A stretch of 37,703 bases of DNA, taken from positions 1-37,703 of the IMG/VR virus record IMGVR_UViG_3300026488_000036. One strand, 5' to 3'. The position numbers and the translations under genes were made by a program. The notes below the pieces were generated by a model. It saw only the letters and a list, made by a program, of their open reading frames with translations, had not been told where the DNA came from and searched no databases. This DNA comes from a virus. How positions within the stretch are numbered: position 1 is the first letter of the stretch; every line of letters begins with the position of its first letter. Shown piece after piece: positions 1 through 37,703 of this stretch.

Positions 1-173
1 GGAAGGTGTAGAGACTATCGAAACCTGGAGTTTAAACTCCAGGGAGTAGAGTAGGGCATACAGGAGGCATATTTAGCCTTCGGTATGCTCGAAGCGCTGG
101 GCAGGACTTCTCCACGATTTTTCCTTATAATTGGAGAGTCCTGAAGAGATAGTCCGCAGCATTCATTGCTGTG
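1..173 (+). ncRNA. Group I self-splicing intron, 3' part
   Basis: The P7 strands GACTATC (13-19) and GATAGTC (148-154) are perfectly complementary. The first sits in an AGGTGTAGAGACTA context and the second in AAGAGATAGTCCG, both typical of phage group I introns. Between them lie a perfect 20-base palindrome (24-43, P7.1-like), a stem around GCATAC/GTATGC (54-90, P7.2-like) and a GGACTTCTCCA/TGGAGAGTCC hairpin (about 103-141, P8-like), which suggests subgroup IA. A P9-like hairpin CAGCA/TGCTG spans 157-171. The terminal G is most likely G173, because the exon reading then resumes at AAC in the RNAP beta motif GRHG-NKG; a 5' exon ending in a GGU glycine codon would satisfy the usual U before the 5' splice site. 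P1-P6 and any homing endonuclease lie outside the window. Confidence 0.85.
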
Positions 174-1001
174 AACAAAGGAGTTATTGCATTAATCTTA
201 CCAGATGATCAAATGCCAAGAGATCCAAATGGTGTACCTTTCGATATAATTATGAATCCTCAAGGTGTGGTTTCTCGTAAAAACATTGGGCAGTTAATTG
301 AGTTATTTGCAACACGTCTTGCAAAATATATCACTGATAAATATCGCGAGGAATATAAAAAAGGAAACAAAAAACAAGCGCTATCCATTGTACTTGAATT
401 CTATAGTCACGTATTGAATCCAGAGCTTGCAAAATCTCTAACCAAATATATCAAATCTCTTAAAAAGGAAGACTTAGAAAAATTAATGCATGAATGGTAT
501 GAATATGGCGTTCCAATTTTGAACTCTCCAATGTATCCATTAACTCTACGTAAAATCTACGATCTATATAAAACATATGGACTAAAGCCTAAAGATTATA
601 TCTACGATCCTAGTATCGGTGGAAAAACTAAGAAACCTTGTGCATATGGTTACATTTACTGGGCTAAAACTAAGCATCTACATAAGAAGAATTTTCATGC
701 ACGTTCCATTGGTCCTTACTCCGTCAAAAGTGGACAAGCCGTTAAAGGTAAAAAACATGAAGGTGGACAAAGATTAGGAGAACTTGATGTAAACTGTTTA
801 ATTGCATATGATGCTCCAAATCTTCTAAAAGAATTCTTCACAATTGGTGCTGATGATTTAAATGCAAAATTCCGCGCAATTGAGCAAATCTACAAAAACG
901 GTAAGGTTTCTTTACGCGATATTCCAAATACTATGACAAAAACAGTTAGAGATTTATGGATCTTACTTGAATGTATGGCAGTAGTTAGACCAAAAGACTA
1001 A
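174..1001 (+). CDS. RNA polymerase beta subunit, C-terminal exon (partial)
   Basis: This encodes the C-terminal part of a multisubunit DNA-directed RNA polymerase beta subunit. The exon starts at NKGVIALILPDDQMP, matching the conserved RpoB GRHGNKGV...LPEEDMP region; its first Lys corresponds to the second invariant active-site lysine. IIMNPQGVVSRKNIGQLIE matches the RpoB NP.G.PSRMNIGQ.LE motif. NFHARSIGPYS, then GGQRLGELDV and a domain ending IPNTMTKTVRDL, match the RpoB C-terminus (HARSTGPYS, GGQRFGEMEV). The frame is open from 171 (GTG), but that codon belongs to the intron, so no separate start is proposed. Upstream beta sequence and the other polymerase subunits are outside the window. 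It probably transcribes phage genes; whether it is the virion or the non-virion polymerase cannot be told. Confidence 0.92.
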   Translation, partial: NKGVIALILPDDQMPRDPNGVPFDIIMNPQGVVSRKNIGQLIELFATRLAKYITDKYREEYKKGNKKQALSIVLEFYSHVLNPELAKSLTKYIKSLKKEDLEKLMHEWYEYGVPILNSPMYPLTLRKIYDLYKTYGLKPKDYIYDPSIGGKTKKPCAYGYIYWAKTKHLHKKNFHARSIGPYSVKSGQAVKGKKHEGGQRLGELDVNCLIAYDAPNLLKEFFTIGADDLNAKFRAIEQIYKNGKVSLRDIPNTMTKTVRDLWILLECMAVVRPKD

Positions 1002-1028
1002 AAAATTTAACTGGAGTAAATGTAAACC

Positions 1029-1580
1029 ATGATAACCCTATGGGATTTTGAGAATTTTTACATCAAAGCAATGCTTTTATTACGAAATACGTATACGGAT
1101 CGAGCATGTTGCGACCGATGGACTGACGATCGTTATCCAGAACCTGTCGAATATATATGTGCACACTACTCACTAGATTATGATTATTGTATCGAACGTC
1201 AAAGTAATCTCATGGTTGTCTCAGAAGTTCTTAATTTTGCTATGGAAAATGGTTATGAAATCTCATCTGCATCTGATTTTATCAAATTCGTACTTACAGA
1301 TTACTTCAAACTCAAGTATAATGACTATGATGGCTCTTGCAACTTAAGCAAATCCGAAATAGTTATTGCATATACCTACTACGATTATCTAGATTGGTAT
1401 GACTACTTTTACTTTGAGGAAAGTCCATTTACTGATTTACTTATTTTAGAAGACGACCATAAGACAATTTCCATGATGAAAACTGTAGATAGCTTTTCTT
1501 TTGACGAAGTTTTAACAAAGCAATTTCTTGGACCTGATGGTAAACCTTTATCAATTGAAGAGATTATAAATAGTATTTAA
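1029..1580 (+). CDS. Hypothetical protein, Tyr/Asp-rich
   Basis: 183 residues, not recognised. The protein is soluble-looking, acidic and strikingly rich in Tyr and Asp (for example YDYLDWYDYFYF near residue 120), with a small Cys cluster near residues 27-28. There is no signal peptide, membrane segment or known motif. The start follows a modest CTGGAG ribosome site 11 bases upstream. It follows the RNAP exon by 27 bases and precedes another unknown gene by 18 bases, so it is probably co-transcribed with the structural operon. Confidence 0.7.
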   Translation: MITLWDFENFYIKAMLLLRNTYTDRACCDRWTDDRYPEPVEYICAHYSLDYDYCIERQSNLMVVSEVLNFAMENGYEISSASDFIKFVLTDYFKLKYNDYDGSCNLSKSEIVIAYTYYDYLDWYDYFYFEESPFTDLLILEDDHKTISMMKTVDSFSFDEVLTKQFLGPDGKPLSIEEIINSI

Positions 1581-1598
1581 CATGAGGAATAGTCACAA

Positions 1599-2507
1599 AT
1601 GGCTACAGTAGATAGTAATAGCTTACAATTATCTGCAACTACCTACACTGAATCTATCGATTTAGATATTATTGTAAATCTAGTCCCTCGTCATATTGAA
1701 AATGCTCAAGTTACTGATTTTGAACTTGTAGATAAAGTTTATACTGGAAATGCATTAATTTTAACAATTGAATATGATGCTTCATGCCTTACAAAACCAC
1801 CGCAGCAACTAGATTTTGCAGATTGTAGTAAACTCTGTAACTACGACTTTTACGCTGGATGTAGAAATAACTTAATCTACCTAGGTAAACCTCATAGAGT
1901 TTATTATGATGAAGCATCAGATACTTACTTTTTAATGCTTACCTCAGGAGCAATTTTTGCATACAAACATGCATTATTCCATCCCTTTTACAAAACAAAA
2001 GTTTACAATATCCCGAATATAAATGCTCCTGATTACATTTGGATAGTATCTACATGTAGTAAAGAATTATCGTTTTTAACGTACGTGAAAATCGACAAAA
2101 TAAATGATAAACCTTTAAGTGAGTGGCAAGGAATTTATGTTGATGTAAGAGAGCAATTTATACCTTTATATCCTCAGGAAATGAATTATCTAAATCCATT
2201 ACTCTTGCAAATTCACTTTGTAAACTTATCCAGGGTAATTCAAATTGATTTCAGGAATTTTGTAAATCTTAATCCTAACGATTTCCTACTTTTTCTATCA
2301 CGAGACTTAATAAAACTATTTCCAATTCCATATAATATGCAACAAAATGATTTAACGCGAAGAATTGATATCTACTTTACTTTTACAATCAAGCGTGACT
2401 ATCCTATTGATTATTATCCTGAACGTTTACAAGATTATCTACTCAATTACTCAAATTATGGACCGTTTACTATTAAATACTCAGGATATATTGATGCGAG
2501 ACCTTAG
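1599..2507 (+). CDS. Hypothetical protein, probable virion component
   Basis: 302 residues, preceded by a GAGGA ribosome site. It has mixed beta-rich sequence and no membrane segment. The N-terminus MATVDSNSLQ resembles the DSN-rich turns seen in the fibre genes further downstream. No family is recognised. Its position in a tight string of unknown genes ahead of the hub-like and terminase genes suggests a neck, tail or baseplate structural protein; this is inference from context only. Confidence 0.7.
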   Translation: MATVDSNSLQLSATTYTESIDLDIIVNLVPRHIENAQVTDFELVDKVYTGNALILTIEYDASCLTKPPQQLDFADCSKLCNYDFYAGCRNNLIYLGKPHRVYYDEASDTYFLMLTSGAIFAYKHALFHPFYKTKVYNIPNINAPDYIWIVSTCSKELSFLTYVKIDKINDKPLSEWQGIYVDVREQFIPLYPQEMNYLNPLLLQIHFVNLSRVIQIDFRNFVNLNPNDFLLFLSRDLIKLFPIPYNMQQNDLTRRIDIYFTFTIKRDYPIDYYPERLQDYLLNYSNYGPFTIKYSGYIDARP

Positions 2508-2518
2508 GAGCTAACAAA

Positions 2519-2950
2519 ATGGCAATAGATCCACGTACTTATCCTGCATTTACACTTTATCAATATCCTACAGATCCAACTTTAAATATTCCAAATTATC
2601 ATCTAAAGATACGCGTTTGGACTGACAAAGAAGTACTTAAATTAAAACCAATGTCTGAATATTTTCTCAAACGAATTTCATCGGAAAATTTACAGTACAA
2701 GATTTTATGTCCTCCACGATGGGATTTTAATACATATCGAGTTTTTCTAGTTATTAATAACGACGTACAACGGCCTACGCTACTTGCAAACTTTCGTGAT
2801 AACAATATTACCTTAGAGCTTTTCTATTACAAAGAACCTTACGTAATTTTCGATTTACATACTGATTCAGGTGAGTATGTCCGTTGGCTTTTCCGCTATT
2901 TGGATAAAGAACTAATATTGCTATCGAATACATATTTTATAAAGCAGTAA
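2519..2950 (+). CDS. Hypothetical protein
   Basis: 143 residues, starting 11 bases after the preceding stop with the ribosome site AGGAG. It is rich in aromatic residues and proline near the N-terminus (YPAFTLYQYPTDP) and predicted by eye to be beta-rich. No known motif. It shares tight spacing and orientation with its neighbours, so it is probably part of the same late operon. A reverse-strand open frame across 2599-2805 is judged to be a shadow. Confidence 0.7.
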   Translation: MAIDPRTYPAFTLYQYPTDPTLNIPNYHLKIRVWTDKEVLKLKPMSEYFLKRISSENLQYKILCPPRWDFNTYRVFLVINNDVQRPTLLANFRDNNITLELFYYKEPYVIFDLHTDSGEYVRWLFRYLDKELILLSNTYFIKQ

Positions 2951-2968
2951 AAAAGGAGTTTACGGGAT

Positions 2969-4006
2969 ATGGTTATAAAGAAATTAGGATGCTGGGGATA
3001 TATGTTTAATTCAGTTGAAGGGATTGTGAATTATAGTCCATATCCAAAAGGCTTTTGGTGTTGGTATTTAGATGGTGAAGATAACACTTGGAAACTCTTT
3101 GTATACAATCCAGCCATAAACCCTCCTTCCATCGAACTTATAGCAATACTTTATGCAATCTTCAAATATTATTACTTACGCGATCGTTTGAGAGATTTTT
3201 ATGCACTAATGGATCAAGTAGAGTTTCAAGTGAAAGTTTTTCCAAAAGACAACATGGTTGTTTATATAAATTACCGAAAAGAGTCAATTGGATATCCTAT
3301 ATCCTTAATTAAAACACAATATATCAATATCGATTGGGAAGATAATTACGGATTAGATCCCGCACATATGCAAATTCCAAGTTCACAATTGGATTATCAA
3401 ACAGTACGTGGATATATTCCAGTTACAACTCCATATCCAGCAACTCCATCGTTTGATTGCGAATCTGAACTCGCATTCCTTTATACATTTATTGATACAC
3501 ATGCTGAAGAATTTGATCCGCAGGATGTTAAAGATAAGATTTGCAGCTTTTTACGTGTGTTAATTGGACAAAGTAGAGATGCAGTTATTGCAGACCTAAA
3601 GTTTGCAGTTGATAAAGCTCCAGATGCTGCAACAAATGCAATTAAAGAACTATATACAATGCTTGAAAACTATCCATTAACTCGTGCGGTAGATGTATAT
3701 TTGACATTTGATAAAGAAACAATGGCTTCAGTTGTAGATGCATACGTTCGCAATCTAGGATTTACTTGTAACTCTGATATTTTTGTAGTTGCAGTAAATA
3801 ACGTTGGAGCATCACAATTAGTTTCATGCTTGCCCCAATTACTCGAAATAGAGGAAGGTTCCGAAATTGTTGATCTGCTAAATACTATTGCGGCAAATAA
3901 AGGGGTAGACGTAGCAGCTGCTTCATTAATTGAAGCATGTAATATGCTAAAGGCTGGGCATGGTATTAATGAAATCCTAGCATATTTAAATGATCAAACA
4001 ACCTAA
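2969..4006 (+). CDS. Hypothetical protein, two-part
   Basis: 345 residues, with an AAAAAGGAG ribosome site ahead of the ATG. The first 150 residues are aromatic and beta-like; the remainder (about 155-345) looks alpha-helical and is more acidic, with regular heptad-like Leu/Ala spacing, so it may be a two-domain protein. No family is recognised. It is the last gene before the hairpin terminator at 4024, so it closes the first set of late genes. Confidence 0.7.
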   Translation: MVIKKLGCWGYMFNSVEGIVNYSPYPKGFWCWYLDGEDNTWKLFVYNPAINPPSIELIAILYAIFKYYYLRDRLRDFYALMDQVEFQVKVFPKDNMVVYINYRKESIGYPISLIKTQYINIDWEDNYGLDPAHMQIPSSQLDYQTVRGYIPVTTPYPATPSFDCESELAFLYTFIDTHAEEFDPQDVKDKICSFLRVLIGQSRDAVIADLKFAVDKAPDAATNAIKELYTMLENYPLTRAVDVYLTFDKETMASVVDAYVRNLGFTCNSDIFVVAVNNVGASQLVSCLPQLLEIEEGSEIVDLLNTIAANKGVDVAAASLIEACNMLKAGHGINEILAYLNDQTT

Positions 4007-4023
4007 TTTATAGCGAAACTAAA

Positions 4024-4060
4024 GGTTGGGGAGCCTTTTAATGGCTCCCCAACTATTTTT
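4024..4060 (+). terminator. Rho-independent terminator
   Basis: A perfect 11-bp stem GTTGGGGAGCC (4025-4035) and GGCTCCCCAAC (4043-4053) with a TTTTAAT loop is followed by TATTTTT. It lies 18 bases after a stop codon. Its 3' arm contains an in-frame ATG (4041) of the next reading frame, which would be sequestered, one reason to place the next gene's start at 4086. Confidence 0.8.
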
Positions 4061-4085
4061 ACTACATCTTTTCGGAGTTGAAGGT

Positions 4086-5306
4086 ATGAGTGTAATCCAA
4101 ACGCAACATCTCAACTATCGCTTTGATATAAAAGTAAAAGTTTATACTGAAGCTGGAACATGGGATTTTTCCGATTTTCTAACTCACCTTGTAATTGAAG
4201 AAGGAGAGCATCTACTAACCTCATTTGTTGTCTTAGAATTTTACGGTCCTCTCGAAAAATTTTATAAAGCAAAAGTCTTTAAGTATGATGAGATTTATGA
4301 AGTTGAGGTAAAACTTTTTAACGATCAACATCAATTGGTTGACAAATTTAAATACAAGTTATTTCCTAAGAAATATGACACTGATTTATTCAATCACGTC
4401 CCAAAAGAAAAAGCAACATCTGATGAAAACATGACAAAATATGCCGTTGTTAAACATACAGTCTTTTGTATGCCGTATGGTGCAGATGGATACTGGGCAT
4501 GTTTTGCAAAAATTTACGAAAAGAAAAAATATAAAGAAATTTTCCAAGACTTTATATTTTCCGAACTCAAAAAATATCTCAAGTTAAATCAAAAGGAAAT
4601 TGATAAAGAGAGAAAGAATAATCAAAAATGGGAGCAATTTTTTATCCCATGGTGTCAAATTAAGAATGCAATTGCATTTGTTTTGCAAGCAGGTTATGGT
4701 GATAAATCTCCCTATACATATTACTATGATAATACTGGATTCAGATTGTATAACATAAAAGATCGATACAAAAAGAAAAAGAAGAAGATATACTTGTATC
4801 CAATATATCAATCGCAATGGGCTGATTTTAAGGAAATGTTTATTACTGATTTTTCAATTGAAACAAATCCTGACTTTAAACTCATGTTTGGCGGAAAGAA
4901 AAAGGAGCCCTTTAAATGGATTGGGTATTCTCGATTCAAAGAAGCAACAACAAAAGTTAAAAACATTGATTATCTAAAGGGAGAAAAATACTTCAAGAAA
5001 ATCTACACGAAGGCTCAATATCCAAAATGTATAACTCGTCATTACTTTTACAAGGATATAAATTTATGGGCAGATTTGAAAAATGTAAGAATGCAATTTG
5101 TGAAACTAAATGTTACAGCAAACCGTTGGAAAAAATTTGAGGATTTAAAACCCTATAAATATATCTGGCAAGTCAAATTTACAAATGAAAAACTAAAGGA
5201 TTTTGATGGCGATTACGTAATTGCAGGTTTACGACTTACACTAGATCGTCGTCATCAACAAACTCTACCTCGTCTAGATTTAACTTTTAAGAGGGCAATA
5301 AAATGA
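4086..5306 (+). CDS. Putative baseplate hub-like tail protein
   Basis: 406 residues from the ATG at 4086, chosen over an earlier TTG/ATG because those lie inside a terminator hairpin and because GGAGTTGAAGG precedes 4086. The N-terminal region begins with beta-strand-rich sequence (DIKVKVYTEAGTWDFSDFL, then SFVVLEFYGPLEKF), the style of the first domain of myophage hub proteins of the gp27 / late-control D type. The middle is very Lys-rich (KKKKKKIYLY near residue 232). The stop overlaps the terminase start in ATGA, indicating translational coupling. Assignment as hub is a judgement from sequence style and context, not a motif match. Confidence 0.45.
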   Translation: MSVIQTQHLNYRFDIKVKVYTEAGTWDFSDFLTHLVIEEGEHLLTSFVVLEFYGPLEKFYKAKVFKYDEIYEVEVKLFNDQHQLVDKFKYKLFPKKYDTDLFNHVPKEKATSDENMTKYAVVKHTVFCMPYGADGYWACFAKIYEKKKYKEIFQDFIFSELKKYLKLNQKEIDKERKNNQKWEQFFIPWCQIKNAIAFVLQAGYGDKSPYTYYYDNTGFRLYNIKDRYKKKKKKIYLYPIYQSQWADFKEMFITDFSIETNPDFKLMFGGKKKEPFKWIGYSRFKEATTKVKNIDYLKGEKYFKKIYTKAQYPKCITRHYFYKDINLWADLKNVRMQFVKLNVTANRWKKFEDLKPYKYIWQVKFTNEKLKDFDGDYVIAGLRLTLDRRHQQTLPRLDLTFKRAIK

Positions 5307-6949
5307 ATTTAACGCAAGAAGAAATCGTAAAGGAAATATTGAAATGTAGACAAGATCCGCTTTACTTTATCAAGAAGTATTGTAAAATACCTGCTCCTGA
5401 AGGAATCATAAAAGTAAAACTCTATCCAAAACAGGAAGAGATTATAAAATCCTGTCTTAATGATCACTATGTAATTATCCTTGGTTCAAGACAAACTGGT
5501 AAAACCACAAGTATTCAATTATTTACACTATGGCTTATGCTCTTTTATCCAAAGTATCAAGTTGCAATAACCTCTCGTTCTTCAAAAGCAATCGTAGATT
5601 TCATTAGAGAAATAATGGACATATATCATCTTTTACCAGATTTTCTCAAATTTGATAAACTTGTAATTGACAATGTTTTCGAAAAAGTTTTTCCAAATGG
5701 TTCGATAATTAGAGGAGTTCCTGTTAATCCACAGAATCCGGAAAATGCTGGTAGAGGTTTAAAGGCAGATTTTGTAATAATTGATGAGGCAGCATTCATC
5801 AAGGGAATTGACAAAGCATTTACTGCGTTAAAACCAGTTACCTCTCGTAGACATCTTAGACTTAAAAAAGCAGGACTACCCTATGGTATTGCAATTATAT
5901 CTACTCCCAATGGTATGTATGGAATTGGTGAATGGTTTTATAAAATGTGGGTTGGTGCATTAAATGGAGAAAATGGATATAAACCTATTAAATTCCACTG
6001 GAGGGACGTACCAGAATACGATGAAGAGTGGTTTAGAGAGCAAACAAAAGATATGTCCGAAAGAGATATCAATCAAGAATATGAACTGGTATTCTACGGT
6101 TCTGAATCCGCATTCTTCCCAGACTCCATCATTGAAAAACTACAAAGAGAAATTGGAAAACATAAACCAATTTCTGAGCTAAAACTACCAAGAGGTTATC
6201 TAAAACTCTATAAACCACTAGATAAAAATAGACTGTATTTGATAGGATGCGATCCTGCAGATTCTGGACAGGATTATGCTGCACTTGTAATTATTGACTA
6301 TGAAAGTGATGAAGTTGTAGGAGTATTTTACTCAAAAGAAATTTCAGTTTCCGAATTTACTGAAAATGTATTGTATCTAGCTCAATACCTTGAAAACAGT
6401 CTCATAATTTTTGAAAACAACGGAATTGGTAAAATGGCAGCTCAAGTATTATATCAAGCAAATCTAGCCCATAGAATGTACATTCCTTATGAAAAACGAT
6501 ATAGACGCGATGCATATAAACATGCGGGAATCTCAACCAATCGTAGTACTAGAAGATTAATGCTTGACGCTTTATATCACTATGTTGTAAACAATTGGAA
6601 TAAAATCTATGACTCAATGGTTCTTTCTCAGCTTGCTGCATTAGAATATAAAGGAGACAAAGTACAGGCTCCTAGCAATATGCATGATGACCTTGCAATG
6701 GCTTTAGCATTTACTCAATATGTGAAATACTATGGAAAAATCGAAGACTATCTAACTACACTTGGAATTAAAAAAGAGGAAGTTCTTAAGAATCTAGAAA
6801 TGCTAGTTGAGTTTAACCAGGATAAAGTTGAAAATACAGATAATTATCAATTTGAAAATCCAATTTTAAATATTCTTGCATCAGATATACAAAGTAAACA
6901 AGAAGCATCTAGTACTTTTGACAAAATTTTTGAGGAACCGGTTACATGA
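5303..6949 (+). CDS. Terminase large subunit
   Basis: 548 residues. This is the ATP-driven DNA-packaging motor with a headful/cleavage nuclease. The ATPase domain shows Walker A GSRQTGKTT (residues 61-69), Walker B FVIIDEAAF (about 157-165) and the coupling motif IISTPNG (198-204). The RNase H-like nuclease domain shows CDPADSGQD (D317), LIIFENNGIG (E371) and SNMHDDLAMAL (D463), the expected three acidic positions. Length is normal for a T4 gp17-like enzyme. It overlaps the upstream gene by ATGA and the downstream gene in the same way. No small terminase subunit is recognised nearby. Confidence 0.95.
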   Translation: MNLTQEEIVKEILKCRQDPLYFIKKYCKIPAPEGIIKVKLYPKQEEIIKSCLNDHYVIILGSRQTGKTTSIQLFTLWLMLFYPKYQVAITSRSSKAIVDFIREIMDIYHLLPDFLKFDKLVIDNVFEKVFPNGSIIRGVPVNPQNPENAGRGLKADFVIIDEAAFIKGIDKAFTALKPVTSRRHLRLKKAGLPYGIAIISTPNGMYGIGEWFYKMWVGALNGENGYKPIKFHWRDVPEYDEEWFREQTKDMSERDINQEYELVFYGSESAFFPDSIIEKLQREIGKHKPISELKLPRGYLKLYKPLDKNRLYLIGCDPADSGQDYAALVIIDYESDEVVGVFYSKEISVSEFTENVLYLAQYLENSLIIFENNGIGKMAAQVLYQANLAHRMYIPYEKRYRRDAYKHAGISTNRSTRRLMLDALYHYVVNNWNKIYDSMVLSQLAALEYKGDKVQAPSNMHDDLAMALAFTQYVKYYGKIEDYLTTLGIKKEEVLKNLEMLVEFNQDKVENTDNYQFENPILNILASDIQSKQEASSTFDKIFEEPVT

Positions 6950-7830
6950 TAGATTACGCTACAATTAATATCGTTGTAATACCTATTGGGATTTTGACAC
7001 GTGAAGATAGTATTATCTATATTCCGGATCCTGAAAATCCTATAGACTGGAAACCTTTTTGGGAAATTCTATTAAGGCAACATAGAGATATTTATGACGA
7101 AAATTTACTTCGAACGGTTACTTACAATCTCTTTGAATTCTACTATAACTTCCTGAAAGATTTAGGCGTGCATAAAAAGTATATTGATGTCAATCATGCA
7201 TTTTTCAATATGGATGAAAGTTTGCAAGTAGGCTACATATTACATCTATTTGAGCAATACTTTTTTAACATTCAACAAAAAACCAAAGCTGTATATGAAA
7301 TGGAACGACTTAAAAACTTTGCGCATGACTTGGTGAATGCATTAAATGGAATTTATCAAATATATAATGATGGAGCCGATTACTTTACATATTTGAAAGC
7401 ATACAGAGCATTGGTTGAGCAAATATATGCTATCGATATTGCAATTGGACAGTTTTGGGCATTAAATCAAGCTCTTCTTAGTTCATGGCTTTTTAAAAGG
7501 CCTTTTGAAGATCACTTTTTCAAAAGGCAAATTCTATTTAGAAATGCTACTCATTTATTTTTAATTAGTCCCTTGTTTAACGTAACGCATAATATGCAAG
7601 TGGCATGTTCATTTTTCAAGAAGACCCGTAAATTAAATTTTATAAAGCTTGTAACTGATAAGGAAGATACATATTATTACAAAGGGTTGCTTGCAGATTT
7701 ATATGATAACTTTGTAAATCCGAGTTATGTATTTTCCGCAGTTGCCGATACATATGACATTGATGACTTCTTCAATATTGACAATTTTGATACTCGTATT
7801 TATTTAACTAGAGAAATCGATTGTTGCTAA
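6946..7830 (+). CDS. Hypothetical protein, coupled to terminase
   Basis: 294 residues. The ATG overlaps the terminase stop (ATGA), so the two are translationally coupled. Mostly helical-looking and aromatic, with no membrane segment or recognised motif. It sits directly before the tape-measure candidate, a position often held by tail completion or tape-measure chaperone proteins, but no frameshift signal was identified. The coding sequence contains a 10-bp perfect hairpin at 7500-7528. Confidence 0.7.
   Translation: MIDYATINIVVIPIGILTREDSIIYIPDPENPIDWKPFWEILLRQHRDIYDENLLRTVTYNLFEFYYNFLKDLGVHKKYIDVNHAFFNMDESLQVGYILHLFEQYFFNIQQKTKAVYEMERLKNFAHDLVNALNGIYQIYNDGADYFTYLKAYRALVEQIYAIDIAIGQFWALNQALLSSWLFKRPFEDHFFKRQILFRNATHLFLISPLFNVTHNMQVACSFFKKTRKLNFIKLVTDKEDTYYYKGLLADLYDNFVNPSYVFSAVADTYDIDDFFNIDNFDTRIYLTREIDCC
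7500..7528 (+). repeat. Perfect 10-bp hairpin in coding sequence
   Basis: GCCTTTTGAA (7500-7509) pairs with TTCAAAAGGC (7519-7528) around a 9-base loop, inside the gene at 6946-7830. The arms are AT-rich, so this is less surprising by chance than the GC-richer cases in the right-hand region. Confidence 0.5.
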
Positions 7831-7863
7831 AGAAAACTATAGCATAAAAAAAGGTAGTAGACG

Positions 7864-10800
7864 ATGGAAGGAAATAAGCCACAAAATATACAAGGGTTAG
7901 ATAGTTTACTTAAGTCTTTTGCGAGTATTTTTAAGACTTTTCAAATAAAGAGTACTCATGATTATCTATTAAAAGGTATCCCTACATTTGAAGTTAGTGC
8001 AGGATTAACCGATGCTTCAAAAACCATCAGTGAATTGAATTTGGGTTCTCAAAAAATTCCCGTTAAAGTACTTAATATTGCCGAGGCGTTAGGAAATAAA
8101 CTTGCAAATCCAATTCATTCGAGATTTACCAGTCTCGATCAATTACGTCAAGTTTCTAAGGTATTTGAAACTGGTGCATATTTTCATGCTGCAAATCCTC
8201 TTGATATTGGATCTGCAGCCATCTTTGCCGTTGCAAAACTGTTTAATGCAGCTAACTTTGCGACTGCTGAACTTGCTCCAATTATCAGCGATATAATCCA
8301 GAAGACTGACAATACCTTCTTACAAACTTTACTTACAACACTATTTCATGGGCTATTACGAGCCCATGAAGCGCAAAAAGTAAGCACTACGGAAAAATAC
8401 CTAAGAAAGATAACCGATGTTATCACAAAAACCTATAGTGTACTTACTGATTTATTCACCTTTTTAAAGAGTAAGTTTGATGAAGTAATGTCTCATTTTA
8501 TCAACGATATGGATTCATTTTGGGCTGCATTAATCTCAGGAGGATCTTTCTTAACTCCCTTTGTAAAATTATTAATTGGTCCTCTAAAGGAAACAGTTGC
8601 TATAACCACTAAAATTGCCCTTGAATCTCTTAAAAGTATTCTAGGTAAACCCTTTGAGCGTCTACTTTTGAAATTTATCAGTCCTAAAGAAAATCCTCAA
8701 GTTAAAAAGCTTACTGAAATTCAAAATACACTTGTTAATATTTTAGAGGCAACTGAACAAGTAGCTTCTTTTTTAGAGGCCGGTTTAGGAGTTTCAGTAC
8801 CTGGCGCTGAAACACTAAGCAAAGTAAAAGAGAAACTAACTTCTCCTGTAATTAATCCTGAAACTTACATTCAGCGTAAAGTACAGGAAACCGCAACTAA
8901 AGCGACATCAAAAGTAACAAGTCTGTTAAGTAAACCTATAGAAGCAGGCTTTACAGGAATTTCTGGAAAAATTCTAGGATTAACACTTGCAGGAGTTGGT
9001 GCTGCATTTGGTTTATCTGCACTAAAAAAGCATTTTGAGTCAGAGAAAGTAGAAAGAACTATAAAGCCTGAGGAAGAAATACGAGCATTTATTGCTAGAC
9101 ATCCTATTCTCGAAAGAAGTATTAATATCATTAACAAATTCACATCTACAATTGACGAGGGACTACGTTCTCTTAAAGCCTCATTACTAAACTTCTTTGA
9201 AAAACAACGCGAAATTTACAAGGAGTTACCTTCTTATAAAGCTATTGAAGAATCTTTAGAAAAACGCGTAGCACAAGTAGAAACTCAACTAGATAAGTCG
9301 ATTAAAACTATTCAGTTTACTACATATTCAACAGTTGAAAAGATTACACTGCTTGGAGAAGTACTAGCATCCTCTATCACAAAGTCTCAGGAAGAATTTA
9401 AACAGTATAAACAATCACTTGTTGAAATTTTAAAGGATACTGAAAAATCATTTTTCACAAGAATTCTTTCAACTACTCTATCAATTGCATCTCATTTAAA
9501 TGAATTCCAAGCGCGTATAACAAAACGTCTTGAATCAGTTTTTATTAAAGCAGACGAATTGTATCGTAAGGTTGAAAGTTCCTTTGTTGGGCGTTTAGTT
9601 AAGACTACAATATCTGAGTTAGAATCTGTTTTAAAACCAGCTACGACTTACATTCAAGAAACTTATGATAAAACTCTTGCTTTACTTATCAAAATTCAAG
9701 CTGAAAAAATCCAAGAGGTAACTAATCAAACTGTAAAATCAATCGTATCCAGCTATAATCGTGTTGCAGCATATGGTGAATACTTCTTTACTAAACTAGA
9801 CAAGTTTATAGATACAAAAGTATTGCCATTTCTAAAAGATACTCTTATTTTTCTTACACTCGGAGTAAAGTATCTTAAAGTAGCATATCCAGATTTAAAA
9901 CGTAGCACTATCGAATTTATTCATAAACTTAGCAGGACAACCATTTCTGCATATACTACCTTAAAAAGTAGGCTGGCAAAAATTTACAAAGATTTCAACA
10001 TTGTTAAAGCTACTTTCTTCAATAAGTATTTACCGAAAATTGCTGCAGAATTTAAATCTACAACCATTTCACTACATAAAAACTTTGTAGAGTTAAATAC
10101 TGAGTATCTAAAACATACTGTTGCTAGTTTAACTAGATTTTACCACGGGCTTTCAAGTACATGGTATTCTCTCCAAAAGAAACTCACAAATAATGTAAAA
10201 ACATTACTATCGCAATTTACCAAGCAAAATATACAGCATACAAAAACTCTTCAAAAAACAACTCAAGTATTTATGCAACATACCTCTACGTTGTGGAAAA
10301 AGATTTCGAGTTTAACTGGTAAATTTTACAAAGATTCCGATTTACAATTTAAGCAACTTATTCGTATAATCCAAGAGAATTTAAAAACATTAAGCAATCA
10401 TGTCGTTACCTATATAAAAACGCTTCTTTCCAAAACTGAATCTCTTTTTAAAAGAGTATCTGAAAAGATAGAACAAACATTTTCATTTGTCAAAAAATTT
10501 ATTACTGGATTATTTAAACGAGTTTCCGGTTCAGTTCCAAGTATAATCAAAACAGTATCTTCCTTTTTCAAAAGTCAATCTGTGGATTGTAAAGCAGTTT
10601 ATAAAGATACTTTTTCTCAGGTTCGTAATTACATTGAGAAAGTCTCAAGTATGCAAACTAAAACCACAAGAAGTCTTTTTGAAACTTTTGCACATAAAAT
10701 ACATCTTGCTACAGATAAACTTGATAAATATACAAAATCAACTGTCAATGTAATTACTCGCATCATTCAACACTTTGCAACAAATCTTACGAGAACAAAG

Positions 10801-12141
10801 GAATCTATTCCTGGGTTTATTCAAGAGAAATTACGCACACTTGAAATATTAAAGCGGAAATTAAGTCTTTATGAGACAACTAGAAAAAATACAGTTTCCG
10901 AGAAGACAACTCAACTCCTGTCCTCTCTAAATAAAAAAATTGATAAACTGGTTGCTATAGAATCTCGTGTAGTTAAGAATCTAAAATCCGTACTTTCTAA
11001 ACTGATATCCTCTGGCTTCAGCTTATTTAAAAAAGCAAAAGGACTTTCTCTTACAGATATTTTTACTGGTATTGGATTATATCATGGTGCAAAGACTATT
11101 TTAGGAAAAACAAGAGCATTAATTGGAGCTGGAGTTAATTTAGGGAAAAATGCTGTAACTTCAATTGCTGAAGGTATTACAGCAAAAACTGCTACATCTA
11201 ACGTAAGCAAAACTATTGGTAGCCGAGTAGTTTCTATTTTCTCAGGAATTGGTAAGACTGCAACTGAATTTGGAGCACGTGTTCTTAGTTCTGAATTTGT
11301 ACATACAGTTGCAACTGGAGCTGCAAATATTCTAACTAAAGCTACACCTGCAACTGCTGCAATTTCCGCTTTAGCTCTACTGGGATATCTAGGATACAAA
11401 AAATACAAAGAACTAAAAGAAAACGAGAAATCTAAACTCCAGACTGAAAAAGAAAGTAAAGCATCCAAATCAAGTGCTAAAACTGAAGAAGAACGTAGCA
11501 TACATAGTAAAAAGGAAAATGAAATATCCAATGTTCATTTTAAAAACATAGCACATGAAGCTGAAACACATACTTTGCATAAACACCTATCCCATATAAC
11601 AAACGAAACTTTAAGGACTCTAGGGTATAATACACTGCCTGTTCCTGCAAAATCTGAAAAGGAAAGTTCAATTGCAAATACTGAGCTTCCAGAAAAACTT
11701 ACTACTCTTAGTAAAACTGTCAATCAACACGTAAATACAACTTCTGCAGTTGTAAAAAGTGAAAACGTAGTTGTAGTAACTGAATCTAAAAAAGCCTCAA
11801 AATTAAATACACTTTTAGAAAACACAACTAGACCTATTTCAAATATTGAAGAATATTGGATGCTACAAAACATTCCAGAAACTGTATCAATGTCAACACG
11901 TAACATCTCTGCTGAAAAACTCAAAGAGATGTACACTGATAGCTCTAAAATTAGCAAATACTTTAAGGAGCTTAAAGACTATATTACCAACTTCTTTAAA
12001 CAAAGTACTTCCAAAAATGCTCCAGTTGTTGCTCCTGTTATGAACAACGTATCTAATGCAACAAATACTATCATCAATAATACAACAATCAAAGGAGGTT
12101 TAGATACTTATTATCCAGATAGTACCTACACTGGATTCTAA
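7864..12141 (+). CDS. Putative tape measure protein
   Basis: 1425 residues, the longest gene in the window. Almost entirely helical, with long coiled-coil-like stretches rich in Lys, Ser, Thr and Leu between about 400 and 1050. Hydrophobic glycine/alanine segments occur near residues 363-391 (GLTLAGVGAAFGLSAL) and 1161-1182 (AAISALALLGYLGY), as is usual in tape measures. The C-terminus is low-complexity Asn/Thr. Length, position after terminase and fold style support a tail-length-setting protein; an internal head protein is the alternative. No lysozyme or peptidase motif was seen. Weak ribosome site (AAGGTAG) 6 bases upstream. Confidence 0.65.
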   Translation: MEGNKPQNIQGLDSLLKSFASIFKTFQIKSTHDYLLKGIPTFEVSAGLTDASKTISELNLGSQKIPVKVLNIAEALGNKLANPIHSRFTSLDQLRQVSKVFETGAYFHAANPLDIGSAAIFAVAKLFNAANFATAELAPIISDIIQKTDNTFLQTLLTTLFHGLLRAHEAQKVSTTEKYLRKITDVITKTYSVLTDLFTFLKSKFDEVMSHFINDMDSFWAALISGGSFLTPFVKLLIGPLKETVAITTKIALESLKSILGKPFERLLLKFISPKENPQVKKLTEIQNTLVNILEATEQVASFLEAGLGVSVPGAETLSKVKEKLTSPVINPETYIQRKVQETATKATSKVTSLLSKPIEAGFTGISGKILGLTLAGVGAAFGLSALKKHFESEKVERTIKPEEEIRAFIARHPILERSINIINKFTSTIDEGLRSLKASLLNFFEKQREIYKELPSYKAIEESLEKRVAQVETQLDKSIKTIQFTTYSTVEKITLLGEVLASSITKSQEEFKQYKQSLVEILKDTEKSFFTRILSTTLSIASHLNEFQARITKRLESVFIKADELYRKVESSFVGRLVKTTISELESVLKPATTYIQETYDKTLALLIKIQAEKIQEVTNQTVKSIVSSYNRVAAYGEYFFTKLDKFIDTKVLPFLKDTLIFLTLGVKYLKVAYPDLKRSTIEFIHKLSRTTISAYTTLKSRLAKIYKDFNIVKATFFNKYLPKIAAEFKSTTISLHKNFVELNTEYLKHTVASLTRFYHGLSSTWYSLQKKLTNNVKTLLSQFTKQNIQHTKTLQKTTQVFMQHTSTLWKKISSLTGKFYKDSDLQFKQLIRIIQENLKTLSNHVVTYIKTLLSKTESLFKRVSEKIEQTFSFVKKFITGLFKRVSGSVPSIIKTVSSFFKSQSVDCKAVYKDTFSQVRNYIEKVSSMQTKTTRSLFETFAHKIHLATDKLDKYTKSTVNVITRIIQHFATNLTRTKESIPGFIQEKLRTLEILKRKLSLYETTRKNTVSEKTTQLLSSLNKKIDKLVAIESRVVKNLKSVLSKLISSGFSLFKKAKGLSLTDIFTGIGLYHGAKTILGKTRALIGAGVNLGKNAVTSIAEGITAKTATSNVSKTIGSRVVSIFSGIGKTATEFGARVLSSEFVHTVATGAANILTKATPATAAISALALLGYLGYKKYKELKENEKSKLQTEKESKASKSSAKTEEERSIHSKKENEISNVHFKNIAHEAETHTLHKHLSHITNETLRTLGYNTLPVPAKSEKESSIANTELPEKLTTLSKTVNQHVNTTSAVVKSENVVVVTESKKASKLNTLLENTTRPISNIEEYWMLQNIPETVSMSTRNISAEKLKEMYTDSSKISKYFKELKDYITNFFKQSTSKNAPVVAPVMNNVSNATNTIINNTTIKGGLDTYYPDSTYTGF
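8345..8370 (+). repeat. Perfect 10-bp hairpin in coding sequence
   Basis: TTCATGGGCT (8345-8354) pairs with AGCCCATGAA (8361-8370) across the 6-base loop ATTACG, within the tape-measure reading frame. There is no T-tract after it, so it is not an ordinary terminator. Confidence 0.55.
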
Positions 12142-12170
12142 GTTAGTAGAAAAATATAAGGAGGTAACAA

Positions 12171-12662
12171 TTGCCTGGACGCAAATCTAAACAAAAAGGA
12201 AAGTATTTTGAAGAGCAAGTTGCAAAATATTTTCGTCAAGTACTTAATGAAACTCGAGAAAATATTCACAGAGCATTTACATCAGGAATTAGCAATATTG
12301 AAAAAGGAGATATCGTATTTACAAATTATAAAATTGTTGTTGAGTGCAAAAATCATTCAACATTTAGCTACTACGATATCTTTCCAAAACTATCCAAGCA
12401 ACTTTTCAACTACTACAAGTCAATTGAAAAATACAGAGATCACCTAAAGATTCTTGCAATCAATAACTCTTCCAATAGAAAATTCAAGCCACTTGCGGTA
12501 CTAGATAAACTAGAGGTCGATAGGTTTATTAAAGAGGGAGTCTTAAAAGACTCCCTCTATTTATCTCCATACATTATTACTCATTATTGCAGCAGATGGT
12601 TTTTCGTACAGGATCTTAAAGTATTCATCACATTTATCAATTTTGAGAAATTGCATAAATAA
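12171..12662 (+). CDS. PD-(D/E)XK nuclease-like protein
   Basis: 163 residues beginning with TTG, chosen because AAGGAGGT lies at ideal spacing. The N-terminus KGKYFEEQVAKYF (an early acidic helix), then GDIVF (D47) and VVECKNH (E58, C, K60) match the core of the PD-(D/E)XK nuclease fold, in an arrangement like resolvase- or restriction-type small nucleases. The C-terminal half is not recognised. It lies 45 bases before queE and the DpdA-like gene, so it may act in recombination, or in degrading DNA lacking the phage modification; the latter is speculation. A perfect 12-bp hairpin lies inside the reading frame. Confidence 0.7.
   Translation: MPGRKSKQKGKYFEEQVAKYFRQVLNETRENIHRAFTSGISNIEKGDIVFTNYKIVVECKNHSTFSYYDIFPKLSKQLFNYYKSIEKYRDHLKILAINNSSNRKFKPLAVLDKLEVDRFIKEGVLKDSLYLSPYIITHYCSRWFFVQDLKVFITFINFEKLHK
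12533..12558 (+). repeat. Perfect 12-bp hairpin in coding sequence
   Basis: AGAGGGAGTCTT (12533-12544) and AAGACTCCCTCT (12547-12558) are exact reverse complements separated by AA. It looks like a terminator stem but lies about 100 bases upstream of the stop of the nuclease gene and is followed only by ATTTATC. Confidence 0.75.
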
Positions 12663-12706
12663 ATCTTGAATCTATGAAAATAAAAAAAAGGAGGTAAATT
12701 GGCATC

Positions 12707-13429
12707 ATGCAAAGCGATATGAATCAAAAACTGCTACTTGCGGAAAAGTTTTTCTCAGTGCAAGGAGAATATCCACGAGTTGGCTATCCATGTGTATTCT
12801 ACCGTTTTTACAAGTGTAATTTTAAGTGTCCTTTTTGTGATACGATGAAAGATGGGTTTCTACCTTATACAAGCTATAGCATCAAAGAGCTTGTCAAGGA
12901 ATATGAAGAAAAATACAAAGGAATTGGTATTACATTTACAGGTGGAGAACCAGGATTATTTGCGTCGAGTATCTACAATTTCTTAAAGGCAATTCCTATT
13001 ATAATTCCGTATGTGATAATTGAAACCAACGGTACTTTTTTAAAGCAAGAAAATATTGATATGCTATACTCATGCTCGCATCTGGAAAAATTTTTCATCA
13101 CAGTGTCTCCAAAATACTACATGTACAAAGATAATCTTGAGAAGTATTTTGAAAGCGAGTATTATAAGAATATTCTCGAATTTTTCAAAATTGAAAAAGC
13201 AGTATATTTAAAACTTGTTGTTGATCCACAATATCCACTAGAATTCTTCAGGAAAATTGTAGAAGACTTTATTCATGCATCGCCTTTTGAAAACTGGAGA
13301 ATTTCTCTCATGCCTTTAACTGGAAATGATGAATTGCATGAACAAAGCGTTGCATATATAAAAGAGCTTATTTTGACTTACTACATTGGATTTTCACCGC
13401 GTATTCATCTAACCTACAGATTTAGATAA
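12707..13429 (+). CDS. queE: 7-carboxy-7-deazaguanine synthase-like (QueE)
   Basis: 240 residues; radical SAM enzyme converting 6-carboxy-tetrahydropterin to 7-carboxy-7-deazaguanine in the preQ0/queuosine pathway. The N-terminal EKFFSVQGEYPRVGYP matches the QueE F.S.QGEG...G.P opening. The cluster motif is KCNFKCPFCDT (C37, C41, C44), the CxxxCxxC form. TFTGGEPG (GGEP at 79-82) and IIETNGT are further radical SAM/QueE signatures. The ribosome site AAGGAGGT lies 12 bases before the ATG, slightly far; a TTG at better spacing runs out of frame. Followed 17 bases later by the DpdA-like gene, which supports a role in DNA base modification. Confidence 0.88.
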   Translation: MQSDMNQKLLLAEKFFSVQGEYPRVGYPCVFYRFYKCNFKCPFCDTMKDGFLPYTSYSIKELVKEYEEKYKGIGITFTGGEPGLFASSIYNFLKAIPIIIPYVIIETNGTFLKQENIDMLYSCSHLEKFFITVSPKYYMYKDNLEKYFESEYYKNILEFFKIEKAVYLKLVVDPQYPLEFFRKIVEDFIHASPFENWRISLMPLTGNDELHEQSVAYIKELILTYYIGFSPRIHLTYRFR

Positions 13430-13446
13430 AAAGAGGAGGTTTATAC

Positions 13447-14832
13447 ATGTCTCAGTATTATCCGAAAACTATACATAATCATATTTTCGACTATGTCGAC
13501 GTTGGAGCGCAACAAATTGCTCAAATTGCAGAAAATTTTGTAAAGGAAAATTATGTGTCAAAAGAAGATATCATAAGGTTTTTCAAAGAAAGTCTCTCAA
13601 ATTTCCTACATAGTGCTGGTGTAGAAATGACTCCACTTCGTAAAGATGAAAAGAAACTCCTGAATTTCATTACATCAGGAAAATTCACCGAGAGACTTAA
13701 AAAATTTGTTAACTATATAAATTCAAGTCCCTATTTAAAACACACTGGAATTTTTATAGACTCAGGCGGTTATCAAATTGCAATCGGTATTATTCCTAAA
13801 AAAGCAATACTTGAATATGCTCCACGTTACCTACAGTTTCTAAAAGAAACTGATGATTTCTCAATTGCATTCTCAATGGATATTCCTGCAGATTATCCAA
13901 TTGTAAATAATGTAAATGAACTCTATACTCTCAACTCTTATACAACACGTCTTATCTTTGAATACGGAATTGAAGACAAGATAACCTATGTCTACCATTT
14001 TAGAGGAAAAGGTTTAAATTATATTTGGAATCAAATTATGCAAAAATACAATGTGTTCAAGTATATTAATAAGTATGCTATTGGTGGTTTTGCATCGCAT
14101 GGGAAAAAGCCAAACATTCCATTTCCAATGTACATTCCTCAATTTGTAAACGTACTTGGAAATGCAATAAAATCTAAAAATCCAAAATTACCAAAATTCC
14201 ATTTTCATATCCTTGGAGTTTCAGGTTTTGCAGATTTTATGCAAGGTATTCTTATTGCATTAGCTTCTCGAGAATTCCATAATATAGAAACTCATGTAAC
14301 CGCAGACTCAAGCAGACTATTTACTCAACTTGCAAGAGCATATCAAGTTGAAATCTTTTTAGAAAATAAACTAGGTAAACTTGAGTTTAAAAGCAAAGAG
14401 TTACATAAACGCAACAAATTCTTTAACAAAAGTAACTACGAATTATGCATGCAATGTATAAATTACTTAAATGAGAAATACAATTTCAAACTACCAACTA
14501 CATTCAAAGTATATGATGATAATGGAAAAATCAACAAAATCTTTTTAAATGCACTTATCCTCTATATGATGAATAATTGTCAGCAACTTATTGCGCATCT
14601 AATAAATGAATGCAAAGAACTTATAAACTACTACAAAACCAGACAGAAATCAAAGTTTAATATGAAAGTCCGAGAAATTTTCAAAGAGCTTGGAATGTCT
14701 CATAGTTTTTATGCAAATTTAGATTACTGGGGAGGTTTAGAGTTAATCGAAAGTCTAAATATAAATAGAGCACATCAAATATTAAATCGCCTATATGACG
14801 ATTTTGAGGTATTTAAACGTAAACTAGCTTAA
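13447..14832 (+). CDS. DpdA-like DNA/tRNA-guanine transglycosylase
   Basis: 461 residues, AGAGGAGGT ribosome site. TRNA-guanine transglycosylase superfamily: GIFIDSGGYQ (D105; compare TDSGGFQ in TGT), FSMDIPADYP (D145), AIGGFASHG (GG at 213-214), FHILGVSGF (254-261) and VTADSSR (about 284-290) fall in the order seen in TGT and phage DpdA proteins. Paired with queE, the likely role is exchange of guanine in phage DNA for a 7-deazaguanine derivative, protecting it from restriction. The C-terminal 150 residues differ from canonical TGT and the usual zinc-site pattern is not obvious, which favours DpdA over a tRNA enzyme. The other preQ0 genes (folE, queD, queC) are not in the window. Confidence 0.78.
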   Translation: MSQYYPKTIHNHIFDYVDVGAQQIAQIAENFVKENYVSKEDIIRFFKESLSNFLHSAGVEMTPLRKDEKKLLNFITSGKFTERLKKFVNYINSSPYLKHTGIFIDSGGYQIAIGIIPKKAILEYAPRYLQFLKETDDFSIAFSMDIPADYPIVNNVNELYTLNSYTTRLIFEYGIEDKITYVYHFRGKGLNYIWNQIMQKYNVFKYINKYAIGGFASHGKKPNIPFPMYIPQFVNVLGNAIKSKNPKLPKFHFHILGVSGFADFMQGILIALASREFHNIETHVTADSSRLFTQLARAYQVEIFLENKLGKLEFKSKELHKRNKFFNKSNYELCMQCINYLNEKYNFKLPTTFKVYDDNGKINKIFLNALILYMMNNCQQLIAHLINECKELINYYKTRQKSKFNMKVREIFKELGMSHSFYANLDYWGGLELIESLNINRAHQILNRLYDDFEVFKRKLA

Positions 14833-14844
14833 GGAGGATTATAA

Positions 14845-16314
14845 ATGCTTCAGCTTCTCAACGAACAAAAAATTCTTGAATTCATGCGCGTTATTTATCA
14901 CAATACCGAAAAAATAAATAGAGCAGCTTTATACAAATTCCAAACAATCCTAGAGTTTTTCAAAAAGTCATTACCAGAACCTCATCTAGATTTTGCCCTT
15001 GAAGTTTTACAACTCTTTTTCGAAGGGAAATCTTGGAATGAAATTTTCGCCACTCTTGAATTTAACCCAGTATATGTTGATTATATTGCAGCTTTAAAAC
15101 AAAAACCTTCACTCTCTTTATCCGAGTTTTACGTATACATTGAAAAATTCTACAAATATATACGTATAAAGGAACACATTCAGAAAATTACACAGTACTC
15201 TCTTAACATCGAGGAATATCTCAATAAAAACATTGAACAAGCATACCAAGAATTCAAAGCATTAGGTGAAAAGTTATTCAACACACTTATTGAACTTGAT
15301 AAAAATGAAAATCGTCAAGCATCAAATATATGCAGCGAAAATGTTCATGAAATCTTAGAAGCCTTTAAAAATTACTTACAACATGAGCTTCTTATTGTAG
15401 AAACAGGATATCCTGCTTTAGATGCAATTTTAAATGGCGGTTTGCATGGAAAACGACTATATAATTTTGTAATTCCATCAGGTTCTGGAAAATCCACATT
15501 AATGATTAACTTAGTTAGAGAAATTGCATATACGTATCCAAATTCAGAAACTCGCAAACGCTTTGAATTAAAGCATCCTGATAAAATTCCAACATTATAC
15601 TACTTTACGCTTGAAAATACTGAAGAAGAAACCTATCATCGATTATTTTCATGTGTTGCAGAAACATCAATTCAAGGTATAAACGATATTGATAAAATAT
15701 CCAATTCTTTAACTGAATTCTTCAGTCATACTCCAGTAAATATTGCTATAGTATATATGCCCGCAGGTTCGGCAACTGTCATTGATTTAATCTCATACAT
15801 TGAAAAACAATTTATTAAAAATTGGAGGCCACTTGCAATCTTTGTAGACTATTTATTGCTTTTACGCTCAAGTAGGCAATATGAACAACGTCGTTTGGAA
15901 TTGGGACAAATAACTCTAGAATTGAAAAATATGTCAATTTATTTTGAATGTCCTGTTATATCGGGGTTACAAGTTAAAAAAGATTCTATTGATGCTAAAA
16001 AAGGTTTATCATTATCAGCTATCAAAGAATCATCTGATATCATCGATCATAGTGACTGTATAATTGGAGGTTGGCAAGCAGTACCTGGAGAAATCTTACG
16101 ACTTAAAGTATTAAAACAACGTAATGGTGCATCTAATGTATACGTAGATTTCAATATAGATTTTTCGAAGTTTAGGATTTATCCGCAACATATTAAAACA
16201 AACTTTAAGATCGGTACATCTACTACTAGTACTTCAAGTTCAACACCTACAGACAATAACTCTAAAAACGAATCTGTTGATTCTGCAGAATCCTTAATAG
16301 AGCAACTACTCTAA
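14845..16314 (+). CDS. DnaB-like replicative helicase
   Basis: 489 residues, AAGGAGGA ribosome site. The N-terminal 180 residues are helical, as in DnaB-type N-domains. The RecA-like motor begins at VETGYPALDAILNGGL; Walker A is PSGSGKST (211-218), the catalytic Glu region YFTLENTEEE (E257), Walker B LAIFVDYLLLL (D335), the sensor ISGLQVKKD, and LKVLKQRNG matches the DnaB KxRNG element. It is the hexameric replicative helicase, T4 gp41 class. The C-terminus is a Ser/Thr-rich linker. It is placed within late-type genes next to the DNA-modification pair rather than beside a polymerase. Confidence 0.9.
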   Translation: MLQLLNEQKILEFMRVIYHNTEKINRAALYKFQTILEFFKKSLPEPHLDFALEVLQLFFEGKSWNEIFATLEFNPVYVDYIAALKQKPSLSLSEFYVYIEKFYKYIRIKEHIQKITQYSLNIEEYLNKNIEQAYQEFKALGEKLFNTLIELDKNENRQASNICSENVHEILEAFKNYLQHELLIVETGYPALDAILNGGLHGKRLYNFVIPSGSGKSTLMINLVREIAYTYPNSETRKRFELKHPDKIPTLYYFTLENTEEETYHRLFSCVAETSIQGINDIDKISNSLTEFFSHTPVNIAIVYMPAGSATVIDLISYIEKQFIKNWRPLAIFVDYLLLLRSSRQYEQRRLELGQITLELKNMSIYFECPVISGLQVKKDSIDAKKGLSLSAIKESSDIIDHSDCIIGGWQAVPGEILRLKVLKQRNGASNVYVDFNIDFSKFRIYPQHIKTNFKIGTSTTSTSSSTPTDNNSKNESVDSAESLIEQLL

Positions 16315-16345
16315 AACAAAAACCAAAACTGGAGGCAATTGCAAT

Positions 16346-17536
16346 ATGCTTTCTAAAAGAGACTACGAAAAGATTTACGAATTACTCGAAAGCAAAAACG
16401 TATCCGATGTACAAGAGTATACCGATCCTTTAGATTTAAACGTAGATGAAATCTTGGCTGAGATTCCAAGTGAAAATAAAAAATTTGTAAAAAGCCTTGC
16501 TGATAAAGATCTTGAATTCGAAGATGTGGATTTAGGTTGGGATGAAGTTTCTGAAGATGTAATTGGCGAATATTTACAAGAATCCGATGAAATCGATGCA
16601 ATTTTCGGTGACGAATTATCTGAACTCGACGAGCTTACTGAAGCTCGTAAATGCAAAACTAAAAAGTCAAAGAAAGCTAAGAAAACCAAAAAAACTAAGA
16701 AAAGAAAGAAAAGAAAATTGAGCGAGTCTATGTTAGATGAACTTTTAATTGCAGAAGCAGAAGGTATCGATCTTGATTTTGAAGAAGCAGATAGCTTTGA
16801 TGATTTTGATGATTTCGAGGAATTAGAAGCGACAAATGAAAATGAAGAAATTTTACCAGAGGATGCATTACCACTCGATGAAAGCGTAGATTTAGAAGCT
16901 CTCGACGAAACTGAAGAAGAAGACTTGAAAAACGTAATTGAAGCAGAAATTGGACCAATCGATGAAGCAATTCATATAATTATCAAAGAGGATGATGAAG
17001 ATGAAGAAGAAGATGCTGACTATGATATAGAAGTTGAAGACATCGATGATGAAGATATTGAAGAACCTGAAGATTACGAAGTAGATGAACTTGAAGAACC
17101 AGAGGGCGTTGACGTATATGAAGAGCCAGTAGGTTATGAAGACGAAGTAGAACCATTAACAGATGAAACTCTTGAAGAATCTGAAGACATTTTAAGCACT
17201 GATCTTTTTGAAGATGACGTTGAGTCTTTAGAAGAAGCAAAAGAAGAATCTGAAGAAGAAGACTTAGAAGAAGACGAAGAAGAAGAGGAATCTGAAGACG
17301 AAGAGGACATTGACAGGGATCACGATGGAATTCCAGATATAGAAGAAGATCATGGAGAATTACCAGAGGATTTTGAAGGCGATCATGAGGATGCAGAAGA
17401 ATGGGCTAAAGAGCACAAACATGAAAAATGCGAGGAATGTGAAGAAGAAGATCTAGAAGATGAAGAAGAGGAAGAAGAAAACGAGGAAGAAAACGAAGAG
17501 GAAGAATTGCCCGAATTAGAATTCGAAGAAAAATAA
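16346..17536 (+). CDS. Highly acidic protein with Lys patch and EF-hand-like loop
   Basis: 396 residues, dominated by Glu and Asp throughout, interrupted by one basic block of about 23 residues near 104-127 (KKSKKAKKTKKTKKRKKRK). Residues 323-334 (DRDHDGIPDIEE) fit a calcium-binding loop of the EF-hand / thrombospondin-3 type (D at 1, 3, 5, 9; E at 12). The C-terminus has CEECEEE and a poly-Glu tail. GA-rich coding sequence creates long false frames on the other strand. Function unknown; possibilities are a scaffold or internal head protein, or a DNA mimic. No gp22-like scaffold was found elsewhere in the head cluster, so scaffold deserves a look. Ribosome site CTGGAGG. Confidence 0.8.
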   Translation: MLSKRDYEKIYELLESKNVSDVQEYTDPLDLNVDEILAEIPSENKKFVKSLADKDLEFEDVDLGWDEVSEDVIGEYLQESDEIDAIFGDELSELDELTEARKCKTKKSKKAKKTKKTKKRKKRKLSESMLDELLIAEAEGIDLDFEEADSFDDFDDFEELEATNENEEILPEDALPLDESVDLEALDETEEEDLKNVIEAEIGPIDEAIHIIIKEDDEDEEEDADYDIEVEDIDDEDIEEPEDYEVDELEEPEGVDVYEEPVGYEDEVEPLTDETLEESEDILSTDLFEDDVESLEEAKEESEEEDLEEDEEEEESEDEEDIDRDHDGIPDIEEDHGELPEDFEGDHEDAEEWAKEHKHEKCEECEEEDLEDEEEEEENEEENEEEELPELEFEEK

Positions 17537-17557
17537 TTCAAAGTAGTGGAAATTACG

Positions 17558-17593
17558 AAGGCGGGAGGGAACAATTCCCTCCCGCCTTCTTTT
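17558..17593 (+). terminator. Strong rho-independent terminator
   Basis: A perfect 13-bp stem AAGGCGGGAGGGA (17558-17570) and TCCCTCCCGCCTT (17576-17588), loop ACAAT, then CTTTT. It ends the operon running through the helicase and acidic-protein genes. Confidence 0.92.
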
Positions 17594-17616
17594 GCTAGTT
17601 TATTAAACTAAACCGG

Positions 17617-18414
17617 ATGGATTCGATGATAGACATTGTAAATCGTATTCCTACCATTTTATACTCAACGTTAAATTCATACCTAATTGAAAATGATTTT
17701 ATTCGAAATCCGGAATTTCCATACGTTGATTCTCTACTCTCTACAATCTACACTGCATATTTAAGAGAGTTTGATAATCTGCATTATAATCTAAATGCTG
17801 ACTCATATTTCATATTTGATTCTATTTTTAGCATCTTACATGGATTTCCAAGTCTCGGATTTATCGTCAACAAAAGGACTCTGGAGTTATCACTCGTTAA
17901 AATAGAGGATTCATGGTTTATTCAAGATTGTATGGATATTGATTACAGCAATTATTATTATACCGCAAAGCTCAAGCAATTATTTGAAACGCAATGTAAA
18001 TTTGTCTACGAATATCGAAATAACGAGTTTAATAGAATTTATTTTTTGACGTACATATTGTATGCTTTACAATTTAATAAAATTGATTTAATTCCGGGAA
18101 TTCTGAATTCCTTTGCAAAATATTGCGCAAAAAGCGGTAGTAGTCTTGATATTTTATATCTGACGATGGCATGTTTAGTTTCATCAATTGTATATGATTA
18201 TATTGGATCACCTTTGCAGATCCCTAGTACATTTTGGGAGTTATATAAACAGGTAACAAATCAAGTTTATTTAGAAAACCTTATTCAAAAGTCTAATTTC
18301 GATACGAAATATGACTTACTTGAATTCACAGTGCTCTACATTTATTTAATGTCTGGACGTTATAGTTTTCTTACAAAATACATTCATGATGCTTTAATTC
18401 ACTACATGGTATAA
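17617..18414 (+). CDS. Hypothetical protein, first gene of fibre cluster
   Basis: 265 residues, helical, rich in Tyr, Leu and Ile; not recognised. There is no Shine-Dalgarno before the ATG at 17617, only 24 bases after a strong terminator. A second in-frame ATG (17626) has GGATGGA upstream and may be the true start. The upstream 12-mer TTTATTAAACTA (17599-17610) is repeated exactly just before the promoter box at 33503, a hint of a shared regulatory element. Probably a virion or assembly protein by context. Confidence 0.65.
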   Translation: MDSMIDIVNRIPTILYSTLNSYLIENDFIRNPEFPYVDSLLSTIYTAYLREFDNLHYNLNADSYFIFDSIFSILHGFPSLGFIVNKRTLELSLVKIEDSWFIQDCMDIDYSNYYYTAKLKQLFETQCKFVYEYRNNEFNRIYFLTYILYALQFNKIDLIPGILNSFAKYCAKSGSSLDILYLTMACLVSSIVYDYIGSPLQIPSTFWELYKQVTNQVYLENLIQKSNFDTKYDLLEFTVLYIYLMSGRYSFLTKYIHDALIHYMV

Positions 18415-18419
18415 GAAAA

Positions 18420-19214
18420 ATGCTTTTACAAGTTTCAGGTTCCGTATGTAAAGCGGATAAATATTTTTATCCGCCTGTTGATAAATGCGAAACTGATTCA
18501 GATAACATAGATTACACCCAAATAAATCCCGGTTATCGTGTATTAATTAATGGTACTGGTTTAAATGACTTTGCTGGGCATGATAACGAGATTGCAACAT
18601 ACATTGGTAATTATAGATGGACATTTACAAAGCCAAATCCTGATGCTCTTGTAGTTTCAAAAGAAGACGAAAGCATTTATATCTACGATGCAGATACTAA
18701 AACTTGGAAAGTAATTTCAAGTACAAGTAGCTCAGTTACATATTATACTCCAGACGGTCGTATTAAGATTAACGAAAATGATCCAAGCTTAGATTATATT
18801 GCAAATAAACTTGACTCGAATTTCTTTGTAATTGACACCAATTCCTGGCAAATTCAAATAAATGAAGATATTCTTCATAGTTACACTTTTGATTCTCAAT
18901 ATTTTACTGTTGATTCCAATGGCAATATAAGTTTAGCTGTTGATTTTGTTGGGAAAGTAAAACTTGACTCTAACGATACACTCGATTATCTCGGAAATAA
19001 GCTGAATACCACTATCTTTACATATCAAGACTCAAAAATCTCATTAAACCCTCATGTTATCGACTCCAATTATCTTGCATACAATATAGATGCTGTAAAT
19101 CTTCATTTTAATGCTGATAAAGTGGATTATTGTGATGTAAACGATAGTTTGATAACAGATAGAAATTTATGGACTGCACGTCAAATTCTTATCTACATTT
19201 TGCTACTTAATTAG
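18420..19214 (+). CDS. Tail fibre-type protein with DUF2793-like domain
   Basis: 264 residues. Residues about 35-95 (GYRVLINGTGLNDFAGHDN, then WTFTKP, YDADTKTWKVI) follow the pattern of DUF2793, a module common in phage tail-fibre proteins (GxFAGH...A....W.F..P...V....D..TW). It is followed by fibre-type repeats NDPSLDYIANKLDSN and NDTLDYLGNKLNT. No ribosome site is visible, and the gene starts 5 bases after the previous stop, so translation probably depends on coupling. A 9-bp perfect hairpin (GCGGATAAA/TTTATCCGC, 18453-18474) lies just after the start. Confidence 0.75.
   Translation: MLLQVSGSVCKADKYFYPPVDKCETDSDNIDYTQINPGYRVLINGTGLNDFAGHDNEIATYIGNYRWTFTKPNPDALVVSKEDESIYIYDADTKTWKVISSTSSSVTYYTPDGRIKINENDPSLDYIANKLDSNFFVIDTNSWQIQINEDILHSYTFDSQYFTVDSNGNISLAVDFVGKVKLDSNDTLDYLGNKLNTTIFTYQDSKISLNPHVIDSNYLAYNIDAVNLHFNADKVDYCDVNDSLITDRNLWTARQILIYILLLN
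18453..18474 (+). repeat. Perfect 9-bp hairpin near gene start
   Basis: GCGGATAAA (18453-18461) pairs with TTTATCCGC (18466-18474) over a TATT loop, about 30 bases downstream of the ATG of the fibre gene. It could affect early elongation. Confidence 0.5.
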
Positions 19215-19240
19215 AAATATTACTGTTGGGTTAGGAGACA

Positions 19241-19570
19241 TTGATAGTTTCAACTCTTGTAACAACTGACGCAAAGACACTGATTGAAGTTCCTTCCGAT
19301 TCCTTTTATGTACTAAACTTTTTAAGTGCTCAAAATATTGGTTCATCAAGCGCAACGTTAACAATTATGCTAAATGATTTAAATACTGGGAATCAAGGTT
19401 ATATAATTCAGAATTATACAATGTGGGCAGGTTCCAATTTAATTATACTTTCAGGCTCTAAATTGTATCTGGAACCTAATACTCAAGTAGTTGTATACTC
19501 AAATAAAGACGAATATATATCTGTAACTGCATCATATTTAAAATTACCGAAAGTTGACTTTCTAGGATAA
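19241..19570 (+). CDS. Small virion structural protein (beta-sandwich type)
   Basis: 109 residues, TTG start with AGGAGA upstream. The pattern TTDAKTLIEVP, then ATLTIMLNDLNTG, AGSNLIILSGSKLYLEP, QVVVYSNKDEYISVTASYL matches the small beta-sandwich proteins or domains common on phage tails (constant spacing of a loop, 'L..G.KL.LE.GD.L.V.a' and final 'V..SY'). Placed between fibre genes. Likely a tail appendage or decoration component; exact function unknown. Confidence 0.65.
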   Translation: MIVSTLVTTDAKTLIEVPSDSFYVLNFLSAQNIGSSSATLTIMLNDLNTGNQGYIIQNYTMWAGSNLIILSGSKLYLEPNTQVVVYSNKDEYISVTASYLKLPKVDFLG

Positions 19571-19577
19571 TTTTACA

Positions 19578-19856
19578 ATGTCATTTGTTAATCTCGATGT
19601 ACAACAAAATTTAGTTGATTTACTAAACCAGATTATTAGTAATATTGCCGATATTCAAGTTTCTATTGCAAAAATACAAGATGACTACTCTTCAATTCTT
19701 ATTCAGCAGCTCTCACTTTTGAAAACTTTTGCAAGTGCAGCAGAAGTTTTTACAACATACCATGATACGCTACTTTCCTTACAAGACTTCACAGACTGTG
19801 ATAATCTAGATGCATATACTGGGAATGTAATCAAAACTATTCTTACCCAAAAGTGA
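19578..19856 (+). CDS. Small helical protein, possible coiled coil
   Basis: 92 residues, mostly amphipathic helix (QNLVDLLNQIISNIADIQVS) with heptad-like Leu/Ile spacing, suggesting a coiled-coil trimer or connector. No ribosome site, starts 7 bases after the previous stop. Not recognised; the context of fibre genes suggests a fibre linker. Confidence 0.6.
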   Translation: MSFVNLDVQQNLVDLLNQIISNIADIQVSIAKIQDDYSSILIQQLSLLKTFASAAEVFTTYHDTLLSLQDFTDCDNLDAYTGNVIKTILTQK

Positions 19857-19888
19857 TATAATTTGCGATTTGAAAAGGGAAGGATAAA

Positions 19889-20476
19889 ATGAGTTTCAAA
19901 GTTTTATTTGATAAGATTTCGCAAATTGTAACTACTTTACAAAGAACGCAAAATTTCCGCCGAATTTTTGTTGATTCGAGTGCAATAAACTCTGATGAAA
20001 CAGGATATTCTACAAATCCAGTAACTGATATAAATACTGCTTTACTATATAGCAAATACTCAAATTATACTCAAATTATTCTCACAAATTCCTCGTACAC
20101 AATTTCAAATCCAGATATTTATCTTACAGGTATTACTGAAATTGAAGCAGAAAACAAGAGTACACTTTATTTTCTAAAACCTCTAACACTTGGATACAAT
20201 AGCACTCTTATTTTTAGAAACATTACGTTTTCAATTGATAAAGTAATTTTGAAATGTCAGGATTATAGCTGCATTATTTTTGAAAACTGCAATTTTATAT
20301 GCGATACAACTGGAACTTTAATTGTAATAGACTCTGGCGTTATTCGTTTTCTTAATTGTACAGCATCTGGAAATTTATATATTGACAACAAAGGTCCTCT
20401 ATTTGTCTACCGAAACACAAATATATCATACAATGTGACAAACTCAGATTTATTAAGCAAATTGGATGAATCATGA
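19889..20476 (+). CDS. Beta-helix fibre / spike-like protein
   Basis: 195 residues, ribosome site GGGAAGGA. From about residue 35 the sequence has the rungs of a right-handed parallel beta-helix: TQIILTNSSYTISN, then TLYFLKPLTLGYNSTLIFRN, ILKCQDYSCIIFENCNF, GVIRFLNCTASGNLYIDN. Small beta-helix proteins are used as receptor-binding or appendage parts. No catalytic residues could be assigned. Its stop overlaps the next start (ATGA). Confidence 0.65.
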   Translation: MSFKVLFDKISQIVTTLQRTQNFRRIFVDSSAINSDETGYSTNPVTDINTALLYSKYSNYTQIILTNSSYTISNPDIYLTGITEIEAENKSTLYFLKPLTLGYNSTLIFRNITFSIDKVILKCQDYSCIIFENCNFICDTTGTLIVIDSGVIRFLNCTASGNLYIDNKGPLFVYRNTNISYNVTNSDLLSKLDES

Positions 20477-20799
20477 ATATTACTTTAAAACCTTTTTTAA
20501 CTACTGAAGAATACACTTTTGATTGTAATTACTCTGATAAAACACTGATTTACAAAGGATATCTAGAAAATCAGAATTTCTATGTACTTTCATGCTACAT
20601 TACAGTTGAAAATCAAGATGCAAATAACGAGTTTATTTTGTACATAGAAGACAGTAACGGAAATTTACTTCAGGATATAGAAGTATCTGAGAAAGCTAGT
20701 ATAAAAATAGATATGCTTATAAAAAAATGTCAACTCAGCGTTAAAGGTTTAGGTAAAGTTACAGTATCATTTAATAGAACTACAAATATCGTGGGGTAA
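20473..20799 (+). CDS. Hypothetical small beta-rich virion protein
   Basis: 108 residues; the ATG overlaps the previous stop. Beta-strand-rich with alternating pattern (FYVLSCYITVENQDANNEF, LYIEDSNGNLLQDIEV), comparable in style to the 109-residue protein at 19241. Probably part of the appendage; not recognised. Confidence 0.6.
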   Translation: MNITLKPFLTTEEYTFDCNYSDKTLIYKGYLENQNFYVLSCYITVENQDANNEFILYIEDSNGNLLQDIEVSEKASIKIDMLIKKCQLSVKGLGKVTVSFNRTTNIVG

Positions 20800-20805
20800 T
20801 TTTAA

Positions 20806-22293
20806 ATGAAGCCTATAATTTCAAAACTTTTAAACCAAGCATACGGAATAATTGAGACACCTAAAAAACTCTACATATCTGGATTTGGACACGAAAAGGA
20901 TACTTTATCTCCAATTTTCGGAGATTATTTAACTCAATTTGTACCGGAACAGTATCCATATTGTGGATCTTTTAACCGTACAATGATGTGTGATTTAGCA
21001 ACAGGTTGGCCTGTATCAAGTTGGATATGCAATAAAAACTTATCTGACATTCGAAATGGGGTTTACTTAAGCAAATACGATGAATATGCATACTTAGTTT
21101 TACAAGCATCCAACAGAGGATTACGTGTTGCAAAATTACATCTTTCCGATGAATCTATTGCCGATGTATTTTATGTGGATACTGGAACAGGATATCCATA
21201 TGCAGTAGTAGCTGGTGAAAATTCTGAAAAACTTGTAATTCTAGCTAGAAGAACTTATTACTCACAAGGATATCTTTTTACAATTAATAAATCATCGCTT
21301 ACAGTATCCGCAAGTATAAATCTCGGAAACTACTCTTGTCCTCAATTTATAGCTGAAAATAATGGAAAAATTTACTATGCAGTAACTGGTTTTAATACAT
21401 CCGGGCGTGTGGATATTAGAGTACACGATATTGCTACAAATACAAGTAGTATTCTTGCTACAAGAACTGGATCTGGATTTAGATGTACTCCAGAAGTTTC
21501 TCAACCAATCATTGATGGAAATAAACTTATAGGCTTTGTTGCAATTCCTAGTAATCCATCTTCCATTAGAATCTATAGGTATACAATAGATTTAGTTGAA
21601 GGAAAAGCTGAACTCAAAGAAACTGAAGCAGTTGCATTAAACTTAAAATACCTTTCAGACTATAGAAGGACTTTTGCATGCTACATAATTTCTAATTCCA
21701 CTGGCAGATACTTATCCCTTATAGAATACGGTAATATTTCAGATAATGCTAGAATTTGGACTTGGAAGATAAATGACGACTACTCTTTAGTTTATAAGTC
21801 AACATTTGAGTTTAATACAAAATTAAATGCATTTATGCCGCTTGGAAAAACTTATCTAAATTTTGTAGCAACAAGTATTGGAACTCTCTACGTTTTAACC
21901 TTTACCGAAGAAGGAACCTATAAAGTTTTAGAAACTATGCCAATTAACTGTAGATCTGTAAATCAAGATTTACTTGGCAGAATTTGGGTAACTAGCGTTG
22001 ACGGGCAAGTATACTTACTTTCTGATACTGCTCCTGCAACAATAGATATCAAAGTAACATCAAGTACATATGAATACACTGGTTCCTCAATTAATGCCAC
22101 AGTTTCTGTATCTGCATACAACTGGCAAGGACAAAGAATTTCAATTCCAGTAAAAGTAGTTTGTGTAACTGATAATATTAGATTCTCCGACGGTTCTAAA
22201 GAAAAAGTGGTTACAACTTCTACAGACTCTGATGTAACAATCGACGCGGTAATTATCAAACCAGGACTTGTACAAGTGACTGCAATCTGCTAA
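20806..22293 (+). CDS. Large appendage protein, propeller-like with C-terminal Ig-like domain
   Basis: 495 residues. The first 400 residues carry repeated blade-like units with strands ending in aromatic/Asp turns (YLVLQASNRGLRVAKLHL, LVILARRTYYSQGYLFTIN, GKIYYAVTGF, YLSLIEYG, TLYVLTFTEEG, GRIWVTSVDGQVYLL), suggestive of a beta-propeller. The last 85 residues (DIKVTSSTYEYTGSSINATV through LVQVTAIC) resemble a bacterial Ig-like domain. Such proteins are typical of adsorption apparatus. The ribosome site is weak (GGGGT). No enzyme motif found. Confidence 0.65.
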   Translation: MKPIISKLLNQAYGIIETPKKLYISGFGHEKDTLSPIFGDYLTQFVPEQYPYCGSFNRTMMCDLATGWPVSSWICNKNLSDIRNGVYLSKYDEYAYLVLQASNRGLRVAKLHLSDESIADVFYVDTGTGYPYAVVAGENSEKLVILARRTYYSQGYLFTINKSSLTVSASINLGNYSCPQFIAENNGKIYYAVTGFNTSGRVDIRVHDIATNTSSILATRTGSGFRCTPEVSQPIIDGNKLIGFVAIPSNPSSIRIYRYTIDLVEGKAELKETEAVALNLKYLSDYRRTFACYIISNSTGRYLSLIEYGNISDNARIWTWKINDDYSLVYKSTFEFNTKLNAFMPLGKTYLNFVATSIGTLYVLTFTEEGTYKVLETMPINCRSVNQDLLGRIWVTSVDGQVYLLSDTAPATIDIKVTSSTYEYTGSSINATVSVSAYNWQGQRISIPVKVVCVTDNIRFSDGSKEKVVTTSTDSDVTIDAVIIKPGLVQVTAIC

Positions 22294-22328
22294 AAAAATA
22301 AATAAGTAAGTAAAAAGGATTTAACACA

Positions 22329-23129
22329 ATGTTTACCGCAACCTTTGTAGTTAAAGATAAACTTAATGCAAAATGCGATTCTCGGCAAGTGCAAATTTAC
22401 ATTGATAACATAACGTCTGATAATATACACTATGGAGTCTCAAATTTTTCTCAGTTCGTTATCTCCAGTGGTTATTATCATAATCAAAATGCTATAGCAG
22501 ATAAAGCTACAGTATTAATAAATTCAAGTAAAATGCATTATTGTTCAGTATATATTGCTCCATTTCTCAAAAACTCAGTTGAAAATGCGTATGCATATAT
22601 TGAATCCAGTGACATCAAGTTTAGTCTCTTAAAAAATGCAGATACAAATGTTATTTACAGCAAGGAGTATAAAATAAAGTACCTTTCAAGTTTAGATTAC
22701 GCAAAGATTTTATCCAAAGTTTTCTTTGTCAAGCTAAATCAAACATGCAGTGTTACAATTATTGATAAAACCGAAAAAACCAATTTGTATACAAATAAAA
22801 TCCTTGAAAAGATTATTAAACAAAAAGAAATTGAAGCTTTTATTGCGGAAAATCGTATTGATGAAATTTATTTGGATTGCAAAGATGTCCATTTAAATTT
22901 GCATTTTGCATTTTCAATTCCAGTTGCTCAATATTCGAGCAACTTTATGAAATTACCAAAAAATGGAAAAGTTGTGAAACATATTCCAGGTTTGAAGTAC
23001 AATCCAGATACTGGAAAGCTTTCAGGAATTTACCTATTTACAAATCCACAAGTTTTATCTATTGAGTATGACAAATTTACATTAAACATTACACTTAAAC
23101 CAAAGATTGTAAACATTGTGGAAATTTAA
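22329..23129 (+). CDS. Hypothetical virion protein
   Basis: 266 residues, ribosome site AAAAGGA. Beta-rich with a Lys-rich middle (KILEKIIKQKEIEAF). No recognised family or membrane segment. Located between the propeller-like protein and the DSN-repeat protein, so probably part of the tail appendages. Confidence 0.65.
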   Translation: MFTATFVVKDKLNAKCDSRQVQIYIDNITSDNIHYGVSNFSQFVISSGYYHNQNAIADKATVLINSSKMHYCSVYIAPFLKNSVENAYAYIESSDIKFSLLKNADTNVIYSKEYKIKYLSSLDYAKILSKVFFVKLNQTCSVTIIDKTEKTNLYTNKILEKIIKQKEIEAFIAENRIDEIYLDCKDVHLNLHFAFSIPVAQYSSNFMKLPKNGKVVKHIPGLKYNPDTGKLSGIYLFTNPQVLSIEYDKFTLNITLKPKIVNIVEI

Positions 23130-23152
23130 AAATATAGGGAGGCTTTTTACAA

Positions 23153-23938
23153 ATGCCATATACTATTGAAGTTCAAGGAATTGTTGCCAGCATTTACGAT
23201 AGTAACGGAAATGTAGTTTTGGTACAGTCTTTTAATCCTGAAACTGGAATGCCTTTTTCAGATTCAAATGAAGCATACGAATGGGCACAGCAATATGTTA
23301 CACTCTTTCTAAACGATACAACAGTAACTATGCAAGATGAAGATGAATTTAGGCCATTGTTAAAAGTTTCATTTATCGATCCTGAAACTAAGCGTCCTAT
23401 TAAACTTTGGTTACCAAATAAAGCATTTCAAGTTAAAGTTGAAATGTTAGATCCAACCTCTATGCAACCGATTCCTTTAACAGGTGTATACATTGTACCA
23501 TATTTCAATTATGTTGATGGTTATAATGAAGGAGCATGTATAGTTGAAATTAAAAATGGAATTGGTATTTCAGATATTACAATTCCATATACTGGAATTT
23601 ACACAATAAAACTCGATAAAGTATTGAATGCAAAAACAATGCAGCAACCTTCTCCGCTTCCAATTCTTGCAGATAATCCAATTCTAACAATTGTTGATAA
23701 GTTACCTTCTGATCCTGAAGCAATTTATGTTGATACTCAATCAAGTGATTCTAATGCAACTACAGATTCTAATACAACTACACTAGAGTCAACTACAGAA
23801 ACAACTGCTGACTCTAATACATCACCCACAAGTGATTCTAATACTACAACTGACTCAAATACCGTAACTATTGTTGATTCAAATTCATCAAGTGTAACTG
23901 ATTCAAATACTACAACTACTGTAGATTCTAACGCGTAA
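23153..23938 (+). CDS. Virion protein with Thr/Ser/Asp/Asn repeat tail
   Basis: 261 residues, ribosome site AGGGAGG. Residues 1-180 are a beta-rich domain; residues about 195-261 are a degenerate repeat built on DSNTTT / VDSN units (at least eight DSN copies), ending in TTTTVDSNA. DSN turns also occur in the fibre gene at 18420. The tail may be a flexible linker or a surface-exposed brush. Slippage in such repeats allows length variation between isolates. Confidence 0.7.
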   Translation: MPYTIEVQGIVASIYDSNGNVVLVQSFNPETGMPFSDSNEAYEWAQQYVTLFLNDTTVTMQDEDEFRPLLKVSFIDPETKRPIKLWLPNKAFQVKVEMLDPTSMQPIPLTGVYIVPYFNYVDGYNEGACIVEIKNGIGISDITIPYTGIYTIKLDKVLNAKTMQQPSPLPILADNPILTIVDKLPSDPEAIYVDTQSSDSNATTDSNTTTLESTTETTADSNTSPTSDSNTTTDSNTVTIVDSNSSSVTDSNTTTTVDSNA

Positions 23939-23955
23939 AGTTTGGGGGTCTTCTA

Positions 23956-24399
23956 ATGCCCGTATATAAAAACATATCTAACCATGAAGTATTGTTAAAT
24001 CGTGAACCTAATCAATCAAGTATATTATTGAAACCAGGACAAACAGTAACTACCTTTGCATACTACGATGATAAACCTGAACTTCAAAAACTAGATGATA
24101 AACCGGCAGTTCCAGCTGCAGTCTTCTCACAAAAAATCACGATTTACTCTGGTTCAAATGCGCAAGTAAATGTATTTCTGTACGATCTTATTTTAATCCA
24201 CGTAAGCGACTATACTGAGTTACGTTGTAATGACGAAACGAGTACTCCATTAATTTTACCACCAAACTCTACATTTACATTACAAAATTATCAAAAGTTA
24301 TTTTCAACATTGTATCTAAGTCCTGCTGAGGGAATTTCTCAAGTTACAGTAGTTGTAAATTGTCCGCATAGATACGTTGATGCTCAATACTGGAGGTAA
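23956..24399 (+). CDS. Hypothetical virion protein, beta-rich
   Basis: 147 residues starting with MPVYKNISNHEVLLNR, a style common in small phage tail/baseplate proteins, with GQTVTTFAYYDD and a C-terminal beta-strand set. The ribosome site GGGGGTC is weak. Last gene of the fibre block before the portal cluster. Not recognised. Confidence 0.6.
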   Translation: MPVYKNISNHEVLLNREPNQSSILLKPGQTVTTFAYYDDKPELQKLDDKPAVPAAVFSQKITIYSGSNAQVNVFLYDLILIHVSDYTELRCNDETSTPLILPPNSTFTLQNYQKLFSTLYLSPAEGISQVTVVVNCPHRYVDAQYWR

Positions 24400-24402
24400 T
24401 TA

Positions 24403-24966
24403 ATGATTACAGTTTTTCAATCGCCTTACCTTCAAGTGTTGTACGATGAAAATCAAAAAGCAGTAATTCTAACTGATCCTACAAAAACTACTTACCACAC
24501 TTTTTATACACAATATTTGGATTTCGAATCGCTTAAAAAACAACTCACGGACTTTGCAGAAAGTATATATAGAAGTAAAATTGAATCTGCATACGAATAT
24601 GTGATACAAGTATATCAAGACGTCATTCCAACTTTGACTCCCAATGAATTTGCATTATATTTTCAAACAATGGATCAAACTTATCTAGATAACTACATTA
24701 ATTTTTTAAATACACTTCGCGGGCCTATTAAAACTATTCGTCCTATAATTGACTGCGAGCGTGGAGCATATTATATGCGTTTATTTTCTGATTCTATGGC
24801 ATTTGCTAGTTGGTTTTATAATCTTTTTGGACTTGCACCTTTACATTTGGCTCATTTAGAAATACCAAAGGAAACTAAGATTCAGACATGTACCTACGTA
24901 TATCTTAACGCGTTCTTTAATCCTATCCTTGATAAAATTTTAACGGAGTTGAAGAAATATGTATGA
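24403..24966 (+). CDS. Hypothetical protein
   Basis: 187 residues, starts 3 bases after the previous stop with GGAGGT overlapping that stop. Helical and aromatic; no motif. Its end overlaps the next gene by 8 bases. Its place just before the portal suggests a head-tail or neck role, unproven. Confidence 0.65.
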   Translation: MITVFQSPYLQVLYDENQKAVILTDPTKTTYHTFYTQYLDFESLKKQLTDFAESIYRSKIESAYEYVIQVYQDVIPTLTPNEFALYFQTMDQTYLDNYINFLNTLRGPIKTIRPIIDCERGAYYMRLFSDSMAFASWFYNLFGLAPLHLAHLEIPKETKIQTCTYVYLNAFFNPILDKILTELKKYV

Positions 24967-25342
24967 AAAACTAGTATTAATAATTGCTATCGTATGTATA
25001 ATTTGCTATACGCTTATAAAAATAAGCGAAAAAATTTTACTGTACTGGCGTATATTTGAATCCTACTCACTCTTTAAACTCCTTTTGGAGGAGTACCTAA
25101 ATTATCTGCTTTCATATAAATGGATTAAATACACTGATACTGAAAACGAGCTTACTCCTGAGGAATTCAAAAAACTTGAGCGCGAATTACTAGAAATCGT
25201 ATATTCAACATTCAAAAATTCTCAACTTTGGAAAGATTTAGAGAAGTTTCTATCAACCGATGGAGTCATGTATCTAACAATGCTTTATGTTCATAAAGCC
25301 ATTTTAACTAAATACGTTGTATCTGAACGTGAGGTATTATAA
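24959..25342 (+). CDS. Small membrane-anchored protein
   Basis: 127 residues. The N-terminus has one hydrophobic segment (residues 4-19, KLVLIIAIVCIICYTLI) followed by a helical, charged cytoplasm-like domain. Ribosome site CGGAG. It overlaps the preceding gene by 8 bases and shares TAATG with the portal start, so the three genes are coupled. A membrane-anchored protein beside portal is unusual; a role in prohead initiation at the membrane is one possibility. Confidence 0.65.
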   Translation: MYEKLVLIIAIVCIICYTLIKISEKILLYWRIFESYSLFKLLLEEYLNYLLSYKWIKYTDTENELTPEEFKKLERELLEIVYSTFKNSQLWKDLEKFLSTDGVMYLTMLYVHKAILTKYVVSEREVL

Positions 25343-27162
25343 TGAATCCGATACAGTTTCTTAAAAAACTTATTTACAAAGATGCAGTTCCAAACGAAGT
25401 AGATAAAATTTACCAGAAGCTAGCTTCAAAACTTGCAGATTTTCAGGTTATCAAATCAGCAGTTATATCACGAGAACTAGCACATCAACTTAAAAATCTG
25501 GAGCTTGAACGACTTTTTCAAGAAGCTGAAGAAACAGCTCCTTCTATTGAATCCGACAGGCAGCGTAGATATAAAGATTATGAAGACATTGTAAAAGACT
25601 TACCTCTTGCTTCAGCTGCACTCTCAATTTACAAAGACAACATTTTACGTCCAGACTTAAACTTCCAAAGCTTAATTAAGATAACAGGACCCGTTTTAGA
25701 TGAACAACTTGAAATCCAAACTGTCTTAACCAATATCCAAAAAATAATTCGTACGCTAAAAATTGAAGAGTTACTTGATGAAGTAGTTGACGATTTCCTA
25801 TTTTACGGTGATGCATTTATTGAAATTGAAGAGTTTGAAACTCTGATTCAACAATACAAACTAATTGATACTGCACAACAAATTGAATTATTGCAATCGC
25901 ATAATACTTATTTCGAGTTTAAATTTGAAAACAATGAGTTAAAGTGTATTCGAGAAGCATCACGTTTAATAAAGGATAAAAACCTACTTGAAACAAACAA
26001 GGAATTTGATACCGTCGCGTTAGATAGAATAAAACTCACTCGTCATTCGCCTAAAAATGTAATAATCGTAAGAACCTTTGATCAAGTTTTAGGATACCTT
26101 GTGATATATGCATTAGGAGAACAACAAGTTGAGTACGGCGTTCAACTTGCATATCAACTCCTCGATGCATTATTTAAAGCAAACAATATGGAAAAAATTC
26201 GAAAATATATTGATGAAAATCCTGAAGTTGTAAATCAAATCGTAAGCTATTTAAATTCACATCTTAAAAAAGCAGGAAATGATAAGATAAAGGCAAAATT
26301 TGTACCAATTAATCGAATGGTACATTTTTGTAATAAGGATCAACGTTTTTGGCCTTACGGGGCATCTATCTTAGAACCTATTAGAAAGTATGCAAAGTAT
26401 TTAATTGTTGCAATGAAAGCTCTCATGATATACCGTCTTACTAGAGCTTCAGAAAAAAGAGTATTCAAAGTTGACATTGGCGTAGACAGAGATGCTGCAA
26501 AATATATTGAGAAAATCAAGCAAACAATAACTCAACGTAAATATGCTTTGGACTTTGACGGTGACATTGACTCTTTAGTGTCTACAGTTACTTTATTTGA
26601 AGATTTATGGATTCCTATGAGACAAGGACAAGAGTTTGTACAAGTTGATATTATTCCAGGAGGCGATCTACAATCAAAAATTGACGACTTAAACAACATC
26701 AAAAACGATATAATTTCTGGACTAAATATGCCTCCTTCATATTTATCGCCAGAAGCATCTGAAGAATCTCGTTATACTCTAGCTCAGGAAAACGCAAGGT
26801 TTGCAATTAAAATCTTCAGATTGCAACGATATATCTCAAATGGTTTAAAGGATTTGATAGATAAAGTTTATAGTTTAGCTTTTGGATATACTCCAGTACT
26901 TTCTCAGTTTAACATTCAACTGTATCCGCCTCAAGAATTAATGCTTGAACGTATGGGTGATATTTTCGATTCTGTTTCTCGTATCATATCTACCTTTGAT
27001 AATATTCCAAGCGTTCCAAAAGAATATCTTGTTAAGAAATTTGCACCATTCATTGACTGGAATGAAATCAGAGAATATGAACTAGAGGAGAAAATTAAAC
27101 AACTCGAGAAAGCACAAAAAGAAGGACAATCCAATGAAGAAGAAACAGGCGGTCTTTTCTAA
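25342..27162 (+). CDS. Portal protein (T4 gp20-like)
   Basis: 606 residues; forms the dodecameric head vertex for DNA entry. Typical segments: YEDIVKDLPLASAALSIYKD near residue 79, an acidic VVDDFLFYGDAFIEIEEF region near 150, a central LEPIRKYAKYLIVAMKALMI helix, and the clip/stem region ending GGDLQSKIDDLNNIKNDIIS through LNMPPSYLSPEASEESRYTL, which is characteristic of gp20-like portals. Length is in the usual range. It is the first gene of a gp20-gp21-gp23-type head set. Confidence 0.88.
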   Translation: MNPIQFLKKLIYKDAVPNEVDKIYQKLASKLADFQVIKSAVISRELAHQLKNLELERLFQEAEETAPSIESDRQRRYKDYEDIVKDLPLASAALSIYKDNILRPDLNFQSLIKITGPVLDEQLEIQTVLTNIQKIIRTLKIEELLDEVVDDFLFYGDAFIEIEEFETLIQQYKLIDTAQQIELLQSHNTYFEFKFENNELKCIREASRLIKDKNLLETNKEFDTVALDRIKLTRHSPKNVIIVRTFDQVLGYLVIYALGEQQVEYGVQLAYQLLDALFKANNMEKIRKYIDENPEVVNQIVSYLNSHLKKAGNDKIKAKFVPINRMVHFCNKDQRFWPYGASILEPIRKYAKYLIVAMKALMIYRLTRASEKRVFKVDIGVDRDAAKYIEKIKQTITQRKYALDFDGDIDSLVSTVTLFEDLWIPMRQGQEFVQVDIIPGGDLQSKIDDLNNIKNDIISGLNMPPSYLSPEASEESRYTLAQENARFAIKIFRLQRYISNGLKDLIDKVYSLAFGYTPVLSQFNIQLYPPQELMLERMGDIFDSVSRIISTFDNIPSVPKEYLVKKFAPFIDWNEIREYELEEKIKQLEKAQKEGQSNEEETGGLF

Positions 27163-27589
27163 TCCACTAGATACCTTACTTGAAATAAAATATGAAGTTC
27201 TACGAACAACGCGTCGATTACTTGAAGCCACTGAAGATGAAAATAAAACTGATGAAAAGAAGAATGAGGAAGGTTTAGATTTAGATTTAGAAGACACTGA
27301 CGAGGAAAATATTGATACAAAAGTTACTCTCACAGAATTTCTTGCAATTCGCTATCTGAAAAATACAATCGACTATCTTATATTGGTAGTCGATTTTTTA
27401 CGTACGCTTTATGGTGATGAATTCAATCAGTTTTACCTTAAAGTTTTAAAAGTGAAAAATTACCTACGAGATTTCATTTTATACATTGATTCATATGAGG
27501 AAACCGAACGTAAACGGATATATAAAGCCTTTAGATATGTATTAATTAACATTATCAATGAATTAATCAAACTACTTGAAGCACTATAA
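27134..27589 (+). CDS. Hypothetical acidic protein, prohead-core position
   Basis: 151 residues, overlapping the 3' end of the portal gene by 29 bases; ribosome site GAAGGA. It has a helical N-terminus, an acidic low-complexity middle (residues 33-62) and a helical C-terminus. In T4 the small prohead-core genes 67 and 68 lie between portal and protease; this gene is in the same position, but sequence similarity cannot be claimed. A 9-bp perfect hairpin is at 27367-27395. Confidence 0.65.
   Translation: MKKKQAVFSNPLDTLLEIKYEVLRTTRRLLEATEDENKTDEKKNEEGLDLDLEDTDEENIDTKVTLTEFLAIRYLKNTIDYLILVVDFLRTLYGDEFNQFYLKVLKVKNYLRDFILYIDSYEETERKRIYKAFRYVLINIINELIKLLEAL
27367..27395 (+). repeat. Perfect 9-bp hairpin in coding sequence
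   Basis: AATCGACTA (27367-27375) pairs with TAGTCGATT (27387-27395), loop 11 bases, inside the gene at 27134-27589. Confidence 0.45.
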
Positions 27590-27605
27590 AAAATTGAGGG
27601 TGAAG

Positions 27606-28493
27606 ATGAAATTATACCATGATCTTTTAATTATTGATGAGAATCAAAATGTATATTCGTTGATGCTCCTTACAGAAGACGATTCAAAAAGCGAACAAGA
27701 AACCTTCTTGGATAAACTTTTAAACAAGTTAAAAAAAGAAGCACCTGAGGAATTTGAAAGTTTAGCAAAGAGTGTTAATGTAGATACTACAACACTTGCT
27801 GAATTAAAACAAGCAGTAAACAAGAAAAACGTATTTGTAAAAATTGTCTTTTTCCTCAAAGTTATTGCTAAGTGGTTAAAGGTTACTATTTGGGGCAACA
27901 TTAAAAAACTTATCAAGAAATTCTGGGATTGGTTTAAGGATTTACCAGGCGTTAAAACAGTTGTAGAAAAGATTGCTTCCTGGCTTAAAAAGAATGAAAA
28001 TGAAAAAGCCTCTTTTGTAATAGGTGGAATTGAGTTTACCTGGAAAGAAGTAGCAGTAGGTTCTGCGTTTGCATTTATACTTGGTGGAATTGTTGGTCAG
28101 TTAATAAAGCGCGTTAAAAAGGTAGTTGCTACAAAAGAAAGTATAGAACCAAAAATTTTACTATTACGTGAAACAGATTTAGGTTCCGAAAAGAAACGCT
28201 TTAAATTACTCGGAAAATTACCAGATGCATTATATGCACTCATCAATGTTTTAAAAGATATCAAAGATGCTGCATATAAAATGATTATTTCAGGTATCGC
28301 AGTTGTTTTTGCATCGTTTATCTTGATGGCTGTTTTAGCTCTCTTAAAGAAACCTCTTTGTGCCCTTGCAAATAGACTAGTTAAAAGTAATAGCAAAATC
28401 TTTCAAACCCTAGGTAACTTCATTATCTCTACCATGGAATTTATCGATGATAAATTAAAATGTAAAGGCTCCTTTAAATGTGCTACTTCATAA
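27606..28493 (+). CDS. Head-cluster protein with two membrane-like segments
   Basis: 295 residues from the ATG at 27606 (TTGAGGGTGAAG upstream; a TTG 30 bases earlier is rejected for lack of a ribosome site). The N-terminal 80 residues are acidic and helical, then come Lys/Trp-rich amphipathic helices (KKLIKKFWDWFKDLPGV), a hydrophobic segment near 147-170 (AVGSAFAFILGGIVGQLI) and a second near 226-247 (IISGIAVVFASFILMAVLALL). Position between portal and protease matches T4 prohead-core genes, but the membrane-like segments do not; it might be a membrane-active head protein or an ejected protein. Confidence 0.65.
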   Translation: MKLYHDLLIIDENQNVYSLMLLTEDDSKSEQETFLDKLLNKLKKEAPEEFESLAKSVNVDTTTLAELKQAVNKKNVFVKIVFFLKVIAKWLKVTIWGNIKKLIKKFWDWFKDLPGVKTVVEKIASWLKKNENEKASFVIGGIEFTWKEVAVGSAFAFILGGIVGQLIKRVKKVVATKESIEPKILLLRETDLGSEKKRFKLLGKLPDALYALINVLKDIKDAAYKMIISGIAVVFASFILMAVLALLKKPLCALANRLVKSNSKIFQTLGNFIISTMEFIDDKLKCKGSFKCATS

Positions 28494-28516
28494 TAAATAT
28501 CAATCGGAGTTAATCA

Positions 28517-29278
28517 ATGCAAAATGACAATAATTTACTGATAATATCCGAAAGCGCTTATTTTCCAGAAGACATTCGGATTTTAAAAGAAGAAAAGTCA
28601 AAGTATGATGATACGTGGACTGTTACATTTGAAACTATTTTGCAAAAACTAGATGTTCCAAATCAAAATAATCGTGTATATACAACTCGTCTATTTAAGG
28701 AAATCTGGGATAGTCAAATTGTTCCAAAACTTAAAAAGCGTCATTTATATGGAGAGTTAGGACATCCAATTGAAGGATACTCAAATCCAGAAGATGCATT
28801 AGCAAGACAAATTACTATTCATCCACCTTACATGTCACATATGATTTTGGATATGAAACTTGACGGGCAATACATTAGGGGAACTGTTAAAACTTTATCT
28901 ACACCATATGGACAAATTGCTACAAGAATTCTAACTATTGATAAGGGAACATTAGGTTTTTCTTTAAGAGCAGTCGGTAAACCTGTACCTCAAGTTCTCA
29001 ATGGTAGAAAAGTATACGTTATACAAAAACCGTTTATCTTTGTAACATACGATATGGTTGTTAACCCAAGTAATCCTGCAACTATATTTGATTATACGCA
29101 AAATAAAAACTTATCTGAAACCGCAATACTTAAGGAAACCAGAACTTTAACTTCTTCCAGAGGACAAAGTAAAGTTATATGTTTAGATAACATTTGTGTA
29201 ATTAATGAAAATATTAACAACTTGTTTAAACACGAATATTTAAAACAACTTTTCGAATCTGCAATCGAAAAACTCTAG
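28517..29278 (+). CDS. Prohead maturation protease (T4 gp21-like)
   Basis: 253 residues, ribosome site CGGAG. Serine protease of the herpesvirus-assemblin/gp21 clan: LYGELGHPIE gives the catalytic His (H83), and LGFSLRAVGK gives the Ser (S149). The preceding NNRVYTTRLF matches the gp21-type substrate-loop region. It processes core and capsid proteins during head maturation and lies directly before the major capsid gene. Confidence 0.9.
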   Translation: MQNDNNLLIISESAYFPEDIRILKEEKSKYDDTWTVTFETILQKLDVPNQNNRVYTTRLFKEIWDSQIVPKLKKRHLYGELGHPIEGYSNPEDALARQITIHPPYMSHMILDMKLDGQYIRGTVKTLSTPYGQIATRILTIDKGTLGFSLRAVGKPVPQVLNGRKVYVIQKPFIFVTYDMVVNPSNPATIFDYTQNKNLSETAILKETRTLTSSRGQSKVICLDNICVINENINNLFKHEYLKQLFESAIEKL

Positions 29279-29300
29279 AAATTCAAAGGAGGAGTTTTAC

Positions 29301-30800
29301 ATGTCCGCAATCTTAAATTCTATTGATGACGTAAAGTACTTACTTAGAGAAACTTACGAAGATATAAGAGCTGCAAAAGGATATGTTGTACAAAGAGATT
29401 GGCCTGCAATATTAAGTGAACAAGAAACTTTTGAATTGTATGTAAGAGGATTAGCAGAAGGATTGTCTGAACAAGACAGAGCAATTTTTGAAAAACTTGC
29501 TGAAAATACTAGACAAGCATTATTACTTGAAAACTTTGCTGGACAAATTTCTCCATGGCAACAACTCGTTTTACCAATATTAAGAGTATTCTTCCCAAGA
29601 TTAGTTGCTAAAGAAGCAGTAACCGTTGAACCAATTGACAAACCAACTGTTGTTAAATACTTTATTAAAGCAGTAGTTAAAACACTTGCTGGAAAAGAAT
29701 ACAACTTACCATTATATGGTGAAGGTGCTCCATTTGTATCTACTGGACCAGAAGTACCAGTAGATGTAGCATTAACATTTGATGCAACATCTAAAACTGC
29801 ATCTGGAAATATCAAAGCTCTTGCTGGAGTTAAAGACTCTGAATCTACAATCAATAGAGATCTTAAAATCGTAAAACTTGTATCTACTAATAAACAAGAA
29901 GTTGAAGGCGAATGGACACCTGACATTGAAGGAAGAATCGTAATAGAAGTACAATACGATCCTGCAGATCCAACAACTAAAGACGTTATTACAGGTTATG
30001 TAAACTATGCAACTGGAGAAATCTTCTTACAATCTAGCACAGGACAAACTGCAAGCGTATATATTCAAGCAACAGTATCTCTTGAAGCAAATGACGCATT
30101 AAACGAAGTTGAACTCAAAACTGTAAAACTTGAAATTAATGCAAGAGATCAAGGACTCAAAACCAGATGGTCCGTAGAATTCGAGCAAGACTTAAAAGCT
30201 TTACTCAACCTAGATGCTAAAGCTGAAATGGTAGCAATACTTGGTGCGCAAATTGCAACTGAAATTGACAGAAAAATAATTAATGAACTTATAACTGCAG
30301 TAACAAGACTTAATCCAGCTGCACAAGATACATTTAGCAAAACTCCACCATCCAACTTCGCTTTCGGTCCAAAACAATGGTATGAAAACATTGTTACCAA
30401 GTTAACTGAACTTTCCGCATTAGTATATGATAAAACACAAATTGGGCCAGCAAATGTAATCCTTGCAAACCCACTTGATGCATCTGTATTACAAGCTTTA
30501 GGAACTTATACAAAAATTGGTGGAGTTGTAGATAACGGAGAATTACAAAACGGAGCTTACGAAATCGGGCAATTAAATGGAAAATGGAAAGTATTAGTAT
30601 CTTCTAACGTACCAAAAGGTAAAATGATATTAATTCTTAAATCCAACAATCCAAAAGAAGCAGTATATCTCTATGCACCATACGTACCACTTTACATCAT
30701 GCCATATCCATTAGGAAATATTCCATCTTTAACATTTAAATCCAGATACGCAACCAAGTTAATTAGGCCAGAAGGAATTGCATTGTTAAATATTAACTAA
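29301..30800 (+). CDS. Major capsid protein (T4 gp23-like, HK97 fold)
   Basis: 499 residues with the strong ribosome site AAAGGAGGAG. The N-terminal helical region is followed by SPWQQLVLPILRVFFPRLVA, the typical gp23 P-loop-adjacent segment, and later NEVELKTVKLEINARDQGL, then WSVEFEQDLKALL with DAKAEMVAILGAQIATEIDR, all characteristic of gp23-like capsids. Codon use looks more biased than in its neighbours (Arg nearly always AGA), as expected for the most abundant protein. It follows the protease by 22 bases and ends just before a strong terminator; no separate scaffold gene lies between them. Confidence 0.9.
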   Translation: MSAILNSIDDVKYLLRETYEDIRAAKGYVVQRDWPAILSEQETFELYVRGLAEGLSEQDRAIFEKLAENTRQALLLENFAGQISPWQQLVLPILRVFFPRLVAKEAVTVEPIDKPTVVKYFIKAVVKTLAGKEYNLPLYGEGAPFVSTGPEVPVDVALTFDATSKTASGNIKALAGVKDSESTINRDLKIVKLVSTNKQEVEGEWTPDIEGRIVIEVQYDPADPTTKDVITGYVNYATGEIFLQSSTGQTASVYIQATVSLEANDALNEVELKTVKLEINARDQGLKTRWSVEFEQDLKALLNLDAKAEMVAILGAQIATEIDRKIINELITAVTRLNPAAQDTFSKTPPSNFAFGPKQWYENIVTKLTELSALVYDKTQIGPANVILANPLDASVLQALGTYTKIGGVVDNGELQNGAYEIGQLNGKWKVLVSSNVPKGKMILILKSNNPKEAVYLYAPYVPLYIMPYPLGNIPSLTFKSRYATKLIRPEGIALLNIN

Positions 30801-30816
30801 TTCTAGGAGCAAAATT

Positions 30817-30852
30817 AGGATCCGGGGATTTAAAAATCCCCGGATCCTTTTT
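30817..30852 (+). terminator. Strong rho-independent terminator (possibly bidirectional)
   Basis: GGATCCGGGGAT (30818-30829) and ATCCCCGGATCC (30836-30847) are perfect complements, extended by an A-T pair outside and T-A pairs inside, followed by TTTTT. It ends the capsid operon; read from the other strand it follows the stop of the small minus-strand gene, so it may serve both. Confidence 0.93.
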
Positions 30853-30858
30853 GACTCG

Positions 30859-31029
30859 CTACCTTCCATTTTTCTTCTCCCACTCTTTTGCAAGCATCTC
30901 CATACGAATTCTTCCAATGTCGTTTTGCAATCTTTTATAATCCTCATAATATTTATATGTTGAGGTAACATGCTTTTCCATATCTACAATTGCTTGATTT
31001 AGAATCTCTTCAAAACTCGGATTTTTCAC
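30859..31029 (-). CDS. Small hypothetical protein (56 aa), GTG start
   Basis: On the minus strand an AAGGAGG (31034-31040) lies 4 bases before a GTG that opens a 56-residue frame, MKNPSFEEILNQAIVDMEKH onward, ending EWEKKNGR. Charged and wholly helical-looking, possibly a small coiled-coil or DNA-binding regulator. It converges on the capsid operon terminator. The good ribosome site and frame argue that it is real despite its length; no function can be given. Confidence 0.65.
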   Translation of the reverse strand: MKNPSFEEILNQAIVDMEKHVTSTYKYYEDYKRLQNDIGRIRMEMLAKEWEKKNGR

Positions 31030-31131
31030 GTTTCCTCCTTTTATTTTGGATTTTTAACGTTCAATATGTTAGTACATATCTAATCTAGAATATTTGGGAT
31101 TAGCGGGTATATTTTTATTGTGTAAAATTCT
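31030..31131. other. Divergent intergenic region
   Basis: About 170 bases separate the minus-strand gene from the + strand gene at 31202. The right part holds the promoter box at 31133. In the left part I see only AT-rich sequence and the minus-strand ribosome site; no clear copy of the TATAAATAAT box faces left. Confidence 0.5.
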
Positions 31132-31132
31132 G

Positions 31133-31162
31133 TATAAATAATTTTCCAAATTTTTTCACAGG
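31133..31162 (+). promoter_or_regulatory. TATAAATAAT promoter box, leader class C
   Basis: TATAAATAAT (31133-31142) followed by TTTCCAAATTTTTTCACAGG, almost identical to the copy at 34649. The downstream gene starts at 31202, giving a longer leader than the other copies, with a separate AAAAAGGAGG ribosome site. Confidence 0.75.
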
Positions 31163-31201
31163 AAACGCTCAGTAAAAAAAATTAAAAAGGAGGTAGGAGA
31201 G

Positions 31202-31738
31202 ATGAAAATGTACACTATTAAAGGGAAAGTTTTTGATGTGGACAAATTGGAGGATGCATATGAAGTCTACAAATTGCTTCGCACTGGACGTACAGCTAAA
31301 ATTTCTTTAGAAATCAAAGATTCAGGGCGTACATTTGTTTTAAACAACAAATTCACTTTACCTTTAGAAACTTATTCACATTACATGCATTTCTGTGCAT
31401 TATACCTAAATTACAACTGTGACAAAGAGTTTGATGAAAGTAAATTACCACTTATTGTCAAAATGACATTAGAAGAAGCTTCAGTTAAATTTGAATTCAA
31501 TTACTATCACAACATTAGGATTGACTACTTTTTACAGGATCTTGCAAGATATATTGGAGATGCAAAAATTATTGTTTACGACGACTATGAATTAGAATTT
31601 GATGGATATAGGTTTGTGTATGTAGATGAGCATTTACTCTTTCTCAAATTCCTTAATTTGTATCTATATATGGAGACTAAAGTTAGTTTAATGACTTGGA
31701 AGCATTTTATGCGTCGTCTTAGCAATATTACAAAATAA
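31202..31738 (+). CDS. Hypothetical accessory protein
   Basis: 178 residues, ribosome site AAAAAGGAGGTAGGAGAG immediately upstream. Mixed alpha/beta with many Tyr and Phe; no motif or membrane segment. First gene of the accessory region, under the class C promoter. A short palindrome ATCTTGCAAGAT lies inside. Not recognised. Confidence 0.65.
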   Translation: MKMYTIKGKVFDVDKLEDAYEVYKLLRTGRTAKISLEIKDSGRTFVLNNKFTLPLETYSHYMHFCALYLNYNCDKEFDESKLPLIVKMTLEEASVKFEFNYYHNIRIDYFLQDLARYIGDAKIIVYDDYELEFDGYRFVYVDEHLLFLKFLNLYLYMETKVSLMTWKHFMRRLSNITK

Positions 31739-31757
31739 AAAAAAGGAGGTAAAAGCT

Positions 31758-32069
31758 ATGGCAGAAAAAAGAAGAATTCACAGACAAGGCGATCAGATTT
31801 ATGTGGAGTGGGATTGGCTCGAATTTCAAAAATCTGGACTTTTATGGCTTATCAATACAATTTTAAGAGTCTTTGGTATTTGCATTGTGGTACATAAAGA
31901 CGATGCGGGGAATATAAAAGTATTCCCCGCATTTACAAATGTAAAAGCAAGCAATGAAAAACAAGCACGAAAAGTCGATTTAATACGAAAACTGTTTTTA
32001 CAGCTATTTTGCAAAGGAAAACTCGAGGAGTACCTAAAAAGTAATAATGATTCAAAAGAGCAAAAATAA
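31758..32069 (+). CDS. Hypothetical accessory protein with internal hairpin
   Basis: 103 residues, strong ribosome site AAAAAGGAGGT. N-terminus MAEKRRIHRQGDQIYVEWDW is basic, followed by a hydrophobic stretch (LLWLINTILRVFGICIVV, about residues 29-46) that may be a membrane segment, then a Lys-rich tail. Contains a perfect 12-bp hairpin. Not recognised. Confidence 0.65.
   Translation: MAEKRRIHRQGDQIYVEWDWLEFQKSGLLWLINTILRVFGICIVVHKDDAGNIKVFPAFTNVKASNEKQARKVDLIRKLFLQLFCKGKLEEYLKSNNDSKEQK
31903..31932 (+). repeat. Perfect 12-bp GC-containing hairpin in coding sequence
   Basis: ATGCGGGGAATA (31903-31914) and TATTCCCCGCAT (31921-31932) are exact reverse complements around TAAAAG. It is inside the reading frame, about 140 bases before the stop, with no T-tract, so it is not a terminator. 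Confidence 0.8.
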
Positions 32070-32107
32070 AAAAATGAAAGGAGGTAGCTAAGACATATCC
32101 ATTAAAT

Positions 32108-32212
32108 ATGGACTTTTATGAATTTTCTAAAGTGCGTGCAAGATATGAGTACCGGTTTCGCAAGGAAGACATTTTAGCAAATCTTAAGCATATATACGTA
32201 CCTAAGTACTAA
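32108..32212 (+). CDS. Small ORF (34 aa), start codon uncertain
   Basis: A strong AAAGGAGGT (32077-32085) is followed 5 bases later by AAG, not ATG; the frame from that AAG is open to TAA at 32210. The first ATG in frame is at 32108, 23 bases after the ribosome site, encoding MDFYEFSKVRARYEYRFRKE and 14 further residues. Either initiation is distant, or the original start (ATG to AAG at 32090) has been lost. Basic, aromatic short protein; not recognised. Confidence 0.4.
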   Translation: MDFYEFSKVRARYEYRFRKEDILANLKHIYVPKY

Positions 32213-32228
32213 AAAAGGAGGTAAATAT

Positions 32229-32462
32229 ATGGATGCTACTGAATTGCTAAAAGTACAACCTACAAATGTCTACGAAACAGTAGGAGCATTTGTCATCGTA
32301 TGCGTAGGATTACTTGCAGCAATTGTTGGAGTAATTGTTTTGCGAGAATTATACATTGAAGATTCTCGCGAAGAACCGCATGTCTTCATTATTGCAGGAA
32401 TTGGAATACTTGCCGGAATCATTGGGATAATTGCAGGAATTATGGGAATGTTTATCAGCTAA
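32229..32462 (+). CDS. Small two-helix membrane protein
   Basis: 77 residues, ribosome site AAAAAAGGAGGT. Two hydrophobic segments: residues about 18-40 (VGAFVIVCVGLLAAIVGVIVL) and 53-76 (FIIAGIGILAGIIGIIAGIM), separated by a charged loop. Followed 26 bases later by another small membrane protein. A holin or superinfection-exclusion role is possible from size and topology only. Confidence 0.75.
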   Translation: MDATELLKVQPTNVYETVGAFVIVCVGLLAAIVGVIVLRELYIEDSREEPHVFIIAGIGILAGIIGIIAGIMGMFIS

Positions 32463-32488
32463 AAATGTCAAAATACAGGAGGGAAAAA

Positions 32489-32608
32489 ATGAAAGATATT
32501 ATGGAATTTTTTCAAGCTTTTTATAAAGACTTTCACGAAGCACCTCTTGTACACGTTGTGCTTTATATTGCAATTATTGCAGGAATCCTTGGGTTATTTT
32601 TAAGCTAG
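32489..32608 (+). CDS. Small single-helix membrane protein (39 aa)
   Basis: Ribosome site CAGGAGGG precedes the ATG. 39 residues: an amphipathic, charged N-terminus (MKDIMEFFQAFYKDFHEAP) and a hydrophobic C-terminal helix VVLYIAIIAGILGLFLS. Probably acts with the 77-residue neighbour in the membrane; function unknown. Confidence 0.7.
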   Translation: MKDIMEFFQAFYKDFHEAPLVHVVLYIAIIAGILGLFLS

Positions 32609-32618
32609 TGAATTCCCA

Positions 32619-32645
32619 TATAAATAATTCTCCAAAAAAAAAACA
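32619..32645 (+). promoter_or_regulatory. TATAAATAAT promoter box, leader class B
   Basis: TATAAATAAT (32619-32628) followed by TCTCCAAAAAAAA, then the ribosome site and the ATG at 32661. The same TATAAATAATTCTCCAAAAAA leader recurs at 36420. Confidence 0.78.
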
Positions 32646-32660
32646 AAGGGAGGTGGAAAA

Positions 32661-33461
32661 ATGGTTAAGAAAATTGTAACTCATGTAAATCCAAGACATC
32701 TCGACGATACTTTAGCGGTAGCGCTTTTGGCATACAAATACCCTGAAGCGCAAATTGAATATATACATCCACAAAATGACAAAGAGAAAATAGAAAAATA
32801 CCTCAATGATTCATCAATTATATGCGTAGATATAGGAGGGAAATACAATCCCAAGTTTAAAAATTATGACCATCATCAAGATAAGAACGTAGAGTGTTCT
32901 CTAGTACTTATATTAAAACATGAATTTCCTGAACTTTATGAATTCATCAAGAAACATGAAATATTATCAAAGGAAATGAAATACATTGATATTAAAGACA
33001 GGTTTGGATTAAAAGAAGCCCAAAAATTAGGGGTATCCAATTTATTTATCGAAGAGGCCATTTTACTTAAGATGGCCGAAAATCCAGAAAATATGCAAAT
33101 TATAGGGAAAGCATTTTATGACAAATTAAATGAAATGTTGCAAGAATACAAAAACTTACAACAAATTGAAATCATCAATTACAATGGATATAAAATCGCA
33201 ATTGATAAAATCGGAATTAGATTTACAACAATTGTAAACAATCTAGATGTGGATTTAGTTATACAAAGAAATGTATTTGACAAAAGCGATACATCAATCA
33301 TCAAAGAAACAAGTAAGGAGAAAACAAAGAATATCGATTTCAACAAATTAAGGGAGAAATATTCAATTAAGTTTATTCACCAAGCGGGATTTATAGCGGT
33401 AATTGCAAAATCAATTGAGGAGTTGAATATAAAAGAATTGATTAGAGATATATTGGGCTAG
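32661..33461 (+). CDS. MYG1-like DHH-family protein
   Basis: 266 residues, ribosome site AAAGGGAGGTGG. The N-terminus IVTHVNPRHLDDTLAVALLA corresponds to the MYG1 signature THNGTFHxDExLAxxLL, and ICVDIGGKYNPKFKNYDHHQ matches its VDVGGxYDPxxxxYDHHQ, so the metal-ligand residues His, Asp and the DHH triad are present. Known MYG1 proteins are 3'-5' exonucleases acting on RNA. A phage copy might degrade RNA, or oligonucleotides made by host defence; that use is inference. The C-terminus (LIHQAGFIAVIAKS-like) fits the MYG1 end. The stop lies in a terminator hairpin. Confidence 0.75.
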   Translation: MVKKIVTHVNPRHLDDTLAVALLAYKYPEAQIEYIHPQNDKEKIEKYLNDSSIICVDIGGKYNPKFKNYDHHQDKNVECSLVLILKHEFPELYEFIKKHEILSKEMKYIDIKDRFGLKEAQKLGVSNLFIEEAILLKMAENPENMQIIGKAFYDKLNEMLQEYKNLQQIEIINYNGYKIAIDKIGIRFTTIVNNLDVDLVIQRNVFDKSDTSIIKETSKEKTKNIDFNKLREKYSIKFIHQAGFIAVIAKSIEELNIKELIRDILG

Positions 33462-33489
33462 GGTTCCCTAGCCCATATTTTTTTTTTCG
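33455..33489 (+). terminator. Rho-independent terminator
   Basis: GGGCTAGGG (33455-33463), TT, CCCTAGCCC (33466-33474), then ATATTTTTTTTTT. The stem contains the stop codon of the preceding gene. Confidence 0.92.
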
Positions 33490-33502
33490 TTTTATTAAAC
33501 TA

Positions 33503-33540
33503 TATAAATAATCTCACAAAAAAATTTTAAAAGGGAGGTG
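33503..33540 (+). promoter_or_regulatory. TATAAATAAT promoter box, leader class A
   Basis: TATAAATAAT (33503-33512) followed by CTCACAAAAAAATTTTAAAA and GGGAGGTG, ATG at 33545. The 12-mer TTTATTAAACTA just upstream (33491-33502) is also found at 17599. Class A leaders recur at 35941 and 37263. Confidence 0.82.
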
Positions 33541-33544
33541 GGTT

Positions 33545-33775
33545 ATGATTAAATTAATTTTAAACGAAGTAGAATTAAAAGAAGTACTTGCGGCTGGAAT
33601 AAAAATCGGCCGCGTAAGATACATATGGGACAGACATTTTGAAATTGTAATTCCTAAAGAAAAATTAACTGAAGTGGAGCTTGCTTGCAAGCTCTACGCA
33701 TGGGACTGGCTTGACTTCGACGAGCAAATACAGATTATTCAATATATTGATAAATTAAAAGGGCGGGTCGATTAA
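33545..33775 (+). CDS. Hypothetical small accessory protein
   Basis: 76 residues, class A leader with AAAGGGAGGTGG. Mixed alpha/beta: MIKLILNEVELKEVLAAGIK, then a strand KIGRVRYIWDRHFEIVIP and a C-terminal helix. Contains an 11-bp hairpin (33674-33697) with one G-U pair. Unknown function. The C-terminal codons run into the terminator at 33761. Confidence 0.65.
   Translation: MIKLILNEVELKEVLAAGIKIGRVRYIWDRHFEIVIPKEKLTEVELACKLYAWDWLDFDEQIQIIQYIDKLKGRVD
33674..33697 (+). repeat. 11-bp hairpin in coding sequence
   Basis: GAGCTTGC (33677-33684) and GCAAGCTC (33687-33694) are perfect, extended to 33674/33697 by G-C, T-A and one G-U pair, with a TT loop (effectively a four-base loop). It lies inside the gene at 33545. 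Confidence 0.65.
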
Positions 33776-33801
33776 AACCCGCCCTCATATTTTTTTTTTT
33801 G
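33761..33801. terminator. Bidirectional terminator between convergent genes
   Basis: GGGCGGGT (33761-33768) and ACCCGCCC (33777-33784) form a perfect stem followed by a long T-tract (33790-33800). It overlaps the last codons of the + gene and sits before the minus-strand gene's stop (33811); read from the other strand the stem is followed by TTTT. Confidence 0.92.
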
Positions 33802-33810
33802 CTTTAGTAA

Positions 33811-34407
33811 TTATGCTTCTTCTCCCTCTTCACCTTCATCTGCATCATTCTCATCGACTTTATCTTCAAGAATTTCACGCGCCTCCTTTATCACTTCCTT
33901 GAAACTTGTACTGTGATATTCAATTGTTGTAATCAAAGTTTCTAATTCCCATAATTTATCATCGAGAATCATATTTTCTTTAACAAGCGCTTCATATTGC
34001 TTTACATAGCTGCGAAAAGTCTCTAGTTTTCTTTTTGCTTCATTTAGTTTTGCAACAAGTAGGTTATCAGAAATAATATCATCGTATAACTCTAAATCTG
34101 GATCTAACGCAACAATTTTCATGTGCCATATATTTTTCCTATCGCAGTAACAAATTATTTTATAGCATGCCCAATGTAGAATAAGTTTATCCTCTTTATA
34201 ATTAGGAATACGCATTGCTGCAAAATTTGAGTAAACCAGATGTTCAAATACGTCTTTGAAAATTGTAGTATATTGACTGTATTTTTCTTGTTTTACTTTG
34301 ATTTGATTTTTTTGAGAGTCTAGCAATTTTTTTATCTCAATGAGTCCTTTATCAAGTTGCTCCATAAAAATAGGATTTGCAAGATAAGTTTCAGTAATTG
34401 CTGCCAT
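33811..34407 (-). CDS. Hypothetical helical protein, minus strand
   Basis: 198 residues, the only sizeable minus-strand gene. TTGGAGG ribosome site lies ahead of its ATG. Two helical, coiled-coil-prone regions (about 20-60 and 110-175) flank a Trp/Tyr/Cys-containing middle (WACYKIICYCDRKNIWHMK); the C-terminus is acidic (DENDADEGEEGEEA). Reversed orientation in a + strand region suggests separate timing or regulation. Not recognised. Confidence 0.7.
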   Translation of the reverse strand: MAAITETYLANPIFMEQLDKGLIEIKKLLDSQKNQIKVKQEKYSQYTTIFKDVFEHLVYSNFAAMRIPNYKEDKLILHWACYKIICYCDRKNIWHMKIVALDPDLELYDDIISDNLLVAKLNEAKRKLETFRSYVKQYEALVKENMILDDKLWELETLITTIEYHSTSFKEVIKEAREILEDKVDENDADEGEEGEEA

Positions 34408-34446
34408 TTAAAACCTCCAAATATTTTGTATTTCATTATCAACATG

Positions 34447-34496
34447 TATAAATAATAACCCAGGGGATTACCCGGTTAATTTTTGGGTAATCCCCT
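34447..34496 (+). promoter_or_regulatory. TATAAATAAT box immediately followed by a 12-bp stem-loop
   Basis: TATAAATAAT (34447-34456) then AACCC, and AGGGGATTACCC (34462-34473) pairs perfectly with GGGTAATCCCCT (34485-34496). Unlike the other copies there is no A-rich leader; the transcript would begin with a hairpin. There is AAAATT but no long T-tract after it, so attenuation or 5'-end protection are both possible. Confidence 0.7.
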
Positions 34497-34519
34497 AAAA
34501 AATTAAAAGGAGGTGTATC

Positions 34520-34552
34520 ATGATTGAGATCATTTTATCATTATTGGCGTAA
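34520..34552 (+). CDS. Ten-codon leader-type ORF
   Basis: AAGGAGGTG at 34507-34515 precedes ATG at 34520, opening the ten-codon frame MIEIILSLLA ended by TAA. It sits between a promoter-proximal hairpin and the terminator stem at 34571. With a strong ribosome site and no larger downstream gene before the terminator, it may be a regulatory leader peptide or a micropeptide; hydrophobic enough to be membrane-active. Low certainty. Confidence 0.4.
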   Translation: MIEIILSLLA

Positions 34553-34570
34553 AAAAATGCAATTGGCTAA

Positions 34571-34612
34571 GAGGAGGAGCGGTGCTCCTCCTCTCCTCCT
34601 ATTTATTTTTTC
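34571..34612 (+). terminator. Terminator with Shine-Dalgarno-like stem
   Basis: GAGGAGGAGC (34571-34580), GGT, GCTCCTCCTC (34584-34593), then TCCTCCTATTTATTTTTT. A perfect 10-bp stem. The 5' arm carries AGGAGG and the 3' arm plus tail CTCCTCC repeats resemble anti-SD sequence; the transcript therefore ends in strong SD and anti-SD motifs. Confidence 0.8.
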
Positions 34613-34648
34613 GTTTCTGTTTTATTTTTTTTTTAATTCAAGTTACTG

Positions 34649-34680
34649 TATAAATAATTTTCCAAAATTTTTTCACAGGA
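34649..34680 (+). promoter_or_regulatory. TATAAATAAT promoter box, leader class C
   Basis: TATAAATAAT (34649-34658) followed by TTTCCAAAATTTTTTCACAG and GAGGT, ATG at 34691. Matches the leader at 31133 nearly base for base. Confidence 0.82.
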
Positions 34681-34690
34681 GGTATTTGCT

Positions 34691-35047
34691 ATGGCAAAAA
34701 TTCTAGATTGCACAGGATGGAAAATTGACTACATTCAATTTGGAAGACCTGGATCTGTAGATGAACTTTGCCTTGAGGTGGAACAGGGTTCTCCAATTGA
34801 AGTTGTATACAAAACAAAAGAATCTAATCATCCACTTATCAAAACTTATGTCATTCCTGAACTTAGAATTCCAAACATTAACCCAGAGCCAGGTACTGTA
34901 ATTCTAATTGACAAATCTATTCTCCCATATGCAAAGCAAATATGGGAGAAATTAGGACCTGTAGAGCTCTGGGTTGTAATGGGAGTAGATCTTGATGGAA
35001 ATAGTAATAGATATGTATCAGAAGATCAAATACATAGAGTGCCTTAA
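34691..35047 (+). CDS. Accessory family A protein, copy 1
   Basis: 118 residues, ribosome site AGGAGGT. Paralogous to the genes at 35124 and 37305: shared opening W/CTGW.I.Y(I/V).(F/W), a central EPGTVILIDKSILPYAKQIW element and a C-terminal aromatic, acidic end (NRYVSEDQIHRV). Predicted small alpha/beta protein, no known motif. Contains a perfect 11-bp hairpin at 34920-34950 and a longer-range 9-bp pairing around it. Function unknown. Confidence 0.7.
   Translation: MAKILDCTGWKIDYIQFGRPGSVDELCLEVEQGSPIEVVYKTKESNHPLIKTYVIPELRIPNINPEPGTVILIDKSILPYAKQIWEKLGPVELWVVMGVDLDGNSNRYVSEDQIHRVP
34880..34975 (+). repeat. Nested hairpins in coding sequence
   Basis: The inner stem is TTCTCCCATAT (34920-34930) with ATATGGGAGAA (34940-34950), 11 bp perfect, loop GCAAAGCAA. 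An outer pairing AACCCAGAG (34880-34888) with CTCTGGGTT (34967-34975) encloses it. Part of the inner pairing (CCATAT/ATATGG) is forced by the conserved PY.KQIW codons and is present in weaker form in the paralogue at 35124. Confidence 0.6.
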
Positions 35048-35054
35048 AAAATAC

Positions 35055-35091
35055 AGAGAGGGGATTTTCATTGCCCCTCTCTCTTTTTTTT
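35055..35091 (+). terminator. Rho-independent terminator
   Basis: AGAGAGGGG (35055-35063) with CCCCTCTCT (35074-35082), then CTTTTTTTT. Directly after the copy-1 gene. Confidence 0.9.
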
Positions 35092-35123
35092 ATGCATACT
35101 AAAAACTTAAAGGAGGTAGAAAA

Positions 35124-35474
35124 ATGACAGTATGGGACTGCAGCAAATACGGAATTGAGTACATTAAATTTGAAAACAAATGCATAAAAGTAATTCCTGT
35201 TTTACCTATAAAAATTGAGTATAAACAAAAAAGCTCAAATTGTTCTCTCATCAAATCTGGTATTACACTAGAACTTGAAATCCCAATGTTTACACCTAAA
35301 CCTGGCGACGTTATCCTTGTCGATGACGATCAACTACCATATGTAAAGCAAATATGGGAAGAAATCTATCCAATGGTTAAAGGAACTATTGATTTCTGGT
35401 ATGTTACAGATGCAAAAGAAGATGATAGTGGACATATGTATGCAAATGCAAGTGACATATATAGAATCCTTTGA
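35124..35474 (+). CDS. Accessory family A protein, copy 2
   Basis: 116 residues, AAAGGAGGT ribosome site. Aligns by eye with copies 1 and 3: MTVWDCSKYGIEYIKF at the start, KPGDVILVDDDQLPYVKQIW in the middle, HMYANASDIYRIL at the end. No clear TATAAATAAT box is visible just upstream; it follows a terminator, so either a diverged promoter or read-through is needed. Its coding sequence lacks the strong hairpins of copy 3. Confidence 0.7.
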   Translation: MTVWDCSKYGIEYIKFENKCIKVIPVLPIKIEYKQKSSNCSLIKSGITLELEIPMFTPKPGDVILVDDDQLPYVKQIWEEIYPMVKGTIDFWYVTDAKEDDSGHMYANASDIYRIL

Positions 35475-35509
35475 TTATTTTTCTCATAGATTTAAAAGAG
35501 GTAAAAAAA

Positions 35510-35890
35510 ATGAATAAAGACGCTTTAAGAAAATTGGGCCTACTATTAAAAATTCTTGGAATCATACATAAATTCGACTCCGAAAATCTAAAGGCATATC
35601 GCTTTATTGACATTGAAGGAAATGACGTCGTGGAATTTGATTTAAAAGACAAAAAAGATTTAGACTGGCTACTTTACGATCTTACCGAAAGTAAAATAAA
35701 CCAATTTCTCAATGATTTAGTTTTAGATATAATTGATGCAATCGATCTTAAATCCAGCGTCCATAATCCTGATGAATTCATTTGGATTTATTTTGAAGAT
35801 GCAACTCAAAGAAAAGCAAGAGCAATAAAAGAAAGAATTAAAAGGAGAGTTTTAAGTATTGTAAAACCGTTTAAAGATGTGCGGCTGTGA
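35510..35890 (+). CDS. Accessory family B protein, copy 1 (no hairpins)
   Basis: 126 residues from the ATG at 35510 (AAAAGAGGT upstream; a more upstream ATG at 35471 lacks a ribosome site). Paralogue of the next gene: ALRKLGLLLKILGI matches DLRKLGLLLKVLGI, followed by KFD..NL..Y.FI, a DL...L..L region and a C-terminal I...KPFK. Helical, charged, unknown function. Read by eye its coding sequence has no strong inverted repeats, in contrast with its paralogue, which makes it the natural control. Confidence 0.7.
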   Translation: MNKDALRKLGLLLKILGIIHKFDSENLKAYRFIDIEGNDVVEFDLKDKKDLDWLLYDLTESKINQFLNDLVLDIIDAIDLKSSVHNPDEFIWIYFEDATQRKARAIKERIKRRVLSIVKPFKDVRL

Positions 35891-35940
35891 TTTTAGGTTT
35901 TTGTTTTTATATGTTGTTATTTTTAAGCAATGTATATTCG

Positions 35941-35977
35941 TATAAATAATCTCACAAAAAATTTTAAAGGGAGGTGG
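35941..35977 (+). promoter_or_regulatory. TATAAATAAT promoter box, leader class A
   Basis: TATAAATAAT (35941-35950) followed by CTCACAAAAAATTTTAAAGG and GAGGTG, ATG at 35981. Drives the hairpin-array gene. Confidence 0.85.
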
Positions 35978-35980
35978 ATT

Positions 35981-36367
35981 ATGAGAAAAGATTTAAGAAA
36001 ATTGGGATTATTATTGAAGGTTTTGGGGATTGTCGATAAATTTGATCCCCAAAACCTTCAAAGTTACTATTTCATAAGTGATGACTTCGGAAATGTTTCC
36101 GAAGTCATCACTTACAATCTAAAAGATGAAGGAGATCTTGTAGATCTCCTTCATCAACTAACAACAAGAAAAGTGGACGATCTCATTGACGAGATCGTCC
36201 TACGTATATTAGAGACAGTAGATACTGTCTCTTATCGGTATAATTTTGACGCGTTCGTCTGGAATGAATTTCCAGACGAACGCGCGGAAAGAGCAGAAAA
36301 AATAAAGCAAAAAATAAAGAATAAAATTCTAGATATCATAAAACCATTCAAGACCCTGGAGGGGTAA
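35981..36367 (+). CDS. Accessory family B protein, copy 2: hairpin-array gene
   Basis: 128 residues from the ATG at 35981, chosen because AAAGGGAGGTG precedes it (an earlier in-frame ATG at 35930 lies upstream of the promoter). The protein resembles the 35510 product throughout (RKLGLLLKVLGI, KFDPQNL, LHQLT...VDDLIDEIV, IIKPFK). The coding sequence is a run of six perfect inverted repeats that together take up nearly half of its bases, with a seventh stem as terminator. Synonymous and conservative codon differences from the paralogue fall where they make the arms complementary. The protein is therefore probably ordinary and the structure is at the nucleic-acid level. Function unknown. Confidence 0.75.
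   Translation: MRKDLRKLGLLLKVLGIVDKFDPQNLQSYYFISDDFGNVSEVITYNLKDEGDLVDLLHQLTTRKVDDLIDEIVLRILETVDTVSYRYNFDAFVWNEFPDERAERAEKIKQKIKNKILDIIKPFKTLEG
36014..36284 (+). repeat. Array of six perfect hairpins within one reading frame
   Basis: Stems: (1) 17 bp, TTGAAGGTTTTGGGGAT 36014-36030 with 36045-36061, loop 14; (2) 19 bp, 36075-36093 with 36096-36114, loop TG; (3) 14 bp, GATGAAGGAGATCT 36125-36138 with 36142-36155, loop TGT; (4) 10 bp, GGACGATCTC 36175-36184 with 36191-36200; (5) 10 bp, AGAGACAGTA 36211-36220 with 36223-36232; (6) 15 bp, CGCGTTCGTCTGGAA 36250-36264 with 36270-36284, loop TGAAT. All are mismatch-free. The arm sequences differ completely between hairpins; centres are about 34-57 bases apart. 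Confidence 0.95.
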
Positions 36368-36388
36368 CCTCCAGGGTCTTTTTTTTCG
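36350..36388 (+). terminator. Rho-independent terminator, seventh stem
   Basis: AAGACCCTGGAGG (36350-36362) pairs with CCTCCAGGGTCTT (36368-36380); the loop carries the stop codon TAA; followed by a T-tract. The 5' arm is coding. Confidence 0.93.
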
Positions 36389-36419
36389 CTTTTTTATTTT
36401 TTTTTATCCCAAATAACTA

Positions 36420-36445
36420 CATAAATAATTCTCCAAAAAATTTCC
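36420..36445 (+). promoter_or_regulatory. CATAAATAAT promoter box, leader class B
   Basis: CATAAATAAT (36420-36429) with TCTCCAAAAAATTTCC after it; ATG at 36471 behind AAAGGAGGTG. The first base differs from the other boxes; the leader matches 32619. Confidence 0.75.
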
Positions 36446-36470
36446 AAAAAAAAAACAAAGGAGGTGCATT

Positions 36471-37223
36471 ATGAGAGTAAAATTCTTGCAAATTGACGAA
36501 GAAAACACTGAAGCAATCATTAGAGATTTCACTCCTGAGGAATACGGAAAAATTGCAACAATTGTAGCTGCATTATACAACAACTACAATTTTTCAAAAG
36601 ACGAAATCTCATTTAAGTATGGTAGTATTTATTTACCAAAGGAAGATACTGAATTAGATATTACAGAATTCAGAAAAGTAGTCAAGATATTGCAAGAATT
36701 AGGGGCAGAAGTTGATTATGATTTAAACTGCTCTGATGAGGAGTTAAATAGAGAAAGAGTACAAACTAGTTATCTCCACGACTGCTTTATTGAGTTCTTA
36801 TATGAGCTTGACGACATCAAATATGAATGTAAGTGTAAAATTCCATATGGTATTCAAATTGAAAGAGGAGATAAAGTAATTATCAAGATCAATTATCAGA
36901 ACTTTCACCCAGCGTTAATTGACAGAATATACGATATTTTATCAATGGCGTTTGTAGAAGATGTAATGGGAGCTCTTCCCAAAGCAAACGAAATCAAGCC
37001 ATGCAAAATCAAAAAAGTTTGTGAAATTCTTGCAGACATTGGATTTGATTTTGAAAAAGAAGAAGATAAAGTAATTTGGTATACCCCAATAAGTGAATTA
37101 AAATTTGAAATTACAGATAGTTTCATTACTATAGAAGTTGACAAAGATGAGTATTGTACCTCTGTGGTTGATGAATTAGCTGACATACTAAAAAGAGTTT
37201 TAATGCATGTGTACAATTGCTAG
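36471..37223 (+). CDS. Hypothetical accessory protein, possible internal duplication
   Basis: 250 residues, class B leader. Two similar-looking halves: an N-half with FTPEEYGKIATIVAALYNNY, then EFRKVVKILQELGAEVDYDL, and a C-half with HPALIDRIYDILSMAF, then IKKVCEILADIGFDFEKEED, each followed by beta-strands, so an internal duplication is likely. Acidic, soluble. Not recognised. No hairpins of note in the coding sequence. No terminator is visible before the next promoter at 37263. Confidence 0.65.
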   Translation: MRVKFLQIDEENTEAIIRDFTPEEYGKIATIVAALYNNYNFSKDEISFKYGSIYLPKEDTELDITEFRKVVKILQELGAEVDYDLNCSDEELNRERVQTSYLHDCFIEFLYELDDIKYECKCKIPYGIQIERGDKVIIKINYQNFHPALIDRIYDILSMAFVEDVMGALPKANEIKPCKIKKVCEILADIGFDFEKEEDKVIWYTPISELKFEITDSFITIEVDKDEYCTSVVDELADILKRVLMHVYNC

Positions 37224-37262
37224 GTTATACTCTTCCGTTTCATTTTTAATTGCAAATATACG

Positions 37263-37299
37263 TATAAATAATCTCACAAAAAAAAATTTAAAGGGAGGT
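37263..37299 (+). promoter_or_regulatory. TATAAATAAT promoter box, leader class A
   Basis: TATAAATAAT (37263-37272) followed by CTCACAAAAAAAAATTTAAA and GGGAGGTG, ATG at 37305. Third class A leader; all three class A genes carry hairpins in their frames. Confidence 0.85.
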
Positions 37300-37304
37300 G
37301 CGCG

Positions 37305-37673
37305 ATGAAAATTTGGAATGCTTCAGGAATACACTTGAATTATGTATACTGGGAAGGGGCATCCTTCCCAGTATACGAAATTGAACCTTTCAAAATCAAA
37401 TATAATCTAATTTTACGTGCGGGACATCCAATGTGCTCCGCACGCTACGAATGGGATTTTGAGTTCCCCTTCCAGTTAGAGGAAGGGGAACTCAAGGCGG
37501 GGGACATTATATTGATAAATAAAGATCTAATCCCACTGGCGAGGGAGCTAAAGAAAGAACTTATACTTCTCGCCAGGGGGGTGGTGGATGTTTTCGTTAT
37601 CGATCCAAGTGAAATAAAAGAAGATAATGAAGGAAGAAGATACGTAGATTCTGAGGGGCTCTACGAAGTATAG
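37305..37673 (+). CDS. Accessory family A protein, copy 3: second hairpin-array gene
   Basis: 122 residues, ribosome site AAAGGGAGGTG. Paralogue of the genes at 34691 and 35124: KIWNASGIHLNYVYW at the start, LKAGDIILINKDLIPLAREL in the middle, RRYVDSEGLYEV at the end. Its coding sequence carries a chain of perfect or near-perfect hairpins that the other two copies largely lack. GC content is visibly higher in the stem arms than elsewhere. Unknown function. The stop codon lies in the loop of the last stem. Confidence 0.75.
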   Translation: MKIWNASGIHLNYVYWEGASFPVYEIEPFKIKYNLILRAGHPMCSARYEWDFEFPFQLEEGELKAGDIILINKDLIPLARELKKELILLARGVVDVFVIDPSEIKEDNEGRRYVDSEGLYEV

Positions 37674-37684
37674 TAGAGTTCCTC
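37344..37684 (+). repeat. Second hairpin array inside a reading frame
   Basis: Stems: GTATACTGGGAAGG 37344-37357 with 37363-37376 (14 bp perfect, loop GGCAT); CGTGCGG 37416-37422 with 37438-37444 (7 bp, with a further inner GACAT pairing across a bulge); TTGAGTTCCCCTTCC 37459-37473 with 37481-37495 (15 bp perfect, loop AGTTAGA); CTGGCGAG 37536-37543 with 37569-37576 (8 bp, extended by CCC/GGG across a bulged A); GAGGGGCTCTAC 37653-37664 with GTAGAGTTCCTC 37673-37684 (12 bp including two G-U pairs), terminator-like but without a T-tract. Confidence 0.88.
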
Positions 37685-37693
37685 AATCCATCG

Positions 37694-37703
37694 CCCCCCC
37701 CCC
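37694..37703. other. Terminal poly-C run
   Basis: Ten C in a row at the very end of an AT-rich window. No similar run occurs elsewhere. Most likely an assembly or sequencing end artefact, although a real element cut by the window end is not excluded. Confidence 0.5.

What the first reader, a model, noticed from the sequence alone, without database searches (positions are those of the whole stretch)
35981..36367. A gene whose coding sequence is an array of perfect RNA hairpins
Six mismatch-free inverted repeats (17, 19, 14, 10, 10 and 15 bp) follow one another inside one 387-base reading frame, then a 13-bp terminator stem. In AT-rich DNA the pairing chance per position is roughly 0.28, so a single 15- to 19-bp perfect hairpin is already improbable in 37 kb by my rough estimate; a chain is not chance. 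The arms share no sequence with one another, so this is not REP-like repeat insertion. The structure must be selected in the mRNA or DNA, or actively made, for example by quasi-palindrome template switching that corrects imperfect stems to perfect ones. Possible roles: nuclease-resistant mRNA, RNase III substrate or dsRNA decoy, ribosome pacing, DNA cruciforms, or protection from RNA-targeting defence. I know of no described phage system of this kind.
Basis: partly seen in the sequence, partly recalled or inferred. Interest (0 to 1): 0.93.

Follow-up and report, generated by a model that had tools for sequence, protein, structure and literature searches.

The report
Phage genes built from perfect palindromes
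In a virus of bacteria, one small gene (and partly two more) is written so that six stretches of its code fold back on themselves perfectly while still spelling a normal protein, something described before mainly in hairworm mitochondria and apparently made by DNA copying errors, by selection on the messenger RNA, or by both.

Summary
All six perfect stems (17, 19, 14, 10, 10, 15 bp) plus a 13-bp terminator stem lie at the stated place. Synonymous-codon shuffles give z about -10 for the gene and dinucleotide shuffles z -18. Its intact paralogue at 35510-35890 (48% protein identity) is unstructured. Only these three of the eight promoter-bearing genes nearby carry the leader TATAAATAATCTCAC...AAAGGGAGGTG. 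The phage is a T4-superfamily myovirus fragment; no homologue of these small proteins was found.

The proteins stay in family in both hairpin arms, and amino acids as well as codons fit the pairing. Across related contigs the excess is of perfect stems, with little or none for one-mismatch stems, and the structure in the main gene is the same on both DNA strands. This matches the 'coding palindromes' of hairworm mitochondria, attributed to template-switch homogenisation of arms. I favour that origin (about 0.5), possibly retained by selection on the mRNA. Pure RNA selection (about 0.3) remains open: the hairpins are gene-specific, share a leader, and this phage's terminators are also near-perfect. 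I found no described phage case. New variant of a known kind.

The parts
35941..35950 (+). T4-late-type promoter motif TATAAATAAT of the hairpin gene, with the CTCAC leader class
35970..35976 (+). Shine-Dalgarno sequence (GGGAGGT) before ATG 35981
   Evidence: sequence
35981..36367 (+). hairpin-array gene, 128 aa protein (P0003), family B
   Evidence: AlphaFold2 mean pLDDT 80.7
36014..36061 (.). stem 1, 17 bp, loop 14
36075..36114 (.). stem 2, 19 bp, loop 2
36125..36155 (.). stem 3, 14 bp, loop 3
36175..36200 (.). stem 4, 10 bp, loop 6
36211..36232 (.). stem 5, 10 bp, loop 2
36250..36284 (.). stem 6, 15 bp, loop 5
36350..36388 (+). intrinsic terminator: 13-bp stem 36350-36380 with the stop codon in its loop, then T run
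35510..35890 (+). unstructured paralogue of the hairpin gene (family B, P0002)
37263..37272 (+). promoter motif TATAAATAAT with CTCAC leader of the second hairpin gene
37305..37673 (+). second hairpin-rich gene, 122 aa (P0005), family A
37344..37376 (.). 14-bp perfect stem in the second gene
37459..37495 (.). 15-bp perfect stem in the second gene
37652..37685 (.). 13-pair stem with two G-U pairs spanning the stop codon of the second gene
33503..33512 (+). promoter motif TATAAATAAT with CTCAC leader of the third gene
33545..33775 (+). third, weaker structured gene, 76 aa; stems hold G-U pairs
34691..35047 (+). family A paralogue, mostly unstructured (one 11-bp perfect stem at 34920-34950)
35124..35474 (+). 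family A paralogue, unstructured (P0001)

Best explanation
The array is a set of coding palindromes. Short, imperfect inverted repeats that arise by chance in a fast-evolving accessory gene are turned into perfect ones at the DNA level when a polymerase switches template within the hairpin (quasi-palindrome correction), so one arm is rewritten as the reverse complement of the other. Selection on the protein lets through only conversions that keep a working peptide in both arms. Shown here: the stems, their perfection, retention of the protein family in both arms, strand symmetry in the main gene, and an excess of perfect over near-perfect stems in related phages. Inferred: the template-switching step. 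Unresolved and probably needed: a reason why these genes keep the hairpins, which may be selection on, or tolerance of, a structured mRNA in a small set of separately promoted late genes.
For: (1) Excess of perfect stems: in ORFs of six related phage contigs, stems of 11 pairs or more were 24 perfect against 2.8 expected from synonymous shuffles, while one-mismatch stems were 17 against about 10 (G-U 4, A-C 4, transversion 9), so no clear G-U preference (two of the contigs, G004 and G005, share much sequence, so the independent count is about 21). (2) Strand symmetry in gene 35981: antisense fold z -10.1, sense z -8.9. (3) Both arms keep the family: identity to the paralogue 48% in left arms, 39% in right arms, 54% outside; mean BLOSUM62 2.9, 1.9, 2.6 per site. 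(4) Amino acids fit too, not only codons: with free synonymous choice, peptides from other phage proteins reach full pairing over these stem geometries in 0 to 0.5% of about 400 draws, and the paralogue's peptide could pair fully only at stem 1. (5) Codon choice in stems is atypical (0.49 against 0.61 outside and 0.65 in the paralogue), like the flattened codon use reported in hairworm repeats (PMC6649704). (6) Stems are not confined to orphan genes: hot-spring relative G001 has a 12-bp perfect stem in an ATP-dependent DNA ligase gene and 17- and 12-bp stems in its neighbour. (7) Published precedent for the mechanism: PMC6649704, PMC8794818, PMC8604942.
Against: Gene specificity: a paralogue 0.5 kb away with similar protein constraints has no stems and no residual pairing (36 pairs against 31.6 +/- 3.2 expected). 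The three structured genes share one leader type. The phage's terminators, which are RNA-selected, are also near-perfect (G-U 5-6%, about 45% perfect), and the whole fold of gene 35981 has 6 G-U in 131 pairs, about the same, so lack of G-U is weak evidence. Genes 33545 and 37305 do contain G-U pairs, and 33545 is sense-biased. Between two near-identical isolates (99.46% over 10.9 kb, 59 differences) I saw no template-switch-type clustered change, but that stretch is structural genes. Codon-phase bias (7 of 8 stems not phase 3) is not significant.
Confidence: 0.5

Rival explanations
1. The stems are selected in the mRNA. Three separately promoted, separately terminated late genes with a shared leader make deliberately double-stranded messages that resist single-strand-specific RNases (host decay enzymes, toxin RNases, RNA-targeting CRISPR) or persist at high temperature. 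No template switching is needed.
For: Three of three structured genes and none of five other TATAAATAAT-promoted genes share the CTCAC...AAAGGGAGGTG leader (post hoc, 1 in 56 by exact test). In genes 35981 and 37305 the perfect stems start only at codon 12-14, leaving the start region freer. Structure persists in a 75 C fold (z -11, -6, -7); relative G001 comes from 70 C hot-spring sediment (PMC6624737). G-U pairs occur in 33545 and 37305; 33545 is sense-biased. The paralogue contrast is easy to explain.
Against: Main gene is strand-symmetric with 85 of 85 Watson-Crick pairs in its six stems; excess of perfect stems with little or none for near-perfect ones in related contigs; amino acids altered to fit, though RNA selection alone could have used synonymous changes; no known function or homologue.
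Confidence: 0.3
2. The three genes, with their leader, came recently from another phage lineage in which such hairpins are general; nothing special happens in this phage.
For: Shared leader; higher GC (35%, 35%, 41%) and poorer codon match than neighbours.
Against: Much of the codon shift sits in the stems; no donor lineage found in viral contigs, phages, plasmids or genomes; it moves the question rather than answering it.
Confidence: 0.12
3. DNA-level function: hairpins or cruciforms acting in replication, packaging or recombination control.
For: Strand symmetry; stems perfect at DNA level.
Against: No common sequence among arms, stems confined to coding frames of particular genes, no known origin or packaging motif.
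Confidence: 0.05
4. Assembly or amplification artefact.
For: Contig ends about 30 bases after the second hairpin gene, in a run of ten C.
Against: Open frames, homology to paralogues in both arms, promoters and terminators in place, arms of 10-19 bp rather than the long inversions expected of amplification chimeras.
Confidence: 0.03

Closest known systems
Coding palindromes of Nematomorpha mitochondrial genes (Mikhailov et al. 2019, PMC6649704)
   Same: Perfect inverted repeats inside protein genes, both arms encoding conserved sequence, near absence of imperfect repeats, uneven distribution among genes, flattened codon use; template switching proposed.
   Different: There arms average 43 bp (up to 142) and occur across the mitochondrial genome of several species; here arms are 10-19 bp, in a dsDNA phage, concentrated in two to three small genes, one of which has six in a row.
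Template-switch creation and repair of RNA hairpins and of inverted repeats in yeast genes (PMC8794818, PMC8604942)
   Same: Proposed mutational mechanism that makes perfect stems in one event.
   Different: Inferred there from ancestral reconstruction; here no second sequence of the locus exists to reconstruct events.
Rickettsia palindromic elements, REP and BOX elements
   Same: Palindromes, the Rickettsia ones inside reading frames.
   Different: Those are copies of one repeated sequence; here arms have no repeated copies.
Intrinsic terminators of the same phage
   Same: Similar length, near-perfect pairing, short loops.
   Different: The six coding stems have no U tract and sit inside the gene.

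Membership tests
Coding palindromes (hairworm type) | Perfect inverted repeats inside open reading frames, beyond codon-shuffle expectation | tested here: met
   in-ORF stems of 14 bp or more, 7 against 0.2
Coding palindromes (hairworm type) | Both arms encode conserved protein sequence | tested here: met
   against one paralogue only
Coding palindromes (hairworm type) | No excess of imperfect repeats | tested here: inconclusive
   met in pooled contigs, window 12 perfect against 0.3, one-mismatch 5 against 2.4; but G-U pairs in genes 33545 and 37305
Coding palindromes (hairworm type) | Long arms (mean 43 bp) | tested here: not met
   10-19 bp
Coding palindromes (hairworm type) | Spread over many genes of the genome | tested here: not met
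   concentrated in 33545, 35981, 37305
Coding palindromes (hairworm type) | Concerted paired substitutions between individuals | not testable with these tools
   no second sequence of the locus found
Dispersed palindromic repeats (REP, BOX, Rickettsia elements) | Copies of one sequence at several sites | tested here: not met
Known structured RNA family | Match to an Rfam model | tested here: not met
   none in the window at gathering threshold
RNA-selected structure | Compensatory changes in homologues | not testable with these tools
   no homologue with the stems found
RNA-selected structure | Sense strand more structured than antisense | tested here: inconclusive
   not in 35981 or 37305, yes in 33545

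The most novel reading that the evidence does not exclude
A phage regulon of 'armoured' messages: three late genes with a common leader whose coding sequences have been driven, at some cost to their proteins, into chains of perfect hairpins so that the mRNA survives RNA-degrading host defences or heat.
Probability: 0.25. Interest if true: 0.88.

Novelty: new variant of a known kind. Interest (0 to 1): 0.66.

Why it matters
It would be a dsDNA-phage case of coding palindromes, so far described mainly in animal mitochondria, in a small, fast-evolving genome where the two open explanations (mutational homogenisation or selection on the message) can be told apart by population sequencing. The structured gene and its unstructured paralogue lie side by side, a natural controlled comparison.

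Tried and rejected
Homologues of the small proteins: none in IMG/VR scans, GenBank phages, plasmids, or genome contigs (75, family A); the promoter-leader string found nothing. The same phage was found in a second sample (G006, 77.8 kb) but the contig overlaps only window 1-10919 and lacks the locus. A survey of 779 kb of coding sequence from terminase-bearing contigs, including the rest of this phage, found no other hairpin-chain ORF but a mild excess of perfect stems (11 bp or more: 19 against 4.0). Fold searches for both proteins gave no significant match. Rfam and tRNA scans empty. Template-switch footprints between near-identical isolates: none. Residual pairing in the paralogue: none overall; stem 1 peptide unusually pairable (P 0.003, one of six tests). 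Lack of G-U pairs as proof of a DNA mechanism: weakened after the terminator control. Repeat insertion, chimera: rejected.

Full report
Observation. The gene with its terminator folds at -179.7 kcal/mol against -86.5 +/- 5.1 for dinucleotide shuffles. Shuffles that keep the protein and the codon counts give z of about -9 to -10. The rest of the window is mostly near zero, with a second strong gene, 37305-37673, and a weaker one, 33545-33775. The 30786-30971 minus-strand ORF flagged holds the capsid gene's terminator and is not counted. Chance is excluded: the window has 8 perfect stems of at least 14 bp against 0.0 in a first-order Markov null, and ORFs alone have 7 against 0.2 from synonymous shuffles.

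Setting. The window is a fragment of a T4-superfamily myovirus: terminase 5303-6949, tape measure 7864-12141, helicase 14845-16314, portal 25342-27162, protease 28517-29278, major capsid protein 29301-30800. A second contig (IMGVR_UViG_3300026484_000545) overlaps window 1-10919 at 99.46% and extends about 67 kb upstream. Its nearest relatives found through the capsid protein share about 40% of it; one comes from Great Boiling Spring sediment at 70 C. That this phage lives in a hot spring is inference only. The region 31-37.7 kb is a set of small genes of unknown function, eight of them behind TATAAATAAT or a one-mismatch version, a T4-late-type motif by my own knowledge; exact copies occur nowhere else in the window.

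Anatomy. The hairpin gene belongs to a two-member family (35510-35890 and 35981-36367, 48% identical), the second hairpin gene to a three-member family (34691, 35124, 37305). In each family one copy is hairpin-rich and the others are not. The three structured genes share the leader TATAAATAATCTCACAAAAA...AAAGGGAGGTG; the other five promoter-bearing genes have a different one. This was noticed after the fact (1 in 56 by exact test). In genes 35981 and 37305 the perfect stems begin at codon 12-14, so the start region is freer. AlphaFold2 gives the two proteins mean pLDDT 80.7 and 82.1, so both look like ordinary folded proteins, but no fold match was found.

Protein and pairing. Against the paralogue, residues in left arms are 48% identical, in right arms 39%, elsewhere 54%. 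Both arms remain in the family, so the gene is not an insertion or a pseudogene. Yet pairing is not a matter of codon choice alone: with every synonymous codon allowed, peptides drawn from other phage proteins almost never (0 to 0.5%) could form such stems, and the paralogue's peptide could do so only at stem 1. Residual pairing in the paralogue's DNA equals random expectation, so most stems are private to gene 35981. Six of eight perfect stems in the two genes pair codon position 2 with 2, one pairs 1 with 1, one 3 with 3.

DNA or RNA level. Three facts favour a DNA-level process. In ORFs of six related contigs the excess lies in perfect stems (24 against 2.8); one-mismatch stems show little (17 against about 10), with G-U (4) no commoner than A-C (4). 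In gene 35981 the antisense strand is as structured as the sense strand. Relatives show milder versions, including in a DNA ligase gene. These are the signs on which hairworm coding palindromes were attributed to a conversion process (PMC6649704), and template switching is the known way to make such stems (PMC8794818, PMC8604942). Against this, the effect is gene-specific, tied to a leader type, and G-U pairs are present in 33545 and 37305. A control was sobering: the phage's own terminators, which are selected as RNA, have only 5-6% G-U and are often perfect, and the whole fold of gene 35981 has 4.6% G-U. The lack of G-U in the six stems is therefore weak evidence.

Conclusion. I take the stems to be coding palindromes made and kept perfect by template switching, filtered by protein function, and possibly retained because a structured message is useful or harmless in these late genes. 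Confidence is about 0.5; pure RNA selection about 0.3. Paired substitutions in a population sample would settle it. I found no homologue and no second sequence of the locus, so covariation, the strongest test, could not be made.

Noticed in passing
window 31133-37272: Eight promoter-like TATAAATAAT (one CATAAATAAT) motifs of T4-late type, each shortly upstream of a Shine-Dalgarno and small gene; no exact copies elsewhere in the window.
   Followed up: partly
window 33503-33546, 35941-35983: The CTCAC leader can pair with the bases around the start codon (TAATC-CAC with GTGGRTTA), a possible start-site hairpin.
   Followed up: no
window 37577-37703: The contig ends in ten C just after the second hairpin gene; GGGGGGTGGTGGAT at 37577 can pair with ATCCATCGCCCCCC at the end, enclosing further stems.
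   Followed up: partly
L113 (IMGVR_UViG_3300026484_000545): Same phage in another sample, 99.46% identical over window 1-10919 and extending about 67 kb upstream.
   Followed up: yes
L115:14870-16564: TnpB/Cas12f-like protein (Pfam Cas12f1-like_TNB, E 1e-14) in the same phage, with hairpin-rich flanks nearby.
   Followed up: partly
L012:9167-11035: Hot-spring relative G001 has adjacent 17- and 12-bp perfect stems in an unknown ORF and a 12-bp stem in an ATP-dependent DNA ligase gene.
   Followed up: partly
window 4526-4560: An 11-bp perfect hairpin inside a gene is broken by one T to C change in the second isolate.
   Followed up: partly
window 32661-33461: Gene with a match to MYG1/UPF0160 exonuclease family (E 1e-10), terminator overlapping its stop codon.
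   Followed up: no
window 12171-12662: Putative PDDEXK endonuclease (Pfam PF24608) with a 12-bp perfect stem in its coding sequence.
   Followed up: no
window 13447-14832: Weak match to phage queuine tRNA-ribosyltransferase (PHROG 887, E 1e-4).
   Followed up: no

Follow-up and report, generated by a model that had tools for sequence, protein, structure and literature searches.

What turns a phage coding sequence into a row of hairpins, and does it act on one gene or on a whole class of loci? The question was raised by an ORF at positions 37305 to 37673 (+ strand) of a linear IMG/VR virus contig (IMGVR_UViG_3300026488_000036), the whole 37,703 nucleotides of which are referred to here as the window. 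The original prediction, made from the letters alone, described this ORF, which encodes a protein of a family named A, as a second hairpin-array gene unrelated to a first one of family B (35981 to 36367). It also held that both genes use the same promoter leader (class A), which would point to a process that affects a class of loci and is not peculiar to one gene.

Genomic setting

The window belongs to a T4-like phage, as a gp17-like terminase, a gp20-like portal and a T4-type major capsid protein are all present. A second contig, IMGVR_UViG_3300026484_000545 (G001, 77,831 bp), overlaps positions 1 to 10919 of the window with 99.5% identity and lengthened the genome leftward. Both array genes lie in a cluster of small ORFans between 31 and 37.7 kb, where seven TATAAATAAT boxes were counted in the window against 0.9 expected. 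Most of these boxes precede a leader rich in A and a strong Shine-Dalgarno sequence, and terminators close several of the units. Terminator stems with a T run occurred at gene ends only (36350-36380, 33760-33785 and 33454-33475), and the long ORF-internal stems on the sense strand carry no intrinsic-terminator T tail.

The same cluster includes a gene for a MYG1/UPF0160-like protein (32661-33461; Pfam E 1e-10), a surprising find in a phage late region, and a tiny transcription unit (34447-34620) made of a late promoter box, a 12-bp leader hairpin, a very short ORF and an 11-bp terminator hairpin, which may be a small RNA. Elsewhere in the window (12707-14832), a QueE-like radical SAM gene precedes an ORF resembling DpdA/tRNA-guanine transglycosylase (a likeness seen by eye only; Pfam gives no match), and the pair suggests 7-deazaguanine DNA modification.

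Two hairpin-packed genes

All five predicted stems of the 122-aa family A ORF exist on the + strand. They are a perfect 14-bp stem (GTATACTGGGAAGG/CCTTCCCAGTATAC, loop of 5; 37344-37376), a 7-bp stem (CGTGCGG/CCGCACG) with an inner 4-bp pairing (ACAT/ATGT; 37416-37444), a perfect 15-bp stem (TTGAGTTCCCCTTCC/GGAAGGGGAACTCAA, loop of 7; 37459-37495), an 8-bp stem (CTGGCGAG/CTCGCCAG, loop of 25; 37536-37543/37569-37576) continued after a bulge by an ATCCC/GGGGT extension (37531-37581 as a whole), and a 12-bp stem with two G-U pairs (GAGGGGCTCTAC/GTAGAGTTCCTC; 37653-37684). The last of these runs through the frame only in part, as it straddles the stop codon and its right arm falls past the TAG at 37671-37673; its position is terminator-like, but the T run is missing after it. 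The sense RNA of the ORF folded at -129.3 kcal/mol, compared with -102.6 +/- 5.8 kcal/mol for codon shuffles that preserve both the protein and its codon usage (z -4.6, and z -4.0 in a repeat). For the transcript 37268-37690, z reached -9.05 against dinucleotide shuffles, with 0 of 100 equally stable. By density of perfect stems, this ORF ranked second among the 115 ORFs of the window and the overlapping contig G001.

The first rank went to the family B gene (35981-36367, + strand), in which six perfect internal stems (17, 19, 14, 10, 10 and 15 bp) stand within 271 nt and a 13-bp terminator hairpin with a T8 tail (36350-36380) overlaps the stop codon. Its RNA departed from codon shuffles more strongly than that of the family A gene (z -7.8 to -10.3). 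Sense and antisense folds of the array genes were about equally extreme, and fold strength therefore does not indicate the transcript strand.

Given these z values and the first two ranks of 115, chance and composition are excluded for both array genes. That chance, an amino-acid-composition constraint or an assembly artefact accounts for the arrays is hardly credible: the family A ORF does have a higher GC content (41%), and even its codon shuffles reach a fairly stable fold (-102 kcal/mol), but z ranges from -4 to -10 against codon shuffles and the dinucleotide shuffles never came as low, and an artefact is unlikely with the frames open and the paralogue alignment continuing across the hairpins, which excludes chimeric reads. 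The observation of hairpin-packed ORFs is confirmed; the structural feature is unusual and well supported, and the mechanism discussed below is a proposal.

A run of C (37692-37703), possibly an assembly end artefact, closes the contig just past the second array gene, and more array genes may lie beyond position 37703. The contig stops 30 bases past that gene, perhaps because hairpins hinder assembly, which would suit a DNA-level element acting near the contig end through cruciforms or single-strand hairpins in replication, recombination or packaging. Perfect Watson-Crick pairing would also suit DNA. Against such an element, the arrays track ORFs and their leaders, skipping the intervening genes, and the hairpins have no common recognition sequence; we consider this explanation very improbable.

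Protein families and their paralogues without arrays

That the arrays occupy two unrelated coding contexts was borne out, since families A and B differ and each has paralogues without an array in the same window (23-25% and 46% amino acid identity). In family A, our own search recovered the paralogue at 35124-35474 (+ strand; z -1.0 to -1.6) at 3e-11, and another at 34691-35047 (+ strand; z about -2.9) has a single 11-bp internal stem at 34920-34950. The family B paralogue (35504-35890, + strand; 46% identity, z +1.5 to +2.1) adjoins the array gene, equals it in length and has zero stems. With the paralogue match at 3e-11 and predicted folds of pLDDT 82 for family A (AlphaFold2 from 3 sequences) and 78 for family B (from two sequences), the two families very probably represent real proteins. 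No domain could be assigned reliably to either of them with Pfam or PHROGs, a Foldseek comparison of family A with the PDB stayed without a match (best E 0.11), and neither the two families nor the intervening gene had a homologue outside the window in the phages, viral_contigs and genome_contigs searched.

Conservation of the hairpins in the paralogue was unsupported on comparison. At the protein level, the family B left arms, right arms and remaining sequence were 50%, 38% and 50% identical to the paralogue, and arms plus loops were 43% identical against 50% elsewhere (P 0.48). Wholesale copying of the arms from unrelated sequence was likewise rejected: residues of the family persist in both arms (P 1e-6 or less against 6%), and the arms are thus no insertion of foreign sequence. 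Of the double changes relative to this 46%-identical paralogue, which is the sole comparator, 11 of 22 were complementary (P 0.08-0.16), which does not make the changed pairs clearly compensatory.

The class A leader and the extent of the hairpin excess

The leader of the family A array gene (37263-37304, + strand) consists of a T4-type late promoter box (TATAAATA), an A-rich unpaired leader and a strong Shine-Dalgarno sequence (GGGAGGTG), the box upstream of the ORF being that of a T4-type late transcription unit. Class A leaders also stand at 35941-35980 and 33503-33544 (both + strand), in front of the first array gene and of a third gene. As originally stated, both array genes have the same leader, TATAAATAATCTCACAAAAAA...GGGAGGTG, and an identical TATAAATAATCTCACAAAAAA is found upstream of 33545, 35981 and 37305. 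The exact leader was absent from every other viral contig searched; a looser pattern picked up 25 unrelated chance contigs and serves as background only.

The third class A leader precedes a 76-aa ORF (33545-33775, + strand), in which two stems (one of 10 bp with a single G-U, the other GCGGC/GCCGC) occur together with a terminator. Stem content no higher than in codon-shuffled controls had been named as the outcome that would speak against the class, and the class withstood this comparison, with z of about -8 to -10, -4 to -4.6 and -3.2 for its three members. By stem density these ranked 1, 2 and 9 of 115 (exact rank-sum P 9e-5), two of the three genes having defined the class. The sole independent member, 33545-33775, was modestly enriched, with the eighth-lowest z among 183 folded ORF segments. 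Other late-leader genes were mostly unremarkable, with the exception of 34691 and its one 11-bp stem.

The excess extends beyond these genes. After removal of the two array genes, the late ORFans of 31-37.7 kb were still somewhat enriched (P 0.008, a post hoc value), and the ORFs of the rest of the genome held 8 internal perfect stems of at least 11 bp against 1.06 expected (P 1.5e-5). In other T4-like contigs, 0 ORF-internal stems of this length were found, with about 0.5 expected. The picture is of a weak tendency throughout the genome, from which two genes stand out as extreme peaks. That some process works on a class of loci is therefore plausible, but the link to class A consists of three genes, two of them defining, and the excess is also partly regional and weakly genome-wide. 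The relevant class may be the late ORFans in general rather than the genes with a class A leader. We regard as unlikely the stronger form of the idea, a promoter-defined class of late genes whose unrelated proteins have been recoded to give an mRNA that is one chain of perfect hairpins throughout, as a generic, sequence-independent programme of RNA structure within coding sequence.

Wobble pairs and a structured locus on G001

When stems are extended without regard to pair type, the family B array yields 100 Watson-Crick pairs but not a single G-U pair. RNA-selected stems normally contain wobble pairs. On the sense strand, the class A units together had 4 G-U against 1 A-C internal mismatch, the family B gene contributing none. 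The + strand of a comparison locus on G001 (L038:13107-13532) differed from the family B array in this respect (6 G-U pairs to 74, or six in 80; Fisher P 0.007). The lack of G-U in 100 pairs suggests that one DNA arm was copied from the other.

These counts bear on the possibility that the arrays are purely selected RNA, in which dual-function transcripts would encode a protein and also act as a structured RNA (a decoy, a regulator or a protein-binding array) reached by ordinary substitution. The strong fold of the whole transcript (z -9, 37268-37690), the leader common to the array genes and the plausible predicted structures of both encoded proteins are all consistent with it. Yet the hairpins have no common loop or stem sequence, Rfam gave no match above the gathering score, and zero G-U pairs in the family B gene would be unusual for stems under RNA selection alone, which makes this origin quite improbable.

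The comparison locus itself folds in an ornate, RNA-like manner (z -11.25), and most of its wobble pairs suit the + strand (6 to 1). It lies opposite to an ORF (L038:13223-13675) and upstream of an IS607-type element, and it had no Rfam match. We tried the ORF as a fourth array gene, as it is strongly folded, and rejected it: the wobble pairs fit the strand opposite the ORF, and the locus was therefore taken as a separate candidate, a putative large structured non-coding RNA. The IS607-type element of this T4-like phage (L038:14269-16564) consists of a serine recombinase with a MerR-like HTH and a TnpB/Cas12f-like protein. An exact 18-nt direct repeat (AGTGCAGCCCGGTCCGGT; L038:13746-13763 and 14002-14019) flanks a segment adjoining the element.

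Proposed origin and retention of the arrays

The reading that we favor, tentatively and at somewhat less than even probability, is that the arrays were built by DNA template switching and then kept since a compactly folded late message is advantageous. Template switching is the part that we infer as the builder: through quasipalindrome (QP) correction, one arm of an imperfect inverted repeat would template the other. Short-loop perfect inverted repeats exceed the codon-shuffled expectation, as the footprint of such a process would. Yeast offers documented cases of arm homogenization within coding sequence, and the model is credited to Ripley in bacteriophages (PMC8604942). Template switching both creates and mends RNA stems (PMC8794818), and transcription raises QP mutation in yeast, in a study that also mentions QP changes in phage T4 (PMC3820800).

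Such mutagenesis, which strong late transcription may have raised, could also leave the arrays as a functionless by-product in late ORFans under weak constraint. This neutral origin is somewhat doubtful, though a serious possibility: the perfect, G-U-free family B stems, the surplus of long stems inside ORFs across the genome of this phage, the regional excess in the late ORFan cluster and the transcription-associated QP mutation known in yeast (PMC3820800) all agree with it, but a single gene of 390 nt holds six independent stems while its adjacent paralogue of equal length holds none, and the arms are conserved no less than the remaining protein (P 0.48). Arm composition also weighs against it. 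The arms have 46% GC in family B (P 0.005) and 61% in family A (P 6e-5) against 32% for the genome, with GC3 of 47% in arms against 19% outside (B) and 67% against 33% (A). Arms made by copying native sequence would be expected at about 32% GC, so the higher values favor retention. Together with the kept protein homology and the confinement to particular transcription units, GC-rich arms suggest retention as mRNA structure. A further point on this side is that the first stem begins about 34 to 40 nt past the start codon. The GC bias leaves retention unproven because stable hairpins might themselves prime template switches better.

Under template switching followed by retention, the arrays would have been retained chiefly in a small number of class A late genes, as stem-loops in late, apparently monocistronic and strongly initiated mRNAs whose folding would be the advantage. 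The simplest benefit would be that late mRNA is hidden from single-strand-specific endoribonucleases, and the unpaired leader would leave initiation free. This shielding is hypothetical and drawn by analogy with T4, in which the host RNase LS cuts single-stranded RNA of late mRNAs and secondary structure is thought to mask its sites (PMC3014915).

If the hairpins are selected, coding sequences of a group defined by a promoter leader would have been shaped wholesale to fold, and one could test directly whether late mRNA of phages is protected or controlled through its structure. Should they be neutral, the locus would preserve a dense natural record of how template switching mutates coding genes, and would do so in a T4-like phage, the type of system where the mechanism was first proposed.

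Comparison with known systems

Our non-exhaustive search of the open-access literature turned up no earlier account of phage ORFs with such arrays. The closest likeness is to quasipalindrome/template-switch mutation (the Ripley model), which likewise gives perfect short-loop inverted repeats in coding DNA with one arm templating the other; a 16-bp perfect inverted repeat has been reported in a yeast gene (PMC8604942; PMC8794818; PMC3820800). The known cases have a single repeat per gene, whereas the array genes have six and four or more stems and a common promoter class. T4 late genes resemble them in their TATAAATA late promoters and in late transcripts whose secondary structure is believed to cover the sites of RNase LS (Dmd/RNase LS; PMC3014915). 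Unlike for the genes studied here, we found no description of a perfect ORF-internal hairpin array in T4. Arbiol et al. in 2010, as cited in PMC4177764, reportedly described mobile promoter/stem-loop cassettes of T4-type phages, which lie between small ORFans and carry early promoters. The array genes share with these cassettes a repeated promoter leader combined with stem-loops, but the cassette stem-loops are intergenic and come with early promoters, whereas those of the array genes stand inside ORFs behind late promoters.
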